Source: Pseudomonas syringae
GTDB taxonomy: Bacteria; Pseudomonadota; Gammaproteobacteria; Pseudomonadales; Pseudomonadaceae
NCBI RefSeq assembly: GCF_023278085.1
Contig: NZ_CP066265.1
Coordinates: 4,172,001-4,236,000, forward strand
Direction: 5' to 3'
Length of the DNA: 64,000 nucleotides
Position numbers and translations under genes: made by a program. Positions 1 through 64,000 of this stretch are shown one piece after another. Numbering within the stretch: position 1 is the first letter of the stretch; each line of letters starts with the position of its first letter. The notes beneath the pieces are model-generated. The model saw only the letters and a list, made by a program, of their open reading frames with translations. It did no database searches and was not told the DNA's origin.

Positions 1-29
1 TTATGGCGTGAAAAATCGAGGAGAATACG

Positions 30-1346
30 ATGCGTATCAGCATATTTGGTTTGGGTTATGTCGGTGCCGTCTGTGCCGGTTGCCTTTCTGCACGTGGTCA
101 CGACGTAGTGGGTGTGGATATCTCCAGCACCAAGATCGACCTGATCAATAACGGCAAGTCGCCTATCGTTGAACCAGGCCTGGAAGAACTGCTGCAAAAA
201 GGTCTTGCCACCGGCAAACTGCGCGGCACTACTGACTTCGCTGAAGCCATTCGCGCCACTGACCTGTCGATGATCTGCGTCGGCACGCCGAGCAAGAAAA
301 ACGGCGATCTGGAACTCGATTACATCGAATCCGTGTGCCGTGAAATCGGTTATGTCCTGCGCGACAAAGCCACCCGCCACACGATCGTTGTTCGCAGTAC
401 TGTTCTGCCGGGCACTGTCGCCAACGTGGTGATCCCGATCCTGGAAGACTGCTCTGGCAAGAAAGCCGGTGTTGATTTCGGCGTTGCGGTAAACCCTGAG
501 TTCCTGCGTGAAAGCACCGCGATCAAAGACTACGACCTGCCACCGATGACGGTGATCGGCGAGTTCGACAAAGCATCGGGTGACGTTCTGCAATCGCTGT
601 ACGAAGAACTCGACGCACCGATCATCCGCAAGGACATCGCTGTTGCCGAAATGATCAAGTACACCTGCAACGTATGGCACGCCACCAAAGTGACCTTCGC
701 CAACGAAATCGGCAACATCGCCAAAGCAGTCGGCGTCGATGGTCGTGAAGTGATGGACGTTGTCTGCCAGGACAAGGCACTGAACCTGTCCCAGTACTAC
801 ATGCGCCCTGGCTTCGCCTTCGGTGGCTCCTGCCTGCCGAAAGATGTCCGCGCCCTGACCTACCGCGCCGGCAGCCTGGACGTTGAAGCTCCCCTGCTCA
901 ACTCCCTGATGCGCAGTAACACGTCGCAGGTACAGAACGCGTTCGACATGGTTGCCAGCTACGACACCCGCAAGGTTGCACTGCTGGGCCTGAGCTTCAA
1001 GGCCGGCACTGACGATTTGCGCGAAAGCCCGCTGGTAGAGCTGGCCGAAATGCTGATCGGTAAAGGCTTCGAACTGAGCATCTTCGACAGCAACGTTGAA
1101 TATGCCCGCGTTCACGGTGCCAACAAGGAATACATCGAATCGAAGATTCCGCACGTTTCGTCGCTGCTGAACTCCGACTTCGACCAAGTCATCGACAACT
1201 CCGACGTGATCATTCTGGGTAACCGCGACGAGCGTTTCCGCGCCCTCGCCAACAAGACCCCGGAAGGCAAGCGCGTCATCGACCTGGTGGGCTTCATGAC
1301 CAATGCCACCACCGAAGACGGTCGTGCCGAAGGTATCTGCTGGTAA
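30..1346 (+). CDS. algD: GDP-mannose 6-dehydrogenase AlgD
   Basis: Oxidises GDP-mannose to GDP-mannuronic acid with two NAD+ in the cytoplasm, the committed step of alginate synthesis. The 438-residue length is usual for the family. The N-terminal Rossmann motif GLGYVG lies at residues 7-12, and the catalytic cysteine in GGSCLPKD falls at residue 268, the position known for the P. aeruginosa enzyme. The ATG is preceded by a GAGGAG ribosome site. It is the first gene of the alginate operon; its promoter with the AlgU, AlgR and AmrZ sites known in Pseudomonas must lie left of the window. Identity is secure from motifs and operon context. Confidence 0.98.
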   Translation: MRISIFGLGYVGAVCAGCLSARGHDVVGVDISSTKIDLINNGKSPIVEPGLEELLQKGLATGKLRGTTDFAEAIRATDLSMICVGTPSKKNGDLELDYIESVCREIGYVLRDKATRHTIVVRSTVLPGTVANVVIPILEDCSGKKAGVDFGVAVNPEFLRESTAIKDYDLPPMTVIGEFDKASGDVLQSLYEELDAPIIRKDIAVAEMIKYTCNVWHATKVTFANEIGNIAKAVGVDGREVMDVVCQDKALNLSQYYMRPGFAFGGSCLPKDVRALTYRAGSLDVEAPLLNSLMRSNTSQVQNAFDMVASYDTRKVALLGLSFKAGTDDLRESPLVELAEMLIGKGFELSIFDSNVEYARVHGANKEYIESKIPHVSSLLNSDFDQVIDNSDVIILGNRDERFRALANKTPEGKRVIDLVGFMTNATTEDGRAEGICW

Positions 1347-1356
1347 ATCAGCCGCA

Positions 1357-1432
1357 AGCCACAAGCGCCAAGCTCCAGGCCACAAGCTCAAGCCAACTGC
1401 TTGCAGCCTGGGGCTTGAGGCTTGCAACTGAC
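1357..1432. repeat. Imperfect inverted repeat between algD and alg8
   Basis: The algD-alg8 gap is rich in CAAGC/GCTTG words. ACAAGCTCAAGCC (1382-1394) faces GGCTTGAGGCTTG (1412-1424) and could fold into a hairpin in the operon transcript. It resembles the short GCTTGCAGCTTG-type repeats of Pseudomonas intergenic DNA. A role in transcript stability is inference only. Confidence 0.4.
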
Positions 1433-1446
1433 TTAGGGATACGATT

Positions 1447-2928
1447 ATGCAGAGGCTCAAGCACGGCCTGCTTCAGGCCGCCGGTTGGCTGTTCTATCTG
1501 AGTTTATTGATGGGCCTTGCTGCCGCATTGCCCACGAGTATCTTCGACTCGCAGTCGAAGAACTTTATTTTCCTGATTGGTGCCGTCGGTATCTGGCGCT
1601 ACTCGATGGGAATCACGCACTTCGTGCGCGGGATGATTTTCCTGTACATCGTTTACCCGCACTTGCGCCGCAAGGTTCGCAAGCTGGGCAGCGCTGCAGA
1701 TCCGTCCCATGTGTTTCTGATGGTCACCAGCTTTCGTATCGATGCGTTGACCACTGCACAGGTCTACAACTCGGTCATCCGCGAAGCGATCGACTGCGGT
1801 CTGCCGACCACCATCGTCTGCTCGCTGGTAGAAATGTCCGATGAGCTGCTGGTCAAGAGCATGTGGGCGAAGTTCAACCCGCCAGAACGCGTCAAGCTCG
1901 ACTTCGTGCGTATTCCGGGCACCGGCAAGCGCGATGGCCTGGCCTACGGCTTCCGCGCCATTTCGCGTCACTTGCCCGACAGCCGCGCAGTGGTTGCGGT
2001 GATCGACGGTGACACGGTGCTCAACGAAGGTGTGGTCGCCAAGACCGTGCCGTGGTTCCAGCTGTTCGATAACGTTGGCGGTCTGACCACCAACGAGTTT
2101 TGCGAAGTGCGTGGCGGCTACATCATGAGCGAGTGGCACAAGCTGCGTTTCGCCCAGCGTCACATCAACATGTGCTCCATGGCGCTGTCCAAGCGCGTGT
2201 TGACCATGACCGGTCGAATGTCAGTGTTCCGCGCCACCGTGGTCACCGACCCCGAGTTCATCGCCGACGTGGAAAGCGATTCGCTCAACCACTGGCGCCT
2301 GGGCACCTTCAGGTTTCTGACCGGCGACGACAAGTCCAGCTGGTTCAGCCTGATGCGCCTGGGTTACGACACGTTCTACGTGCCGGATGCGGCGATCAAC
2401 ACCGTGGAGCATCCGCCCGAGAAGAGCTTCCTGAAAGCCAGCCGCAAACTGATGTACCGCTGGTACGGCAACAACCTGCGTCAGAACTCGCGCGCACTGG
2501 GCCTGGGCGTTCGTCGTCTGGGGATTTTCACCAGCATCGTGCTGTTCGACCAGCGAGTGTCGATGTGGACCTCGATTCTCGGCCTGACCGTCGCCCTCAT
2601 CGCCAGCTTCAAGTATGGCGGCGCGTTCCTGCTGATGTACTTGCTGTGGATCGGCATGACCCGTCTGATCCTCACCCTGCTGCTGTCCCTCTCGGGACAC
2701 AGGATCGGGCCTGCCTACCCGATCATTCTCTATTACAACCAGATCGTCGGCGCCCTGATGAAGATTTACGTCTTCTTCCGCCTGGACCGCCAGTCCTGGA
2801 CACGCCAGGACACAAAACTCAGCCGCGACATGGCCAGCTTTCAAGGCTGGTTCAACACGTGGTCGTCCCGAACCATGACTTTCTCGGCTGGCACCATCTT
2901 CGTCGCCGTGCTGTTGACGATGGTTTGA
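1447..2928 (+). CDS. alg8: Alginate polymerase glycosyltransferase Alg8
   Basis: Inner-membrane family 2 glycosyltransferase that polymerises GDP-mannuronate and passes the chain across the membrane with Alg44. Hydrophobic segments lie near the N-terminus (about residues 10-65) and C-terminus (about 380-490), around a cytoplasmic catalytic domain. The acidic motif DGDT places aspartates at 187 and 189. The 493-residue length agrees with known Alg8. It lies 100 bp after algD and 40 bp before alg44. In P. aeruginosa, activity needs c-di-GMP bound to Alg44. The long opposite-strand frames here are GC-driven shadows. Confidence 0.97.
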
Positions 2929-2968
2929 CCGGACCAACGGATTAATTGCTTAAGTAGGAAAAATAGCC

Positions 2969-4141
2969 ATGAATACAGCCGTGAATGCGAACGTCGTACA
3001 TGAATCCGAAGCCCAGCGCCAACACGCCCGGATCAAGATCCCTGCCAAGCTGCGCCTGCTGAATGATCAGCCAAATGCGCCACTGGTGCGTGTCGAAGAC
3101 CTGTCGGCCGGCGGTCTGAGTTTCGTTGCTCCGTCGGGGCAGAAATTCAGCGAAGGTCAAATCGTCAAAGGACGCCTGCAGTTCATCATCGACAACCTCG
3201 GCCTGGCCATGGACGTCGATCTGCAGGTTCGTTCGATCGACAACGCCAGCAACCGTATCGGCTGCCAGTTCCAGAACCTGGAACCTCAGGACATTGCCAC
3301 CCTGCGTCATTTGATCACCTCGCACCTGTCCGGCGAAGTTGTCACCCTGGGCGAAGTTCTGGCTACGCTGCAGCGCGACAACTTCACCAAAGCACGCAAG
3401 GTCAAAGGCAAGGACAGCGGCATGTCCGCCCTGGGCCGTCTGCGCGCAGTGACCTTCAGCCTCGGCATCTTCATTGTCGGCCTGGCAGCCTTCGGTTTCA
3501 TCTTCAAGACCGTCTACGGCCTGTACTTCGTCAGCCACGCGTCGGCAGGTCTGGTGTCGATTCCGAGCATGGACGTCACCATGCCACGCGAAGGCACCGT
3601 GCAAAGCCTGGTCGGCCCGAACGGCGAAGCCACCAAAGGCGCGCCACTGGCAACCTTCAACACCAGCATGTTGGAAATGCTCAAAGGCAGCCTGACCGGT
3701 GAAGACCTGCAGCCTGCCAAGATCGAAGAACTGTATGGCAAGCAAATGAGCGGCACCCTCACCAGCCCGTGCGACTGCGTTGTCGGTCGTCAGTTGGTGG
3801 CTGACGGTCAGTTCGCGTCCAAGGGTCAGGTGATCTTCCAGCTGGTACCGCGCAATGCACCGGCTACCGTTGAAGCGCGCTTCACCTATCGCCAGTTCAA
3901 CGACGTCAAGCCAGGCACGCGTGTCAGCTTCCAGATCGCAGGCGAAGACCAGTTGCGCACCGGCAAGATCATCAGCAGCACCAACCTGAGCAATACCGAT
4001 CTGTCCACCGACATCCGCGTGCAGATCCAGCCTGACGAAACCCTGAGCAGCTCGCTGGCAGGTCGCCCTGTTGAAGTGGTCAGCGATCGCGGTCCGTCCG
4101 TGAACTGGTTGCTCGACAAAGCCATGGCTGCGGGTCTGTAA
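2969..4141 (+). CDS. alg44: c-di-GMP-binding alginate co-polymerase Alg44 (PilZ domain)
   Basis: Inner-membrane co-polymerase and c-di-GMP receptor that switches Alg8 on. The N-terminal PilZ domain is complete: RxxxR is R17-R21 (RQHAR), and DxSxxG starts at D44 (DLSAGG). One membrane segment lies near residues 155-177 (TFSLGIFIVGLAAFGF), followed by a periplasmic HlyD-like domain ending at residue 390. It starts 40 bp after alg8, and algK begins 2 bp after its stop, so the genes are tightly coupled. All expected ligand residues are present, which suggests a working c-di-GMP switch. Confidence 0.97.
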   Translation: MNTAVNANVVHESEAQRQHARIKIPAKLRLLNDQPNAPLVRVEDLSAGGLSFVAPSGQKFSEGQIVKGRLQFIIDNLGLAMDVDLQVRSIDNASNRIGCQFQNLEPQDIATLRHLITSHLSGEVVTLGEVLATLQRDNFTKARKVKGKDSGMSALGRLRAVTFSLGIFIVGLAAFGFIFKTVYGLYFVSHASAGLVSIPSMDVTMPREGTVQSLVGPNGEATKGAPLATFNTSMLEMLKGSLTGEDLQPAKIEELYGKQMSGTLTSPCDCVVGRQLVADGQFASKGQVIFQLVPRNAPATVEARFTYRQFNDVKPGTRVSFQIAGEDQLRTGKIISSTNLSNTDLSTDIRVQIQPDETLSSSLAGRPVEVVSDRGPSVNWLLDKAMAAGL

Positions 4142-4143
4142 CC

Positions 4144-5556
4144 ATGAGCAGCCCACTACGACGCCTGTCGACCCCCACGCTATTGAGCCTCGCTGTCGCG
4201 CTCGGCCTGAGCGGCTGTGCCGGCCTGCCTGATCAACGCCTTGCCAATGAAGCCCTGAAAAACGGTGACACTGCACTGGCGGAGCAGAACTATCGGCAGC
4301 TGGCGGACCTGGGCTACAGCGATGCACAGGTCGGCCTGGCCGACATTCAGGTGAGCACCCGCGACCCGGCCCTGCTCAAGCAGGCCGAGGCCACTTATCG
4401 TGCCGCGGCAGAGACTTCGCCCCGTGCGCAGTCGCGCCTCGGTCGCCTGCTGGCGGCCAAGCCCGACGCCACCGAGGCCGAACACCGCGAAGCCGAAGGC
4501 CTGCTGAAAAAAGCATTCGCCAACGGTGAATCCGGCACGCTGATCCCGCTGGCCATGCTGTACCTGCAATACCCGCACACTTTCCCGGAAGTGAATGCGC
4601 AGCAGAAGATCAGCGAGTGGCGTGCAGCCGGTTATCCGGAGGCCGGTCTGGCTCAGGTGCTGCTGTACCGTACTCAAGGCACCTACGCACAGCATCTGGA
4701 TGAAGTCGAAAGCATCTGCAAGCAGGCGCTGTCGGTGACTGACATTTGCTACGTCGAACTGGCCACGGTCTACCAGACGCGCGGCCAGGCCGAGCAACAG
4801 GCGGCACTGATCGAGAAGCTCAAGAGCGAACATGCTGCCGGTCGCGTCAATGCTCAGCGAGTCGACAGCGTAGCGCGCGTATTGGGCGACTCCACCATTG
4901 GTACGCCAGACGAAAAGACCGCTCAGCAATTGCTGGAAAGCGTTGCGCCGGGCTACCCGGTTTCCTGGGTCACGCTGGCCAAACTGCTTTACGACTTCCC
5001 CGAACTGGGCGACGTCAACAAGATGATGGAATACCTGAATAACGGCCGCGCAGCTGACCAGCCCCGCGCCGAACTGCTGCTGGGCCGTCTGTATTACGAA
5101 GGCAAATGGGTCACCCCTGACGCCTTCAAGGCCGAAGAACACCTGAAGAAAGCCACGGCAACGGAAATCTCTGCCCATTACTACCTGGGTCAGATCTACC
5201 GTCGTGGTTATCTGGGTCAGGTCTATCCACAGAAAGCCGTGGATGAACTGCTGACCGCCGCCCGTGGTGGCCAGAACAGCGCCGATTTCGCCCTCGCGCA
5301 GTTGTTCTCGCAGGGCAAGGGCACCAAGCCTGATCCGGTCAATGCCTGGGTATTCGCCCAATTGGCGCTGGCCAGTCAGACCCCGCAAGCCACCGAGCTT
5401 GCCGAGGCCCTCAACACCCAACTGCCGCCTGAAAAGCTTGCCACCGCCAAAGACCTGTTGGCACGCGAGCAAAAAGTCCGGGGCGCTACCGCCACTCAGA
5501 ACGTGATGGCAATGCAGGCCCTGCAAGAAGAAAAAGACGGTGAGGAAGCACTATGA
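4144..5556 (+). CDS. algK: Alginate secretion lipoprotein AlgK
   Basis: Outer-membrane lipoprotein that scaffolds the periplasmic alginate machine and helps place AlgE. A lipoprotein signal peptide ends in the lipobox LSGC with the lipidated cysteine at residue 25. The rest is Sel1/TPR-like helical repeats, with recognisable units such as [15 protein letters not shown] and [15 protein letters not shown]. The length is 470 residues, and the stop overlaps the algE start (ATGA). It acts with AlgX and Alg44 to link the inner-membrane polymerase to the porin. Confidence 0.96.
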
Positions 5557-7034
5557 AGTTGAATCCCCTGATGGCCGCCGGCATGGGCCTTGGCTTCACC
5601 CTGTTGTGGGCCTGCCCGACGCTGGCAGCGCTGACCGAACAACAGAATTTCGGCATCGAAATCAAAGCCACGGCACAGGCCGAGGATGATCGCGATCTGG
5701 GCACCCGTTCGGGCGGCGACGTCAACGGTGTGGGCCTGGACCTGCGTCCCTGGGTTTACGGCGAGCGCGGCGACTGGAGCGGCTATGCCATGGGCCAGGT
5801 GGTCACCGCCACCGACATCATTCAGACCGACCCGCTGGAGCAGAGCAACGCCGACGGCAGCGGCACCCAGACCTCGCGTGGCACGGCCAGCGAGCGCGAA
5901 GCCGACAAAACCTACGCCGCCCTGCGTGAATTCTGGATCGGCTACAGCGGTTTCACGCCCTACCCCGGCGAGATCCTGAAAGTCGGCCGTCAGCGCCTGC
6001 GCAATGACGACGGCCAATGGCACGATACCAATATCGAAGCCATCAACTGGTCGTTCGACACCACCCTGTTGCGCGCTGAACTGGGTGCTGCCCAGCGTTT
6101 CAGCGAATACCGCACCGACCTGACCGAACTGGCGCCTGACGACGAAGACCGCAAGCATTTGTTCGGCTCGGTCAGCTATCAGTGGACACCGGGCCATTGG
6201 GCAGGCATCCGTGCGCATCACAGCGCTGACGATGGCAAACTCAAGTCGCAAGGCCAGGCGCTCGACGATCTGGACAAGACGTCCAACGGCGATCTGACTT
6301 GGGTGGGCTTGCAGGCCGACAGCGATGCTTACAACTATCGCAGCAACGCCAATCAGCTCAACTACTGGGGCAGCCTGACCTGGCTGGACGGCACGCGCGA
6401 CGAAATCGGCGTGACTTCCGCGGCCAACGACCAGTTTATTGCCGGGCAAAAGAACAGCCGTGACATGAACGGCTGGGCCACCGACTTGGGCCTGCGCCTG
6501 CGTCTTGATCCGCAGTGGCAAGTCGGTGCGGCCTACTCGCGCGCCAGCAGGGATTACGTCCAGAACGGTCTGGAAAGTAACCGTTCCAACTGGACCGGCA
6601 CGCGCTCGCGCATCCACCGTTTCGGCGAAGCCTTCCAGGGCGAAATGGCCAACGTGGAAACCGGCTCGCTGTTCGCCTCCTGGCAGATGAACGAGGAATA
6701 CGACGCATCGCTGATCTACCACAAGTTTCGTCGTGTAGACGGCAACACCGGTATCGGCGGATCGGGCATCAACGCGGTCAACGATAACCGTGACGGTACG
6801 TTCAGCTCGCTGCCACTGGAAGACGGCAGCAAGGACCTGGGTCAGGAAATGGACCTGGTCGTGACCAAGTACTTCAAGCAAGGCTTGCTGCCCGCGTCGC
6901 TCAGCCAGTCGTTCGATGAACCGTCGGCACTGGTGCGCTTGCGCGCAGGCGTCTTCAAGCCCGGCGACGCTTACCAGAGCAACGTGGACAGCTACATGCA
7001 CCGCGCTGTTGTCGACGTCATCTGGCGCTTCTGA
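5553..7034 (+). CDS. algE: Alginate outer-membrane export porin AlgE
   Basis: Beta-barrel porin that exports alginate through the outer membrane. An N-terminal signal peptide ends around the PTLAA site near residue 27. The mature part shows alternating polar/aromatic strand pattern and ends in the barrel-type terminus IWRF, with a final phenylalanine. The length is 493 residues, and the start overlaps the algK stop by 4 bp. The known 18-strand barrel with electropositive lining fits this length; single strands were not assigned here. Confidence 0.96.
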
Positions 7035-7060
7035 TGCAAAACGCCATAGGAGTGCGAGAG

Positions 7061-8668
7061 ATGAACAGTCAAGCTAGCAACGGGCGCAGTCGCAACTGGT
7101 CACATGCCCTGCTCGAAAGCGCAGTGCTGACCGGCGCCCTGCTGATGGCCAGCAGCGTCGCGCTGGCCAACGCGCCTGTCGTCCCCGAGACCCCGAAGCT
7201 GGTCAAGGGCCTGCAGCAGGCCAAGACTTACACCATCACCAGCCCGCCCACCGCGCCGCTGGAAATGGCCAAGCCGGTACTGCCCGACCTCAAGGGCTAT
7301 ACCGCCGAGGCCGCGTTGAAAAAGATCGTGCGCACCAAGCCGGGCAAGGTCACCGTCTCGCGGATGATGGAAGAAACCGGCCTGAAGGAATTCATCGGCG
7401 GCGACAACAAGATGGCCGAGTGGGTCAACCGTCAGCGGGGCATCCCCCAGGCCATCATGATTTCCGACGGTTACGTGAGCCTGCAGGATCTGGCGAAAAA
7501 GGTTCCGAAGCAGTTTCTTGACGAAGTATCGCCGGGTGTCTACGTAGCGCGCCTGCCGATTCTGGTCAAAGAAACCGGGATCTTCGAGATTGACAGCAAG
7601 ACCAAGGAATTGCGTCTGTCTCAGGAAAAGGGTTCGTTCATCGTCAGCGAAGGCAAGATGCTGATCACCCACACTCAGGTCAACGCCTGGAGTGAAGCCC
7701 GCAACGGCTTGGCGACTTATCGCAAGCCCGAAGAGTTTCGCCCGTTCCTGCTGACCTGGGGCGGCTCGGAAACCTGGATCGCCAACACCAAAATGGCGAG
7801 CATGGGCTACGACCAGAGCAAGTCGTACGGCATCAGTATTTCCCAGTACACGCCCAACACCGCGAAGGTTCTCAAGCGTCCCGAGCCCACCGGCTGGATC
7901 ATCGATTCTGAATTCTCGGACATGTGGTACGGCTTCTACTGCTATGAAACCCGTGACTTCGTGGTCAAGGGCAACACCTACCGCGACAACATCGTTTACG
8001 GCATTGACCCGCACGACCGTTCACACGGTCTGATCATCGCCGAAAACGACGTGTACGGAACCAAGAAGAAGCACGGGATCATTATTTCCCGGGAAGTGGA
8101 CAACAGCTTCATCTTCCGCAACAAGAGCCACAACAACAAATTGTCCGGCGTGGTTCTGGACCGTAACAGTGTCGGCAACATCGTCGCTTACAACGAGATT
8201 TATCAGAACCACACCGACGGCATCACCCTGTACGAAAGCGGCAACAACCTGCTGTGGGGCAATCGCGTCATTGCCAATCGCCGCCACGGTATCCGCGTGC
8301 GCAACAGCGTGAACATCAAGCTGTACGAAAACGTCGCCACAGCCAACGGTCTGATGGGCGTCTACGGCCACATCAAGGACCTGAGCGACACCGACCGCGA
8401 CATCGAGCTCGACCCGTTCGACGCTCAGGTGTCGCTGATCCTGGTCGGTGGCGAGCTGGCCGGCAACGGCTCTGGTCCGCTGTCCATTGATTCGCCATTG
8501 AGCGTCGAGCTGTATCGCGTCTCGATGCTGATGCCGACCAAAGAAGTGGGCATAAGCCTCAACGGCATCCTCGGTGATCGCCAGGACGAAATCCTCGACC
8601 TGCTGGTACGCCAGAAGAAAGCCGTATTGATCGACCCGGTCGAAAGCCAGACCGAGCTGCAGGAATGA
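7061..8668 (+). CDS. algG: Mannuronan C5-epimerase AlgG
   Basis: Periplasmic epimerase that converts D-mannuronate residues in the polymer to L-guluronate. A signal peptide (ALLMASSVALANA) is followed by a right-handed beta-helix of repeating turns holding the catalytic DPHD motif at about residues 316-319. An in-frame ATG lies 27 bp upstream at 7034, overlapping the algE stop. The 7061 ATG is preferred because AGGAG and GAGAG sit just before it and the signal peptide then has a normal length. The protein has 535 residues from this start. It also helps protect the polymer during export, as known in P. aeruginosa. Confidence 0.95.
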   Translation: MNSQASNGRSRNWSHALLESAVLTGALLMASSVALANAPVVPETPKLVKGLQQAKTYTITSPPTAPLEMAKPVLPDLKGYTAEAALKKIVRTKPGKVTVSRMMEETGLKEFIGGDNKMAEWVNRQRGIPQAIMISDGYVSLQDLAKKVPKQFLDEVSPGVYVARLPILVKETGIFEIDSKTKELRLSQEKGSFIVSEGKMLITHTQVNAWSEARNGLATYRKPEEFRPFLLTWGGSETWIANTKMASMGYDQSKSYGISISQYTPNTAKVLKRPEPTGWIIDSEFSDMWYGFYCYETRDFVVKGNTYRDNIVYGIDPHDRSHGLIIAENDVYGTKKKHGIIISREVDNSFIFRNKSHNNKLSGVVLDRNSVGNIVAYNEIYQNHTDGITLYESGNNLLWGNRVIANRRHGIRVRNSVNIKLYENVATANGLMGVYGHIKDLSDTDRDIELDPFDAQVSLILVGGELAGNGSGPLSIDSPLSVELYRVSMLMPTKEVGISLNGILGDRQDEILDLLVRQKKAVLIDPVESQTELQE

Positions 8669-8682
8669 GGAAGGGTATTGCT

Positions 8683-10122
8683 ATGCACGCACATTTGATC
8701 AAGCTGTTGAGTCTGTCCAGCCTCACCGCCGCGCTGATGGCCGCCGCCGGTGTAGCGCGCGCGGACGACTCGCAAGCGCCGACCTTCAAGGCCGAGCCAT
8801 GCTGCAGCCTGTGCCCGGCCGCGCACGACGCGAAAAACTATGTTTCGCGCTACCAGCAGAACTTCACCACGCTGATCCAGGCGCAGGGTGACTGGCTGTT
8901 CCGTACTCAGGAAGACCTGCGCACCGAGTTCGACACTACGCCCGCCGGCTACCGCCGCCTGAAAGAACTGCACGATGCGTTCAAGAGCAAAGGCGTCGAG
9001 CTGGTGGTGGTTTATCAGCCGACCCGTGGCCTGGTGGATCGCAACAAACTGTTCCCGGCTGATCGCGAGAAGTTCGACTACGACAAGGCACTGAAAAACT
9101 ATCAGGCCATGCTCGGGCGCTTCAGCAAACTGGGCTACTGGGTACCGGATCTGTCGCCGTTGACCAACGAGCAGCAGGCGCATGACTTCTACTTCCGCGG
9201 TGACCAGCACTGGACGCCATATGGCGCCCAGCGTACCGCGAAGATCGTCGCCGAAACCGTGAAAAAGATCCCGTCCTATTCCGGTATTCCGAAGCGTGAG
9301 TTCGAAAGCCACATCACCGGCCGCATGGGCAAGAACGGCACCCTGCACAACATGGCAGGCCAATTGTGCGCCACCAGCTATGCGGTGCAGTACATGGACC
9401 AGTTCAGCACCGAACCCAAGGGGGAGGCTGGCGACGGTGACCTGTTCGGCGACTCCGGCAACCCGGAAATCACTCTGGTCGGCACCAGCCACAGTGGCAA
9501 AAACTACAACTTCGGCGGCTTCCTTCAGGAAGACCTCAGCGCCGACGTGCTGAACGTGGCATTCCCCGGCGGTGGTCTGGAAGGCGCGATGTTGCAGTAC
9601 CTGGGCAGCGAAGACTTCCAGAAGCGTCCACCGAAGATTCTCATCTGGGAATTCTCGCCGCTGTACCGCCTGGACCAGGAAACCATCTATCGCCAGATGA
9701 TGTCCCTGCTGGACAACGGCTGCGAAGGCAAGCCTGCGGTCATGAGCGCCAGCACGACCCTCAAGCCGGGCACCAATGAAGTGCTGGTCAACGGCAAGAA
9801 CGGTATCAAGGACATCCGCAACGGCAGCAATCAGATTGACATCAAATTTGACGACACGTCGGTGAAAACCCTTCAGGCCAGGCTCTGGTACATGAACGGT
9901 CGCCACGAAGATCTGAAAATCGAGAAACCTGAAACTTCCGATACAGATGGACGTTTTTCGTTCGAATTGCGCGAAGACGAGGACTGGGCCAACCAGCAAC
10001 TGCTGGCACTGGAAATCCAGGGACCGGAAGCAGGCACCGCACCACAGAAAGTCGAAGCCAAAGTATGCAAACGCAACGTGTTCCCGGGCGTCGCGAAACA
10101 CAACGCTCAAGCCGGACTATGA
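8683..10122 (+). CDS. algX: Alginate O-acetyltransferase / scaffold AlgX
   Basis: Periplasmic SGNH-type enzyme that places acetyl groups on mannuronate and is part of the secretion complex, with a C-terminal carbohydrate-binding module. An upstream ATG at 8665 is in frame, but 8683 follows AGGAAGG at good spacing. With this start the catalytic residues in GDQHW are Asp174 and His176 and the serine in GTSHS is Ser269, exactly the positions known for P. aeruginosa AlgX; this decides the start. It has 479 residues with a signal peptide ending near GVARAD, and begins 14 bp after the algG stop. Confidence 0.96.
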   Translation: MHAHLIKLLSLSSLTAALMAAAGVARADDSQAPTFKAEPCCSLCPAAHDAKNYVSRYQQNFTTLIQAQGDWLFRTQEDLRTEFDTTPAGYRRLKELHDAFKSKGVELVVVYQPTRGLVDRNKLFPADREKFDYDKALKNYQAMLGRFSKLGYWVPDLSPLTNEQQAHDFYFRGDQHWTPYGAQRTAKIVAETVKKIPSYSGIPKREFESHITGRMGKNGTLHNMAGQLCATSYAVQYMDQFSTEPKGEAGDGDLFGDSGNPEITLVGTSHSGKNYNFGGFLQEDLSADVLNVAFPGGGLEGAMLQYLGSEDFQKRPPKILIWEFSPLYRLDQETIYRQMMSLLDNGCEGKPAVMSASTTLKPGTNEVLVNGKNGIKDIRNGSNQIDIKFDDTSVKTLQARLWYMNGRHEDLKIEKPETSDTDGRFSFELREDEDWANQQLLALEIQGPEAGTAPQKVEAKVCKRNVFPGVAKHNAQAGL

Positions 10123-10130
10123 GGTGAATA

Positions 10131-11267
10131 ATGCAGACTCCTAAACTGATCCGCCCTACCCTGCTGTCGATGGCAATCCTGTCATCGATGGCCTGGGCTG
10201 CGGGCGCGTCCGCCGCGCTGGTTCCACCCAAGGGTTACGACGCTCCCATCGAGAAGATGAAGACTGGCGATCACAACTTTACCTGTGAAGCCATTCCCAA
10301 GCCGTACACCGACAAGCTGGTGTTCCGCAGCAAGTACGAAGGTTCGGACAAGGCTCGCTCGACCCTCAATGCAGTCTCCGAAGAAGCCTTTCGCGACGCG
10401 ACCAAGGACATCACCGACCTTGAGCGTGGCGTCAGCAAAATCGTGATGCAGTACATGCGCGACGGGCGTCCCGAACAGCTCGACTGCGCACTGAACATGA
10501 TGACCACCTGGGCCAAGGCCGACGCGCTGGAGTCCCGCGAGTTCAACCACACCGGCAAATCCATGCGCAAATGGGCATTGGGCAGCATGTCGTCCGCCTA
10601 CCTGCGCCTGAAATTCTCCGAATCGCATCCGCTGGCCAATCGTCAGCAGGAAGCACAGATCATTGAAGCCTGGTTCAGCAAACTGGCCGATCAGGTGGTC
10701 AGCGACTGGAGCAATCTGCCGCTGGAAAAAATCAATAACCACTCTTACTGGGCCGCCTGGTCGGTGATGGCAACTGCTGTCGTGACCAATCGTCAGGACC
10801 TGTTCGATTGGGCAGTCAAGGAATTCAAGGTCGCCGCCAACCAGGTGGACAAGGACGGTTTCCTGCCCAACGAAATGAAGCGTCGCCAGCGTGCGCTGTC
10901 GTATCACAACTACGCCCTGCCGCCGCTGGCCATGATTGCCAGTTTCGCCCAGGCCAACGGTGTGGATCTGCGTCAGGAAAACAATGGCGCCTTGAAGCGT
11001 CTGGGTGACCGTGTTCTGGCCGGCGTCAAAGACCCCGCATCGTTTGCTGAACACAACGGTGAAAAACAGGACATGACGGACCTCAAGAAGGACCCGAAAT
11101 TCGCCTGGCTCGAACCGTACTGCTCGCTCTACTCCTGCAGCCCGGATGTGCTGGAAGAGAAACACGAAAAGCAGCCATTCAAGACCTTCCGCCTGGGCGG
11201 TGACCTGACCAAGGTCTACGACCCGACGCATGAAAAAGGCGACAAGGGCGACAAAGACGGTTCTTGA
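10131..11267 (+). CDS. algL: Periplasmic alginate lyase AlgL
   Basis: Polysaccharide lyase family 5 enzyme that clears alginate stranded in the periplasm. A signal peptide ends at about AGASAA. The conserved NNHSYW motif puts the catalytic Asn-His pair at residues 203-204, and YHNYALPPL supplies the conserved tyrosine/arginine region ([11 protein letters not shown]). The length is 378 residues. It starts 9 bp after algX. Unusually for this compact operon, a 182-bp gap with a REP and a C/G hairpin follows it before algI. Confidence 0.96.
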
Positions 11268-11278
11268 TTCGCCATTGG

Positions 11279-11304
11279 TTGTAGGAGCGGACGTGTCCGC
11301 GAAG
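11279..11304. repeat. Pseudomonas REP element inside the alginate operon
   Basis: TTGTAGGAGCGGAC followed by GTCCGCGAAG matches the common Pseudomonas REP (GTAGGAGCGG...CCGC) with the palindrome GCGGAC/GTCCGC at 11287-11300. It sits 11 bp after the algL stop, in the largest gap between alginate genes. Confidence 0.75.
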
Positions 11305-11380
11305 ACACAAGTCCAGGCGATGCATCCATAAAACCGGATCTCGCCTGACCAGCTTCGAGAACACGCTGTGAAGTGATTTG

Positions 11381-11400
11381 CCCCCCTTTTCAACGGGGGG
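11381..11400 (+). other. C6/G6 hairpin between algL and algI
   Basis: CCCCCC (11381-11386), an 8-base loop, and GGGGGG (11395-11400) form a stem. A second G tract at 11404-11410 could pair instead. No T run follows, so it is not a classic terminator; it may slow or protect the transcript between the lyase and the acetylation genes. That role is inference. Confidence 0.45.
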
Positions 11401-11449
11401 TTTGGGGGGGCTTTGAGCCCTTGAATGTTGGACCAACGGAGAGATAAGG

Positions 11450-13006
11450 ATGGTTTTCTCATCCAACGTGTTCCTGTTCCTGTTCTTGCCGATTTTCCTC
11501 GGCTTGTACTACCTGAGCGGGCAACGCTATCGCAATCTGCTGCTGCTGATTGCCAGCTATATCTTCTACGCCTGGTGGCGTGTGGACTTCCTGGCCCTGT
11601 TCATCGGCGTGACGGTCTGGAACTACTGGATCGGCCTCAAAGTGGGCGCGGCCGGCGTACGAACCAAACCGGCACAGAAATGGTTGCTGCTTGGCGTGGT
11701 AGTGGACCTGTGCATCCTGGGCTACTTCAAGTACGCCAACTTCGGTGTGGACAGCATCAACGCGGCCATGACCTCGATGGGCCTGGAACCGTTCATCCTG
11801 ACTCACGTGCTGTTGCCGATCGGTATCTCGTTTTATGTCTTCGAGTCCATCAGCTACATCATCGACGTGTATCGCGGCGACACTCCAGCGACACGCAACC
11901 TGATCGACTTTGCGGCCTTCGTGGCGATCTTCCCGCACCTGATTGCAGGCCCGGTGCTGCGCTTCCGCGATCTGGCGGACCAGTTCAACAACCGTACCCA
12001 CACACTGGACAAATTCTCCGAAGGCGCCACGCGATTCATGCAGGGCTTCATCAAGAAAGTGTTCATCGCCGACACCCTGGCAGTGGTCGCCGATCATTGC
12101 TTCGCCTTGCAAAACCCGACCACGGGCGATGCCTGGCTCGGCGCGCTGGCCTACACCGCGCAACTGTACTTCGACTTTTCCGGTTACAGCGACATGGCCA
12201 TCGGCCTGGGCTTGATGATGGGTTTCCGCTTCATGGAAAACTTCAAACAGCCTTACATCAGTCAGTCGATCACCGAGTTCTGGCGGCGCTGGCATATCAG
12301 CCTGTCCACCTGGCTGCGTGATTACCTGTACATCACCCTGGGCGGCAACCGTGGCGGCAAGTTCGCGACTTATCGCAACCTGTTTCTGACCATGCTGCTG
12401 GGCGGCCTGTGGCACGGCGCCAACGTCACCTACATCATCTGGGGTGCCTGGCACGGCATGTGGCTGGCGATCGAAAAAGCGGTCGGCATCAACACCAAGC
12501 CTTACAGCTTCAATGTGATTCGCTGGGCACTGACCTTCCTGCTGGTAGTCATAGGCTGGGTCATCTTCCGCTCCGAGAACCTGCACGTTGCCGGTCGTAT
12601 GTACAGTGCCATGTTCAGCTTCGGCGAATGGCAATTGTCCGAACTCAACCGCGCCAGCCTGACCGGTTTGCAAGTGGCAACGCTGGTGGTGGCTTACCTG
12701 ACGCTGGCGTTCTTCGGTCTGCGTGACTTCTACCAGAACCGTGAAAAAGACACCGGCAAGAGCGCCAAGGCTGACGGTCCTGCAACGGCCCAACCGGGCA
12801 CCATCAAGGCGGTTCCTGGCGACGCGCCTGGCAGCCTGCATATGCCTGGCTACACCGTGGGCAGCGAAGCTCAGGTGCAACCGGCCTATTGGGAAGCCGA
12901 CTGGCCACGCTACGCGATGCGCGCACTGATTCTGCTGTTGTTCGTGGCTTCGATTCTCAAACTCTCGGCGCAAAGCTTCTCGCCGTTCCTTTACTTCCAG
13001 TTCTGA
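11450..13006 (+). CDS. algI: Alginate O-acetylation membrane protein AlgI (MBOAT)
   Basis: Polytopic inner-membrane acyltransferase thought to bring acetyl groups across the membrane for AlgJ and AlgX. MBOAT hallmarks are present: YFDFSGYSDMAIGLG, FWRRWHISLSTWLRDYLY, and the active-site histidine in GLWHGANVTYIIWG near residue 321. The length is 518 residues with many hydrophobic segments. The ATG at 11450 follows GGAGAGATAAGG. It forms the algI-algJ-algF acetylation block. Confidence 0.96.
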   Translation: MVFSSNVFLFLFLPIFLGLYYLSGQRYRNLLLLIASYIFYAWWRVDFLALFIGVTVWNYWIGLKVGAAGVRTKPAQKWLLLGVVVDLCILGYFKYANFGVDSINAAMTSMGLEPFILTHVLLPIGISFYVFESISYIIDVYRGDTPATRNLIDFAAFVAIFPHLIAGPVLRFRDLADQFNNRTHTLDKFSEGATRFMQGFIKKVFIADTLAVVADHCFALQNPTTGDAWLGALAYTAQLYFDFSGYSDMAIGLGLMMGFRFMENFKQPYISQSITEFWRRWHISLSTWLRDYLYITLGGNRGGKFATYRNLFLTMLLGGLWHGANVTYIIWGAWHGMWLAIEKAVGINTKPYSFNVIRWALTFLLVVIGWVIFRSENLHVAGRMYSAMFSFGEWQLSELNRASLTGLQVATLVVAYLTLAFFGLRDFYQNREKDTGKSAKADGPATAQPGTIKAVPGDAPGSLHMPGYTVGSEAQVQPAYWEADWPRYAMRALILLLFVASILKLSAQSFSPFLYFQF

Positions 13007-13016
13007 GGGGCCTGAC

Positions 13017-14192
13017 ATGACACGTTCATTACGAATCCTCTATATCGCCATCTTTCTGGGCATCCTGCTGGCCCTCGGGATCTGGTCGCTGCGCAGTTTC
13101 AGCACCTTCTCGACGTCGGCAGAAACCACCGTGCTCAACGGCAAGTGGACCAAGGCGGCGGAAACTCATTACGACGATGAGTTCCCGATCAAGCGTCTGG
13201 GCACCAACCTCTGGGCGGCGCTGGATTTCAAACTCTTCAACGAAGGCCGTCCCGGCGTGGTACTGGGCAAAGACCAGTGGTTGTACACCGACGAAGAGTT
13301 CGATGCCGTCGCCAATGGCGAACAGAACGAAGCCGACAACCTGGCACTGATTCAGGGTGTTCGCGACGCACTGGAAAAACAGGGCAGCAAACTGGTTCTG
13401 GCCATTGTTCCGGCAAAAACCCGTCTGTACCCGGAACATGTCGGTGATACCAAGCCTGCCAGCCTGCACGTCGATCTGTATCAGCAGTTCCACGAGCAGG
13501 TGGCCAAGGCCGGGATCTTCGCCCCGGACCTGCTGGGACCGCTGCAAGCCGCCAAGCAACAGGGCCAGGTGTTCCTGCGTACCGACACACACTGGACCCC
13601 GATGGGTGCCGAAGTTGCCGCACAGCAACTGAGCGCGGCAATTGCCCAGAAGACCCCGCTGCAAGGTGAACCTGAGCAGTTCGTCACACAAGCCAAGGGA
13701 ACTGAACCCTACAAAGGTGACCTGACTACATTCCTGCCACTCGATCCGCTGTTCAGCAATCTGCTGCCCAAACCGGACGATTTGCAGAAACGCAGCACCG
13801 ATCCGGTAGAAGGCGCAGCCGCGGGCGATGACGCACTGTTCGCCGACAGCGACATCCCGGTGGGTCTGGTGGGCACCAGCTACAGCGCCAATCCTAACTG
13901 GAACTTCGTCGGTGCCCTGAAACAGGCGCTGCGCAGTGACGTCGTCAACTACGCCGAAGACGGCCATGGCCCGATTCTGCCGATGCTCAAGTACTTGCAG
14001 ACCGACGCGTTCAAGAACACTCCGCCGCAAGTGGTTATCTGGGAATTCCCGGAGCGCTATCTGCCGGCACACAACGACCTTGGCGAGTTTGATCCCAAGT
14101 GGATCGCCGAGCTGAAGAAATCGCGTGACACCCAAGAAAACGTGGCGCTCAACGCCAAACAATCCGAGTCGCCCAACCGGGCGCAAAACTGA
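13017..14192 (+). CDS. algJ: Alginate O-acetyltransferase AlgJ
   Basis: SGNH-family periplasmic protein anchored by an N-terminal membrane segment (residues 7-26), acting as an acetyl relay in alginate modification. The DxH motif in RTDTHWTP gives Asp190 and His192, and the serine in GTSYS is Ser288, the numbers known for P. aeruginosa AlgJ. The length is 391 residues. It is a paralogue of AlgX in the same operon, sharing the same DxHWTP and GTSxS boxes. It begins 10 bp after algI. Confidence 0.96.
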   Translation: MTRSLRILYIAIFLGILLALGIWSLRSFSTFSTSAETTVLNGKWTKAAETHYDDEFPIKRLGTNLWAALDFKLFNEGRPGVVLGKDQWLYTDEEFDAVANGEQNEADNLALIQGVRDALEKQGSKLVLAIVPAKTRLYPEHVGDTKPASLHVDLYQQFHEQVAKAGIFAPDLLGPLQAAKQQGQVFLRTDTHWTPMGAEVAAQQLSAAIAQKTPLQGEPEQFVTQAKGTEPYKGDLTTFLPLDPLFSNLLPKPDDLQKRSTDPVEGAAAGDDALFADSDIPVGLVGTSYSANPNWNFVGALKQALRSDVVNYAEDGHGPILPMLKYLQTDAFKNTPPQVVIWEFPERYLPAHNDLGEFDPKWIAELKKSRDTQENVALNAKQSESPNRAQN

Positions 14193-14204
14193 GAGGACTG
14201 ACTC

Positions 14205-14873
14205 ATGACTTTTACCACTACTGCTAACCGTTCGGCCGCAAAACGCCTGTTCAAAACCTGCGCACTGGCCGCCGGTCTGGGCCTGATGTCCCTGCAAGCG
14301 TTCGCAGGTGACTCCGCCCTGTACGGCCCGACTGCCCCGAAAGGCTCGACGTTCGTGCGTGTCTACAACGCCAGCAGCGCAGAAATCAGCGCCAGCGTCG
14401 GCAACACCAACCTCAACGAAGTGGCGCCACTGGGCAGCACCGCGTTCAGCTTCATGCCACAGGGCGACTACACCGCCAAGCTGGGCAGCCAGAGCCTGCC
14501 GGTGAAACTGGCCGGTGATCACTATTACACCCTGGTCAACAACGCCAGCGGCAAGCCACAACTGGTTGAAGAACCACCGTTCAAGAACAAGCAGAAATCC
14601 CTGGTTCGCGTTCAGAACCTGAGCGACAAGTCCCTGACCCTGAAAACCGCTGACGGCAAGACCGATGTGGTCAAGGCTGTAGCGGCCAAAGGCACCGGCG
14701 AGCGTGAAATCAACCCGGTCAAGGTCAGCCTGGCGCTGTACGACGGCGACAAGAAAGTCACCGATGTGAAACCCGTGGCGCTGGAGCGTGGCGAAGCCGC
14801 CGTGCTCTACATCACCGGCAGTGGCAGCAGCCTCTCGCCAGTATGGGTCAAGCCACCGGTTGCAACCCGCTAA
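14205..14873 (+). CDS. algF: Alginate O-acetylation adaptor AlgF
   Basis: Small periplasmic protein needed for alginate acetylation, thought to connect AlgJ and AlgX. A signal peptide ends near SLQAFAG at about residue 35. The rest looks like two beta-sandwich domains with no catalytic motif. The length is 222 residues. It starts 12 bp after algJ, preceded by GAGAGGA. Confidence 0.93.
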   Translation: MTFTTTANRSAAKRLFKTCALAAGLGLMSLQAFAGDSALYGPTAPKGSTFVRVYNASSAEISASVGNTNLNEVAPLGSTAFSFMPQGDYTAKLGSQSLPVKLAGDHYYTLVNNASGKPQLVEEPPFKNKQKSLVRVQNLSDKSLTLKTADGKTDVVKAVAAKGTGEREINPVKVSLALYDGDKKVTDVKPVALERGEAAVLYITGSGSSLSPVWVKPPVATR

Positions 14874-14992
14874 TACGGATTATGCCGGTCGGTTCAGGGT
14901 ATCAGCGTTGAACCGGCCTGCGCGGAACAAGAACAAGACAGAAACGACAGACACCTCGTACAGCCCTAATTGAATGCTTTTGGAGAAACAAA

Positions 14993-16444
14993 ATGATTCC
15001 AGTTATCTTGTCAGGCGGTAGTGGTTCACGACTCTGGCCGCTTTCGCGTAAACAATTCCCTAAACAGTTCCTGGCACTGACCGGCGAGCACACGCTGTTC
15101 CAGCAAACCCTGGAGCGTCTGCTGTTCGAAGGCATGCAGGAGCCTATCGTGGTCTGCAACAAGGACCACCGTTTCATCGTCAACGAGCAACTTGCTGCGC
15201 TGAACCTGGACACCCAGGCCATTCTGATGGAACCGTTTGGTCGCAACACCGCGCCAGCCGTTGCCCTGACCGCCATGAAGCTGGTCAACGAAGGCAACGA
15301 CGGCCTGATGCTGGTGCTGCCTGCCGACCACGTCATCGAAGATCAGAAAGCCCTGCAACGCGCACTGGCTCTGGCCACTGTCGCCGCTGAGCGTGGCGAA
15401 ATGGTGCTGTTCGGTGTGCCTGCCAACAAGCCGGAAACCGGCTATGGCTACATCAAGTCGACCGCCGACGCCCTGCTGCCGGAAGGCGTGAGCCGCGTGT
15501 CGCAATTCGTCGAGAAGCCTGACGAAAAACGCGCCAAGGAATTCGTTGAAGCCGGTGGCTACTACTGGAACAGCGGCATGTTCCTGTTCCGCGCCAGCCG
15601 CTTCCTGGAAGAACTGAAAAAGCACGATCCGGACATCTACGACACCTGCCTGCTGACGCTTGAGCGCAGCGTTCAGGACGGCGACGCCCTGGAAATCGAT
15701 GCCTCAACCTTCGCCTGCTGCCCGGACAACTCCATCGACTACGCGGTCATGGAAAAAACCCAGCGCGCCTGCGTTGTGCCGCTGTCGGCTGGCTGGAGCG
15801 ATGTCGGCTGCTGGTCGTCGCTGTGGGAAGTCAATGCTAAAGATGCCAACGGCAACGTCACCAAAGGCGATGTCGTCATTCAGGACAGCCGCAACTGCAT
15901 GATCCACGGCAACGGCAAACTGGTGTCGGTCATCGGTCTGGACAACATCGTCGTTGTCGAAACCAAAGACGCCATGATGATCGCCCACAAAGACAAGGTT
16001 CAGGGCGTCAAGCAGATGGTCGCCACCCTGAACGAGCGTGGCCGCAGCGAAACCCAGAACCACCTCGAAGTGTATCGTCCGTGGGGTTCTTACGATTCGG
16101 TCGACATGGGCGGCCGCTTCCAGGTCAAGCGCATCTCGGTCAAGCCGGGCGCCTGCCTGTCGCTGCAAATGCACCACCACCGTGCCGAGCACTGGATCGT
16201 GGTATCCGGTACTGCGCAGGTGACCTGCGACGAAAACGTGTTCCTGCTCACCGAGAACCAGTCCACCTACATCCCGATCGCCTCGGTGCATCGCCTGAAA
16301 AACCCGGGCAAGATCCCGTTGGAAATCATCGAAGTGCAATCGGGTAGCTATTTGGGCGAAGACGATATCGAGCGTTTCGAAGATATCTACGGTCGTTCGA
16401 ATGCGCTGGAAGCGGGTGTGAAGACCCAGACTATCGCTCGCTGA
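14993..16444 (+). CDS. algA: Phosphomannose isomerase / GDP-mannose pyrophosphorylase AlgA
   Basis: Bifunctional enzyme making mannose-6-phosphate from fructose-6-phosphate and GDP-mannose from mannose-1-phosphate, the precursor for AlgD. The pyrophosphorylase signature GGSGSRLWPLSR spans residues 8-19, with FVEKP further along. The C-terminal cupin domain of the isomerase contains QMHHHRAEHWIVVSG. The length is 483 residues. The ATG follows GGAGAAAC at good spacing, and the gap after algF is 119 bp. It is the last gene of the operon, followed by a strong terminator. Confidence 0.97.
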   Translation: MIPVILSGGSGSRLWPLSRKQFPKQFLALTGEHTLFQQTLERLLFEGMQEPIVVCNKDHRFIVNEQLAALNLDTQAILMEPFGRNTAPAVALTAMKLVNEGNDGLMLVLPADHVIEDQKALQRALALATVAAERGEMVLFGVPANKPETGYGYIKSTADALLPEGVSRVSQFVEKPDEKRAKEFVEAGGYYWNSGMFLFRASRFLEELKKHDPDIYDTCLLTLERSVQDGDALEIDASTFACCPDNSIDYAVMEKTQRACVVPLSAGWSDVGCWSSLWEVNAKDANGNVTKGDVVIQDSRNCMIHGNGKLVSVIGLDNIVVVETKDAMMIAHKDKVQGVKQMVATLNERGRSETQNHLEVYRPWGSYDSVDMGGRFQVKRISVKPGACLSLQMHHHRAEHWIVVSGTAQVTCDENVFLLTENQSTYIPIASVHRLKNPGKIPLEIIEVQSGSYLGEDDIERFEDIYGRSNALEAGVKTQTIAR

Positions 16445-16475
16445 TAGGGTTTTAGCTGCCAGCTGCAAGTGAGAT

Positions 16476-16530
16476 AGCCCTCAGCAACGCTTTGCGTATT
16501 TTTATGCGCAAAGCGTTGCTGGGGGCTTTT
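16476..16530 (+). terminator. Rho-independent terminator of the alginate operon
   Basis: A long stem pairs CAGCAACGCTTTGCG with GCGCAAAGCGTTGCTG, flanked by AGCCC/GGGCT, and ends in TTTT. It starts 32 bp after the algA stop and, being symmetric, could also stop the convergent toxin gene. Confidence 0.9.
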
Positions 16531-16569
16531 ACTTATCTGAATGCGAACAGTACCGTCCTCGTTGCACAT

Positions 16570-19362
16570 TCAGCGCGGTCTATGAAACTGTAAGGCAAAC
16601 GCCGCAAGTGAGTCGGCGTTTCTCAAGACTATAGACTGCCTCACAGCGGGATCTTCGACGAATATTTCCGAGCGTTCCTTAGCATCTATTGACTTTGGCA
16701 ACTGGCCAGCCGTCAGCATTTTATCCATCAGATTTTGATATTCTATTCTGTCAGAAGGCGTCATCCCTTCTTCAACGGGTGCCTGAGCGTTTATTAATTT
16801 AGATCGATTAACGTGTATTTCCATGTAATCTTCGACATCCTCACTGGATGCCGTATTTGCCAAGAGTGATGACATATACCAAAAGTCACGGGTGTAGGAA
16901 CCAGCGCCCCGCACTGGAACAGCGTGAGAGCTTTCATGCACCATGGTTTTAGCAATTCCTACACTGTGAGAGCTTTCTAAATAGGTTTTATTTAACCAGA
17001 TCATTTTTCCCTGAGCAGGGGTTTTTAACGTCATGCCATTAAAGTCATCACCATCACCTTCGACCAACTGTAATCTCCAACTCTCAGAGTTTTCCAACGG
17101 TCCCAAAACTTTATCCACCTCCGTCAACCGTTCCTGCAGAGAAGCTATCAGCCCTGACGGGTCGTTATCACTATCTGCCCAGTCTTGCCCAAAGGTAGCG
17201 CCCATCACTAATTCCGTATAGCGGTGAAGAGGCTTCTCTTGTAAATGCCTTGACGCACTGGACAACCATTGTTTTCCCAAAAAAATTGATGACCTGACGA
17301 TCTCTTTATGTTGGCTCGGAAAGTTATCCAATCCACGCGCCACAAACGTTCCACCGTTGTTACGCCACATCATTTCTTGTTCATTTAAAACGTCATAACT
17401 ATTGCAACCTAAACTATCGCGCCTACTCAGCGGATTGTTTCTAACCATACGGTATAAGTTCACACCCTCCACGGCTCCCGCCGGATCAGGATTGATCCAC
17501 CGCTGCAACCACGGTGCGTAATACCGCAACCCGTAATAATAAAGCCCCGTCGCATCGCGCTCTTTGCCCGAATAACGCACGGTCTTGTAGCTCGCTTCGA
17601 TCGCATTGCGACCTGCCCACCATGATGTGCCACCAAACGGGTAATACATTTCCTGGCTGACACGCTGCGCCTGCCCGTCCAGTTCCAGCGTGCTAGAGCC
17701 CAGGTGGTCGTTCAATGTGTAGCGAGTCTGATCATTTTCAAGTGCGTCGGGCTTTCCAGACGCCCAATGCAGCACGCGCACGTTATTGCGCCCGGCCTGG
17801 GCCACAACAACGTGCAGGGTTTCGCCAGTGGCAGTATCGGTACGGACTTCAAGACCGGGCAGGTAACGCACGTCGGCAGTATGAGTAATGCTTTTAGCCT
17901 GCGTGGTGCGCACCTTGCGCAGACGCTGACCGCTGGCGTCGTAACTGTAGCGTTCGCTGTCGTCCATGCCGTTGTCGCGAACGACGGGGCGCACTTGCTG
18001 CAACTGGTTGCGTCGATCCCAGCTCAGGTTTTGTCCGGCTTGCAAGGCAAGCAGATTACCGTTGACGTCGAAGGCAGCGGCGATTTGTGCTTCGTCAGGT
18101 ATGTGGTCATCAATCACCGGCAGACTGCGGTTGCTGTAACGCGCGGTGACCAGCGTACGCGAATGGGACTGCGTGCCTGTATGGGTAAGCTGCTGCAGGT
18201 TGCCGCCCGCGTCGTAGCGATAGGTCTGTGTGTAATCAGCCAGCTTCGAAGGATCGGCAGGACTCTGGAAACCAGGCAGCACCGGGCCGTGGTTAACGAC
18301 TGCCCATTCCCTGCCCGTGGCTTCGATCAGTTGATAAAGCGTGTCGTATTGATAGGTCGAAACCGAGTCGATGCGCTGACCTTTGGAGATGGCTGGCAGA
18401 GCAAGATCGTCGATACGCATCACATTACCGACCGGGTCGTAGTCGTAACGCAAATCCTGCAACAGTTGCCCATTACTACGCGTGGCATTCAGCGCCAGCA
18501 AACGGCCGTCTTCAGTGTCATACCGCGCAGTGCTCATCACTCCGTTACCCGCCGTTTCCGACATAACCCGCTGTTGCGCGTCGTACTGAATGGAACTGAC
18601 CAGTACTTTTTCAGCCTGACCATCCAGCTGTAAACGACTGCTTTTCAACTGCCCCGCAACGGTGTAATCCAGAAACTGAACATTGCCCAGCGCATCAGTC
18701 TGCCGGAGGGTTTCGTTCAAGGGGTTGTAGCGCCAGCGAGTAGTCGCCCCTTCGCCAGGCTCCAGCAAGGCATCGCGCCCGGTCAACGACTCGGGCCAGT
18801 CAGGCTCGTCGAGGTTTTGCAGGAAGCGCCGCGTTTGACTGATCACACTTCCGGAAAGACCGTACTCATCGTCAAGCCGCGTGCCTGCCGGATCGTCATG
18901 ACGAATCAACTGACCACACTGGTTGTGATCAGTCGAATCAGGGCCGCCATAGAGAAGACGTTCGACGCAGTGCTCATCTTCAAAAACCTCGGTGGGCCTG
19001 AGCAACGCGTCGTACCCGGTACGTCGCGCAACGCCCCGAGCGTCCCAGGCCTCCAGCACCTGCCCGGCCTCCCCCGCTAACGACACTCGCCGGCCAGCAT
19101 CGACGCTGTCAATGGCCAGCACCTGACCGCTGAGCGAATGGATTGAGGTGAGGTTGGCGGGAGCGTGATCAGCCCACAGGCGCGGGTCCCAACGGCTGAC
19201 CAGTCGCCCGGCAACGTCGAATGACGCCCGGCTGATGCGCATTTCCGGCTCGTGGTCGATGCTCGAACGACACAGCAGAATCGACGCCACAGACAACCCG
19301 CGCGGGTCCACTGACTGTAGCGCAGGCGTGTACTGATGCAGAATGAATAAGCTTTCGACCAT
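16570..19362 (-). CDS. TcC-type (TccC) RHS/YD-repeat toxin with a variable metalloprotease-like tip
   Basis: A 930-residue protein with the layout of insecticidal toxin-complex C subunits. The N-terminus (TPALQSVDPRGLSV, RLVSRWDPRLWAD, RHDDPAGT, FLQNLDEPDWP) is typical TcC. YD repeats follow, then the RHS core end RYSGKERDATGLYYYGLRYY, DPAGAVEGVNLYRMVRNNP and DSLG at about residue 652. The last 278 residues (DNA 16570-17406) form the hypervariable part. It is visibly more AT-rich and contains MVHESSHAV, a HExxH-like zinc site at residues 809-813, as in M35-type or similar metallopeptidases. No TcA or TcB gene and no immunity gene adjoin it. The TcC assignment is firm; the protease activity is inferred. 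Confidence 0.88.
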   Translation of the reverse strand: MVESLFILHQYTPALQSVDPRGLSVASILLCRSSIDHEPEMRISRASFDVAGRLVSRWDPRLWADHAPANLTSIHSLSGQVLAIDSVDAGRRVSLAGEAGQVLEAWDARGVARRTGYDALLRPTEVFEDEHCVERLLYGGPDSTDHNQCGQLIRHDDPAGTRLDDEYGLSGSVISQTRRFLQNLDEPDWPESLTGRDALLEPGEGATTRWRYNPLNETLRQTDALGNVQFLDYTVAGQLKSSRLQLDGQAEKVLVSSIQYDAQQRVMSETAGNGVMSTARYDTEDGRLLALNATRSNGQLLQDLRYDYDPVGNVMRIDDLALPAISKGQRIDSVSTYQYDTLYQLIEATGREWAVVNHGPVLPGFQSPADPSKLADYTQTYRYDAGGNLQQLTHTGTQSHSRTLVTARYSNRSLPVIDDHIPDEAQIAAAFDVNGNLLALQAGQNLSWDRRNQLQQVRPVVRDNGMDDSERYSYDASGQRLRKVRTTQAKSITHTADVRYLPGLEVRTDTATGETLHVVVAQAGRNNVRVLHWASGKPDALENDQTRYTLNDHLGSSTLELDGQAQRVSQEMYYPFGGTSWWAGRNAIEASYKTVRYSGKERDATGLYYYGLRYYAPWLQRWINPDPAGAVEGVNLYRMVRNNPLSRRDSLGCNSYDVLNEQEMMWRNNGGTFVARGLDNFPSQHKEIVRSSIFLGKQWLSSASRHLQEKPLHRYTELVMGATFGQDWADSDNDPSGLIASLQERLTEVDKVLGPLENSESWRLQLVEGDGDDFNGMTLKTPAQGKMIWLNKTYLESSHSVGIAKTMVHESSHAVPVRGAGSYTRDFWYMSSLLANTASSEDVEDYMEIHVNRSKLINAQAPVEEGMTPSDRIEYQNLMDKMLTAGQLPKSIDAKERSEIFVEDPAVRQSIVLRNADSLAAFALQFHRPR

Positions 19363-19567
19363 GACAGGGACCTGCAGCTAATCCAGAGAACCCGGAATAT
19401 TCCTTGCTGCCCACAATCTAGATGACTGAACCGATGTCGCCTACTGGCACTTATGACAGGTGCCGACCACCGCCAAGTCCTCTACCGGCCTGGTATCTGC
19501 CCATTGGTCAACCCGTCTGCAATGTCTGTAGGATGTCCAGCACTGCCTACGGCTGGAGATCCGCTGC

Positions 19568-20032
19568 ATGTTTATCGGCATTTTGTTAATCCTGACCTGG
19601 CTGATCCTGTTGCTGCGCTATCCCGCCAAGGCCTTGCCAGTGTCGCTCGCAGCGGCGGCGGGGCTGGGGATTGTGGCGGCCATCGTGATCTGGCAGGACA
19701 GCCGGGAAACGCGCCAGCTGGAACGTCTGGACATCCAGCTTGGTTACGACCCGCAAGGTTGCCCGGCAGACCGGCCGCTGCGCGTTTCGATCACCAACGA
19801 CAATCAGGCTGCCCTGCTGGAGCTGCACTGGCGGATCGCGGCCTACGCGCCGGGGGACACCGTGAATCTGGTGGACAACACCTACACTTCTGCACGCTAT
19901 CGCGGCCCCGGCCAGCTTCAGGCAAAGGCGGCGTGGCAGGATTGTGTGCCGTTGCCTGCACTACGTAACGGCTACCGCCCGCAAACCCTGGAATTTCGCG
20001 CAGAACATCTGCAAGGCAGTTTCTCGGACTGA
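19568..20032 (+). CDS. Small membrane-anchored protein of unknown function
   Basis: A 154-residue protein with two hydrophobic segments at the N-terminus (residues 3-15 and about 24-42) and a C-terminal domain of about 105 residues predicted outside. The domain holds two cysteines (GCPAD and WQDCVPLP). The composition DIQLGYDPQGCPADRPLRV resembles small proteins often auto-named multidrug transporters in Pseudomonas; no transport fold is visible. It ends 17 bp before the SDR gene on the same strand, so the two are probably co-transcribed. Confidence 0.7.
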   Translation: MFIGILLILTWLILLLRYPAKALPVSLAAAAGLGIVAAIVIWQDSRETRQLERLDIQLGYDPQGCPADRPLRVSITNDNQAALLELHWRIAAYAPGDTVNLVDNTYTSARYRGPGQLQAKAAWQDCVPLPALRNGYRPQTLEFRAEHLQGSFSD

Positions 20033-20049
20033 CCACAAGGATCGTAAAC

Positions 20050-20868
20050 ATGCCTATTGCTCTTATAACCGGCTGCTCCAGCGGAATAGGCCGCGCCCTG
20101 GCCGATGCATTCAAGGCCGCTGGGTATGAAGTCTGGGCCACTGCGCGCAAGGCGGAAGACGTCGCGGCACTCAGCGCTGGCGGTTTTATTGCCGTGCAAC
20201 TGGACGTCAACGATGGTGTGGCCTTGGCGCAACTGGCAGCCAGACTGGAACACGGCGGGCTGGATGTGTTGATCAACAACGCAGGTTACGGCGCAATGGG
20301 CCCGCTGCTGGACGGTGGTGTGGAGGCGTTGCAGCGGCAGTTTGAAACCAACGTCTTCTCGATTGTCGGTGTTACCCGGGCCCTGTTCCCGGCACTGCGG
20401 CGCAACAAAGGGCGGGTGGTGAACATTGGCAGCGTTTCGGGTGTTCTGGTCACCCCGTTCGCGGGCGCTTATTGCGCGTCCAAGGCCGCCGTTCACGCCC
20501 TGAGTGATGCCCTGCGTATGGAGCTGGCGCCGTTCGGCGTGCAAGTGATGGAAGTGCAACCGGGCGCGATTGCATCCAGCTTCGCAAAAAACGCCAGTCA
20601 CGAAGCCGAACAGTTAATCAGTGAGCAGTCGCCCTGGTGGCCGATCCGTGAAGGCATCCGCGCACGTGCCAAAGCGTCGCTGGATAACCCGACACCCGCC
20701 GCCGTTCTGGCCCGCGAACTGCTCAAAGCCGTGCAACACGCCAACCCTCCACGCCAGCTGCGCATAGGCAACGGCTCGCGCATCCTGCCGCTGATGGCGT
20801 GGCTGTTGCCCAAGGGGCTGCTGGAGAAAGGCTTGAGAAGGCGCTTTGGGCTGGATACTGATCTGTAG
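20050..20868 (+). CDS. Short-chain dehydrogenase/reductase (classical SDR)
   Basis: Cytoplasmic NAD(P)-dependent oxidoreductase, substrate unknown. The cofactor motif is TGCSSGIG (residues 7-14), followed by NNAGYG and the active-site Tyr141-x-x-x-Lys145 in YCASKAAV. The 272-residue length is a little over the SDR norm because of a C-terminal extension with a hydrophobic stretch (LPLMAWLLP). The ATG at 20050 follows AAGGATCG. Likely forms an operon with the small membrane protein before it. Confidence 0.88.
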   Translation: MPIALITGCSSGIGRALADAFKAAGYEVWATARKAEDVAALSAGGFIAVQLDVNDGVALAQLAARLEHGGLDVLINNAGYGAMGPLLDGGVEALQRQFETNVFSIVGVTRALFPALRRNKGRVVNIGSVSGVLVTPFAGAYCASKAAVHALSDALRMELAPFGVQVMEVQPGAIASSFAKNASHEAEQLISEQSPWWPIREGIRARAKASLDNPTPAAVLARELLKAVQHANPPRQLRIGNGSRILPLMAWLLPKGLLEKGLRRRFGLDTDL

Positions 20869-20973
20869 TGGCTGGCCGGTGACGCAGGGCGTCATGCCTC
20901 GCCCTTAGCGACTGCGCATAAAAGCGCTTTTTTATCGCGATGGCACTGGCGACGCAGAGTGCGACGTTGGTTC

Positions 20974-21024
20974 TCGTTCCCACGCTCCGCGTGGTAATGC
21001 ATTTCGTGACGCTCTGCGTCACAC
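20974..21024 (+). repeat. Two-hairpin extragenic repeat, copy 1
   Basis: Contains CCACGCTCCGCGTGG and GTGACGCTCTGCGTCAC, two adjacent palindromes typical of P. syringae intergenic DNA. The same unit recurs at 31.8, 32.0, 32.1, 32.5 and 35.1 kb. Confidence 0.8.
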
Positions 21025-21334
21025 GGTTCTGCGATATCAGACAGATTCAGGCTCGACTCGAGCCCCCTGTTCTCCCCTCGGCGACCTACTTTGATGAGGC
21101 CAAAGTAGGCAAACCCTCTCGCTCCTGTTTCCGGCCCGACTTCGTCGGGTTCCTTCGCGATAAAAAAGCGCTTTTATAGGCAGTGGCTACGGGCGTGGCA
21201 TGACATCCATGCATGCCAACGCACTGTGCGCGAGTCAGTTGGGCTTACGTATAACGCTGAGCGCTGGAGCGTGAGGAATGAGATTTCTGTAACTCTCGTG
21301 GCACGCCATTCTGCACGCTCTGCGTCCTTGATGA
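21025..21334. other. Non-coding repeat block between the SDR and the HlyD gene
   Basis: No plausible gene is seen. The block holds CCTACTTTG/CAAAGTAGG stems (about 21087-21112), the segment CCGGCCCGACTTCGTCGGG (about 21132-21149), and AAAAAAGCGCTTTT (about 21163-21176). The first two recur in the same order at 32.19-32.28 kb, and a degenerate form of the third (AAAAAAGCGTTTTT) follows at 32.42 kb. A half-copy of the two-hairpin repeat (CGCTGGAGCGTGAGGAATGAG) lies at about 21262-21282. Confidence 0.6.
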
Positions 21335-22195
21335 TCAGCCCTCGACCGGCCTGACGATCACGGTGCAGGTCATCCCTGCTGCCAGCAACACGCCCTCTGG
21401 TACCTGATCCAGGTGAATGCGCACCGGCACGCGCTGGGCCAGGCGTACCCAGTTGAAGGTCGGGTTCACGTCGGCGATGAGTTCGCGGCTTTGCGGGTTG
21501 TCGCGGTCGTAGATGCCTCGGGCGATGCTCTCGACGTGGCCCTGGAGCACTTCGCCGCTCATCAGTTGCAGATCAGCCGGATCACCCACCTTGAGGTGCG
21601 GCAGTTTGGTTTCCTCGAAGAAGCCATAGACCCAGAACGAGTTCATGTCGACCACGGCCATTTTCGCTTCGCCGATGCGCGCGTAGTCACCGCGGTGCAC
21701 GTTCAGGTTGGTGACATAGCCGTCCACTGCGGCCAGCACCCGAGTACGTGACAGGTTCAGCTCCGCGGCCTCCAGTTGCGCTTGCGCCAGTTGATAATCC
21801 GCCAGTGCCGAGGTGGCGACGTTGCTCGCGTCGTCACGGTTTTCTGCCGAGATCACTAATTCATCCATGTCGGCGCGGCGCTTGGCGTTGAGCTTGCGCA
21901 TCTCCCAGGTGGCCTTGCGCGACGCCAGCAATGCCTGCGCCTGCCTGACGGCAATCCGGTAATGCTCGGGGTCGATCTGCATCAGCAAATCGCCACGTTT
22001 GACCCATTGATTGTCGCGCACCGGCACCTCCACCACGGTGCCCGACACATCGGCAGCCACATTGATGATGTCTGCGCGCACTCGGCCGTCGCGGGTCCAT
22101 GGCGTGTCCATGTAATCGACCCACAGCGCCCGGCCGATCCACAGCGCAAGGGCGAGCACCAGCAAGGTGGCGATCAGACTGAAAAACTTTTTCAT
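21335..22195 (-). CDS. HlyD/EmrA-type periplasmic adaptor (AaeA-like)
   Basis: Membrane-fusion protein of a small-molecule efflux system. One N-terminal membrane segment (FFSLIATLLVLALALWIG) is followed by a biotinyl-lipoyl-like half (VSGTVVEVPVRDNQWVKRG), a helical hairpin and the second lipoyl half (AVDGYVTNLNVHRGDYA). The length is 286 residues, as in AaeA. It is the last gene of a minus-strand operon after the OMF, FUSC and DUF1656 genes. The DUF1656/HlyD/FUSC set is known from the aaeXAB system for aromatic carboxylic acids. Confidence 0.9.
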   Translation of the reverse strand: MKKFFSLIATLLVLALALWIGRALWVDYMDTPWTRDGRVRADIINVAADVSGTVVEVPVRDNQWVKRGDLLMQIDPEHYRIAVRQAQALLASRKATWEMRKLNAKRRADMDELVISAENRDDASNVATSALADYQLAQAQLEAAELNLSRTRVLAAVDGYVTNLNVHRGDYARIGEAKMAVVDMNSFWVYGFFEETKLPHLKVGDPADLQLMSGEVLQGHVESIARGIYDRDNPQSRELIADVNPTFNWVRLAQRVPVRIHLDQVPEGVLLAAGMTCTVIVRPVEG

Positions 22196-22217
22196 CCAGA
22201 TGATTCTCGAACAGATA

Positions 22218-22418
22218 TCAGCGATATAGAGGCAGCGCCAGAGCGCCGAAGATGCAGACGAACAGGCTCAGGCGCAGCAACGCCGGGTGCCAGAAAAGCC
22301 GATACAGGTCGAAACCGGCCAGCAGCCGATCCAACGCCCAGGCCAGGGCCGCAGCGATCAGAAACATCAGGGTCAGGGTCGGCATGTACAGACCGTGGAA
22401 GGCTATTTCACGCGGCAT
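22218..22418 (-). CDS. DUF1656 small inner-membrane protein (AaeX-like)
   Basis: A 66-residue protein starting MPREIAFHGLYMPTL with two hydrophobic segments, the usual form of AaeX/DUF1656 proteins that accompany FUSC exporters. The ATG at 22418 is chosen because family members start at this point; it overlaps the 3' end of the FUSC gene by 11 bp. An upstream in-frame ATG would add 20 residues that do not fit the family. Confidence 0.85.
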   Translation of the reverse strand: MPREIAFHGLYMPTLTLMFLIAAALAWALDRLLAGFDLYRLFWHPALLRLSLFVCIFGALALPLYR

Positions 22419-24600
22419 GCGCTGGTCCTGAATACGTGTGGCCAAGGCCGTAGGCAGCCAGCGGTGACTGCGGGTCAAGCAGCGAAGTGCGGATGAAGTG
22501 CAGGTAGCTTTTCACCCGCCGCAACACTGAAGTGTCGAAGTGCGAGGCAAACGGTTCATCGGCTTCCTGCACCCGCTGGATCGCCTGATCGACGGCCAAC
22601 AGGCAACGTTGCAGGTTGACAGGATCGGGCTGGATGAACAGGCGGACCAACGCCCGGCCCATGATCCTCAACGCGATGCGCCAAGGCTGGTAGTCAGCGT
22701 AAGCGGGATGAATCGGCAAGACAGCCTGCTCGCGGCGCAACTCGATGATCGCGTGACCGATTTCCAGCACCACGAACATCCAGCTCAGCAGCGCACGTTG
22801 CACCAATGGCTTGCTGATGGCCAGACCGTAGGCCTGGTGCATCAAGTCGCGGGTCTGGCTTTCGAAGCTGGAACCGAGACGATGCAGCGGTGCACTGATC
22901 GCGAACACCACCTGATTGCGCAGCGCCTGCTCCAGCCGCTGCCACATCCAGCGGCTGTTCGGCGGCAGGATGATTGCGCCCGCCGCTGCGCAAATCAGCA
23001 TGCCGATGACCATCGCGATGTAATCGTTGATGAAGGTGTAAGGGTTATAGATCGTCAGGTTGTCCGGCACCGATCCAAGGCTGAAAAAGATCAACAGCCC
23101 CAGACCGTATCCCGTCCATTGCGGGCGCGAGCCGAGAAACGCGCCGAACATGAAGATCGGAGCAAGCAGCATGCACAACAGGGCAAAACCGTCGATATGC
23201 GGGAACAGAAAGAAGGTTTCGATAAAGCCGAGCAGCGCGCCAAGCAATGTGCCGCTGGCCATCTGAAAGGACATGCGCTTCGGGTTATGGGTGGTCGATG
23301 ACAGCGCCACCGTGGCGGCCGACGCCAGGATCATGCTGGCGCCACTGGGCCAGGCGGTCAGCACCCACCAGGCACTCATCAATCCCACCACACTGGTGGC
23401 GCGAACACCGGCCGCCAGCGCGGTCAACCAGTGGGTGCGCGATACGAACGACTCTTTCCACTGCTCACGTACATGGGTGTGATCGGCCAGTGACGCGTGG
23501 GTCCGAGCGTAATCGAGCAGCTCGCTGATCAGCCGGTACAGCAGCTCGAATGCCGTGTGAAAGTCCAACCGCTCAGCTTCGCTCGGCGCGGTGTTTTCCA
23601 GCGCACTGCGTAAGCGTCTGACCCGGTCTGGCCACTGCGCCTTGCAGGTCTCCAGGCGCCTGACCAACACAGCGGCGTCGTCGTTGGTCAGGGCGCGATC
23701 AGCAAACGCGTCGAGCAGGTCGGCCAGGGTTTCCAGGCCGGGATCGATATGCGTCAACACGGCCGCGGCGTGCTGTTTACGAAGCCGTTCGAGCAACTGG
23801 TGCAGCGCATTGAAGCGCGTCGTGACGGCCATGAACTCGCTGTTCAGGCGATTGAGCCGGCCGTTGCGCCGCCGCATGTGCGGGTCTTCGAAGACCGTGA
23901 CGCTGCGCATGCCCTCAAGGCCGATGGCCTCTGCAACAAAACGCACGTTGCCGGTCTCGAACGCCGCGCGTGAAATATCGCCGCGCAGGCCTTCGGCCAC
24001 GAAGCGAGCGAATACCCCGAAGCGCAGATACAGCGCGTTGCGCATGGCGGCGCTGGAGCTCTGCGGCAGAATCGCCGCACTGACGGCCGTTGAGCAGAGA
24101 ATGCCCAGCGTGATTTCCAGCACGCGCCACACGGCCGCCATGAACGCACCTTGCGGATGGGCCAGTGCTGGCAGACCGACCATCGCTGCGGTGTAACCGG
24201 CGAGCACAAACCCGTAAGCACGAAAGTTGCGATAACGCGCCGCGCCAGCCGAGCAGATTCCGACCCACAGCGCCAGACAGCCAAGGAAAGGCACCGGGTC
24301 TTGCGCGAACAGCGCCATCAGCAACACCATCAGCGCCGATCCGGCCAATGTGCCCAGCAGTCGATAGAAACTCTTGGCAAACACCTGCCCGCTCTGCGGC
24401 TGCATCACGATGAAGACCGTGATCAGCGCCGTGCGCGGTTGCGGCAACTCCAGGCGCAGCGCCAGCCAGTAGGTCAGAAAGGCGGCGATCAACACCTTGA
24501 AGATGTAAATCCACGTCACCCCGTCGCTGCGCGCCCAACTGTTGAACCCGCGCCGCCAGGGCAAGGCTGAGAGGCGTTGCAGGCTGTTGATCATCACCAT
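22408..24600 (-). CDS. FUSC-family inner-membrane exporter (AaeB-like)
   Basis: A 730-residue integral membrane protein with two blocks of hydrophobic segments (about residues 30-190 and 400-560) separated by soluble helical domains, the duplicated layout of the FUSC/AaeB aromatic-acid exporters. It presumably forms the pump body with the HlyD protein, while the NodT-type channel crosses the outer membrane. The start overlaps the 3' end of the OMF gene (stop at 24594). Substrate is not evident; hydroxylated aromatic acids are plausible from the family. Confidence 0.9.
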   Translation of the reverse strand: MVMINSLQRLSALPWRRGFNSWARSDGVTWIYIFKVLIAAFLTYWLALRLELPQPRTALITVFIVMQPQSGQVFAKSFYRLLGTLAGSALMVLLMALFAQDPVPFLGCLALWVGICSAGAARYRNFRAYGFVLAGYTAAMVGLPALAHPQGAFMAAVWRVLEITLGILCSTAVSAAILPQSSSAAMRNALYLRFGVFARFVAEGLRGDISRAAFETGNVRFVAEAIGLEGMRSVTVFEDPHMRRRNGRLNRLNSEFMAVTTRFNALHQLLERLRKQHAAAVLTHIDPGLETLADLLDAFADRALTNDDAAVLVRRLETCKAQWPDRVRRLRSALENTAPSEAERLDFHTAFELLYRLISELLDYARTHASLADHTHVREQWKESFVSRTHWLTALAAGVRATSVVGLMSAWWVLTAWPSGASMILASAATVALSSTTHNPKRMSFQMASGTLLGALLGFIETFFLFPHIDGFALLCMLLAPIFMFGAFLGSRPQWTGYGLGLLIFFSLGSVPDNLTIYNPYTFINDYIAMVIGMLICAAAGAIILPPNSRWMWQRLEQALRNQVVFAISAPLHRLGSSFESQTRDLMHQAYGLAISKPLVQRALLSWMFVVLEIGHAIIELRREQAVLPIHPAYADYQPWRIALRIMGRALVRLFIQPDPVNLQRCLLAVDQAIQRVQEADEPFASHFDTSVLRRVKSYLHFIRTSLLDPQSPLAAYGLGHTYSGPAHAA

Positions 24601-26054
24601 GATCCGGGTTCGTTGCCTGCCGACAACCCGCCACCCAGCGCCACTACCAGCCCGGCATAGGCGTTCAATCGTGCCGCCTCGACCCGCTGCTGTATTTGCT
24701 GTTGCTGGAAGAGCTGCGTCCGGGCGTTGAGCACGTTCAGGTAATCAGTCAGGCCGCGTTGCCAGGCAATCAGGGCGATGTCATAGGTTTTCTGCGCCGA
24801 CGCCACCGACCGGGCAGCGAACACCTGCTGCTTGTCCATCGACGCGCGACGGATCAACTGATCGGAAATGCTCCGCAGCACCATAAGCAGCGTCTGGTTG
24901 TAATGCGCCACCGCCAAGTCATAACCGGCCGACGCCTGCCCCAGTTGCGCACGTAATCGTCCACCGTCGAAGATCGGCAGGCTGATGGCAGGGCCGACTT
25001 TGTAACCCAGCTTGCTGCCGCTCAGAAACTCCAGCATGCCGCCGCCCGTGGCCATGTAACTCAGGCTGCCGACCAGATCGATGTCCGGATAAAAGCCTGC
25101 ACGGGCCACGTCGATACCGCGCGCCTGCGCCTCGACCTGCCAGCGAGCGGCTACCACGTCAGGCCGCTGACCGAGCAGCTCGGCAGGCAGTGTCGAAGGC
25201 AGTTTCAATGTGCTGTGCAACGACAAGACCGGTCGCTGCAAATCAACGCCCTGCCCCGGTCCCTTGCCGGCCAGCGCTGCCAATTGATTGCGACTCAGTG
25301 CAATGGCCTCCTCCAGCGCATCGATCTGCCGATGCGCTTCGGGCAAGGGCGTCTCGGCCTGGCTGACATCGAAATGCGTACCGAGGCCGCCTTGCAGACG
25401 ACGTTGTGCCAGCTCAAGGATCTGTTGCTGCTGGTCCAGCGCCGCCTCGGCGATGTCCAGACGGGCGTAATTCAGGGCCAGTTGAATGTAGGCGCGGACG
25501 ATATTTTCCTGTAATTCGAGTTGTGCCTGACGCAACTCGGCAGCGCTCACGTGGGCCAGGTCGAGGGCTTGCTCGCTGGCATTGCGCTCGCGGCCCCACA
25601 GATCGAGCGAGTAACTCAGGCCCAGCGACGCATTGTTGTCCCAGGTGCGAGTATCGGCCAGGGCGCCCGGCCCATAAAACTGGTCGTTCGGCCAATCATG
25701 GCGTTGCAGGCTCGCGCTGCTCTGGATCTGCAGCGACTCGCTGGACTCGGCAATGCCTGCCATCGCTTTCGCTTGTCGCACCCGTGCAGCAGCGATCGCC
25801 AGGCTGGGGCTGCCCAGCGTTGCGAGTTCGATCCAGCGATCCAGTTGTGCGTCACTATAAGCGTGCCACCACTGCGCTGTCGGCCAGCGGGCATCGTGTG
25901 CAGCGCTCTGGATAGCCTGATCGGTCGCCAGACTGTCAGCGGGCAACAGGCTGCCGTACGGTTGGATGCCATGGGTTCCGATGCAACCGCTGATGACCAG
26001 CGTCAAAGCCAGAATACCGAGGGGCTTGAGCCCTCTGATGATACGACGCGGCAC
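24594..26054 (-). CDS. NodT/OprM-type outer-membrane efflux lipoprotein
   Basis: TolC-family channel. The lipoprotein signal ends in the lipobox VISGC, followed by TolC-like repeats (QAKAMAGIAESSESL and ELQENIVRAYIQLALNYARLD). The 486-residue length is normal for NodT-type channels. It is the first gene of the minus-strand efflux operon and is read divergently from the LysR gene. It supplies the outer-membrane exit for the FUSC pump downstream. Confidence 0.9.
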   Translation of the reverse strand: MPRRIIRGLKPLGILALTLVISGCIGTHGIQPYGSLLPADSLATDQAIQSAAHDARWPTAQWWHAYSDAQLDRWIELATLGSPSLAIAAARVRQAKAMAGIAESSESLQIQSSASLQRHDWPNDQFYGPGALADTRTWDNNASLGLSYSLDLWGRERNASEQALDLAHVSAAELRQAQLELQENIVRAYIQLALNYARLDIAEAALDQQQQILELAQRRLQGGLGTHFDVSQAETPLPEAHRQIDALEEAIALSRNQLAALAGKGPGQGVDLQRPVLSLHSTLKLPSTLPAELLGQRPDVVAARWQVEAQARGIDVARAGFYPDIDLVGSLSYMATGGGMLEFLSGSKLGYKVGPAISLPIFDGGRLRAQLGQASAGYDLAVAHYNQTLLMVLRSISDQLIRRASMDKQQVFAARSVASAQKTYDIALIAWQRGLTDYLNVLNARTQLFQQQQIQQRVEAARLNAYAGLVVALGGGLSAGNEPGSW

Positions 26055-26238
26055 AGCGGCGAGTTCCCGAGCGGAGGTGATACACAGGCGATGGCGGCGA
26101 TTCTAGGTGGCGCGCCGCACGGCGATAAGCGGGGAGTTGTGTGAATCTTTGTTACCGACACGGTGATAATGCTTTGGTCTGGCTGACATGCGCCCGTTAC
26201 TTCATGTCACAATTTGCCATCATCTCAGAGAAGTACTC
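26055..26238. promoter_or_regulatory. Divergent control region of the efflux operon and its LysR regulator
   Basis: 184 bp between the minus-strand efflux operon and the plus-strand LysR gene. This arrangement is classic for a LysR regulator controlling its neighbour. No single binding site can be assigned by eye. Confidence 0.5.
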
Positions 26239-27186
26239 ATGGACACCCTGCAAAACATGCGTGCCTTCAGCTGTGTGGCGCAAGCGGGCAGCTTCACAGC
26301 TGCCGCTGCCGTGCTCGACACCACCACGGCCAACGTCTCGCGCGCGGTCTCCAACCTGGAGGCGCACCTGCAGACCCGTCTGCTCAACCGCACCACCCGG
26401 CGCATCGCGCTCACTGAGGCAGGCAAACGCTATTTACTGCGCTGCGAGCAGATTCTCGCCTCGGTGGAAGAAGCCGAGGCCGAAGCAAGCGACGCCCACG
26501 CGCGCCCGGCCGGGCAACTCAAGGTGCATTCGATGCCCGGTGTCGGCCAGCACTACGTGATCGATGCCATCGCCCGCTATCGACGCAATCACCCTGACGT
26601 CGCGTTCGACCTGACCATGACGCATCGCGTCCCGGACTTGCTCGAAGAAGGCTTTGACGTGTCGATCGTGCTGGCCAGCGAACTGGCAGACTCGGGGTTC
26701 GTGTCGCAACGCCTGGGCATCACCTACAGCATTGTTTGCGCCTCCCCCGAGTACGTCAGGACATTTGGCATGGCACATAAACCTGCCGACCTGCTGAACC
26801 ATGCGTGCCTGCGCCTGGTGAGCCCGGTGTTCCCGCTGGAAAAGTGGCTGTTCGACGGCCCGGATGGCCAGGAAATGGTCACCATCAACAGCTCGCCCTT
26901 GCTGGTCAACTCAGCGGACGCGATGAAAACGGCGATCTCCAGCGGCATGGGCATCGGTATTCTGCCGATCTATTCGGCCATCGACGGTCTGCGCAACGGC
27001 ACCCTGGTGCGTGTGCTGTCCGACTACCGCTCGCAGGAGCTGAACCTGTACGCCATCTACCCGTCGCGCCAGTACCTGGATGCCAAGATCAGAACCTGGG
27101 TCGAATACCTGCGCGGCTCGCTGCCGGAAATCCTCGCGGCCGATGAAGCCGATTTGCACGTGCAGGCACTCAAAGCCTCTTCCTGA
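26239..27186 (+). CDS. LysR-family transcriptional regulator
   Basis: DNA-binding regulator with the winged helix at residues 1-60 (MRAFSCVAQAGSFTAAAAVL, TTANVSRAVSNLEAHL, LLNRTTRRIALTEAG) and a periplasmic-binding-like effector domain. The length is 315 residues from the ATG at 26239, preceded by AGAGAAG; the longer frame from 26188 adds 17 residues before a canonical LysR start. It likely controls the divergent OMF-FUSC-DUF1656-HlyD operon in response to an aromatic acid, by analogy with aaeR/aaeXAB. The effector is unknown. Confidence 0.9.
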   Translation: MDTLQNMRAFSCVAQAGSFTAAAAVLDTTTANVSRAVSNLEAHLQTRLLNRTTRRIALTEAGKRYLLRCEQILASVEEAEAEASDAHARPAGQLKVHSMPGVGQHYVIDAIARYRRNHPDVAFDLTMTHRVPDLLEEGFDVSIVLASELADSGFVSQRLGITYSIVCASPEYVRTFGMAHKPADLLNHACLRLVSPVFPLEKWLFDGPDGQEMVTINSSPLLVNSADAMKTAISSGMGIGILPIYSAIDGLRNGTLVRVLSDYRSQELNLYAIYPSRQYLDAKIRTWVEYLRGSLPEILAADEADLHVQALKASS

Positions 27187-27273
27187 CATCGTACAACTGC
27201 AAAAAGCGGCTGCCAAAGGGCGGACAGGAATGTTAGCGTGCTACTCATTCAACCGCTCAAGAGTGACTGCCCG

Positions 27274-28248
27274 ATGAAAAAAACCGTACTCGCCTTCAGC
27301 CGTGTTTCCCCTGAAATGGCTGAGCGTCTGTCGCAAGACTTCAACGTGATCGTGCCCGATTCCAAAAAGGGTGACATCAACGCCCAGTTCGACGAAGCCC
27401 TGCCCGAGTCCCACGGGCTGATCGGCGTGGGTCGCAAGCTGGGCCGCGAACAGCTGGAACATGCTGCGAAACTGGAGGTGGTGTCCAGCATTTCGGTGGG
27501 CTACGACAACTACGATGTCGGTTACCTCAGCGAGCGCGGCATTCTGCTCACCAATACCCCGGACGTGTTGACCGAAACCACCGCTGACCTGGGTTTCACC
27601 CTGATCATGAGCAGCGCCCGGCGCGTCGCCGAGCTGGACGCCTTCACCAAAGCCGGACAGTGGACCCGCAGCATCGAAGCGCCGCAGTTCGGCACCGACG
27701 TTTACGGCAAGACGCTGGGTATCGTCGGCATGGGCAATATCGGCGCGGCGATTGCGCGGCGTGGTCGTCTGGGCTTCAACATGCCGATCCTGTACAGCGG
27801 CAACAGCCGCAAGACCGAACTTGAACAGGAACTGGGCGCGCAATTTCGCAGCCTGGATCAACTGCTCGCCGAAGCGGATTTCGTTTGCCTGGTCGTGCCG
27901 TTAAGCGAGAAGACCAAACACCTGATAGGTCGTCGCGAGTTGGGCCTGATGAAGCCCGGCGCGATTCTGATCAACATCGCCCGCGGCCCGATTGTCGACG
28001 AGCCGGCACTGATCGAAGCCTTGCAGAACGGCACCCTTCGCGGCGCTGGCCTGGACGTCTACGAAAAAGAGCCGCTGAGCGAGTCGCCGCTGTTCCAGCT
28101 CAAGAACGCCGTCACCCTGCCCCACGTCGGCTCGGCCACCACTGAAACCCGCCAGGCCATGGCTGATCGCGCCTACCACAACCTGCGCAGTGCGCTGCTG
28201 GGCGAGCGGCCTCAGGATCTGGTCAACCCTCAGGTGTGGAAGGGCTGA
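27274..28248 (+). CDS. 2-ketoaldonate / hydroxypyruvate reductase (D-2-hydroxyacid dehydrogenase)
   Basis: NAD(P)H-dependent cytoplasmic reductase of the GhrB/TkrA type, acting on 2-ketogluconate, glyoxylate or hydroxypyruvate. The catalytic arginine region is SISVGYDNYD, the Rossmann motif is GIVGMGNIG, and the catalytic histidine is in LPHVGSATTETR. The length is 324 residues from the ATG at 27274 (MKKTVLAFSR); the alternative ATG at 27238 adds 12 residues. Closest to ketoaldonate reductases by overall pattern (GIGVGRKLG-like and ILLTNTPDVLTETTAD segments). Confidence 0.88.
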   Translation: MKKTVLAFSRVSPEMAERLSQDFNVIVPDSKKGDINAQFDEALPESHGLIGVGRKLGREQLEHAAKLEVVSSISVGYDNYDVGYLSERGILLTNTPDVLTETTADLGFTLIMSSARRVAELDAFTKAGQWTRSIEAPQFGTDVYGKTLGIVGMGNIGAAIARRGRLGFNMPILYSGNSRKTELEQELGAQFRSLDQLLAEADFVCLVVPLSEKTKHLIGRRELGLMKPGAILINIARGPIVDEPALIEALQNGTLRGAGLDVYEKEPLSESPLFQLKNAVTLPHVGSATTETRQAMADRAYHNLRSALLGERPQDLVNPQVWKG

Positions 28249-28260
28249 GTGGCATACCGC

Positions 28261-28294
28261 TGTCGATCGTTCCTTGGGTAAGGAACGATCGACA
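28261..28294. terminator. Perfect 15-bp hairpin between convergent genes
   Basis: TGTCGATCGTTCCTT, a GGGT loop, and AAGGAACGATCGACA form a perfect stem 12 bp after the reductase stop and 5 bp before the stop of the convergent exporter gene, so it probably ends both transcripts. Confidence 0.8.
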
Positions 28295-28299
28295 TTGAC

Positions 28300-29202
28300 T
28301 CAGGCCAGCTTGCCGCCGACCACAACAGCGATCGGCCTGGCTTTTCTGAACACCAGCACGTTGCCGACCATTACCAGCACAAGCCCCAGCAAGGCAGGCA
28401 AGGTCCATTGATAACCCTCGACCCAGGTCGAGATGTTCAGCGCCACTATCGGGAACAACACCGTGCAGTAAGCGGCGCGCTCCGGCCCCATGCGCCCCAC
28501 CAGAGTCAGGTAGGCGGTGAAGGCAATCACCGAGCCGGGGATGACCAGATACAGCAGCGACCCGATATAGCGGGTGTTCCACTCGAACGTGAACGGCGTG
28601 CCGCTCAGCACGCAGTAGACAGCGAGGAGGCTCGCTCCGTAGAACATTCCCCACGCGTTGGTGGTCAGCGGACGCAGACCGGCTTTCTGTTGCAGGCTCG
28701 ACAGCATATTGCCCGCTGAGAAACACAGTGTGCCGAGCAGGGCGAGGCCCAGACCGAGCAGGGTTTCGTGGCTGGCACTGTGTCCGGACAGCTCGGGCCA
28801 GAACAGGCAGGCCAGCCCCAGCAGGCCCATCGCCCCACCGGCGAGTACATTGCCAGCGATTTTCTGACGAAAGAACACCCGTGCGTTCAGCGCATTCCAT
28901 AAGGTCGACGTCGAGAACACCACCGCGATCAGGCCGCTGGGTATCCACTGACTGGCGGTGTAGAAGCACATGAAGTTGACGCAGAACAGGCACACGCCTT
29001 GCGCCAGACAGATCAACTGACCGCGACGATTGACCGGTTGCAGGCGCTTGGTCAGCAGTAGAAATGCGAAAAGCACCAAGGCCGCCAAGGCAAAGCGGTA
29101 GACGATGGAGACCGGGATGGCGACGTCGCCGAGTTGCAGTTTCAGGGCAATCCAGGTCGTGCCCCAGATCAGCACGGTCAGCAGATAAAGCGAAATGTTC
29201 AT
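28300..29202 (-). CDS. EamA/DMT-family exporter
   Basis: A 300-residue inner-membrane protein with about ten hydrophobic helices in two EamA repeats. The start MNISLYLLTVLIWGTTWIAL and the W-G-x-x-W motif are typical of drug/metabolite transporters. It is read divergently from the AraC gene at 29339, which may regulate it. Substrate is unknown; many relatives export amino acids or metabolites. Confidence 0.88.
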   Translation of the reverse strand: MNISLYLLTVLIWGTTWIALKLQLGDVAIPVSIVYRFALAALVLFAFLLLTKRLQPVNRRGQLICLAQGVCLFCVNFMCFYTASQWIPSGLIAVVFSTSTLWNALNARVFFRQKIAGNVLAGGAMGLLGLACLFWPELSGHSASHETLLGLGLALLGTLCFSAGNMLSSLQQKAGLRPLTTNAWGMFYGASLLAVYCVLSGTPFTFEWNTRYIGSLLYLVIPGSVIAFTAYLTLVGRMGPERAAYCTVLFPIVALNISTWVEGYQWTLPALLGLVLVMVGNVLVFRKARPIAVVVGGKLA

Positions 29203-29338
29203 GGTGCGGGCTCCTCAATGAGCCAGCAGTCTGCTGCGTCCTGGGCGCAACCCGTTTGCATAATCTTGCGCTTTTGATTGAACAGCTAATGGCAGCGGCA
29301 CAGGCGGCGAGTAGGATAGCAAGCCTAAAGGAGTCGAC

Positions 29339-30223
29339 ATGCCAGCCATTGAATCCATCCAGGTCTTCCAGGCCCTGAACAGCTCACCCCATGCGCGTCT
29401 GGAGCAAAGTGCGCCGCTGGGCGACGGGCTGGTGGCCGCGCAGTGGAACAACCGGCATGACTCGCAGGAATATCACGCGCCGACTCACCATACGTTGTCA
29501 TGCTACATCGCAGACGGCACCGGTACTTTCCGGCGCGGCCAGCCGGACCGCAAAGGCTCGCCGGGCAAGCTCTGCATATTGCCCGCAGGCCATGAATCGG
29601 CCTGGGTGGTGAATGGCGAGATCCGTCTGGCGCATCTGTATTTCAGCCCGGAACACTTTGCGCTGGGCTGCGTCACGCTGCTGGATCGCGAGCCGCGCGA
29701 GATGCAACTGCGTGAAAACACCTTTCTGGAAGACCCGGCACAAGCGGCGCGCTTCCAGCAGTTGATCCGCCTGAACTGGGCCGAACCCGGCGAACGTCTG
29801 CTGACCAGCAGCCTGGCCCACGAAATGGTCAGCCATGCGTTGCTCAGCCAGGCAGGCATGCGCGAAGGCTTGCGCCTGAAAGGCGGGCTGGCGCCGCATT
29901 TGCGGCGTCAGTTGATTGAGTTCATCGAAACGCACCTGGCTGACCCCTTGAGCCTCGGGCAACTGGCGAGCCTGTGTGCGCTGTCGGAATACCACTTCGC
30001 CCGCATGTTCCGGGAAAGCTTCGGCTTGCCGCCCCATCAGTACCTGCTGGCCCGACGGATCGAGCAGGCTCGCCGATTGCTGCGCCAGACCGCCACGCCC
30101 CTCGGAGAAATCGCGCTGGCTTGCGGTTTTGCCAGCGCCAGCCACTTCAGCAACCGGTTTCGTCAGGCCGTGGGCGCAACGCCCGGTGAATATCGACTGG
30201 CGTTAGGGTCTGTTCGACCCTGA
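29339..30223 (+). CDS. AraC-family transcriptional regulator
   Basis: A 294-residue regulator. The N-terminal half is a cupin-like sensor domain (THHTLSCYIADGTGTFRRGQ). The C-terminal double helix-turn-helix begins about residue 195 (LSLGQLASLCALSEYHFARM, and IALACGFASASHFSNRFRQA). The ATG is preceded by AAAGGAG. It is divergent from the EamA exporter with 136 bp between them, which suggests control of that gene. Confidence 0.9.
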   Translation: MPAIESIQVFQALNSSPHARLEQSAPLGDGLVAAQWNNRHDSQEYHAPTHHTLSCYIADGTGTFRRGQPDRKGSPGKLCILPAGHESAWVVNGEIRLAHLYFSPEHFALGCVTLLDREPREMQLRENTFLEDPAQAARFQQLIRLNWAEPGERLLTSSLAHEMVSHALLSQAGMREGLRLKGGLAPHLRRQLIEFIETHLADPLSLGQLASLCALSEYHFARMFRESFGLPPHQYLLARRIEQARRLLRQTATPLGEIALACGFASASHFSNRFRQAVGATPGEYRLALGSVRP

Positions 30224-30245
30224 GCGGAAAAATGCAACGCAATAT

Positions 30246-30264
30246 GAATGATAAATATTCTCAT
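30246..30264. promoter_or_regulatory. Fur-like box upstream of fecI
   Basis: GAATGATAAATATTCTCAT resembles the Fur consensus of alternating GATAAT hexamers and lies 66 bp before the sigma-factor start, as expected for iron repression of fecIR. Confidence 0.7.
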
Positions 30265-30311
30265 ACGCAAAAGAGTCTGCCAGAATCCACGCCATCATTG
30301 AATCCCGTGGA

Positions 30312-30827
30312 TTGTTCTCCGAGATGCACACCGCCCTTTCCGCTCTCAATCACACTGTCGAAGGCCTTTATGAGGCACACAACGCCTGGCTGACGACCTG
30401 GTTGCGGCGCAGGCTCGGCTGCCCTCACAACGCGGCCGATCTGGCGCAGGACACGTTCATCAAGGTGCTGGGCGCCCGCGATACTGCGCAGATCATCGAG
30501 CCCCGTGCGTTCCTGACCACTATTGCCAAACGCGTGTTGAGCAATCACTACCGGCGTCAGGATCTGGAGCGCGCCTATCATCAGGCGCTGTCCGAACTGC
30601 CGGAAAGCGTGGCACCCTCGGAAGAAGAACGGGCGATCATCCTCGAAACCCTGATAGAGCTGGATCAGTTGCTGGACGGCCTGCCGGCGCTGGTCAAACG
30701 CGCCTTCCTGATGTCGCAGGTCGACGGCCTGAGCCACGGCCAGATCGCCGCCGAGCTGGGCATCTCCATCGCGACGGTCAAACGCCACCTGAGCAAGGCC
30801 GCGCTGCGCTGCTATTTCGCTTTATGA
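30312..30827 (+). CDS. fecI: ECF sigma factor FecI (iron-citrate signalling)
   Basis: A 171-residue iron-starvation sigma factor. Region 2 includes DLAQDTFIKVL and region 4 a helix-turn-helix (GLSHGQIAAELGISIATVKR). The first ATG is 30312; a second at 30324 would give MHTALSAL. It is linked to fecR by ATGA-type overlap and to fecA further downstream, so it is named from this context plus the strong FecA match. In the E. coli model it is released by FecR when ferric citrate binds FecA, and then transcribes fecA. Confidence 0.88.
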   Translation: MFSEMHTALSALNHTVEGLYEAHNAWLTTWLRRRLGCPHNAADLAQDTFIKVLGARDTAQIIEPRAFLTTIAKRVLSNHYRRQDLERAYHQALSELPESVAPSEEERAIILETLIELDQLLDGLPALVKRAFLMSQVDGLSHGQIAAELGISIATVKRHLSKAALRCYFAL

Positions 30828-31801
30828 ACCCGACCAGCGATTCTCTGAACAGATCCGATATCTCGCCTGCCGTGGCGCAGCAAGCAGTCAACTGGCTGCT
30901 GGAAATGCAGGAAGGCGTACTCGACTCCCGCCGACAGCAGGCCTGGCAGCTGTGGCTCAATGGCAATTCCGAGCATCAGCGGGCCTGGGCGCATATGCAA
31001 CGCGTCAATCAGCGCCTGAGCGGGCTGTCCTCGCCACTGGCACACGCGGCCCTCAATGCGCCAAAATCCAACAGCCGTCGGCAGGCGCTGAAACTGCTGT
31101 TGCTGCTGGGTGCGGGCTCGGCGGCAGGCTGGAGCCTGCGCGAGCAGATCGCGCTGCAACCGTTGCTGGCCGACTACAACAGCGGCGTGGGCGAACAGCG
31201 CAAGGTGGCGCTGAGCGATGGCAGCCAGGTGCAGTTGAATACCGCCAGCGCCGTGGATGTGCGCTTCGATACGCAGCAGCGGCTGATCCAGTTGCTGCAA
31301 GGCGAAATCCTCATGACCGCTTCGGCGGATCAGCGCCCGTTGCACCTGCTTAGCGCTGAAGGCACGGTGAAAGCCTCGACGGGCACCAGCCGCTTCAATC
31401 TGCGCCAGCTGGAGGGGCGCACGCAACTGGCGGTATTCGCCGGGGCCATCGAAGTAGCGCCCGCCGGCAGAACCGGGCCGGGCCTGATGCTGCGGGCGAG
31501 CCAGCAAGTGACGTTCAGTCGTGATGCCTGGGACAGCGTGCGCCCGCTGGATGCAGGCAGTGGCGCGTGGGCCGAAGGGATGCTGGTGGCGTCGCGCATG
31601 AAGCTGTCGGACTTTCTGAGCGAGCTGGGTCGCTACCGACGCGGCCGTTTGAACTGTGACGCAAAAGTGGCCAGCCTGTTGATCTCCGGCAGCTACCCAT
31701 TGGCCGACAGCGAACGCATCCTCGACATGCTCGAACTCGCCCTCCCCGTGCGCGTGCAGCGCTTTACCCGCTATTGGGTGAACGTGCAGGCGCGGGTCTG
31801 A
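30824..31801 (+). CDS. fecR: Anti-sigma/sigma regulator FecR
   Basis: Inner-membrane regulator of FecI. The N-terminal cytoplasmic segment carries DUF4880-type motifs (AVNWLLEMQEGVLDSRRQQAWQLW in part), followed by a hydrophobic stretch near residues 88-101 (ALKLLLLLGAGSAAGW) and the periplasmic FecR domain (KVALSDGSQVQLNTASAVDV). The length is 325 residues. Its start overlaps the fecI stop by 4 bp. It relays the signal from the N-terminal domain of FecA. An 850-bp repeat-filled gap follows before fecA. Confidence 0.9.
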   Translation: MNPTSDSLNRSDISPAVAQQAVNWLLEMQEGVLDSRRQQAWQLWLNGNSEHQRAWAHMQRVNQRLSGLSSPLAHAALNAPKSNSRRQALKLLLLLGAGSAAGWSLREQIALQPLLADYNSGVGEQRKVALSDGSQVQLNTASAVDVRFDTQQRLIQLLQGEILMTASADQRPLHLLSAEGTVKASTGTSRFNLRQLEGRTQLAVFAGAIEVAPAGRTGPGLMLRASQQVTFSRDAWDSVRPLDAGSGAWAEGMLVASRMKLSDFLSELGRYRRGRLNCDAKVASLLISGSYPLADSERILDMLELALPVRVQRFTRYWVNVQARV

Positions 31802-31810
31802 CAGTGATTG

Positions 31811-31882
31811 CCCAGCTTTTGATTTATCGTTCCCACGCTCCGCGTGGTAATGCCTTTCGTGACGCTCCGCGTCACACGGCGG
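31811..31882. repeat. 72-bp direct repeat, first copy
   Basis: Identical by eye to 32074-32145. It contains the two-hairpin element (CCACGCTCCGCGTGG, then GTGACGCTCCGCGTCAC) with a shared left flank CCCAGCTTTTGATTTATCG. Confidence 0.8.
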
Positions 31883-31975
31883 GGCCTTGATGCGTACTTC
31901 AGGCCGAACGAAATGCAGGCTCCGTTGAAGCCAGAACGTCGGTTCCGCTTGCTGTCTCACAAGAACTTAAGACTT

Positions 31976-32060
31976 GTGACGCAGAGCGTCACGAACTGCA
32001 TGCCGACGCGGAGCATCAGCACGATAGTCAGCTGGACTTGCGTAGGTCGGCCAAAATTTT
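31976..32060. repeat. 85-bp direct repeat, first copy (inverted two-hairpin element)
   Basis: Matches 32484-32568 with two differences. It begins GTGACGCAGAGCGTCACGAA and runs through GACTTGCGTAGGTCGGCC to AAAATTTT. The hairpin unit is in the opposite orientation to the 72-bp copies. Confidence 0.8.
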
Positions 32061-32073
32061 GCTCATCCCCACG

Positions 32074-32145
32074 CCCAGCTTTTGATTTATCGTTCCCACG
32101 CTCCGCGTGGTAATGCCTTTCGTGACGCTCCGCGTCACACGGCGG
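32074..32145. repeat. 72-bp direct repeat, second copy
   Basis: Second identical copy of the 31811-31882 block. Confidence 0.8.
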
Positions 32146-32483
32146 TTCTGCGAAATCAGGTGGGTGGGGGTTCGGCTCAGGTCCCCTTTTCGCCCCTCGG
32201 CGACTCACTTTGAGGGACCAAAGTGAGCAAAGTCCTCGCTCCTGTTTCCGGCCCGACTTCGTCGGGTTCCTTCGCCCTGTCACTGATCCGGGGGGCGCCG
32301 CAACGGGCCATCCATGGCCCGGTGCGGCTTGCTCGGCGTCCTGCCGAGCATCCCCCGGATCAGCGCCAGGACTCAGCCGTCACTCACGTCGCAATCTGCG
32401 TCGTCAGTGCCATCGTGACAAAAAAGCGTTTTTATGTGTGCAGTGATTACAGGCAAGGCATGACACTGCGCTGCAACACGGAT
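32146..32483. other. Non-coding repeat-derived DNA between fecR and fecA
   Basis: No supported gene. It includes a CTCACTTTG/CAAAGTGAG stem and CCGGCCCGACTTCGTCGGG, the same module as at 21.08-21.15 kb. AAAAAAGCGTTTTT follows at about 32.42 kb. Together with the flanking direct repeats it separates fecR from fecA by about 850 bp. Confidence 0.6.
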
Positions 32484-32568
32484 GTGACGCAGAGCGTCAC
32501 GAACTGCATGCCGACGCGGAGCATCGGCACGATAGTCAGTTGGACTTGCGTAGGTCGGCCAAAATTTT
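32484..32568. repeat. 85-bp direct repeat, second copy
   Basis: Second copy of the 31976-32060 block, 82 bp before the fecA start. The fecA promoter must lie in or just after it. Confidence 0.8.
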
Positions 32569-32650
32569 TCAAACAGTGTGAGCCGTTTTTTGCTGCTCGC
32601 GTGACAGACAGGGAAAGCATCTCTCAACCTTCCGGTCAAAGGACTCCTGC

Positions 32651-34999
32651 ATGTCAGCCCGCCCTACTCAACTTTCGCCATTGGTGCGCACACTGCGTCA
32701 TGTCATTTTCGGCGCCAGCCTCTCGGTCGGCAGCCTGTCGATGGCTTACGCTGCAGACGTGACTCCCAAGGTGTATCACATCGCACCCAGCGAGCTTGAG
32801 GCGGCGCTGAGTCAGTTCGGGCGCGAGTCGGGCGTGCTGATTTCTTACGGTTCGCAGATCACCGGCGGTTTGAAAAGCCGTGGGCTGGAAGGTCAATACA
32901 CGCCTGAGCAAGGCCTGAATGCCTTGCTCGAAGGCACCGGGTTGCAGGCCATGGCTGACGGCAACAACGGCTTCACGTTGCAATCGGCCAGTGTGGCGGG
33001 CGCGCCTATCGAACTGGGCGTCTCCACGGTGGTCGGCGACTGGCTGGGCGAAGCGCAGCAGACCAACGTGTTCGAACATCCGGGCGCACGTGACGTGATT
33101 CGCCGCGAGGAGTTCGAGCGTGCAGGTGCAACGTCGGCGCGCGAGGTGCTCAATCGCATTCCCGGCGTCAATGCGCCGGACAACAACGGCACCGGTAGCC
33201 ATGACATGGCGTTGAACTTCGGCATTCGCGGCCTCAACCCGCGTCTGGCATCACGCTCCACCGTATTGATGGACGGCATCCCGGTGCCGTTTGCACCTTA
33301 TGGTCAGCCACAACTGTCCTTCGCGCCGATCAGCATGGGCAACATGGACGCTGTGGATGTGGTACGCGGCGGCGGCGCAGTGCGTTACGGCCCGCAAAAC
33401 GTGGGCGGCATCGTCAACTTCGTGACCCGCGCCATCCCCGATGCGCCGACGCTCAAAGGCGGCATACAGACCGAAACCAGCCCGTCGTCCAGCCATGACG
33501 GCTTCAAGACCACCGGCAACCTGCTGGCCGGCGGCACCGCAGACAACGGTCTGGGTGGTGCGATTCTGTATTCCGGCGTGCGCGGCGGTGACTGGCGCGA
33601 ACACAGCGACACTGAAATCGATGACCTGATTCTCAAAGGCAAATACCAGATCGACGAGGCCAACAGCCTCAATGCCATGGCGCAGTACTACGAGGGCGAA
33701 GCACAGATGCCCGGCGGGCTGAGCGTCAAGGACTACGATGCCGACCCGTATCAGTCGACGCGCTTGAAAGACAAGTTCTGGGGCCGTCGCACGATGTTCA
33801 ACTTCGGCTATCGCTACGAACAGGATGCGCGGGTGTTCACGGCCAACACGTTCTTCACCAAGACCTTGCGCAGCGGTTATCTCGATCAGGGCAACTTCGT
33901 CTCACTGTCGCCTCGTGAGTACTGGGTGCGCGGCCTGGAAACACGCTTCTCGCAAGGCTTCGCACTGGGCGAGACCTGGCACGAAGTCGGCGTCGGTTAT
34001 CGCTACGTCAATGAAGCCGGTCATGAACTGCGCTATCGCGAACCGGTAACGGGCGAACTGCCAACCACCGGCAGCCGCAACGACCGCGACACCCGCGGCG
34101 CGACAGAAGCGCATGCGTTTTACATCGATGACCGGATCGATATCGGCAAGTGGACCATCACGCCCGGCGTTCGCTACGAAATGATCGACACCGCGCAGAA
34201 CAACAACCTGACCAATGCCCGCTATCAAGGCGACTACAGCACCGCGCTGCCTGCATTGAACGTGCTTTATCACCTGACTGACACCTGGAACCTGTACGCC
34301 AACACCGAGGGCTCGTTCGGCAGCGTGCAGTACAGCCAGATGCCTAACCGCGTGACCGGGGATGAAGTCAAACCGGAAAAGGCGCGTACCTGGGAGCTGG
34401 GAACACGTTACGACAACGGTAACCTGCGGGCCGAGATCGGCGCGTTCCTGATCAACTTCGACAATCAGTACGACAGCAACCAGACCAACGACACGGTGAT
34501 CGCACGCGGTGAAACGCGTCATCAAGGCATCGAAACCAGCATCAATTACGCGCTGGAAGGTCTGAACCCGGCACTGGCTGGCTACGATGTCTACGCAACC
34601 TATGCGTTCGTAGACGCAACCATTCGTGAAGAAGGCCCGAACAAGGGCAACCGCGTGCCGTTCTCGTCAAAGCATAAAGGCACGCTGGGCGTCAGCTATA
34701 CCGAAGGGCCGTGGAAGCTCAATGTCGACAGTTCTTTCCAGAGCGATCAGTTCGCCGACAACGCCAACACGGCAGCCGAAAGCGCCGATGGCAGCACTGG
34801 CAAGATCCCGGGTTACATGCTGTTCAGCAGCCGCGCCAACTACGACTTCGGCCCGCAATTGTCGGACCTCAACGTTGCTGTCGGGATAAAGAATATCTTC
34901 AACCGCCAGTACTACACCCGCTCGTTCGACGACAACAACCGCGGCAAATACGTCGGCGAACCGCGCACGGTGTATGTGCAGACGTCGGTTGCGTTCTAG
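32651..34999 (+). CDS. fecA: TonB-dependent ferric citrate receptor and transducer FecA
   Basis: A 782-residue outer-membrane receptor. The signal peptide ends near MAYAAD, and an N-terminal signalling (STN) domain spans about residues 40-115 (YHIAPSELEAALSQFGRESG). The plug includes VVGDWLGEAQQTNVFEH and GARDVIRREEFERAGATSAR, and the barrel ends in VAF. Long stretches (for example IRGLNPRLASRSTVLMDGIP) agree with E. coli FecA as I remember it, which makes ferric citrate the likely ligand. With fecI and fecR upstream this is a complete fecIRA system, though split by repeats. Confidence 0.93.
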   Translation: MSARPTQLSPLVRTLRHVIFGASLSVGSLSMAYAADVTPKVYHIAPSELEAALSQFGRESGVLISYGSQITGGLKSRGLEGQYTPEQGLNALLEGTGLQAMADGNNGFTLQSASVAGAPIELGVSTVVGDWLGEAQQTNVFEHPGARDVIRREEFERAGATSAREVLNRIPGVNAPDNNGTGSHDMALNFGIRGLNPRLASRSTVLMDGIPVPFAPYGQPQLSFAPISMGNMDAVDVVRGGGAVRYGPQNVGGIVNFVTRAIPDAPTLKGGIQTETSPSSSHDGFKTTGNLLAGGTADNGLGGAILYSGVRGGDWREHSDTEIDDLILKGKYQIDEANSLNAMAQYYEGEAQMPGGLSVKDYDADPYQSTRLKDKFWGRRTMFNFGYRYEQDARVFTANTFFTKTLRSGYLDQGNFVSLSPREYWVRGLETRFSQGFALGETWHEVGVGYRYVNEAGHELRYREPVTGELPTTGSRNDRDTRGATEAHAFYIDDRIDIGKWTITPGVRYEMIDTAQNNNLTNARYQGDYSTALPALNVLYHLTDTWNLYANTEGSFGSVQYSQMPNRVTGDEVKPEKARTWELGTRYDNGNLRAEIGAFLINFDNQYDSNQTNDTVIARGETRHQGIETSINYALEGLNPALAGYDVYATYAFVDATIREEGPNKGNRVPFSSKHKGTLGVSYTEGPWKLNVDSSFQSDQFADNANTAAESADGSTGKIPGYMLFSSRANYDFGPQLSDLNVAVGIKNIFNRQYYTRSFDDNNRGKYVGEPRTVYVQTSVAF

Positions 35000-35080
35000 T
35001 TTCAGGAAAAAAGACGACGCTGGTGCCAACGCATTGGCATGCATTTCGGCACAACCTGCACCATGCGTCACGGCGGCCAT

Positions 35081-35133
35081 GTGACGCAGAGCGTCACGAA
35101 CTGCATTCCCACGCTGGAGCGTGAGGAACGAGA
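35081..35133 (-). repeat. Two-hairpin extragenic repeat downstream of fecA
   Basis: GTGACGCAGAGCGTCACGAA followed by CACGCTGGAGCGTG is an inverted-orientation copy of the element at 20.97 and 31.8 kb. Confidence 0.75.
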
Positions 35134-35213
35134 GGCGTCAAGGAGAACGCCTATCGTGCCCATACTCCGCGTGCTCCGAGTCCAATCCCGAGCAAGCGGC
35201 ACCGCGCAGATTT

Positions 35214-35270
35214 GTAATGCGCCGCGTCACGAACTGCATGTTCACCCTAAAGCGTGAGTTGAGTAACGAG
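35214..35270 (-). repeat. Degenerate copy of the two-hairpin repeat
   Basis: CGCGTCACGAACTGCATG followed by AAAGCGTGAG is a decayed copy just before the 3' end of the convergent receptor gene. Confidence 0.5.
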
Positions 35271-35283
35271 AAGCAGGTTCCTG

Positions 35284-37785
35284 TCACCACCGATACGTAG
35301 CACTTGCCTGCACGGTACGTTGCGAGCCGTACCAGCACCATGAATAGGTGTAGCAGGACGCGACGTACTCCTTGTTGGCCAGGTTGGTGACGTTCAGTGC
35401 CAGGCGCAGGTTGTCCATGCTGTTGCTGATGTTCGGGATGTCGTAATGCACAGCAGCATCGAACAAGGTGTAGCCCGGCACTTTCAGGGTGTTGGCTTCA
35501 TCGCCCCAGCTTGCCCCGACATAACGCGCACCGCCGCCCACGCCAGCCCCCTTCAACTGCCCCTCATGAAACGTGTAATCGACCCATGCCGACGCCGTAT
35601 GGCGTGGAATGGCCGGAGCTGTGGTGCCTTTGGTCGAAACCTCCGGACCCGGTGCGTCGCCGATGATGCCGGACGTTACATTGACCACGTTGTTGGACTT
35701 GGTCACCCGGTTATCCAGATAGGCATAGGCGGCCGTGATGTCCAGGTTGTCATTCAGACTGGCCTTGCCTTCCAGTTCGAAACCACGCGACTGCACTTCA
35801 CCGGTCTGCACCTGACAGACCGCGCCATTACACATATTGCCTTCCGGGTCCTGGGTCAGCACATTGGCACGACGCAAATCGAAAATCGCTGCAGTGATGA
35901 AGCTGTTGCTGCCGGGTGGCTGGTATTTGATGCCAAGTTCGTACTGCGTGCCTTCGGTCGGCTCGAACAGCGAACCGCCCAGCCCTGTGCCGGTTTGTGG
36001 TTCGAAGGATTCGGAATAACTGATGTACGGCGCCAGCCCGTTATCGAACAGGTAAACCAGGCCCAGACGCCCGGTGAACGCTTCGCTGTCGGCAGAAGAC
36101 CGGGTCTTGGCGCGTGAAGTCAGGTCGGTAGAACTGTTGCTGCTCTCGGCCCAGTCGTAACGGCCGCCCATCAACAACACCCATTTGTCCCACTTCAACT
36201 GTTCTTGCAGGTACAAGCCTTTTTGCTGATCGCGCTGCGTGCTGGACTCGGTGTAACCCGGGATCGCCACCGGCGAACCATAGACCGGATTGAAGATATC
36301 CAGCGTTGGCCCAATGCCATAACCGGCTTTGCTATCAGTGCTGGTGTTCTGATAATCGGCCCCCAGCAGCAACGTATGCTGCAGTGGGCCAGTGTCGAAC
36401 CTGGCCTGCATCTGATTATCGAACGTGTACGAATCCAGGTTCACGTCGGTGGCGATGGTGGCGCGTTCCGAGGTGCGATAGTCAGGCTGCAAAGTGCCCC
36501 AGCCGTTATAGATGCTTCGGTAAAGCCCTTCACTGCGCAGGTAGCGGGCGTTCTGGCGGAAGGTCCAGACATCATTCAGGTGGTGTTCGAACAGGTAACC
36601 CACCGCATGGTACTCACGGTCGCTCTTTTCGAAGTCTTTCTCGCCGTCATAAAAGTCAAAGTCGATGTGCCGCCCGGTCGGGCTGTTCACCACTGAACCG
36701 TAGGCAGGCATCGAGCCATAAGACGCGCCTTTGGGATCGCTCTGATAATTGGCCAGCACGGTCAACGACGTATCGTCATCGGGCCGCCAGGTGAATGCCG
36801 AAGCGATTGACTGACGACGGGTTTCGGTGTGTTCGATCTGGCCGTCAGCATCATCGTACAGCCCGGACAGGCGATAGGAATAAACGCCTTGATCATCGAC
36901 AGGGCCGCCGAAATCGAACGTGGTGCGCTTCTTGTTGAAGGTGCCGTAGGTCAGACCGATCTCGTGAAACGGTGTTTCTGTCGGCAACTTGCTGACCATG
37001 TTCACCACGCCGCTGGGGCTGGCCTGGCCGTATAACACTGACGCGGGACCGCGCAGCACTTCCACCCGCTCCAGATCGAACGCATCCTTTTGCGGCGCAG
37101 CGTCGCGGTTGTCGGGCATGCGCAGCCCGTCCAGATACAACGCAGGCGAGAACCCACGGATGCTCAGCATGTCCAGACGCGAAGCCGTAGAGCCGCGCGT
37201 CTCGGGCACCACTGCGGCGCTGTAGCGCAACATCTGGCTAAGATTCTCCGCGCCCTGGGCTTTCATCTGATCCTTGGTCACCACCGAGATCGATTGCGGC
37301 GTCTCGATCAGCGCGGTGTCGGTCTTGGTTGCCGACAACCCGCGCGCGGCCACATAACCGGTCACCGGCCCGGTGGCGGTCTCGAATTGCGCCGCACCAC
37401 TGATGGTGGTGGCCTGCAACTCCATCGAACCCTCGACAGCCTCGGGCGCGGCCTCGATACGATATCGATTGGCCGACAACGCCATGGCCCGCAAACCGCT
37501 GCCGCCCAACAGGCGGGCAATCGCCTCATCGGGGCTGTACTGCCCCTGCAAACCGTTGCTGCGCCTGCCTTGGGTAAGCGCAGGATCGAACGCCAGCGCC
37601 AGGCCTGCCTGTTCCGAAAAGGTGTTGAGCACCTGACTCAAATCACCGGCCGGTATCGAGAAACTGCGCGTCGCATTGACGCCGGCCGCTGGCAGGGAAG
37701 ATTCGGCGGCGTGCGACGGCAGCGCTGCACACGCCATCAGAACGGCAAGTGCCAAGGGGTGCAGCGAACTGGCGGGACGGGGCAT
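35284..37785 (-). CDS. TonB-dependent siderophore receptor with signalling domain (FoxA/FhuA type)
   Basis: An 833-residue outer-membrane receptor starting MPRPASSLHPLALAV at 37785, preceded by AAGGATC; the open frame upstream is not coding. After a signal peptide (ALPSHAAES) comes an STN signalling domain (FSIPAGDLSQVLNTFSEQAG), then plug and barrel. The C-terminal CYTYSWCWYGSQRTVQASAT with a final RW resembles hydroxamate (ferrioxamine, ferrichrome) receptors. The STN domain fits the FecI/FecR-type pair at 38.5-40.1 kb on the same strand. The exact siderophore cannot be told. Confidence 0.88.
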   Translation of the reverse strand: MPRPASSLHPLALAVLMACAALPSHAAESSLPAAGVNATRSFSIPAGDLSQVLNTFSEQAGLALAFDPALTQGRRSNGLQGQYSPDEAIARLLGGSGLRAMALSANRYRIEAAPEAVEGSMELQATTISGAAQFETATGPVTGYVAARGLSATKTDTALIETPQSISVVTKDQMKAQGAENLSQMLRYSAAVVPETRGSTASRLDMLSIRGFSPALYLDGLRMPDNRDAAPQKDAFDLERVEVLRGPASVLYGQASPSGVVNMVSKLPTETPFHEIGLTYGTFNKKRTTFDFGGPVDDQGVYSYRLSGLYDDADGQIEHTETRRQSIASAFTWRPDDDTSLTVLANYQSDPKGASYGSMPAYGSVVNSPTGRHIDFDFYDGEKDFEKSDREYHAVGYLFEHHLNDVWTFRQNARYLRSEGLYRSIYNGWGTLQPDYRTSERATIATDVNLDSYTFDNQMQARFDTGPLQHTLLLGADYQNTSTDSKAGYGIGPTLDIFNPVYGSPVAIPGYTESSTQRDQQKGLYLQEQLKWDKWVLLMGGRYDWAESSNSSTDLTSRAKTRSSADSEAFTGRLGLVYLFDNGLAPYISYSESFEPQTGTGLGGSLFEPTEGTQYELGIKYQPPGSNSFITAAIFDLRRANVLTQDPEGNMCNGAVCQVQTGEVQSRGFELEGKASLNDNLDITAAYAYLDNRVTKSNNVVNVTSGIIGDAPGPEVSTKGTTAPAIPRHTASAWVDYTFHEGQLKGAGVGGGARYVGASWGDEANTLKVPGYTLFDAAVHYDIPNISNSMDNLRLALNVTNLANKEYVASCYTYSWCWYGSQRTVQASATYRW

Positions 37786-38032
37786 GACAGATCCTTGGTA
37801 TAGATTGGGTTTCCTTAGCCTTGACGTATACCTTCGTGAAACAGACAGTGAATGAGATGGATTTACATTCAAATAATCGTCGGTGCTTTTTTGCTGCGAA
37901 ATATTTCTTACATATTGGGGTTGAATTGTCAGGCCATTGCCGCCAACACTGTGAGTGAGCGCAAACGAAATCGATTCCGCAGGGAATCGCACAGTCCAGC
38001 CTCGCACGAGCAAGCCCTAATAAGGATTAACT
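37786..38032. promoter_or_regulatory. Divergent promoter region of the siderophore receptor and the HPF-like gene
   Basis: 247 bp between divergent genes. No clear Fur box was found on the receptor side, which fits activation through the ECF sigma pair rather than direct Fur control. Confidence 0.4.
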
Positions 38033-38464
38033 ATGCAAATCCAGGTCAATAGCGATAATCACATCGAAAGCAGTATCCGACTGGAGGAGTGGGTCCGTAG
38101 CACCGTTGAAAGCACGCTCGAACACTACGACGAAAACCTGACTCGCGTGGAAGTCCATATCCGCGATGAAAACGGCGACAAGCCCGGCCCGCATGACATC
38201 AAATGCCAGATGGAAGCGCGGCCCAAAGGACACCAACCTATTTCTGTTTCCCACAAAGCCGATACGGTCGATCAGGCTGTGGATGGTGCTGCGGTAAAAC
38301 TCGATCACGCTCTCGAGCATCTGTTTGGCAAGCTGCGCGGCAGCAAACGCGGCGCTGCGCCGGCCCTCGCCGAGCAGGACGACGACCCGATCAGCCCGGA
38401 CGCGCTGCTCGAAGAAGAATTTCTGGAAAAAGAGCAGGAGAAAGAAGCCGCTCGGCTGACCTGA
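38033..38464 (+). CDS. HPF/RaiA-family ribosome-associated protein
   Basis: A 143-residue protein. Residues 1-100 follow the HPF/RaiA pattern (MQIQVNSDNHIESSIRLEEW; ARPKGHQPISVSHKADTVDQ), a fold that binds the 30S decoding site in hibernation or stress. The last 35 residues are very acidic (EEEFLEKEQEKEAARLT) and not part of the core fold. It sits between a receptor and its sigma pair on the opposite strand, so it interrupts that system. The ATG follows AAGGATTAACT. It has its own terminator. Confidence 0.82.
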   Translation: MQIQVNSDNHIESSIRLEEWVRSTVESTLEHYDENLTRVEVHIRDENGDKPGPHDIKCQMEARPKGHQPISVSHKADTVDQAVDGAAVKLDHALEHLFGKLRGSKRGAAPALAEQDDDPISPDALLEEEFLEKEQEKEAARLT

Positions 38465-38507
38465 GTTAGCTGACACGTGTGGTAAACAGATACGTTTTGT
38501 AAACAAA

Positions 38508-38536
38508 GGGCGAACCGGAAACGGTTCGCCCTTTTT
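38508..38536 (+). terminator. Rho-independent terminator after the HPF-like gene
   Basis: GGGCGAACCG, a GAAA loop, CGGTTCGCCC, then TTTTT. It lies 43 bp past the stop and just before the convergent anti-sigma gene end. Confidence 0.9.
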
Positions 38537-38549
38537 GCCAAGGGCGCAG

Positions 38550-39512
38550 CTATCGGGCAGCCGGTTCGACGCGCACCAGCAAATCGGTAAATCGCTCGAC
38601 CTTGATCGGCAGGTTATCGGCCAGCGTGGCCAGCGCCGCATCGGTATCATCCAGCCGGAACACGCCAGACACCCGCATCCCCTGCAACGCCTGCGCATCG
38701 AAACGCAGCAGGCCGTGGCGATAACTCGCGAGGGTTTGCAGCACTTCACTCAGCGGCCGGTCATCAACCCTGAGCACGCCACGCGTCCAGTCAGCCGGGT
38801 CCTTGTTGCCCAGTGCGTGCGGCGTCTGCACTCGCCCGTCCTTGAGCAGCGCCTGCTGACCGCTAGCCACTTTCACTACGTCCGCCGTGTTGGCCTGTGC
38901 GGCGATGGCTGACTCCAGCACGCTGACCGTCGTGCCCTCGTCGCCACGCCGCACCACAAAGCGTGTGCCCAGCGCGGTGACTGTGCCCTGATCCGTGCGC
39001 ACCACAAACGGTCGCTGCACATCTTTGGCCACCTCGACCCACAGTTCGCCTTCCAGCAACTCGATGGTCCGCTGCCGTCCATCGAATTTAACATTCAGCG
39101 CAGAGCCACTGTTCAGTTGCACCTGGCTGCCATCGGCGAGGGAAAACTCGCGCCGTTCGCCGACCGCCGTGTGCTGGTCGGCCATCCACACAGGCAAGCG
39201 CTCGGCACTCATCCAGCCGCACATCAGAACACCGATCAAGGCCAGCGCCTGCACTGCACGCGAGTGGGGTTTTGCCCCCGCCGGTGCGAATGTTTGTCGG
39301 AGTGCGGCTCGCGCAGAAGTGTCGGACAATTCGTCAAAACTGCCCCACATAGAGTGCATGCGCGCCAGTGCCACTTCATGTCCGGGGTCTGCCTGCCGCC
39401 AGCGTTCGAAGGCCTCTCTGTCCGTTGGACTGACCGAGTCATCGTGCAGCAAAGCCAGCCACGACGCGGCCTCGCCAATCATCCGTTCGGAGGGTTCGTG
39501 CCTGTCGCTCAT
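38550..39512 (-). CDS. FecR-family anti-sigma regulator
   Basis: A 320-residue regulator. The N-terminal DUF4880-like part includes EAASWLALLHDDSVSPTDRE, followed by a membrane segment near residues 92-105 (ALALIGVLMCGW) and the FecR domain (EFSLADGSQVQLNSGSALNV). The ATG at 39512 (MSDRHEPSE) overlaps the sigma stop as ATGA, which decides this start over the longer frame from 39548. It probably controls the sigma factor before it and the receptor at 35.3-37.8 kb. Confidence 0.9.
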   Translation of the reverse strand: MSDRHEPSERMIGEAASWLALLHDDSVSPTDREAFERWRQADPGHEVALARMHSMWGSFDELSDTSARAALRQTFAPAGAKPHSRAVQALALIGVLMCGWMSAERLPVWMADQHTAVGERREFSLADGSQVQLNSGSALNVKFDGRQRTIELLEGELWVEVAKDVQRPFVVRTDQGTVTALGTRFVVRRGDEGTTVSVLESAIAAQANTADVVKVASGQQALLKDGRVQTPHALGNKDPADWTRGVLRVDDRPLSEVLQTLASYRHGLLRFDAQALQGMRVSGVFRLDDTDAALATLADNLPIKVERFTDLLVRVEPAAR

Positions 39513-40051
39513 GCGAAATGGCCCGAACTGTGCAGTGTCTTGTAGCAATGCACCATGACACTGGCCATGTACTGTTTGACCATGCTGGAGGACACACCCA
39601 AGTGAGTGGCGATTTCGCTGTACGTCAGCCCATCAAGGCGATGGAGCAGAAAAGCCTGGCGTGGTTTCTCGGGCAGGCCTTCGAGCAACCGGGCGATTCG
39701 CTCCAGGATCTGCAATGCGGCATGAATCGCCTCAGGGCCGGGAGCGTCGGTTCCGTCGGCATGCAACGCCAGCGCATCAAGGTAGGCACGCTCGACCTTG
39801 CGCCGCCGCGCACCATCGATCAGCAAGCGAGTTGCGGTGGTCGCCAGGAAAGCGCGCGGTTCCTTGAGATTGGGCGGTTCGGTCAGGGTAAGAATTCGCA
39901 CGAAAGCGTCATGAGCCAGATCAGCCGCGCGCTGCGAGCAGCCGATCTTTTTCCGCAGCCAGTTCTGCAACCACGAGTGATGGTCGCTGTAGAGCTCGGT
40001 CATTTGCTGGCGACGACTGGCGTCGTCATCAACCGCGGAAAAGTCGCGCAT
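39509..40051 (-). CDS. FecI-type ECF sigma factor
   Basis: A 180-residue iron-starvation sigma factor. Region 2 contains DLAHDAFVRILTL and region 4 LTYSEIATHLGVSSSMVKQY. It is translationally coupled to the FecR gene. The paired receptor gene lies beyond the HPF-like gene on the same strand. An upstream Fur-like box suggests iron repression. It is a second, independent copy of the system found at 30.3-35.0 kb. Confidence 0.92.
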   Translation of the reverse strand: MRDFSAVDDDASRRQQMTELYSDHHSWLQNWLRKKIGCSQRAADLAHDAFVRILTLTEPPNLKEPRAFLATTATRLLIDGARRRKVERAYLDALALHADGTDAPGPEAIHAALQILERIARLLEGLPEKPRQAFLLHRLDGLTYSEIATHLGVSSSMVKQYMASVMVHCYKTLHSSGHFA

Positions 40052-40072
40052 ACGTCAATGCATCTCAAACAC

Positions 40073-40091
40073 GAAAAATTATCATTAACGC
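40073..40091. promoter_or_regulatory. Fur-like box upstream of the second sigma gene
   Basis: GAAAAATTATCATTAACGC (reverse GCGTTAATGATAATTTTTC) contains the core AATGATAAT of Fur boxes and lies 22 bp before the sigma start on the minus strand. Confidence 0.75.
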
Positions 40092-40215
40092 AAAAGATGA
40101 CAGCAAAACCTCTGAGCAGCAAGCGCCGGAGCAACGCGACCGCTGATCAGTCATCAAGAACCAAAAGGACTATTACCCGGTCAACTTATGCAGAACCATT
40201 GAGCAGGTGAATGAT

Positions 40216-40548
40216 ATGGACAATCCTTTTCAGATGATCACAGACACATTCCACCCCGATTACCGGGTGAATCTGAGCATTCAAGGGCTGGACGGCAGCA
40301 TCATGCTGACCCTCTCCAATGAACGCGGAGTGGTTGCCAAGCGCCTGATCAGCGCTGCGCAACGTAACGATCCCCAGCGCCTGCGCAAGCTTATCGAAAG
40401 CGTGCAGTTCGGCATCGCCATCGAGCGTGGCGAGAGTGCGATCAAGATTCTGGCGGCGATGACGGACGGTGTCACACTGCAAAAAAACCCGGCGCCCGCA
40501 AATGGTCTGTGGTCACGGGATCAGGCCGTCGTCAACGCCGGAGCGTGA
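40216..40548 (+). CDS. DUF3509-family small protein
   Basis: A 110-residue soluble protein beginning MDNPFQMITDTFHPDYRVNL, with the look of the Pseudomonas DUF3509 family; function unknown. A GTG at 40207 is in frame, but the ATG at 40216 lies after GAGCAGGTG at proper spacing. No membrane segment or signal is seen. Confidence 0.72.
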   Translation: MDNPFQMITDTFHPDYRVNLSIQGLDGSIMLTLSNERGVVAKRLISAAQRNDPQRLRKLIESVQFGIAIERGESAIKILAAMTDGVTLQKNPAPANGLWSRDQAVVNAGA

Positions 40549-40780
40549 CGAAACCCCGACTGTCACGGCTGTCTTTGCCTGCTCGTACATATCCCCTCCC
40601 CCGGTCGTCCTCCGTGACGACCGCGACCTGCAGCTCTCATCGAATCGCCCTCCAGCCGTCTCGCAGGTTCAGCTAAAGGACAGATACAACCTGCTACAAC
40701 ACTTCTTGCGCAGAAACATTCGAGCAACTGGGCATTCAGCTCAGCGCCACTGCACCTGCGGTTAACGCCGAGGAGGCAAC

Positions 40781-41113
40781 ATGTTCTTACGTTATGGGGT
40801 ACTGATCGCATCACTTGCGATCGCATCAGGCTGTGTCGAAGAGCGAGTGGTGCATGAGCGACCGCACGCACATCATGAATACGTCGAAGAAGTCATCGCG
40901 CCGCAAGCGCCGCCCGAGCGAATAGTCGAGGTGGAACCCGCGCCGCGTCCCGGCTATATATGGGCACGCGGTTACTGGCACTGGAACGGCCAGCGCTTTG
41001 TGCCGGTTCACGGTCACTGGGAAGCAGAACGACCCGGCTATCGCTATGTGCATCCGCACTGGGAGAGCGCAGGTGACGGCTGGCACTGGCACGCCGGGGT
41101 CTGGCTCAACTAA
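40781..41113 (+). CDS. Lipoprotein with tryptophan/glycine repeats (YXWGXW-like)
   Basis: A 110-residue protein with a lipobox LAIASGC (Cys18) and a C-terminal run of aromatic repeats of the form GYWHWNGQRFVPVHGHW, as in small secreted YXWGXW proteins. The ATG is preceded by GAGGAGGCAAC. Histidine-rich N-terminal region (HERPHAHHEYVEE). Function unknown; an envelope role is likely from the lipobox. Confidence 0.75.
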   Translation: MFLRYGVLIASLAIASGCVEERVVHERPHAHHEYVEEVIAPQAPPERIVEVEPAPRPGYIWARGYWHWNGQRFVPVHGHWEAERPGYRYVHPHWESAGDGWHWHAGVWLN

Positions 41114-41171
41114 AACTTTCCTTACAGCAAGCACCTGGCGGCATCTTTCATGGATGCCGCTGGCGCTTCGA

Positions 41172-41660
41172 TCAGACCTCGCCCTTCTCTTCCGTCACGG
41201 CACCTTTGACCGCGCTGGATGAATCGGGGATTTTCGCCGACGGGTATTTGTACGACGCGTAGCGCACGACCAGAATCGCGAACGCCAGTAACAGAATGCC
41301 GCCACACAAATAGATGATGCCGATGTCGGGCGGATTGTGGTGGGACACGTCGGAAATCAGCAGGCGGGTCAGTGCGGTGATCGCAACATAGATCAGGAAG
41401 CGCACAGGCATGTGATTGGTCTTGAAATAAATCCCGGTCATCGCCCCCAGTTCGAGATAGATGAACAGCAACAGGATGTCATCGACGGTGACGTTGCCTT
41501 TCTCGACCATCCCCAGAAACGCGACCACTGACGCCCAGGCAGTGATTGCACCGATCGCGAACAGCGCAAGAAAGTGGAAGCTCTCGACACAGAGATTGCC
41601 AAGCGATTCGGCTTGCCCGTGCACCCGATGCCTTATCTTTACGGCCCATTTGTTTCCCAT
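41172..41660 (-). CDS. psiE: PsiE-like phosphate-starvation-inducible membrane protein
   Basis: A 162-residue inner-membrane protein with about four hydrophobic segments (FHFLALFAIGAITAW, LLFIYLELGAMTGIYF, VAITALTRLLI, IIYLCGGILLLAFAILVV). The central YLELGAMTGIYFKTNHMPVR block is characteristic of PsiE. The ATG at 41660 follows AGAGGTAAGCGTC; the longer frame from 41792 is rejected. It is convergent with the upstream lipoprotein gene. Function unknown in the family. Confidence 0.82.
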   Translation of the reverse strand: MGNKWAVKIRHRVHGQAESLGNLCVESFHFLALFAIGAITAWASVVAFLGMVEKGNVTVDDILLLFIYLELGAMTGIYFKTNHMPVRFLIYVAITALTRLLISDVSHHNPPDIGIIYLCGGILLLAFAILVVRYASYKYPSAKIPDSSSAVKGAVTEEKGEV

Positions 41661-42066
41661 GACGCTTACCTCTGAACCTTCGTTTATGCCGACCGGACAC
41701 CGCCGGGTACTCGTGACACCTGTGTGTGGCCTGCTATATAAAGCAGGAACAGGGCCATAGGCTATGGTTGAGAGCGCGACGGGATGTCGCAAGGCACATT
41801 TGCAGGGTAAAAAAGATGCTCAAATGCCACTATTCAAACAGCGCTTGATTGCTCCAGCCCTTTTACTGTATAAAAACACAGTAATCGAGAAGTCACCCTC
41901 AGACGCAGATGCGTGGGTGAACGGCTTCAATGTGGCGCACCGCTCTCTCTGACCGGCACGCTGGTCATGCACGATCACTGCTTTTGCATTACCCGCGGGT
42001 CAGCGCGTGAAGCACTGGACGTCCGGGTCTAGCCCTATCAACACTGGATAAGACGACGAGGCCAAA
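41661..42066. other. Intergenic region between psiE and yebG
   Basis: 406 bp with divergent promoters. It holds a strong LexA box at 41864-41883. A short open frame (41764-41952) crosses the box and has no coding support. Nothing else is recognised. Confidence 0.5.
41864..41883. promoter_or_regulatory. LexA (SOS) box
   Basis: TACTGTATAAAAACACAGTA is a full CTGT-N8-ACAG LexA site with an AT-rich core. It lies 183 bp upstream of yebG, a known SOS gene in other gamma-proteobacteria. Confidence 0.88.
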
Positions 42067-42333
42067 ATGGCTGTTGAAACCCTTTACCGCAGTACCCGCG
42101 ATCTGGAGACTACTTTCGTGGACCGTAAACTCGCCGATGCGCACGATCAAATGCTCGAGCTGGCCGAGCTGCTCACTGACGTCCTGGTCAAGAACGTACC
42201 GGGGATCTCCGAGAAACACGCGGAAGACGCGAGCATTTACATGGCGAAGAACCGGGCCGTTTTTGCGGCAGCGTTCAAAAACAACGCTACAGCGCTGAAC
42301 GAACTGTCGGAGACAGCCAGTACAGAAAGCTGA
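42067..42333 (+). CDS. yebG: SOS-induced YebG-like protein
   Basis: An 88-residue protein of the YebG family: MAVETLYRSTRDLETTFVDR and ADAHDQMLELAELLTDVL follow the E. coli pattern (MAVEVKY; ADAYDKMLDTADLL). YebG is LexA-regulated and DNA-damage inducible; its molecular role is unclear. The LexA box upstream supports the assignment. The ATG follows GACGAGGCCAAA. Confidence 0.87.
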   Translation: MAVETLYRSTRDLETTFVDRKLADAHDQMLELAELLTDVLVKNVPGISEKHAEDASIYMAKNRAVFAAAFKNNATALNELSETASTES

Positions 42334-42352
42334 CGGACATCCGAACGAATCT

Positions 42353-42374
42353 CGACCCTTTCGTTTGAGGGTCG
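42353..42374 (+). terminator. Weak hairpin after yebG
   Basis: CGACCCT and AGGGTCG form a 7-bp stem 19 bp after the stop, without a clear T run. Confidence 0.4.
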
Positions 42375-43042
42375 TTAACCATTCTCATTTATGGCTTGCC
42401 CAGATGACTGCAGTCCTGTTACAACTCTTGGCTGTCGAGGTTCGAATGTATAGTTTCAGCTGAATACCATGTAACGCGACTCCCGATAACCTCTCGCTGT
42501 ACCTCCGCTGCAAACTCGTTACATAGTAAAGTTCCGCACCGTCATAATATCAGCGTCATTTTTTGTGAACCTCTTCTCTTTTAATGTCATTAATCAGGCG
42601 TCAGGATTTTGCTGTAGTGAGTCACTTCACTGCCCCTCATTTTTTGTTTGAACTTTTTGCCATCACGCTGAATTAGAGTATTCATTCCCGCCCTGACAAC
42701 AGCAGACAATAAGCCACCACCCCCCTGAAAGCCTAGTATTCATTGGTCCAAACGCACCCATGAACGCGCAGAGCCGAGCGCCTGACCGTGTTTAAAAATG
42801 AAAGTTCCTAGCAATCCTTACATCGAAAAATACTTAATAAAAAGTTTGGCTTTATTAAAGTGTTCTGCTAATAATTCCAGCAAATCCGGGTAACAAGGCA
42901 TTTTGCTACATCACACTGAAGTGAACATCGAGTATCAACTCCGATCTTTCCCGCCCGAGAAACCCATCAACTCGCAAGCTGTCCGAGCCCATTGCCCGGT
43001 TCAGTTGCTGTGCGGCGCGCTCAACAGCGCGGGAGGAAATAA
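42375..43042 (+). promoter_or_regulatory. Long AT-rich leader of the wecB-nfr exopolysaccharide locus
   Basis: About 670 bp without a coding frame and visibly richer in A/T than its surroundings. TTGGCT (42846-42851), 17 bp, TAATAA (42869-42874, preceded by TGC) is a fair sigma-70 promoter with an extended -10, leaving a leader of about 160 bases. The length suggests complex regulation. Confidence 0.45.
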
Positions 43043-44293
43043 ATGGCTGGTCAGCAACCCAGAATGAAGGTCCTTTCGATTTTCGGCACTCGCCCGGAGG
43101 CTATCAAGATGGCGCCTCTGGTCAGAGCACTGGCCGCAGAGCCGGGTATCGATTCAAGAATCTGCATCACCGGTCAGCATCAGAGCATGCTGCAGCAAGT
43201 GCTGGACATGTTCGAGCTCAAGGCGGATTACAGCCTTGACGTGATGCGTCCAGGGCAGACACTGAATTCTCTGACGGCAGCGCTGTACGCGGCTATCGAT
43301 CCGATCCTGGACGAAATGCAGCCGGACAAGGTTCTGGTGCACGGCGATACCACCTCGGCCATGGTGGCAGCGATGTCGGCGTTTCATCGTCGCATCCCCA
43401 TCGGCCACGTCGAGGCTGGCTTGCGCACCGGTGATATCCGTCAGCCTTGGCCTGAGGAAATGAACCGTCGCTGCATCGATCTGATCTCCGATCATTTGTT
43501 CGCGCCAACCGCCGAGTCGCGGCGCAACGTGCTGGGCGAGCGCCTGCAGGGTATTTCTTTCGTGACGGGCAACACCGTCATTGACGCCTTGCAGCTGACC
43601 GCCCAGCGAATCGATTCGAACCGTCAGTTGTGCCATGCACTGGATCGCCAATTTTCGTTCCTGGTGCCAGACCGCAAAGTGCTGGTGGTGACCGGTCATC
43701 GCCGCGAGAACTTCGGCGACGGCTTCCTGAACATCTGCAAGGCGCTGGGTGAACTCGCGCAGCGTGACGACATACAGATCGTCTACCCGGTACACCTGAA
43801 CCCCAACGTGCTGGGGCCGGTGACCGAACATTTGGGCGACCTGCCCAATGTGCATTTGATCAAACCGCTGGATTACCTGTCGTTCGTGCGCCTGATGCAA
43901 CGCTCCCACGTGATCCTCACCGATTCCGGTGGCGTGCAGGAAGAAGCGCCGTCGCTGGGCAAACCGGTGCTGGTCATGCGCGACGTCACCGAGCGGCCTG
44001 AAGCCGTCGCGGCTGGCACTGTGCGCCTGGTGGGCACCGAACCGGACGCCATCACTCGCGGCGTGAACGCCTTGTTTGACAACGACGAGCTCTGGCAGAA
44101 CGCTGCCCGCGCCGCCAACCCCTACGGTGACGGTAAGGCCAGTGCGCGTATCGTCGATGCGCTGATGGGGCGCCCGGTAAACGAATTTGTCGCTGAAATG
44201 CCGCGTCGTCGCCCGGACCCGGTCGATGTTATGCCTGGCGTCATGCCCGGGCACCTGCAACAACATGCGCAAGTGCGTTCAATGGCCAGTTAA
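43043..44293 (+). CDS. wecB: UDP-N-acetylglucosamine 2-epimerase WecB
   Basis: Non-hydrolysing epimerase making UDP-ManNAc from UDP-GlcNAc in the cytoplasm. Family signatures are clear: IFGTRPEAIKMAPL, HGDTTSAMVAAMSAFHRRIP, GHVEAGLRTGD, PWPEEMNRR, VVTGHRRENFG and LTDSGGVQEEAPSLGKPVL. The 416-residue length is slightly longer than usual because of a C-terminal tail of about 40 residues. The ATG follows GGGAGGAAATAA. It heads the locus with the NfrB-like synthase, which suggests it supplies the sugar for that polymer rather than for a common antigen. Confidence 0.95.
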   Translation: MAGQQPRMKVLSIFGTRPEAIKMAPLVRALAAEPGIDSRICITGQHQSMLQQVLDMFELKADYSLDVMRPGQTLNSLTAALYAAIDPILDEMQPDKVLVHGDTTSAMVAAMSAFHRRIPIGHVEAGLRTGDIRQPWPEEMNRRCIDLISDHLFAPTAESRRNVLGERLQGISFVTGNTVIDALQLTAQRIDSNRQLCHALDRQFSFLVPDRKVLVVTGHRRENFGDGFLNICKALGELAQRDDIQIVYPVHLNPNVLGPVTEHLGDLPNVHLIKPLDYLSFVRLMQRSHVILTDSGGVQEEAPSLGKPVLVMRDVTERPEAVAAGTVRLVGTEPDAITRGVNALFDNDELWQNAARAANPYGDGKASARIVDALMGRPVNEFVAEMPRRRPDPVDVMPGVMPGHLQQHAQVRSMAS

Positions 44294-44456
44294 TACAGCG
44301 AGATGTTCGCGCTACAACCCACAATCGAATCCGCAGCAGACAGTCCGTAGACGTTACGGGCACACGGTTCACGCCCTGTGCCCGTCAGGCCTTTCTCGCG
44401 GACCTGCTGCCTGCTTCAAGACCCAATGGCCTTGAGCCCTTACCGAGACATACCCG

Positions 44457-46673
44457 ATGAAATCTTCCGTTACCGTAAACATGGGCGCGCTGAGCGCCTT
44501 TGCCTGCGGAATGAGCCTGCTGGCTCTGATGCCCACCTTCGCTCTGGCCGCCGACAGTCCCTTGACCCTGGCGATCAACCGGATCACTGCCGACAACCGT
44601 CAGGAGCGAGTGGTCGAGCTGCGGGAACTGGGTATCGATCGCCCGATCATTCTCAGCGCCAGTGATGCGCGCCGGGAGCTGTACCTGCCAGTGCCAGCCA
44701 ATGTGCCACTGACTGACGCGACGCTGAATTTTGACGCCAGTTACCTGAACGGCGAAGCAGGCCGCAACACGCTGCTGCTGTCGCTGGACGGCTATCCGGT
44801 ACGTGCCCTTGGCCTTAACGAAGAACAGGGCAATGCCAGCACGGTACTGGGTGTTGACAAAGCGGCGCGGGAAAGCGGCTCGGTGCGTCTGGGCGTTGCC
44901 TGGTCCTCGGTGATCTCGAAAGTACTCTGTGAAGACGAACGCGCCATCGGCAACGTACTGCGCATTGATCCGCACACCCGGCTGACCTACAGCTATGACG
45001 CCAGCCAGTTGCAGGATGTCGGCGCGGCGTGGACCGCACTGCCCGGCAAACCCGGTCTGCTGGTCGCACCGGGCACCTTGTCCGCTGCCAGCTACGATGC
45101 TGCCTGGCGCCTGGGCGTTGCTCTGGAACGAATCGGCAAGCAGGCCCGTATCCTGCCGTTTCCTGCCGTACAGGACAGCCTTGATCTGAGCAATCTGCGT
45201 ATTCCGGCAGAACTCATGCAGATCCCGGCGTTTGCCAGCCTGAATGGCAAAGGCGTTTACACCCTGCGCGATCAGGCTGAAATCGGTGCCCTGCTGATGC
45301 TCGGCCAGACACCTGCGCTGCAGGCAGACCTGGCCATCAGCGACCCGCAACTGCTCAAGGCCATCGATGACTCGCTCGACGCGCTGCAAGCGCAAGTCCA
45401 GAGTGTCGATGCATCGGCCGCTGGCGCACTGAGCCAATGGCGTGAGCGCCACATCAAAAAGCCGCTTGCCAACAGCGCTGGCGACGACGTCAGCCTGGCG
45501 TTGCTCGGCAATCGCGCCTTGCTGATGATCAAGCCGGAATCGGCGAACAAGGCCATTGGCCTGTTCAGCTCGGCGTGGAACAAACTGGCCCGCAGCCGCC
45601 AATTGACCATCGGCGAAGAAGCGGCCATGCCGCTCAGCGAAGACGGTCGTGTGGCATTGACGCGCCTGGGCGGCAAGCCCGGGACGGTCGACGTGCTGGC
45701 GAAAACCGACTGGACCGCTTCGTTCCCGCTGGGCAGCGTGGCCTATGACGGTCGCGTACCGGTCACCGCCATGATCGATGTGGCGGCCGCACCGGGTGCG
45801 TCAGGCACGCCTCCGGTTGCTACTGTGTTTCTCAACGATTACCTGATCGGTGCGTTGCAGTTGACGGCCGACGGCAAGAAAGAACGCATCGAAGCACGGA
45901 TTCCGCAATACGCTCTGGCGGCGCAGAACACCTTGCGTGTGTCTTTCCAGCGTCAGCCGGTCAGCAACATGTGCCTGGAAACGCCACAGGCGTTCCCGAT
46001 CTCGGTACTGCCGACCAGCCATGTGGTACTGGACAAGGTCAACCCGGACAGCAATTTCTCCGGGATGGCCGCGCGCTTCGCAACCGACACTCAACTGATG
46101 GTGCCTAAGGGCTACCTCGAACGTCCGGCCAGCAGCCTGCCGCAGGTTGTCCGTGTTGCCAGCGCGGCCGGTGTTTCGCCGTTGCGCGCCCAACTCAGCG
46201 TCAGTGACGACGCCAGTGTTGCAGTGACACCGGCCAAGGCGTTTCTGGCCTTCGAGCTGCCGGTCAAGGACGCTGCCGAGTCGGTCAAGGCCGATAACGA
46301 AGGCCATCTGCTGATCAACCACAAAGAACAGACGCTGCTGGATCTCAAGACCCTCAATCACCTGGCCTCCCTGCAAGTGATCGAGGCTGGCAGTCAGCAC
46401 GGTATGGTCTATCGCACACTGGGCGGTCAGGCCCCGGTCTTCGAGCGTCCGTTGCTGCTGGAACGCGGCAATGCAACCCTGCTCGCCGACAGCGGCCCGG
46501 TGGCGACTTTTGACGCCAATGATCCAACCGGCAGCAAGATGATCGAAGAAGAAGAAACCACCGGCATCGAAGCCTGGCGCAAACCGTCGCTGCTGTGGCT
46601 GATTCCGGCCGGTATCGTGCTCTTTCTCATCCTGTTGCTGGCTGGCCGTAACGCCCGTCGCAATCGCTCGTAA
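44457..46673 (+). CDS. BcsB-like periplasmic polysaccharide synthase subunit
   Basis: A 738-residue membrane-anchored periplasmic protein with a signal peptide (LLALMPTFALAAD) and one C-terminal membrane helix (LLWLIPAGIVLFLILLLAG) followed by RNARRNRS. This is the topology of BcsB, the partner of cellulose synthase; segments such as TLNFDASYLNGEAGRNTLLL and YLIGALQL fit its jelly-roll domains. Next to an NfrB-like synthase it may guide a non-cellulose polymer. The gap after wecB is 163 bp; the next gene follows after 12 bp. Function inferred from fold and context. Confidence 0.78.
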   Translation: MKSSVTVNMGALSAFACGMSLLALMPTFALAADSPLTLAINRITADNRQERVVELRELGIDRPIILSASDARRELYLPVPANVPLTDATLNFDASYLNGEAGRNTLLLSLDGYPVRALGLNEEQGNASTVLGVDKAARESGSVRLGVAWSSVISKVLCEDERAIGNVLRIDPHTRLTYSYDASQLQDVGAAWTALPGKPGLLVAPGTLSAASYDAAWRLGVALERIGKQARILPFPAVQDSLDLSNLRIPAELMQIPAFASLNGKGVYTLRDQAEIGALLMLGQTPALQADLAISDPQLLKAIDDSLDALQAQVQSVDASAAGALSQWRERHIKKPLANSAGDDVSLALLGNRALLMIKPESANKAIGLFSSAWNKLARSRQLTIGEEAAMPLSEDGRVALTRLGGKPGTVDVLAKTDWTASFPLGSVAYDGRVPVTAMIDVAAAPGASGTPPVATVFLNDYLIGALQLTADGKKERIEARIPQYALAAQNTLRVSFQRQPVSNMCLETPQAFPISVLPTSHVVLDKVNPDSNFSGMAARFATDTQLMVPKGYLERPASSLPQVVRVASAAGVSPLRAQLSVSDDASVAVTPAKAFLAFELPVKDAAESVKADNEGHLLINHKEQTLLDLKTLNHLASLQVIEAGSQHGMVYRTLGGQAPVFERPLLLERGNATLLADSGPVATFDANDPTGSKMIEEEETTGIEAWRKPSLLWLIPAGIVLFLILLLAGRNARRNRS

Positions 46674-46685
46674 CGGATCGCCGCA

Positions 46686-48806
46686 ATGACGTCGCTTTAT
46701 TGGCCTTACTGGCTGGCCCATTACTACAGCGTGCTGGAAGTCGCGACGATCATTGTCGGGCTGATCATTCTCGTGTCGAGCATCGATGACCTGTTCATCG
46801 ACATCTGGTACTGGTCCAGGCGGCTGTACCGCAAGTTCACCGCCGAACGCCGCTACCGGCCATTGACTGCCGAGCAGTTGATGGCGCGTGATGAGCAGCC
46901 GCTGGCGATCATGGTCCCGGCCTGGCTGGAATACGACGTCATCGCGCCGATGATCGAAAACATGGTGTCGACCCTCGACTATCAGAATTACGTGGTCTTC
47001 GTCGGCACCTACATCAACGACCAGCGCACCATCGATGAAGTGGAGCGCATGCGCCGTCGCTACAAGCAGTTGCACCGTGTAGAGGTGCCGCACAACGGCC
47101 CGACCTGCAAGGCCGACTGCCTGAACTGGGTGATCCAGGCGATCTTTCTGTATGAGAAGACTCATGCCGTACAGTTCGCCGGGACCATCCTGCACGACAG
47201 CGAAGACGTGCTGCACCCGCTTGAGCTGCGCCTGTTCAACTACCTGCTGCCACGCAAGGACATGATCCAGCTACCGGTCGTGTCGCTGGAACGCAACTGG
47301 TACGAATGGGTTGCGGGCACCTACATGGATGAGTTCGCCGAATGGCACGGCAAGGACCTGGTCGTGCGTGAAAGCATGACCGACACCGTGCCGTCGGCCG
47401 GTGTCGGCACCTGTTTTTCGCGGCGTGCCTTGATGGTGCTGGCCGATGAGAACCAGAACCAGCCGTTCAATACCGAAAGCCTGACCGAGGACTACGACGT
47501 CGGCGCACGGCTGGCAAAGTACGGCATGCAGGCGATTTTCGTGCGTTTCCCGGTGCAATTTCGCGTGTTGCGCAAATCCTGGTTCCGCAAGCAGTACGAA
47601 TCCACCCTTGAAATGCCGCTGTGTGTCCGCGAGTTTTTCCCGGACACCTTCCGCACCGCGTTTCGCCAGAAAGCCCGCTGGACGCTGGGTATCGGCCTGC
47701 AAGGCTGGGAACAGATGGGCTGGACCGGCTCGCTGGCAAACCGTTACCTGCTGTTTCGCGACCGCAAGGGTGTGGTGACCTCGTTTATCAGCATCATTGC
47801 CTACCTGATCCTCATCCAGTTGCTGGCACTGATCGTTCTGCGTTCCAGCGGGCTGTGGAATACCAGCTTCCCGACACCGTTTGAAACCACCGGGCTGATT
47901 CAGTACCTGCTGGTGGCCAACGGCATTGCCCTGCTGTGGCGGATAGCTCACCGTTGTTACTTCACCACCGTTCTGTATGGCTGGCAGCATGGCTTGCTGT
48001 CCATACCGCGCATGGTGGTCGGCAACTTCGTCAACTTCATGGCTGCCGCGCGGGCCTGGCGGATGTTTCTGGTGGGCAAGCTGCTCAACCGCAAGCTGGT
48101 CTGGGACAAGACCATGCACGACTTCCCGTCCACCGACCTGGTGGCTGCCGCGCCTCGCCGTCTGGGCAGCGTGCTGTTGTCCTGGCAGGCCATCAACGAC
48201 GAAAAACTCCAGAGCGCACTGGCTGAACAGCAAACCCGTCAGGTGCCGCTGGGCAGGATTTTGCTGAGCCATGGCTGGCTCGACGATGAAACCCTCGCTG
48301 AGGCCATCGCCTTCCAGAATGATCTGCCGCGGGTGTTCGACATCGCCAGCAAACGCGCCGACAGCAGTGTGCTGGCGGATGAGTTCTGCCTGCGCTGGCG
48401 CGTGGTGCCACTGACGATCAATGTTCAGGGGCGCACGGAAATCGCAGTGGCCAGTCCGCTTCCGGAAGAAGGCTTGCAACAGATTACCGAACAGCTTGGC
48501 TCGGAGCCGGTGCAACTGGTCGCGCGTGAAAGCGAGATCGTTGCGCAGTTACGTCAGCTGCAAGCCGTTGGCGGTCAGCCTTTGCCGGCCGCTGCGCCAC
48601 TGCTGGGCGATCTGCTGGTCGAGCAGGGCCTGCTGGACCGCGAGGTGTTCCGCAAGGCCATGCTGGGTTATCGCCCGCATGTGCATGGCCGTATCGGCGA
48701 TTATCTGGTCGACATCGGCGTGCTGCCCAGAGAAACCATCGAAGAGGCTGTGGCCCTTCAGCACAATCAATATCGACCTGCCGATCAAACGGAGCAGCCA
48801 TTATGA
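46686..48806 (+). CDS. NfrB-like glycosyltransferase with c-di-GMP-binding MshEN repeats
   Basis: A 706-residue inner-membrane protein. An N-terminal helix is followed by a family 2 glycosyltransferase domain (IMVPAWLEYDVIAPMIENMV, HDSEDVLHPLELR, LTEDYDVGARL, and QKARWTLGIGLQGWE as the QxxRW box) and further membrane helices (residues 360-430). From about residue 490 come MshEN-type motifs (RLGSVLLSWQAINDEKLQSA, LGRILLSHGWLDDETL), with a second set at the end (LGDLLVEQGLLDREVF). E. coli NfrB has the same design and is switched on by c-di-GMP. The stop overlaps the next start by 4 bp. Confidence 0.9.
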   Translation: MTSLYWPYWLAHYYSVLEVATIIVGLIILVSSIDDLFIDIWYWSRRLYRKFTAERRYRPLTAEQLMARDEQPLAIMVPAWLEYDVIAPMIENMVSTLDYQNYVVFVGTYINDQRTIDEVERMRRRYKQLHRVEVPHNGPTCKADCLNWVIQAIFLYEKTHAVQFAGTILHDSEDVLHPLELRLFNYLLPRKDMIQLPVVSLERNWYEWVAGTYMDEFAEWHGKDLVVRESMTDTVPSAGVGTCFSRRALMVLADENQNQPFNTESLTEDYDVGARLAKYGMQAIFVRFPVQFRVLRKSWFRKQYESTLEMPLCVREFFPDTFRTAFRQKARWTLGIGLQGWEQMGWTGSLANRYLLFRDRKGVVTSFISIIAYLILIQLLALIVLRSSGLWNTSFPTPFETTGLIQYLLVANGIALLWRIAHRCYFTTVLYGWQHGLLSIPRMVVGNFVNFMAAARAWRMFLVGKLLNRKLVWDKTMHDFPSTDLVAAAPRRLGSVLLSWQAINDEKLQSALAEQQTRQVPLGRILLSHGWLDDETLAEAIAFQNDLPRVFDIASKRADSSVLADEFCLRWRVVPLTINVQGRTEIAVASPLPEEGLQQITEQLGSEPVQLVARESEIVAQLRQLQAVGGQPLPAAAPLLGDLLVEQGLLDREVFRKAMLGYRPHVHGRIGDYLVDIGVLPRETIEEAVALQHNQYRPADQTEQPL

Positions 48807-50767
48807 AGCGCCCCTTCATCCTGTCGCTGCTGGTGACTGGCCTGAGTCTCTCTTCGCCGTTCAGCCAGGCAGAAACCCTGCCGTTGCCGTTGACCGGTCC
48901 GGCGTATGCCATCGCCAACGAAGCCTACATGGCCTACAACCGCAAGGATTACGACCTCGCGATCGCCAAGGCGAACGAGGCGCTGCGTCAGCGCGCCGAT
49001 GCCAGCCAGTTGCGCGACCTGATTGCCTTGGCCGAACGCGACAAGTACCGCCGCGATCACCCGCAGCGCGCCTACAAGACGCGTCCGAAACCCGGCTATC
49101 TGGAAGGTAATCAGGCGCTGCGGGCATACGCCCGGCATGACTACAACGGCTCGGCCAGCCACGCCCGCAAAGCGATTGCACAGGCACCGAAAAGTCTGGA
49201 TTACCGCATGATGCTGATCGAGGCACTGCAACGTCAGCAGCGTCTGGACGAAGCGCAGACAGCCATTAACGACGCAGAGCAGGCACTCGGCCCACAGCCG
49301 GTCCTGACGCGCCGTCGGCAGGCGATCCAGGAGCAGGTGGCGGTCGACAAGGCGGCCACTGGCTACAAGGCACTGGCACGCGGCGATAACGAAACCGCCG
49401 TCAGCGAGGCGCGTGACGCTGTCCGCAGTTTCCCGAAACAAATGGCGTACCGAAAACTGCTGGTCAGCGCTTTGATTGCCCAGGGGCAATACGCCGAAGC
49501 ACGCTCTGCGGCCACCGAAGCGCTCGCGCTCAATGGCAACGACGCCACCCTGCTCGTCCAGCGGGGACAAATGCGTCAGCGTCTTGGCGATCAGAACGGT
49601 GCCCGTCAGGACTTTGCCCAGGCCATGGCCGTCGGCAATCTGCCGCTGCGTGAACAGGCATCTTTGTATGCCGCCATGGGCCAGCCGGGCGAGGCGCTGC
49701 AACGTTTGCAGAAAGCCCGCGACGCTGGCGAACTGCAACCGGGTGATGAAGTGCAGATCGCCTACTTCCTGAGCCAGGCAGGCGATGATCAAGGCGCACT
49801 GGACACGTTCAAGCGCGTTGATCGTCAGTCCGGTCTCAAGCCCCGCGAAGTGCAGGATGCCGCCTACAGCGCCATGCGCACCCCGGATGACGCGCAGGCC
49901 ATCGCCTACTTCAAGCGCGTGCTGGATTATCAGCAGACCGGCGATTTGCAGATGCCTGCCCAGCAAGTGTTCGATACCCGCCGCGCGGTCTCCGATCTGT
50001 CCCGCGTCTGGGGCCTGACCAACACCACGACTTATCGCGGCGCCAGCACCAGCAGCGGCCTGAGCGGCGCACCCGGCGGCAGCAATGACAGCGTGCAGAA
50101 CAGCACCGAGGTGTTCTGGCGGCCGTTCGGTTACCGCAATGCGCGCTTCGTCGAGTTGTACGGGCGGGTGACCGACACGCTGTGGAGCAAGAGCGGTGAA
50201 TCCGACACCGGCGCGGACGCCCTGCAAGGCGCGCTCGGCATACGTGCCAAGCCGTTCAGCGAAGTCAACATCATCGGCGCTTTCGAACGCACGTTCCCGC
50301 TGGGCAATTCCAATGCCGACGGCGACTGGCTGGTGCGTCTGGGCTATGGCTCCAGCATTGGCACTGACTTGCGGGTCGACGTGCCAAGCTGGTGGACCTC
50401 ACAGCTGTACGCTGAGGGCGGCCGTTATCTGCAGGACAAGCGTAACTACTTCAACAGCGAATGGCAGGTCGGGCGCAGCTTTCGCCTGGACAGCATCAGC
50501 CCACGGCTGGTGGTATTCCCGCATGTGGTCGCCGCAGTGGACTACGATTCGAAGATGCGCAGCGAGGTCGACAGTCTCGGCCGCAGCAGCACGTCTTCCG
50601 GCAACGCAGGCGGTCTGGGCGTCGGCACGGGTGTGCGCTACTGGTTCCGCGAGGACAGGTACAAGGCGCCGCAGTCATATGTCGATTTCTCTGTGCAGTA
50701 CCGGGAGAAAGTGTTTGGCGATGACCGGGCAGAAGGTGTATTCGCCCGTATGACGTTCTCGTGGTAA
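48803..50767 (+). CDS. NfrA-like outer-membrane protein with TPR repeats
   Basis: A 654-residue protein with a signal peptide (LSLSSPFSQAET), a long TPR-rich periplasmic part (about residues 30-400, for example AYMAYNRKDYDLAIAKANEA), and a C-terminal barrel domain (about 430-654) ending in MTFSW, as in NfrA. NfrA is the outer-membrane partner of NfrB and the receptor for phage N4 in E. coli. It overlaps the NfrB-like gene by 4 bp. It is shorter than E. coli NfrA (about 990 residues), mainly in the repeat part. Probably exports or displays the glycan. Confidence 0.85.
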   Translation: MKRPFILSLLVTGLSLSSPFSQAETLPLPLTGPAYAIANEAYMAYNRKDYDLAIAKANEALRQRADASQLRDLIALAERDKYRRDHPQRAYKTRPKPGYLEGNQALRAYARHDYNGSASHARKAIAQAPKSLDYRMMLIEALQRQQRLDEAQTAINDAEQALGPQPVLTRRRQAIQEQVAVDKAATGYKALARGDNETAVSEARDAVRSFPKQMAYRKLLVSALIAQGQYAEARSAATEALALNGNDATLLVQRGQMRQRLGDQNGARQDFAQAMAVGNLPLREQASLYAAMGQPGEALQRLQKARDAGELQPGDEVQIAYFLSQAGDDQGALDTFKRVDRQSGLKPREVQDAAYSAMRTPDDAQAIAYFKRVLDYQQTGDLQMPAQQVFDTRRAVSDLSRVWGLTNTTTYRGASTSSGLSGAPGGSNDSVQNSTEVFWRPFGYRNARFVELYGRVTDTLWSKSGESDTGADALQGALGIRAKPFSEVNIIGAFERTFPLGNSNADGDWLVRLGYGSSIGTDLRVDVPSWWTSQLYAEGGRYLQDKRNYFNSEWQVGRSFRLDSISPRLVVFPHVVAAVDYDSKMRSEVDSLGRSSTSSGNAGGLGVGTGVRYWFREDRYKAPQSYVDFSVQYREKVFGDDRAEGVFARMTFSW

Positions 50768-50798
50768 TCACCGCACATCAGCCATCCGGGAGTAGTGT

Positions 50799-51671
50799 TT
50801 GAAGGCTTTGCTCGCACTGTTGCGACGCGCGACGCTGATCAAGACGTCGCTGGCTGCGCTTATGATCGGCGTGCTGGGCGTCGGCTCCAGCGAGTTGTAT
50901 CGGATACTGCTGCCCAAAGGGCCGGGTATCGTCGGCATTGTCTGGCAGCCGGATAACGCCACGGTCGGCATCAAGGGTGACTGGGACACACTCGGCGCAC
51001 GGCAACTGCTGGTGCAGTGGACGGCGGTCGACGGGCAGTCCTTCATACCGGGCACCACCCTGCCGAACGTACCTGTCTTGCCGGACTGGACACGGATCGG
51101 CAAAGAGCCGTGGGCCAAGGAAGTGATTCTCGGGCTGGCCGGGCACTTCAGCGAAAACCAGTCGCGGGACAACATCGAGCAACTGGCAACCCTGTCTGCG
51201 CAACTGGCCAACGTGAAAACGCCGCTGAACGTCACTGGCTGGTATTTTCCAGCCGAGGTAGACCCCAGCTGGAGCCGTGCCAAAGAGCTGCCTGCACTGC
51301 TGGCGAAACTGCCGAGGCCGCTGTGGATAAGTGTCTACGACGGCGCCAATATCGGCCCGGCCGCCACAGCTGACTGGCTGAAGACCTGGCTGCCGGATGA
51401 TATCGGGGTGTTCTTTCAGGACGGCGTCGGCGTTTACGCCCGTACCGCGCCGATCGCCCGGACCTACGCTGACGCGCTGCGCAAACGACTGGGCAAAAAC
51501 CGGGTGAGAATCATTGTCGAAGCCTTTCGCCCACAGGCCGGCGGTGGCTTTCGCTCGGCAACCGCCGATGAGTTGCAACCCCAGCTCGACGCTTATGACG
51601 GTTACCCGCTGTACCTGTTCGACGGCCCGCACTACGTAACGCCAGAACTGGTAGACGCACTAAACAAGTAG
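50799..51671 (+). CDS. Putative glycoside-hydrolase-like (TIM-barrel) protein at the position of YbcH
   Basis: A 290-residue protein with an N-terminal membrane anchor or signal (residues 13-30). The rest reads as an alpha/beta barrel with acidic residues on strand ends: GWYFPAEVDPSW, DIGVFFQDGVG and RIIVEAFRP, resembling DUF4434-type hydrolase-like proteins. It follows the NfrA-like gene by 31 bp, as ybcH follows nfrA in E. coli, and has similar size. It may trim or process the polymer in the periplasm. Hydrolase activity is inference. Confidence 0.65.
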   Translation: MKALLALLRRATLIKTSLAALMIGVLGVGSSELYRILLPKGPGIVGIVWQPDNATVGIKGDWDTLGARQLLVQWTAVDGQSFIPGTTLPNVPVLPDWTRIGKEPWAKEVILGLAGHFSENQSRDNIEQLATLSAQLANVKTPLNVTGWYFPAEVDPSWSRAKELPALLAKLPRPLWISVYDGANIGPAATADWLKTWLPDDIGVFFQDGVGVYARTAPIARTYADALRKRLGKNRVRIIVEAFRPQAGGGFRSATADELQPQLDAYDGYPLYLFDGPHYVTPELVDALNK

Positions 51672-51762
51672 CAACAGGCTGCGCTGGACGAAAGCCCTGC
51701 GCAGGGCTACAAAGAGTCTTCGTACTGGATGCCTGAAACTGTAAGGCCCACGGAGCTTGTCG

Positions 51763-52566
51763 ATGACGCCACGTCAGCATTGCCTGGCCTGCCTGCAACA
51801 TACGCCGCCCTCGGTGTTTGAAGCCGCGCTATGGGTTTCGGCAGAGCATGACGCGCAGTTTTCACGCCAGGACATGATGGCTGAGTTGGATCAGTTGCAA
51901 CGCCAGATAGACGCCGCCCTGCCGGTCCTGCCCGCCTCCGAACTTGCCCAACCGATGTTGCGTCAACTCAGCGCGCTGGGTTTTCAGCAGGATGACTGGA
52001 ACCCTCCCAAACCTGACGCGGCACTGCTGCACAAGATCATCCAGCGCCGTAGGGGCCAGCCGCTGGGGCTGGCACTTATTGCACTGGAAATCGCCAGGCG
52101 GCTGAACATCGCGCTGGAGGGCGTCAACTTCCCGGGCCACTTTCTGCTGCGCGTGCCAGGCGCCGACCATCTGCTCGACCCCTGCGGCGGTCGCAGGCTA
52201 TACCCCAAAGATTGCCGTGAACTGCTGCTCCGCCAATTCGGACCAGGCATGCAACTGCGCGCCGAACACATGGCGTCGGCGACACCTGCGAGCATGGTGC
52301 AACGGTTGTCACGCAACCTCCGGCACCTGCATCAGATCAATGACAACTTTATCGCTGCGCTCAAGGACGCCGACCGGATCGTCGAAATGGGTCAGGCCAT
52401 CAGCAGCGATTACCTGGCCCGCGCGACGCTGTATCAGATGCTTGAATGCCCGCAGGCCGAACGCTTCGACCTGGAACACGCGCTGTTGCTCAGTGAAGAC
52501 CCTATACAACGCATCAGGCTGACTGAACGCCTGAGCCAGTTGCCGTCACATCGTACCGTGCATTGA
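51763..52566 (+). CDS. SirB1-like transglutaminase-fold/TPR protein
   Basis: A 267-residue cytoplasmic protein of the SirB1 family: LLHKIIQRRRGQPLGLALIA, GVNFPGHFLLRV and LDPCGGRRLYPKD are typical. The C-terminal part is helical (YLARATLYQML; FDLEHALLL) and TPR-like. The catalytic cysteine of true transglutaminases is not evident, so it may be non-enzymatic. Function unknown. The ATG at 51763 follows CGGAGC; the TTG at 51757 is less likely. Confidence 0.78.
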   Translation: MTPRQHCLACLQHTPPSVFEAALWVSAEHDAQFSRQDMMAELDQLQRQIDAALPVLPASELAQPMLRQLSALGFQQDDWNPPKPDAALLHKIIQRRRGQPLGLALIALEIARRLNIALEGVNFPGHFLLRVPGADHLLDPCGGRRLYPKDCRELLLRQFGPGMQLRAEHMASATPASMVQRLSRNLRHLHQINDNFIAALKDADRIVEMGQAISSDYLARATLYQMLECPQAERFDLEHALLLSEDPIQRIRLTERLSQLPSHRTVH

Positions 52567-52649
52567 GCTGCTGGCCCCTGAGCTGCTGGCCATTGTTGCT
52601 GGCTGCGTAATGCTGCATCTCCAGCGCGGGGATTTTTCAATGCACTAAG

Positions 52650-52756
52650 GGCAGGTAACCTGCCGTCGTTGAAATTCAACGTGGATTTGCAAGCTCCCTT
52701 GATCCCGCGTTTTGTTTGGCCGCTGCGGGTACGTGTACAGGCAGCGGCCTTTTTTA
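52650..52756 (+). ncRNA. Candidate small RNA with three stem-loops
   Basis: Between the SirB1-like gene and the convergent gene lie three successive hairpins on the + strand: GGCAGGT/ACCTGCC (52650-52664), CGTTGAA/TTCAACG (52667-52681), and a strong terminator GGCCGCTGC/GCAGCGGCC (52718-52749) with six T. The first hairpin starts 83 bp past the stop. This architecture is that of a trans-acting sRNA; no family name is claimed. Confidence 0.5.
52718..52756 (+). terminator. Rho-independent terminator
   Basis: GGCCGCTGC, a 14-base loop, GCAGCGGCC and TTTTTT. It is either the end of the SirB1-like transcript or of the candidate sRNA. Confidence 0.88.
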
Positions 52757-52785
52757 TGGCCGATCGTTTGTGAGGCCAGCTTTGC

Positions 52786-53343
52786 TCAGGCCTGGGCATT
52801 CGGTGTTCGTTTGACCAGCCCTTTACTCTCCATGTCCTTGATCTTGCGCATGTCGTAACTGTCGCCGGACTCGGCAAACGCCTGCAGGTTCTGCATGACA
52901 TGGAGGGTCTTGATGTAGTCAGGCAACAGAATCTGGGCGTACGGATCGCCGCTCAATGCTTTCTCCTTCATATCGATAATCCGGTTGGCAAAGAACTCCA
53001 TTGCGTTGATCTCTTTATTCGGATCGACAAGTTTGCCTTTACTGTCGAACTCATCACCGGCTCGGCTCATAAGTTCAGCGGTGTGATTGTCGATCATGCC
53101 GAACTTGTAGAGGATCATCCCTGCCCTGTTGAGATCCTTGGGGGTAATCTGCTCAGGATTGAAACCTTTGAACAGCGGCTTCATCTTGCGCTTTTCCATC
53201 GCCAGAGAATTGAGCGCAAGCGCATTCTCGCCAACCTCCTGCAACACCTGCCCCACCTGCTCTGCAGCCTTTTTGACACTGACTCTCGCAGGCGGCGCGG
53301 CGACCGTGACCGGTGGAAGGTCACCCCAGATTGATCGTGCCAT
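52786..53343 (-). CDS. Unknown 185-residue protein
   Basis: Not recognised. It begins MARSIWGDLPPVTVAAPPAR, has a helical look (KKAAEQVGQVLQEVGENALA), no signal peptide, no membrane segment and no cysteine. The motif ITPKDLNRAGMILYKFGMID is followed by charged helices. The ATG follows AAGGAGTAGCAC. The base composition is more AT-rich than neighbours. A phased triple repeat upstream suggests dedicated control. The N-terminal Pro/Ala/Val stretch would suit a secreted substrate, but there is no hrp box, so this stays open. Confidence 0.72.
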   Translation of the reverse strand: MARSIWGDLPPVTVAAPPARVSVKKAAEQVGQVLQEVGENALALNSLAMEKRKMKPLFKGFNPEQITPKDLNRAGMILYKFGMIDNHTAELMSRAGDEFDSKGKLVDPNKEINAMEFFANRIIDMKEKALSGDPYAQILLPDYIKTLHVMQNLQAFAESGDSYDMRKIKDMESKGLVKRTPNAQA

Positions 53344-53426
53344 GTGCTACTCCTTATATGAATGAATGCAACAGTCATATCGGAGCAGAACGTGCTTATC
53401 TTATAGCGCTGAAAAAATTCATACCT

Positions 53427-53480
53427 AACTTACAAGTTGCTCGGAAAGTTCTTACATTGTTTGGTAAGCAAACTTACAAG
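53427..53480. promoter_or_regulatory. Triple CTTACA operator-like array, 22-bp period
   Basis: CTTACA occurs at 53429, 53451 and 53473, exactly 22 bp apart, upstream of the 185-residue gene (start 53343). The outer two are AACTTACAAG, and the first extends to the perfect inverted repeat AACTTACAAGTT. Spacing of two helical turns suggests cooperative binding of a regulator. Confidence 0.55.
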
Positions 53481-53528
53481 CCGGCTTAAATAAACTTTAC
53501 ACCACCTGAAATCTTCAAGAACAGCGGC

Positions 53529-53554
53529 AAGCTGAACATACACATGTTCAGCTT
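53529..53554. other. Perfect 11-bp hairpin
   Basis: AAGCTGAACAT, loop ACAC, ATGTTCAGCTT. It lies downstream of the minus-strand flavodoxin gene and may end its transcript, though there is no T run. Confidence 0.5.
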
Positions 53555-53676
53555 ACCGAGCCTTCAGATACACGTTGGCCCGCTCGCCATGGGGCGAGCC
53601 ATCCAGAGGGTCGTGCAGGTCGCCGGCAATCAACAGCAGCGGTGCTGAATCATGCCGATAGCAGAGGCGGATGACC
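53555..53676. other. Gap after the flavodoxin gene with a possible short frame
   Basis: A minus-strand frame ending at 53553 reads ...APLLLIAGDLHDPLDG and runs out of the flavodoxin 3' end, with its only upstream ATG inside that gene. It may be a remnant or chance. Nothing else is seen between here and the operator-like array. Confidence 0.3.
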
Positions 53677-54129
53677 TCAGCCCAACTGCGCAATGAAGGC
53701 TGCGAGCCAAGGCTCGGCATCGGTTTCCGGGGTGACACTTTCGCTGCCGTCAAGGCGTAGCATGTCTTGCGTTTCAGCGATGCCCAGTTCGGCAAACAGC
53801 TCACGCATCAGTTCGCCACCGGCACAGAAGGTATCGCCATAACTGGCATCACCGAGCGCGATCACGCCGCCCGGCAACCCGCGCAGGGCAGCAGGCAACG
53901 CATCACGCAGCTGCGAATAAAGCGGTACGAGGTTATCCGGCAACTCACCCATGCCAGTGGTCGATGTCACCGCCAGCAACGCCTCAGGTTCGAAGGCCAG
54001 CAGTTCAGGCAGCGTCAGCCTGGAATTGACGAGTGTTTCATGACCCGCAGCGCGCAGCAGCGTGGCTGCGTGCCTGGCGACTTCTTCGGCCGATCCATAG
54101 ACCGTTCCGCACACGATGGCGACTTTCAT
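53677..54129 (-). CDS. Flavodoxin (MioC-like)
   Basis: A 150-residue FMN-binding electron carrier. The phosphate loop is GTVYGSAEEVA (residues 8-18), and further FMN-contact loops are TSTTGMGELPDN and GDASYGDTFC. The length and the single domain fit MioC/YqcA-type short flavodoxins. The partner reductase is not in the window. The last residues are AAFIAQLG. Confidence 0.9.
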   Translation of the reverse strand: MKVAIVCGTVYGSAEEVARHAATLLRAAGHETLVNSRLTLPELLAFEPEALLAVTSTTGMGELPDNLVPLYSQLRDALPAALRGLPGGVIALGDASYGDTFCAGGELMRELFAELGIAETQDMLRLDGSESVTPETDAEPWLAAFIAQLG

Positions 54130-54323
54130 GACTATTCCTGCAGCAGCTAAAAAAGTGAAACATTATGCCTTAGAATGCCGTCTGACTTTTACCTCGACCT
54201 TTCGGCCCGCGTCAGCGCAAGCAGGTTGATAGTGCCTGAACGAAAAAAACACGATGAATGGCCAGAACACTTTGCGGAATTTATGGTCTTTGTTCTCAAT
54301 AACCGGTAGGCCCGAGTCCCATC

Positions 54324-54938
54324 ATGCAACCTGATTCTCTTCTCACACAGGCTGAACTGGACTTTATCCAGAGCATGCAGCGCAATCCACAGCTAAATGT
54401 GCGTGACAGCACACGTAGCCTGCTGGTCAATGGCGGGATTCAGATTCAGGATTTGCTGACCCGGCTGGCCGCGCACGAACAAGTCACCATCCATGCGCAA
54501 TTCGAAAACCAGCAGATGAATTTTCCGCTGCATCTGGTCGAAGACGAATTTCATGCCCTGCACCTCGAACTGGGCGCGCCCAGCATTTTCGAAGAGGGCC
54601 CGCAGATTCGTCCATGGCGGCTTGCGCTGACAGAGCCCATTCCTCTGGAAACCGAAAAAGGCACATTGAGCTCGTTGTGGATTCATGAGTTGTCATTCAA
54701 GGGCGTTTTGCTCGAATCCCGCAAGGAAGGCAAACTGCCCAGAAGCTTCTCCGCCTGGTTCACACCGGCAGGTCAGGCGCCGATCGCCATGAAAGGCAAA
54801 CTGGAGCGGCAGACCAAACCTGCATTCGGTGCTTATCGCCTCAATCAGCACAGCAAGGAAGATGCAGAGCGCCTGCGTCAGTTCATCCTTGAAGAGCATC
54901 GGCGCGTACACCCGGCGCTGCATAAGCTGCATAAATAA
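54324..54938 (+). CDS. Unknown 204-residue protein, possibly a degenerate PilZ-like domain
   Basis: Soluble protein without signal peptide. Residues 90-180 (WRLALTEPIPLETEKGTLSS and LHELSFKG-like ELSFKGVLLESR) look like a PilZ beta-barrel with ELSFKG in place of the DxSxxG motif, and no clear RxxxR is present. If it is PilZ it would probably not bind c-di-GMP. The ATG at 54324 has no strong ribosome site. Function unknown. Confidence 0.62.
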   Translation: MQPDSLLTQAELDFIQSMQRNPQLNVRDSTRSLLVNGGIQIQDLLTRLAAHEQVTIHAQFENQQMNFPLHLVEDEFHALHLELGAPSIFEEGPQIRPWRLALTEPIPLETEKGTLSSLWIHELSFKGVLLESRKEGKLPRSFSAWFTPAGQAPIAMKGKLERQTKPAFGAYRLNQHSKEDAERLRQFILEEHRRVHPALHKLHK

Positions 54939-55110
54939 ATAGGCGGCGCTGATCAGTAGCAGAATATCGAGTGCAAATTTTTACCGGTATGGCCTGGATT
55001 CAGGAATAATCCTTGCTTGCTTCCTGCCGAAGCTGACACGTGCCATCACCCCGGTGCGTGCCATGTGACGTCCCTACCCGGGAATCTCACGCCTCTACCG
55101 GAGATACACA

Positions 55111-55680
55111 ATGTCTACCTCACCCGTCACCTTGATGGTTGCCCGCCGTGTTGCGCATGGTCGCTACCAGGAAATGATGGCCTGGCTGCATGAAGGCGAA
55201 CAATTGGCCACGGACTTCACGGGTTATCTCGGTTCCGGCGTGCTGGCTCCCCCGCCTGGGGACGATGAGTTTCAGATCATTTTCCGTTTTACCGATGAGC
55301 ACACCATGCACGCCTGGGAGCATTCCGCCTCCCGACGCTCCTGGTTGGTGCGCGGCAGCGGTCTTTTTGCCCAACCCTCCGAACACCGTGTCAGTGGCAT
55401 CGACGGCTGGTTTGGCGCAATCGATCAGCGTCCGCCTCGCTGGAAGCAGGCAGTCGCCATCTGGCTGGCGTTCTTCCCGGTGTCATTGATCTTCAACTTT
55501 CTGCTTGGCCCCCTGCTCAACCCCCTGGACCTGCTGCCGCGTATCCTGATCAGCACGGCGGTGCTTACGCCACTGATGGTTTATCTGTTCATTCCACTGT
55601 CCACTCGCCTTCTGGCGTCCTGGCTGAACAGCCCCCAGACAACACCTGAGCGCGCAACACAGTCACCTTCCCCGCGATAA
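55111..55680 (+). CDS. Antibiotic-biosynthesis-monooxygenase-like membrane protein
   Basis: A 189-residue protein. The N-terminal ABM-like ferredoxin-fold domain (residues 1-95) begins VTLMVARRVAHGRYQEMMAW, and two membrane helices (about 112-132 and 145-165) follow. This is a common arrangement of unknown function in proteobacteria. The ATG follows CCGGAGATACACA. It is followed by a hairpin. Confidence 0.82.
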   Translation: MSTSPVTLMVARRVAHGRYQEMMAWLHEGEQLATDFTGYLGSGVLAPPPGDDEFQIIFRFTDEHTMHAWEHSASRRSWLVRGSGLFAQPSEHRVSGIDGWFGAIDQRPPRWKQAVAIWLAFFPVSLIFNFLLGPLLNPLDLLPRILISTAVLTPLMVYLFIPLSTRLLASWLNSPQTTPERATQSPSPR

Positions 55681-55688
55681 TTTTTCCG

Positions 55689-55725
55689 AAGACCTGTACA
55701 CGCCCGAGCAGCCGGTACAGGTCTT
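55689..55725. terminator. Hairpin after the ABM-like gene
   Basis: AAGACCTGTAC and GTACAGGTCTT form a perfect 11-bp stem 8 bp after the stop, with a short pyrimidine tail. Confidence 0.65.
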
Positions 55726-55924
55726 TACCCTCTCCCTCCCCCGTCCTGGCGCCGCGTCACGCTGAAAAGCTGAGTGAAGGCCTTTTCTCGCGCCGGAAAA
55801 GGTGAGTTTCATGCGGATCAGGGTTGTACAAAAAAATTCACTGGTATAAGTTTGCGTGTAAACCGGTACAGGCAATTGATCGTAAGATCCTTTTGAATTC
55901 CGGACCCTGATTCGCGAGCTGCCG

Positions 55925-56635
55925 ATGACCTTATCTTCTGCACCTGTTCTGATCACCGGCGCCAGTCAGCGTGTGGGCCTGCACTGTGCGCTGCGCCTGC
56001 TGGAACACGGGCATCAGGTGATCATCAGTTATCGAACCGAGCGTGCCAGCGTCGCGCAATTGCGCGACGCCGGGGCGATAGCGATTCATGGCGATTTTTC
56101 GAGCGAAGCCGGCATCATGGCATTCATCGACGGCCTGAAAACCCAGACCGACAGCCTGCGCGCCATTGTCCATAACGCTTCCGAATGGCTGGCCGAAACG
56201 CCCGGTGACGAGGCCGAGAATTTTGCCCGGATGTTCAGCGTACACATGCTGGCGCCCTACCTGATCAACCTGCACTGCGAGTCTCTGCTGCACGCCAGCG
56301 AGATCGCCGACATCGTGCATATCAGCGACGATGTGACCCGCAAGGGCAGCAGCAAGCATATTGCCTATTGCGCAACCAAGGCGGGCCTGGAAAGCCTGAC
56401 ACTCTCCTTCGCCGCCCGGTTCGCCCCGCGTGTCAAAGTCAACGGCATTGCCCCGGCGCTGTTGATGTTTCAACCCAAGGACGATGCGGCCTACCGCGCC
56501 AACGCCCTGGCCAAGTCGGCCATAGGCATAGAGCCTGGTGCAGAGGTGATCTACCAGAGCCTGCGTTACCTTCTGGACACCACCTATGTGACCGGCACAA
56601 CACTGACCGTAAACGGCGGACGGCACGTCAAGTAA
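55925..56635 (+). CDS. folM: Dihydromonapterin reductase FolM
   Basis: A 236-residue SDR that reduces dihydromonapterin (and dihydrofolate weakly) with NADPH. The cofactor motif is ITGASQRVG (residues 10-18; the usual GxxxGIG is changed to GASQRVG, as in FolM/PTR1-type enzymes), and the active site is YCATKAGLESL. It forms a tight cluster with folE and folX. The three encode the path from GTP to tetrahydromonapterin, the cofactor for phenylalanine hydroxylase in Pseudomonas. Confidence 0.9.
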   Translation: MTLSSAPVLITGASQRVGLHCALRLLEHGHQVIISYRTERASVAQLRDAGAIAIHGDFSSEAGIMAFIDGLKTQTDSLRAIVHNASEWLAETPGDEAENFARMFSVHMLAPYLINLHCESLLHASEIADIVHISDDVTRKGSSKHIAYCATKAGLESLTLSFAARFAPRVKVNGIAPALLMFQPKDDAAYRANALAKSAIGIEPGAEVIYQSLRYLLDTTYVTGTTLTVNGGRHVK

Positions 56636-56656
56636 GCCGCCCCGAGGACCCTTCTG

Positions 56657-57220
56657 ATGAGTTCATCCCTGCCACAGCACTACCGAGACATTCTGCTCGG
56701 ACTTGGTGAGAACCCGGACCGCGAAGGTCTTCTCGACACTCCAAAACGCGCCGCCAAGGCGATGCAGTATCTGTGTCACGGCTACGCCCAGAGTGTCGAC
56801 GAGATCGTTAATGGCGCTCTGTTCGCCTCCGACAACGATGAAATGGTCATCGTGCAGAACATCGAACTCTACTCGCTCTGCGAGCACCATCTGCTGCCGT
56901 TCATTGGCCAGGCACACGTAGCGTACATCCCGACCGGCAAAGTGCTGGGCCTGTCGAAGATCGCGCGCATTGTGGACATGTTTGCCCGACGCCTGCAGAT
57001 CCAGGAAAACCTCACCAAACAGATCGCCGATGCGATTCAGGCAGTGACCGGCGCTGCCGGCGTAGCAGTGGTCATTGAAGCGAAGCACATGTGCATGATG
57101 ATGCGCGGCGTCGAAAAGCAGAACTCGACCATGAACACGTCGGTGATGCTGGGGGCGTTCCGCGAATCGAGCACCACGCGCATGGAGTTTCTGCAACTGA
57201 TCGGACGGAGCAGACAGTAA
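56657..57220 (+). CDS. folE: GTP cyclohydrolase I FolE
   Basis: Converts GTP to dihydroneopterin triphosphate. The 187-residue protein has the zinc-ligand region [12 protein letters not shown] and the second ligand in MCMMMRGV, plus the [15 protein letters not shown] block. It starts 21 bp after folM, preceded by GAGGACC, and its stop overlaps the folX start (TAATG). Within this cluster it likely feeds monapterin synthesis; other folE copies may serve folate. Confidence 0.95.
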
Positions 57221-57591
57221 TGGCCAGACTCGAACCGGGCACTGCGCGCATCCGCATCAAGGATCTGCGCTTGCGCACCTATATCGGCATCAACGAGGAT
57301 GAAATCGTCAACAAGCAGGACGTGTTGATCAACGTGACGATCCTCTATGCCGCACAGGAAGCCGTTCGCGATAACGATATCGAGCACGCGCTCAACTATC
57401 GCACGATCACCAAGGCGATCATTCAGCATGTCGAAGGCAACCGCTTTGCCCTGCTTGAACGATTGACGCAGGAAGTGCTGGATCTGGTGATGACTCATCA
57501 GGCCGTGAGTTACGCCGAGGTGGAAGTCGACAAGCCGCATGCGTTGCGCTTCGCCGAATCGGTGTCGATCACGCTCGCCGGTCAGCGCTGA
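57220..57591 (+). CDS. folX: Dihydroneopterin-triphosphate epimerase FolX
   Basis: A 123-residue protein of the FolB/FolX fold: [52 protein letters not shown] and [13 protein letters not shown] are conserved. FolX rather than FolB is chosen because of its place between folE and folM and the IGINEDE motif. It epimerises dihydroneopterin triphosphate to the monapterin form. Confidence 0.88.
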
Positions 57592-57634
57592 AACTCTTAT
57601 CATGACGCAACTTTCTGACTGAATAGAGCCCGTC

Positions 57635-57931
57635 ATGACCGAGCAAGAACGCCTCGAACTTGAAGCCGCCGCCTTTCGCCGACTGGTTGCGCACCTGGAC
57701 AGCCGCAAGGATGTCCAGAACATCGACCTGATGAACCTGTCCGGTTTCTGCCGCAACTGCCTGTCCAAATGGTACAAGGCCGCCGCTGACGAAAAACACA
57801 TCGACATCAGCCTCGATGATGCGCGCGAAGTGGTCTACGGCATGCCGTACAGCGAATGGAAAACCCACTACCAGAAAGAAGCCAGCGCCGAGCAACAGGC
57901 GGCGTTCGCCAAGGAACCCAAGCATGACTGA
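57635..57931 (+). CDS. DUF1244 family protein
   Basis: A 98-residue protein of unknown function with the conserved NLSGFCRNCLSKWY and VVYGMPYSEWKTHYQ motifs, including a CxxC pair in FCRNCL. It overlaps hopJ by 8 bp, so the two are translationally coupled. The ATG follows GAATAGAGCCCGTC. Confidence 0.88.
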   Translation: MTEQERLELEAAAFRRLVAHLDSRKDVQNIDLMNLSGFCRNCLSKWYKAAADEKHIDISLDDAREVVYGMPYSEWKTHYQKEASAEQQAAFAKEPKHD

Positions 57932-58265
57932 CTTGAACTCCCTGCGTACCAGCCTGCGCAGTGGCGAGCATGTGTTCGCTGACACGCTGAGTTTTATTGC
58001 AGAAGGTTACTACTATCAGCCTCAAGCGTTCAAAAACGGCGACGTCGACAACGCAGCCGGGCAGAACGAAGGCTCATGCAAGACACTGGGTCTGGCACTG
58101 TTGGAAGGCCTGAGCGATGAAGAAGCGCTGCTGGCATTCGGCGAACATTACCGATCCGTGCAAGCCACGCCCGAAGGCAGCGATCACGGCAACATTCGTG
58201 CGCTGATTGCGAAGGGTCTGGCAGGGGTTCATTTCGAAGGCGAGCCACTCAAGCGCAAGGCCTGA
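57924..58265 (+). CDS. hopJ: HopJ-family protein
   Basis: A 113-residue protein of the HopJ/HopPmaJ family (HVFADTLSFIAEGYYYQPQA; GQNEGSCKTLGLALLEGLSD). It was first reported as a type III effector of P. syringae pv. maculicola, but the family occurs widely in bacteria without that system, so a housekeeping role is likely. No hrp box lies upstream, and the gene is coupled to DUF1244. Both genes are often linked. Confidence 0.85.
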   Translation: MTDLNSLRTSLRSGEHVFADTLSFIAEGYYYQPQAFKNGDVDNAAGQNEGSCKTLGLALLEGLSDEEALLAFGEHYRSVQATPEGSDHGNIRALIAKGLAGVHFEGEPLKRKA

Positions 58266-58291
58266 GTGGGTGGGCTGAAATCAAGTCGATT

Positions 58292-58315
58292 CTCGTGCTC
58301 TTGCCTGGGCACGAG
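58292..58315. terminator. Hairpin between hopJ and trxB
   Basis: CTCGTGC and GCACGAG form a 7-bp stem between the convergent genes. Confidence 0.55.
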
Positions 58316-58336
58316 GACCAGGCAGATGCATACAAA

Positions 58337-59679
<1,343 letters not shown>

Positions 59680-60441
59680 ATGCCCGCTCCTGCCCTCACC
59701 GGCCCGCAATACCTCGGCGAAGGTCTCAAACTGATCCTCAGCCCCGGCCTGCGTCTGTTTGTCCTGCTGCCGCTGAGCATCAACCTGATCCTGTTCTGCG
59801 GCCTCATCTACCTGGCGATCCACCAGTTCGAACTGTGGGTCGACGCCTTCATGCCGACACTTCCCCACTGGCTGAGCTTCCTCAGCTACATCCTGTGGCC
59901 ATTGTTTGTAGCGCTGGTGGTGTTAATGGTGTTTTTTACCTTCACCGTGGTTGCCAATATCATCGCCGCACCGTTCAACGGGTTTCTTTCCGAGAAAGTC
60001 GAAGCGGTGATTCGTGGCGTAGACGATTCGCCCGATTTCAGCTGGGCCGAGCTGGTCGCCATGGTGCCGCGCACACTGGCCCGCGAGGCACGCAAGCTGG
60101 GCTACATGCTGCCGCGCATGCTCGGGCTGTTCGTGCTGTCCTTCATTCCGGTAGCCAATATCATCGCCGCACCGCTGTGGCTGCTGTTCGGCGTATGGAT
60201 GATGGCGATCCAGTACATCGATTACCCGGCCGACAACCACAAACTGGGCTGGAACGAGATGCTCGGCTGGCTGAAAAGCAAACGCTGGCAGAGCCTGAGC
60301 TTCGGCGGGATCGTTTATGTCGCCTTGTTGATCCCGGTGGTCAACCTGCTGATGATGCCGGCCGCCGTTGCGGGCGCGACATTGTTCTGGGTTCGCGAAC
60401 GCGGCGCAGAAGCACTGCCCGTCACGCATGCGCGTGGCTGA
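59680..60441 (+). CDS. cysZ: Sulfate transporter CysZ
   Basis: A 253-residue inner-membrane protein of the EI24/CysZ family with about six hydrophobic segments. It begins [20 protein letters not shown] and has [19 protein letters not shown] and [20 protein letters not shown]. The ATG at 59680 follows GGAGGCTGCC and fits the family; a frame extending back to 59437 is rejected. CysZ supplies sulfate for cysteine synthesis. It is followed by a GTCGGGCGC/GCGCCCGAC hairpin (60452-60478). Confidence 0.92.
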
Positions 60442-60629
60442 ATGCTGAAATGTCGGGCGCGTGCACTATGCGCCCGACCTGCCCCAACGGAGAAAAGTTA
60501 CACCCCTATATATATGTACCGCACTTGACCCTGTCGTCGGGCGTTTAATCGGGTCTCAACCAACCCGTTCATGTGAAGCCCACTGCAATAAAACATGACG
60601 ACACATGAACTTAACAAGGAAGTTAAATC

Positions 60630-60974
60630 ATGAACACCCCAGTAAACCCGGCTGCCTTTGCCGCCGAAACCGCATCAGTCGAAGAAAAGATCCGCGCGTT
60701 CCTGATCAGTGAACTGGCCGAATGGTCGATTGACCCGGACAATGTTTACATCAATGGCGTTAACGACCCTGAAGAACGCGTGGTCATCGGTTCTGTATCG
60801 CTGACTGCCGAAGCATCGACCCGTGTCTTCGAGAAAGACGCACCTTCCTACTCCGCTCGCACTGCTGGCCTGTTCACGGTAGCGTATTCGTACGCGGATG
60901 AGCATCGCCTGGCTGCACCGGATCTGGCAAAGATCGGTGAAGTGATCGGCCAACTGGTTCGTGATCTGGGTTAA
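60630..60974 (+). CDS. Unknown 114-residue protein
   Basis: Small soluble acidic protein, MNTPVNPAAFAAETASVEEK, with no signal, membrane segment or cysteine. Its pattern (IRAFLISELAEWSIDPDNVY) does not match a family I can name. The ATG follows AAGGAAGTTAA, a good site. The codon use is ordinary. The upstream gap holds a TATATATA stretch, and a GCCGGACAG/CTGTCTGTTCGGC imperfect hairpin follows (61014-61043). Confidence 0.72.
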   Translation: MNTPVNPAAFAAETASVEEKIRAFLISELAEWSIDPDNVYINGVNDPEERVVIGSVSLTAEASTRVFEKDAPSYSARTAGLFTVAYSYADEHRLAAPDLAKIGEVIGQLVRDLG

Positions 60975-61307
60975 TCGCCTTGATTAACTAAGTACTGCAG
61001 AGCCCGAAAGAATGCCGGACAGATAATAAACTGTCTGTTCGGCACCTTGACTAAACAGGAAATACCTTACCTATATAAATTATTCGCCCTACAAACGGAT
61101 TTTACAAACCATCTATCGTGTACCGGCAGCCAGTTGCCGCAACCAGACAATACTTGCCGATCTGTAAAAAAATATTGCACGTAGGAATGTTACGTAGGAC
61201 ATACCTGTTCCGCCCCTATCTAAAGACCGACGTAGCGTAGGAACAACTAAATCATTGAATATGGCACTGTCTTTGCCCTCCTGATTTAAACAACAGGAGC
61301 GTTCCCT
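60975..61307. other. AT-rich intergenic region upstream of the two-gene cassette
   Basis: 333 bp without a gene. It includes an imperfect hairpin (61014-61043) and CGTAGGA three times (61180, 61193 and 61236). GGAAC occurs at 61240, but no matching CCAC half of a hrp box follows at 15-16 bp. Confidence 0.45.
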
Positions 61308-61604
61308 ATGGAGATAACAACAAAATCTGCCGCAGCCCAACCTTCCCCCTACCAACCAGCAGCTCTCGAAAGAACCCCGAGATCCCGTTCAGGTCGGTTT
61401 GCCCAGATGTTAAACGATGTCAGCAACCAGGCAGCCAAAAAATCTGCAGTCGCAGCCTCCGCAACACTCGGCAACTTAGCGCAGCCGCGCTCGACTCGCT
61501 TCATGGATAACATGAATATCGAACAACGCAGATCCATTGTGGAGGATAAGGACTTCGTTCCTGTGCCTGCGGCAATGGAAAGTACGCGAAGGACTTTCAA
61601 ATGA
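61308..61604 (+). CDS. Unknown 98-residue protein, first gene of the AT-rich cassette
   Basis: Starts MEITTKSAAAQPSPYQPAAL, rich in Ser, Ala, Pro and Gln with no acidic residue in the first 12 except Glu2, a composition like type III substrates. The segment TPRSRSGRFAQMLNDVSNQA is similar to one in the next gene. It overlaps that gene by 4 bp (ATGA). The start follows AACAGGAGCGTTCCCT. GC content is clearly below the rest of the window, which suggests transfer. No membrane segment. Function unknown. Confidence 0.68.
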   Translation: MEITTKSAAAQPSPYQPAALERTPRSRSGRFAQMLNDVSNQAAKKSAVAASATLGNLAQPRSTRFMDNMNIEQRRSIVEDKDFVPVPAAMESTRRTFK

Positions 61605-62152
61605 CTCACACAGACAATGCCAAGCCATTCCCGAACGTTACCCCGTTGGGTGTACGGCAAAAAACAACACCGCGTACCACTGCATCAACACCTGAAATCT
61701 TCGCTAACGTTCTTCAAAAAACCGTCCACGAAAAAGAAATGCCTTATTGCGCAAGGACAATTCCCCGAGGAGGAGAGCTCAGGCACAAGCTGATGGCACA
61801 GGCTGAAAGTAGCCCGGGGGAAGCAAGCTTCCTGGCCAAACACTATGCGTACAATTCATTGACTGGCGAAGGTGTGGATCTATCTGATTACCCTGTGATT
61901 CGTTACTGCGCCACGGGTAAAATAGTCACACCCGAATCAAGCGCTTATTTTCAGAAAATAGGGGGGTGTATGCAAAAGGAGCGAACAGCCCTTTATGAGG
62001 AGGAATGCTTGAAAGGTACGCCTGCGGTTGAGATCCTTGAAAAAATACTAAACTTTAATGACTCTCTTCCTCAAGCATTCGTGACATGGCAAATTGGTAG
62101 ACTGAGCACCCTCCCCGTCTGCGGGGAGGGCACCTGTGACATTACCAATTGA
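61601..62152 (+). CDS. Unknown 183-residue protein, second gene of the AT-rich cassette
   Basis: Begins MTHTDNAKPFPNVTPLGVRQ. Residues 22-45 (TTPRTTASTPEIFANVLQKT) resemble the first protein. It has six cysteines (for example YCART, RYCATG, GGCMQK, EECLKG, VCGEGTCD), the last four in the C-terminal half. No signal peptide or membrane segment. AT-rich like its partner, with which it shares an ATGA junction. Function unknown; a pair of secreted proteins or an effector and chaperone are possibilities only. Confidence 0.66.
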   Translation: MTHTDNAKPFPNVTPLGVRQKTTPRTTASTPEIFANVLQKTVHEKEMPYCARTIPRGGELRHKLMAQAESSPGEASFLAKHYAYNSLTGEGVDLSDYPVIRYCATGKIVTPESSAYFQKIGGCMQKERTALYEEECLKGTPAVEILEKILNFNDSLPQAFVTWQIGRLSTLPVCGEGTCDITN

Positions 62153-62397
62153 CAGTAATTCAATTAATATCAACATCTACTTGAACGTACTACGCTCCTT
62201 TAGGAATACATGCGTAAACCTGTAGGCCGCCAACGAAATCAATCATGCATTTAATAAAAAACACTTTACAACTCATTTATTTAGCTTTTAGATATTGCGC
62301 GCAGTTTTCGAACCGCCAACCGATCTCCCTGCCTCCTATCATCAATCAATCACACAACCGCCACATAACCGAAATCTATACGGCAGACACTGCTCTC
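62153..62397. other. AT-rich gap before the glycosyltransferase gene
   Basis: An open frame upstream of 62398 (from 62245) is AT-rich and has no family match, so it is treated as untranslated. Composition matches the cassette before it. Confidence 0.4.
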
Positions 62398-63627
62398 ATG
62401 AGCCAGATTCTGCATGTCACCCTTATCACTGAAACGTTCACTCCCGAGATCAACGGCGTTGCCAATACCCTGGGGCGGCTTTGTGACGGATTGCGGTTGC
62501 GCGGGCATCGGGTCGAGCTGGTCCGGCCGCGCCAGAATGATGAAACCCATTCGGGAGCCGTCGACGATCTGCTCCTGTGCCGGGGCTGGCCGATACCGGG
62601 CTACCCGGGGTTGCAGTGGGGTCAGTCTTCAATGCACAAGCTGCTGCGCCGTTGGCAGCGGCGTCGGCCGGATGTGCTGTATATCGCAACCGAGGGCCCG
62701 CTGGGGTTGTCGGCATTGCGTGCCGCCAGGCGGCTGGGCATTGCAGTGATCAGCGGCTTTCACACCAATTTCCCGCAATACACCCAGCAATACGGCATGG
62801 GTTTCGTCACCCGCCTGCTCACCCACTACCTGCGCTGGTTCCATAACCGCTCGCGCCTCACGCTGGTGCCGAGTATCAGCCAGAAAGTAGAACTGGAACG
62901 ACGCGGCTTCGAGCGGATCGAGTTGCTGTCCCGCGGGGTCGACAGCCAGCTGTTCAGCCCGTCCAGACGCTCCCAGGCGCTGCGCGAGAGCTGGGGCCTG
63001 CAAGCGGCTGATATCGGCGTTATCCACGTCGGCAGGCTGGCGCCGGAAAAGAACCTGGGGTTGCTCAAGACGAGCTTCGAGGCCCTGAAAGAGCGTTACC
63101 CTCAGCGCACGCTGAAGCTGATCGTGGTCGGCGACGGACCGCAACGCGCCGAGCTGGAGCGACAGATTCCGGATGCGATTTTTTGCGGGACGCAAAGGGG
63201 CGAGGACTTGGCTACGCATTACGCTTCAGGGGATATGTTTCTTTTCCCGAGCCTGACTGAAACCTTTGGCAACGTAGTGCTGGAGGCGCTGGCTTCAGGT
63301 CTCGGCGTGGTGGCCTACGACGAAGCGGCGGCCGGGCAGCATATCCGCCACGGCCACAACGGTGCGCTGGCCATGCCGGGTGATGAAGAGGCCTTCATCG
63401 ACGCTGCCCGCTGGCTGCTGGAAGACAGCGAGACGCTGCGCAGGGTGCGGCTAAACGCCAGACAGCATGCCAGCCGCCAGGGCTGGAATGCGATCATCGA
63501 TCAGTTCGAGCGACAGCTGCGGGAAGCCAGTCCCAGTGGCAACATCAATCCCGGCGGCCATATCAAAGAGATCAGGCCAGCCCGCGACAAGAAGATCAGA
63601 CCAGTGTCGTCAGTGCCTCTCGACTGA
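62398..63627 (+). CDS. Family 4 glycosyltransferase (mannosyltransferase-like)
   Basis: A 409-residue GT-B enzyme. The N-terminal domain begins HVTLITETFTPEINGVANTL with the nucleotide-sugar loop (EINGVANT), and the C-terminal domain has VGRLAPEKNLGLL, GDGPQRAEL and the EX7E motif in SLTETFGNVVLEALASG. It resembles the PimB/MgtA-type alpha-mannosyltransferases. The start at 62398 is chosen at the point where family homology begins. The C-terminal 40 residues are a basic tail. It is convergent with the next gene; a role in lipid or membrane glycosylation is inferred. Confidence 0.88.
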   Translation: MSQILHVTLITETFTPEINGVANTLGRLCDGLRLRGHRVELVRPRQNDETHSGAVDDLLLCRGWPIPGYPGLQWGQSSMHKLLRRWQRRRPDVLYIATEGPLGLSALRAARRLGIAVISGFHTNFPQYTQQYGMGFVTRLLTHYLRWFHNRSRLTLVPSISQKVELERRGFERIELLSRGVDSQLFSPSRRSQALRESWGLQAADIGVIHVGRLAPEKNLGLLKTSFEALKERYPQRTLKLIVVGDGPQRAELERQIPDAIFCGTQRGEDLATHYASGDMFLFPSLTETFGNVVLEALASGLGVVAYDEAAAGQHIRHGHNGALAMPGDEEAFIDAARWLLEDSETLRRVRLNARQHASRQGWNAIIDQFERQLREASPSGNINPGGHIKEIRPARDKKIRPVSSVPLD

Positions 63628-64000
63628 AGGGCAGAATGTCCTGCTCGCGACCGTCGCGCACCTTCAACGCCCAATCCGGATCGACCAGCAAGGCACGCCC
63701 TACTGCGACCAGATCAAACTCTTCGTTGCCCAGGCGTTCCAGCAGATGCTCCAGGCTTGCGGGTTGCGCGACCTTGTCGGTGTTGACCATGAATTGCAGA
63801 AACTCACCGTCCAGCCCGACGCTGCCAACGGTAATGGTCGGCTTGCCGGTCAGCGTGCGTGTCCATCCCGCGAGGTTCAGGTCAGAGCCTTCGAATTCAG
63901 GCTCCCAGAAGCGCCGGGTAGAGCAGTGAAAGATATCCACACCGGCGTTAGACAGGGGTTGCAGGAATTCGCCCAACGCGTCGGGCGTCTGCACCAGACG
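63596..64000 (-). CDS. NADH:flavin oxidoreductase (old yellow enzyme), 3' end
   Basis: Partial: at least 134 residues at the C-terminus run off the window. Features of the family are DIFHCSTRRFWEPEF, the FMN-contact stretch ITVGSVGLDGEF, and DLVAVGRALLVDPDWALKV with the conserved GR. The 5' end is to the right of the window. It overlaps the 3' end of the convergent glycosyltransferase gene by 32 bp. Confidence 0.88.
   Translation of the reverse strand, partial: RLVQTPDALGEFLQPLSNAGVDIFHCSTRRFWEPEFEGSDLNLAGWTRTLTGKPTITVGSVGLDGEFLQFMVNTDKVAQPASLEHLLERLGNEEFDLVAVGRALLVDPDWALKVRDGREQDILPFSREALTTLV

Follow-up and report, generated by a model that had tools for sequence, protein, structure and literature searches.

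Five consecutive genes at positions 43043-51671 of the window (the whole 64,000-nucleotide stretch of Pseudomonas syringae DNA analyzed here) most likely build and export a surface sugar polymer that is a docking site for some viruses of these bacteria. Loci of this kind have been reported before; this one has in addition a BcsB-like part that is absent from the best-studied E. coli version, and we regard it as probable that it is a BcsB-containing exopolysaccharide locus of the NGR (N4 receptor) type. Support came from homology, folds, motifs, synteny and co-inheritance, and from a tail-protein module found in phages recorded on P. syringae. ORFs and family matches agreed with the five gene identities and the consecutive block described in an earlier note on this DNA, and the NfrB, NfrA, YbcH and WecB features were all present, which is consistent with the kinship to the NGR pathway proposed there. 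All five genes lie on the forward strand. The pair nfrB/nfrA is the only one that overlaps (4 bp); gaps of 163, 12, and 31 bp separate wecB-bcsB, bcsB-nfrB, and nfrA-ybcH, respectively, so that the "overlaps at the core" of the earlier note apply to a single pair. The bcsB-nfrB gap had a median of 13 bp among Pseudomonas loci.

The synthase gene nfrB (46686-48806, 706 aa ORF) encodes a processive GT2 enzyme with a C-terminal MshEN c-di-GMP domain (PF05157). Its best family was NF012033 (1227 bits); it scored 663 bits against NF008411, named "c-di-GMP-activated glycosyltransferase NfrB", which is under the cut-off of 1170 for that model. The motifs expected of the synthase were located at residues 170 (HDSEDV), 267 (TEDYD), and 328 (QKARW), with the tandem c-di-GMP motif (NF053729, 76.5 bits) starting from 492. 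The DxD, TED and QxxRW motifs were all found in 116/116 BcsB-type NfrB rows, and so was the tandem motif (some genomes are present twice). The latter was counted with a profile; an earlier pattern was too strict and its counts were dropped. Three Pseudomonas NfrBs had been considered as lacking c-di-GMP binding, which was rejected since the tandem motif is present in all three. Assignment of the synthase to the BcsA family was also rejected, as NF012033 was the best match and no BcsA model was among nine NCBIfam matches. NfrB is a single copy in this genome (E<=0.001).

The gene upstream of nfrB (44457-46673, 738 aa ORF) encodes the BcsB-like inner-membrane/periplasmic subunit. It matched PF03170 at 35.7 bits (cut-off 21) over residues 50-186 only. 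The family profile gave no match to PDB sequences, and profile-profile alignment with the cellulose-type BcsB encoded elsewhere in the genome (757 bits) covered just 154 N-terminal columns at a probability of 81%. The fold comparison settled the identity. The BcsB fold spans the ectodomain, and BcsB entries led both fold-comparison lists, where the earlier assignment would have been contradicted by matches to unrelated folds only. Hydropathy alone marked hydrophobic segments at residues 7-25 (N-terminal, signal-like) and 712-730 (C-terminal transmembrane), the latter kept in 45/45 BcsB-like proteins by the same measure; the predicted topology is a signal-like N-terminus followed by periplasmic domains and a single C-terminal transmembrane helix. 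In 75 dereplicated loci having both BcsB and WecB, the NfrB-BcsB distances correlated at r 0.98 vs. 0.83 for NfrB-WecB, and 0/2000 permutations reached as high a value. Many relatives carry the database name "cellulose biosynthesis cyclic di-GMP-binding regulatory protein BcsB". The presence of BcsB alone is not a marker of cellulose, and this genome has its separate cellulose-type BcsB.

NfrA (48803-50767, 654 aa ORF, a short form) consists of a TPR region and an outer-membrane beta-barrel. NfrA_C (PF13283) was matched at 246 bits and TPR families above their cut-offs; identity to E. coli NfrA was 22% over 359 columns (E 1e-8). In Pseudomonas, the distance from the NfrB stop to the NfrA stop was 601-942 aa with BcsB and 841-1061 aa without it (the value of 841 is from a split nfrA; the sample includes two sister-genus genomes and some genomes twice). 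Replacement of a piece of long NfrA by BcsB was considered and rejected, because BcsB loci outside Pseudomonas have NfrA of ∼940 aa or more; NfrA length is therefore no general stand-in for BcsB.

The fifth gene (50799-51671, 290 aa ORF, TTG start) encodes a membrane-anchored, glycosidase-like periplasmic TIM barrel. It was matched by DUF4434 (PF14488) at 29.5 bits, with a cut-off of 30, and by NF007404/PRK09936 at E 1e-11 but only 45 bits, where the cut-off is 344. A second comparison with YbcH gave E 5e-7, and the invariant acids are the same as in E. coli YbcH. Judged from these comparisons it is a real YbcH homologue, even at scores under both curated cut-offs. The earlier label of a "YbcH-position" gene was right on position and understated the relationship. 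The homologue also resembles the C-terminal domain of PgaB; a YbcH profile against PDB sequences gave one match at chance level only. The iterated AlgF profile also matched YbcH, and the AlgF counts were set aside. The AlgX count was 12/13.

The first gene, wecB (43043-44293, 416 aa ORF), encodes a non-hydrolysing UDP-GlcNAc 2-epimerase (TIGR00236, 464 bits vs. a cut-off of 210). Its linkage to the block was noted earlier and stands: it adjoins the other genes here and is the only match in the genome (E<=0.001). Among Pseudomonas loci, wecB adjoins the block in 28/29 with BcsB and in 23/29 of the others. The wecB leader contains a candidate site at 42834-42900 (forward strand), with an AT-rich gapped palindrome (42834-42858) followed by CCGGGTAACAAGGC (42886-42899); both were seen in the alignment of 10 upstream regions from the P. 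syringae group. The CGGGTAACAA/GGGTAACAAG string was present in 10/52 BcsB-type Pseudomonas upstream regions vs. 0/23 of the E. coli type, and the palindrome pattern in 4 of the same 52 (some genomes are present twice in this set). The palindrome together with CCGGGTAACAAGGC is possibly a regulatory site. Rfam, at its gathering cut-off, gave nothing for the leader. In the regions ahead of wecB from 101 loci, promoter patterns for FliA, AlgU, and ops gave 0 matches each and a strict RpoN pattern gave 1. Looser RpoN-like and AmrZ-like patterns matched 36 and 33 times; these counts have no chance control and carry no inference.

We examined how BcsB is distributed among NfrB loci. In the tree, every one of the 28 Pseudomonas rows in this NfrB clade has BcsB beside nfrB, which argues that the gene order is not due to chance; a broken locus (L071) has BcsB too. 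Among the best-ranked named loci, 78/80 have BcsB beside nfrB, in a sample that favors this clade. BcsB was found in 2/7 NfrB loci besides the window's own in a less biased class sample, and in 8/13 of a further sample. Two Collimonas loci within the BcsB clade have no bcsB, and E. coli has none, so that BcsB is not universally needed. NfrB was present in just 4/38 genomes drawn as relatives (the window genome counted), indicating a patchy locus. The BcsB-bearing locus type also occurs in beta-, alpha-, and other gammaproteobacteria. A search for BcsB-like relatives in 194 genomes of the order, in which Acinetobacter was possibly unsampled, returned the window's own genome only.

From these features the following pathway can be proposed. 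WecB would convert UDP-GlcNAc to UDP-ManNAc. Binding of c-di-GMP to MshEN would activate NfrB, which would polymerize the sugar and push the chain across the inner membrane. The BcsB-like subunit, with its C-terminal helix beside NfrB, may form the periplasmic exit path of the chain as BcsB does in cellulose synthase. In the periplasm, the chain is probably trimmed or handled by the anchored YbcH homologue, whose acids are conserved, and NfrA would take the chain across the outer membrane through its TPR and beta-barrel parts. The polymer and NfrA could then be bound by phages carrying N4-type gp64/gp65 tail proteins. Our literature search found no experiment on this locus and no polymer structure, which counts against the model.

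It was reported previously that NfrA is engaged by N4 gp65 (PMC12892993). N4 gp65 matched phage inbricus, whose recorded host is P. syringae pv. avii, at 54% over its full length. A gp64 match was found in 22 phage records labelled "Pseudomonas": 17 recorded on P. syringae, 2 on P. taiwanensis and 3 on "Pseudomonas sp.". The literature search found no publication on inbricus, and Lebethron is not mentioned in eight listed publications. The NGR-type polymer may be made and the gp64/gp65 phages recorded on P. syringae may nevertheless use another receptor, the module tracking phage ancestry. This affects the receptor role only and is compatible with the main model; we consider it rather unlikely. 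The P. aeruginosa N4-like phage DEV uses LPS and LptD as receptors (PMC12892993), no mutant tests were found in the literature, and the host named in a record may be mistaken. Relatives of gp64 also occur in phages whose labels read Campylobacter, Aeromonas, and Klebsiella. On the other hand, the module is carried by phages of unlike genome types recorded on P. syringae (the Schitoviridae phage inbricus and the Autographiviridae phage uligo; module-bearing records span 44 to 77 kb), and gp64 matches include the A. baumannii phages EAb13 and TCUP2199 of the PGR-dependent StAb3 group.

A different polymer (e.g., glucose- or GlcNAc-based) could be made on an NfrB/Bcs-like chassis, with WecB serving O-antigen or capsule synthesis. 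NfrB does match GT2 families common to many synthases, the BcsB-like protein has the fold of a cellulose synthase subunit, and the only WecB copy found could serve other pathways too. We judge such a polymer improbable, given the separate cellulose-type BcsB and the frequent adjacency of wecB to the block. Moreover, as described in PMC8669472, N4 infection of E. coli requires wecB while wecA is dispensable, and mutation of the wecB homologue is described as giving phage resistance in A. baumannii (PMC12507263). Very unlikely is an accessory or vestigial BcsB-like subunit outside synthesis and export: E. coli works without it, the two Collimonas loci lost it, and the gene is split into two ORFs in five loci (one genome twice), but it is kept in all 28 Pseudomonas rows of the clade, its distances track those of NfrB, its fold and transmembrane segment are retained, and deletion of the homologue required for adsorption in the A. 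baumannii PGR locus is described as abolishing phage adsorption (PMC12507263).

Under the BcsB-containing NGR-type reading, an exopolysaccharide locus from the P. syringae group on which no study was found is linked to a receptor that genetics has already established in E. coli and A. baumannii, and particular P. syringae phages become candidates for receptor tests. We tentatively suggest, at somewhat under even odds, that Proteobacteria have two machines for one glycan, a BcsB-assisted NfrB and, in Pseudomonas, a BcsB-free NfrB with a dedicated GGDEF protein. Both polymers would be alike enough for one gp64/gp65-type module across genera, even between gamma- and betaproteobacteria, and the P. 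syringae locus would serve several unrelated groups of phages as their shared receptor. The split of Pseudomonas into BcsB-bearing and GGDEF-linked loci raises the question of what BcsB contributes that the BcsB-free NfrB cousins do without.

Cellulose synthase BcsA-BcsB shares with this locus the BcsB fold and the C-terminal transmembrane segment. BcsA is a GT2 synthase controlled by c-di-GMP that carries PilZ, whereas the window NfrB has MshEN. The E. coli K-12 system (nfrBA-ybcH plus wecB) has a synthase of the MshEN family, an NfrA_C barrel, YbcH with the same invariant acids, and WecB; its NfrB is described as binding c-di-GMP (PMC8669469). It differs in that the annotated nfrBA-ybcH operon has no bcsB, as the earlier note had it, in a longer NfrA (990 aa vs. 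654 aa here), in an NfrB of a different deep clade, and in a wecB that sits in the ECA operon according to PMC8669472. Novelty had been overstated, as similar loci are described in A. xylosoxidans (PMC8669472), Pseudomonas (PMC8669469), and A. baumannii (PMC12507263). The A. xylosoxidans cluster has, per the text of Sellner 2021 (PMC8669472), the same four components (nfrA, nfrB, wecB, and a BcsB homologue) and also O-acetyltransferase genes, none of which were found at the window locus; by sequence it was compared only via BcsB-like proteins of other Achromobacter, which are about 45% identical to the window protein. The Pseudomonas wecB-nfrB-nfrA-ybcH-GGDEF loci, where the linkage of wecB is described by Junkermeier 2021 (PMC8669469), share pathway and genus. 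They are without BcsB, have an NfrB of mostly 724 aa in a separate clade and an NfrA of about 1000 aa, and carry the downstream GGDEF gene in 25/29; no GGDEF gene was found close to the window locus on its own strand. The A. baumannii PGR locus (pgrA-pgrG, 2025), a BcsB-containing locus with published genetics, differs in having PgrA, described as diguanylate-cyclase-like without the GGDEF motif. The parts described there as NfrB-like PgrC, BcsB-like PgrD, PgrE resembling the PgaB C-terminus, WecB-like PgrF, and the outer-membrane protein PgrG (PMC12507263) have counterparts that all co-occur at the window locus.

The five genes wecB, bcsB-like, nfrB, nfrA and a ybcH homologue lie on the plus strand at 43043-51671. 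The nfrB and nfrA genes overlap by 4 bp, and gaps of 12, 31 and 163 bp separate bcsB from nfrB, nfrA from the ybcH homologue, and wecB from bcsB, respectively. WecB matched TIGR00236 at 464 bits. NfrB, which contains an MshEN domain, scored 1227 bits against NF012033 and 663 bits against the E. coli NfrB model, the latter under that model's cut-off. NfrA gave an NfrA_C match of 246 bits together with TPRs, and the ybcH-homologue protein matched PRK09936 and DUF4434, both under curated cut-offs. The named proteins closest to the locus products are from the Pseudomonas syringae group. These component parts point to a BcsB-containing exopolysaccharide pathway of the NGR (phage N4 receptor glycan) type. 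The results below that run against this reading concern the prevalence of BcsB and the question whether P. syringae phages use another receptor, and thus leave the odds of this model unchanged.

The window's own genome (5.6 Mb, two contigs) has one NfrB, one WecB and a second BcsB (full-length Pfam family match, 757 bits) ∼160 kb from the locus. A second AlgF-like match (40 bits) was found near this second, cellulose-type BcsB (G000:C1:4373438-4381862), which may indicate acetylated cellulose. A SirB1-like transglutaminase-core/TPR gene (51757-52566) lies closely 3' of the locus and closely trails other P. syringae-group loci as well. Members of the P. syringae group share a conserved stretch of ∼200 bp 5' of wecB (42780-43042) with a gapped AT-rich palindrome and the string CCGGGTAACAAGGC; neither the few promoter patterns tried nor any RNA family accounts for it. 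Elsewhere in the window, an alginate biosynthesis operon (30-16444, plus strand) encodes a nucleotide-sugar dehydrogenase, AlgK, AlgG, an alginate lyase, a DltB-like protein at the position expected for AlgI, and GMP/PMI, so that together with the NGR-type locus the window holds two exopolysaccharide loci. The minus strand carries an RHS-repeat protein gene in a low-GC stretch (16570-19362) and an ECF sigma/FecR/TonB-receptor set (35284-40051).

NfrB above the family cut-off was detected in 57 of 199 Pseudomonas genomes. We annotated 58 loci, 57 of them fetched with up to 20 kb of surroundings, plus the window's own. On the same strand within 9 kb, the 29 BcsB-bearing loci had WecB in 28, YbcH in 25 and a GGDEF gene in none, whereas the 29 BcsB-free loci had WecB in 23, YbcH in 29 and GGDEF in 25 (note that three linked GGDEF proteins were Pfam-confirmed and the remaining counts come from a profile built in this analysis). 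One of the four BcsB-free loci lacking GGDEF, L044, stops at a contig border; among the BcsB-bearing rows, L071 lies on a short contig and its ORFs are broken. Some BcsB-type loci (e.g., L083, L085 and L086) have a GGDEF-patterned gene nearby on the opposite strand, which was excluded from the counts. In a tree of 65 NfrB sequences (L071 excluded), 28 BcsB-bearing Pseudomonas rows and one Stenotrophomonas row formed one supported group, and the 29 BcsB-free Pseudomonas rows and E. coli formed a second. One genome, G393, carries both locus kinds. The contrast between BcsB and GGDEF is striking, yet it may reflect a single evolutionary event, since within Pseudomonas each of the two states corresponds essentially to a single clade. 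A linked GGDEF gene "in most pseudomonads" is mentioned in a passage of Junkermeier, 2021 (PMC8669469); no description of the BcsB-bearing Pseudomonas kind was found in the literature searched. In three Pseudomonas loci (L096, L097 and L098), NfrB is 568-577 aa long, keeping the tandem c-di-GMP motif and missing most of the sequence after it; these loci also carry an MBOAT gene alongside a pair of AlgX-like genes, and YbcH was not found nearby.

Among 75 dereplicated loci, drawn from 103 having WecB and a BcsB over 600 bits, the distance correlation was 0.98 for NfrB-BcsB vs. 0.83 for NfrB-WecB and 0.80 for BcsB-WecB, with 0 of 2000 permutations as high for each pair. All three values are high because of shared ancestry; the excess over the WecB pairs suggests that NfrB and BcsB are a working pair. 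Two Collimonas loci (L188 and L192), the only BcsB-free ones in the top-ranked 80 of the 580 confirmed relatives, have NfrB inside the BcsB clade and wecB-nfrB spacings of only 44 and 27 bp. This is a natural loss of bcsB, and the loci offer a natural test of its purpose. Separately, the bcsB-like gene is broken into two ORFs in L071, L134, L148 and L099/L120, for which phage-driven decay or errors in sequencing could account.

The best 80 of 580 were ranked on similarity to a Stenotrophomonas NfrB, and the sample therefore favours the BcsB-type clade. BcsB lay near nfrB in 78 of these 80 (54 of the 56 whose record titles name a genus other than Pseudomonas), including Stenotrophomonas, Xanthomonas, Paraburkholderia, Caballeronia, Herbaspirillum, Ralstonia, Microvirga and others, and a same-strand GGDEF gene occurred within 9 kb in 3 of the 80. 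Samples not picked by similarity gave lower shares. In a class-wide sample of 369 genomes, eight had NfrB at E<=1e-60, four of those over the cut-off, and BcsB was present in two of seven NfrB loci besides the window's own (L099 and L104, the latter with BcsB adjoining a very distant NfrB). A further set of 13 loci had BcsB in eight, and NfrB was found in 4 of 38 genomes sampled as "relatives". The NGR pathway thus has a patchy distribution, and loci with BcsB represent one of several architectures, a common one.

Some loci represent a possible acetylation variant. Across the 29 Pseudomonas loci of the BcsB type, an AlgX-like gene accompanied 12 of 13 long NfrA forms (847-860 aa), 3 of 3 of 924-942 aa and 0 of 12 short forms (602-667 aa); the contig of L071 lacks NfrA. 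Short and long forms are mixed across the NfrB tree (e.g., the sisters L090 and L095), and the association has therefore shifted more than once. The window's locus has a short NfrA and is AlgX-free, and L080 has AlgF-like and AlgX-like genes (Pfam) between nfrA and ybcH. Acetyltransferase genes in comparable loci are described in passages on Simplicispira (Junkermeier, 2021; PMC8669469) and A. xylosoxidans (Sellner, 2021; PMC8669472).

Parts of PMC12892993 describe the N4 tail protein gp65 as engaging NfrA and gp66 as the presumed binder of the glycan. We queried 50,697 phage records with N4 gp65 and gp64. Gp65 matched 118 records, 36 covering at least 80% of its length, among them E. coli N4 relatives, Achromobacter N4-like phages (54-56%; phiAxp-2, 43%), Delftia RG-2014 (47%), and Pseudomonas phages inbricus (54% over 100%) and Arace01 (44%). 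Gp64 matched 322 records. Of these, 22 bear a Pseudomonas name, and the recorded host is P. syringae in 17, P. taiwanensis in two and "Pseudomonas sp." in three, assuming that equal totals of separate searches represent one set. The 17 records represent 11 distinct phages: inbricus, uligo, Njord, Nerthus, Achelous and Alpheus (two records each), and Arace01, Pavpe01, BUCT553, Ulitu01 and Ulina01. None of the 22 was labelled P. aeruginosa in this raw tally, unweighted for phage records per host. Uligo (Autographiviridae) and inbricus (Schitoviridae) belong to different families, and the module is therefore common to different phage groups. These phages might use another receptor on P. syringae, which we consider rather unlikely; a weak point of the locus-phage link is that some phages with a Campylobacter, Aeromonas or Klebsiella label have gp64 relatives too. 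The domain in common is Pfam "TIM-barrel_NCTSP", and the term "deacetylase" comes from the record of phage AlfredRasser and a passage of Sellner, 2021 (PMC8669472) rather than from this analysis. Inbricus (L216) and Axy13 (MK962632) are 99.7% identical over 10,179 bases around gp64-gp65, gp64 being 100% identical, and their recorded hosts are P. syringae pv. avii and A. xylosoxidans. If both labels are true, one phage species infects two genera, two classes in older taxonomy; either the host range is very wide or one label is wrong. Inbricus is not named in the main text of Sellner, 2021 (PMC8669472).

EAb13 and TCUP2199, relatives of StAb3, gave gp64 matches at 33%. StAb3 is an A. baumannii phage dependent on PGR, a locus with NfrB-, BcsB- and WecB-like proteins, and the host range of EAb13 tracks intact PGR loci. 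A single cluster of BcsB, NfrA, NfrB and WecB is described in part of Sellner, 2021 (PMC8669472), and a BcsB homologue is required in phage adsorption according to a passage of PMC12507263, so the locus kind in the window is already known; this analysis adds structural evidence in favour of BcsB, the division into two lineages within Pseudomonas, and candidate P. syringae phages.
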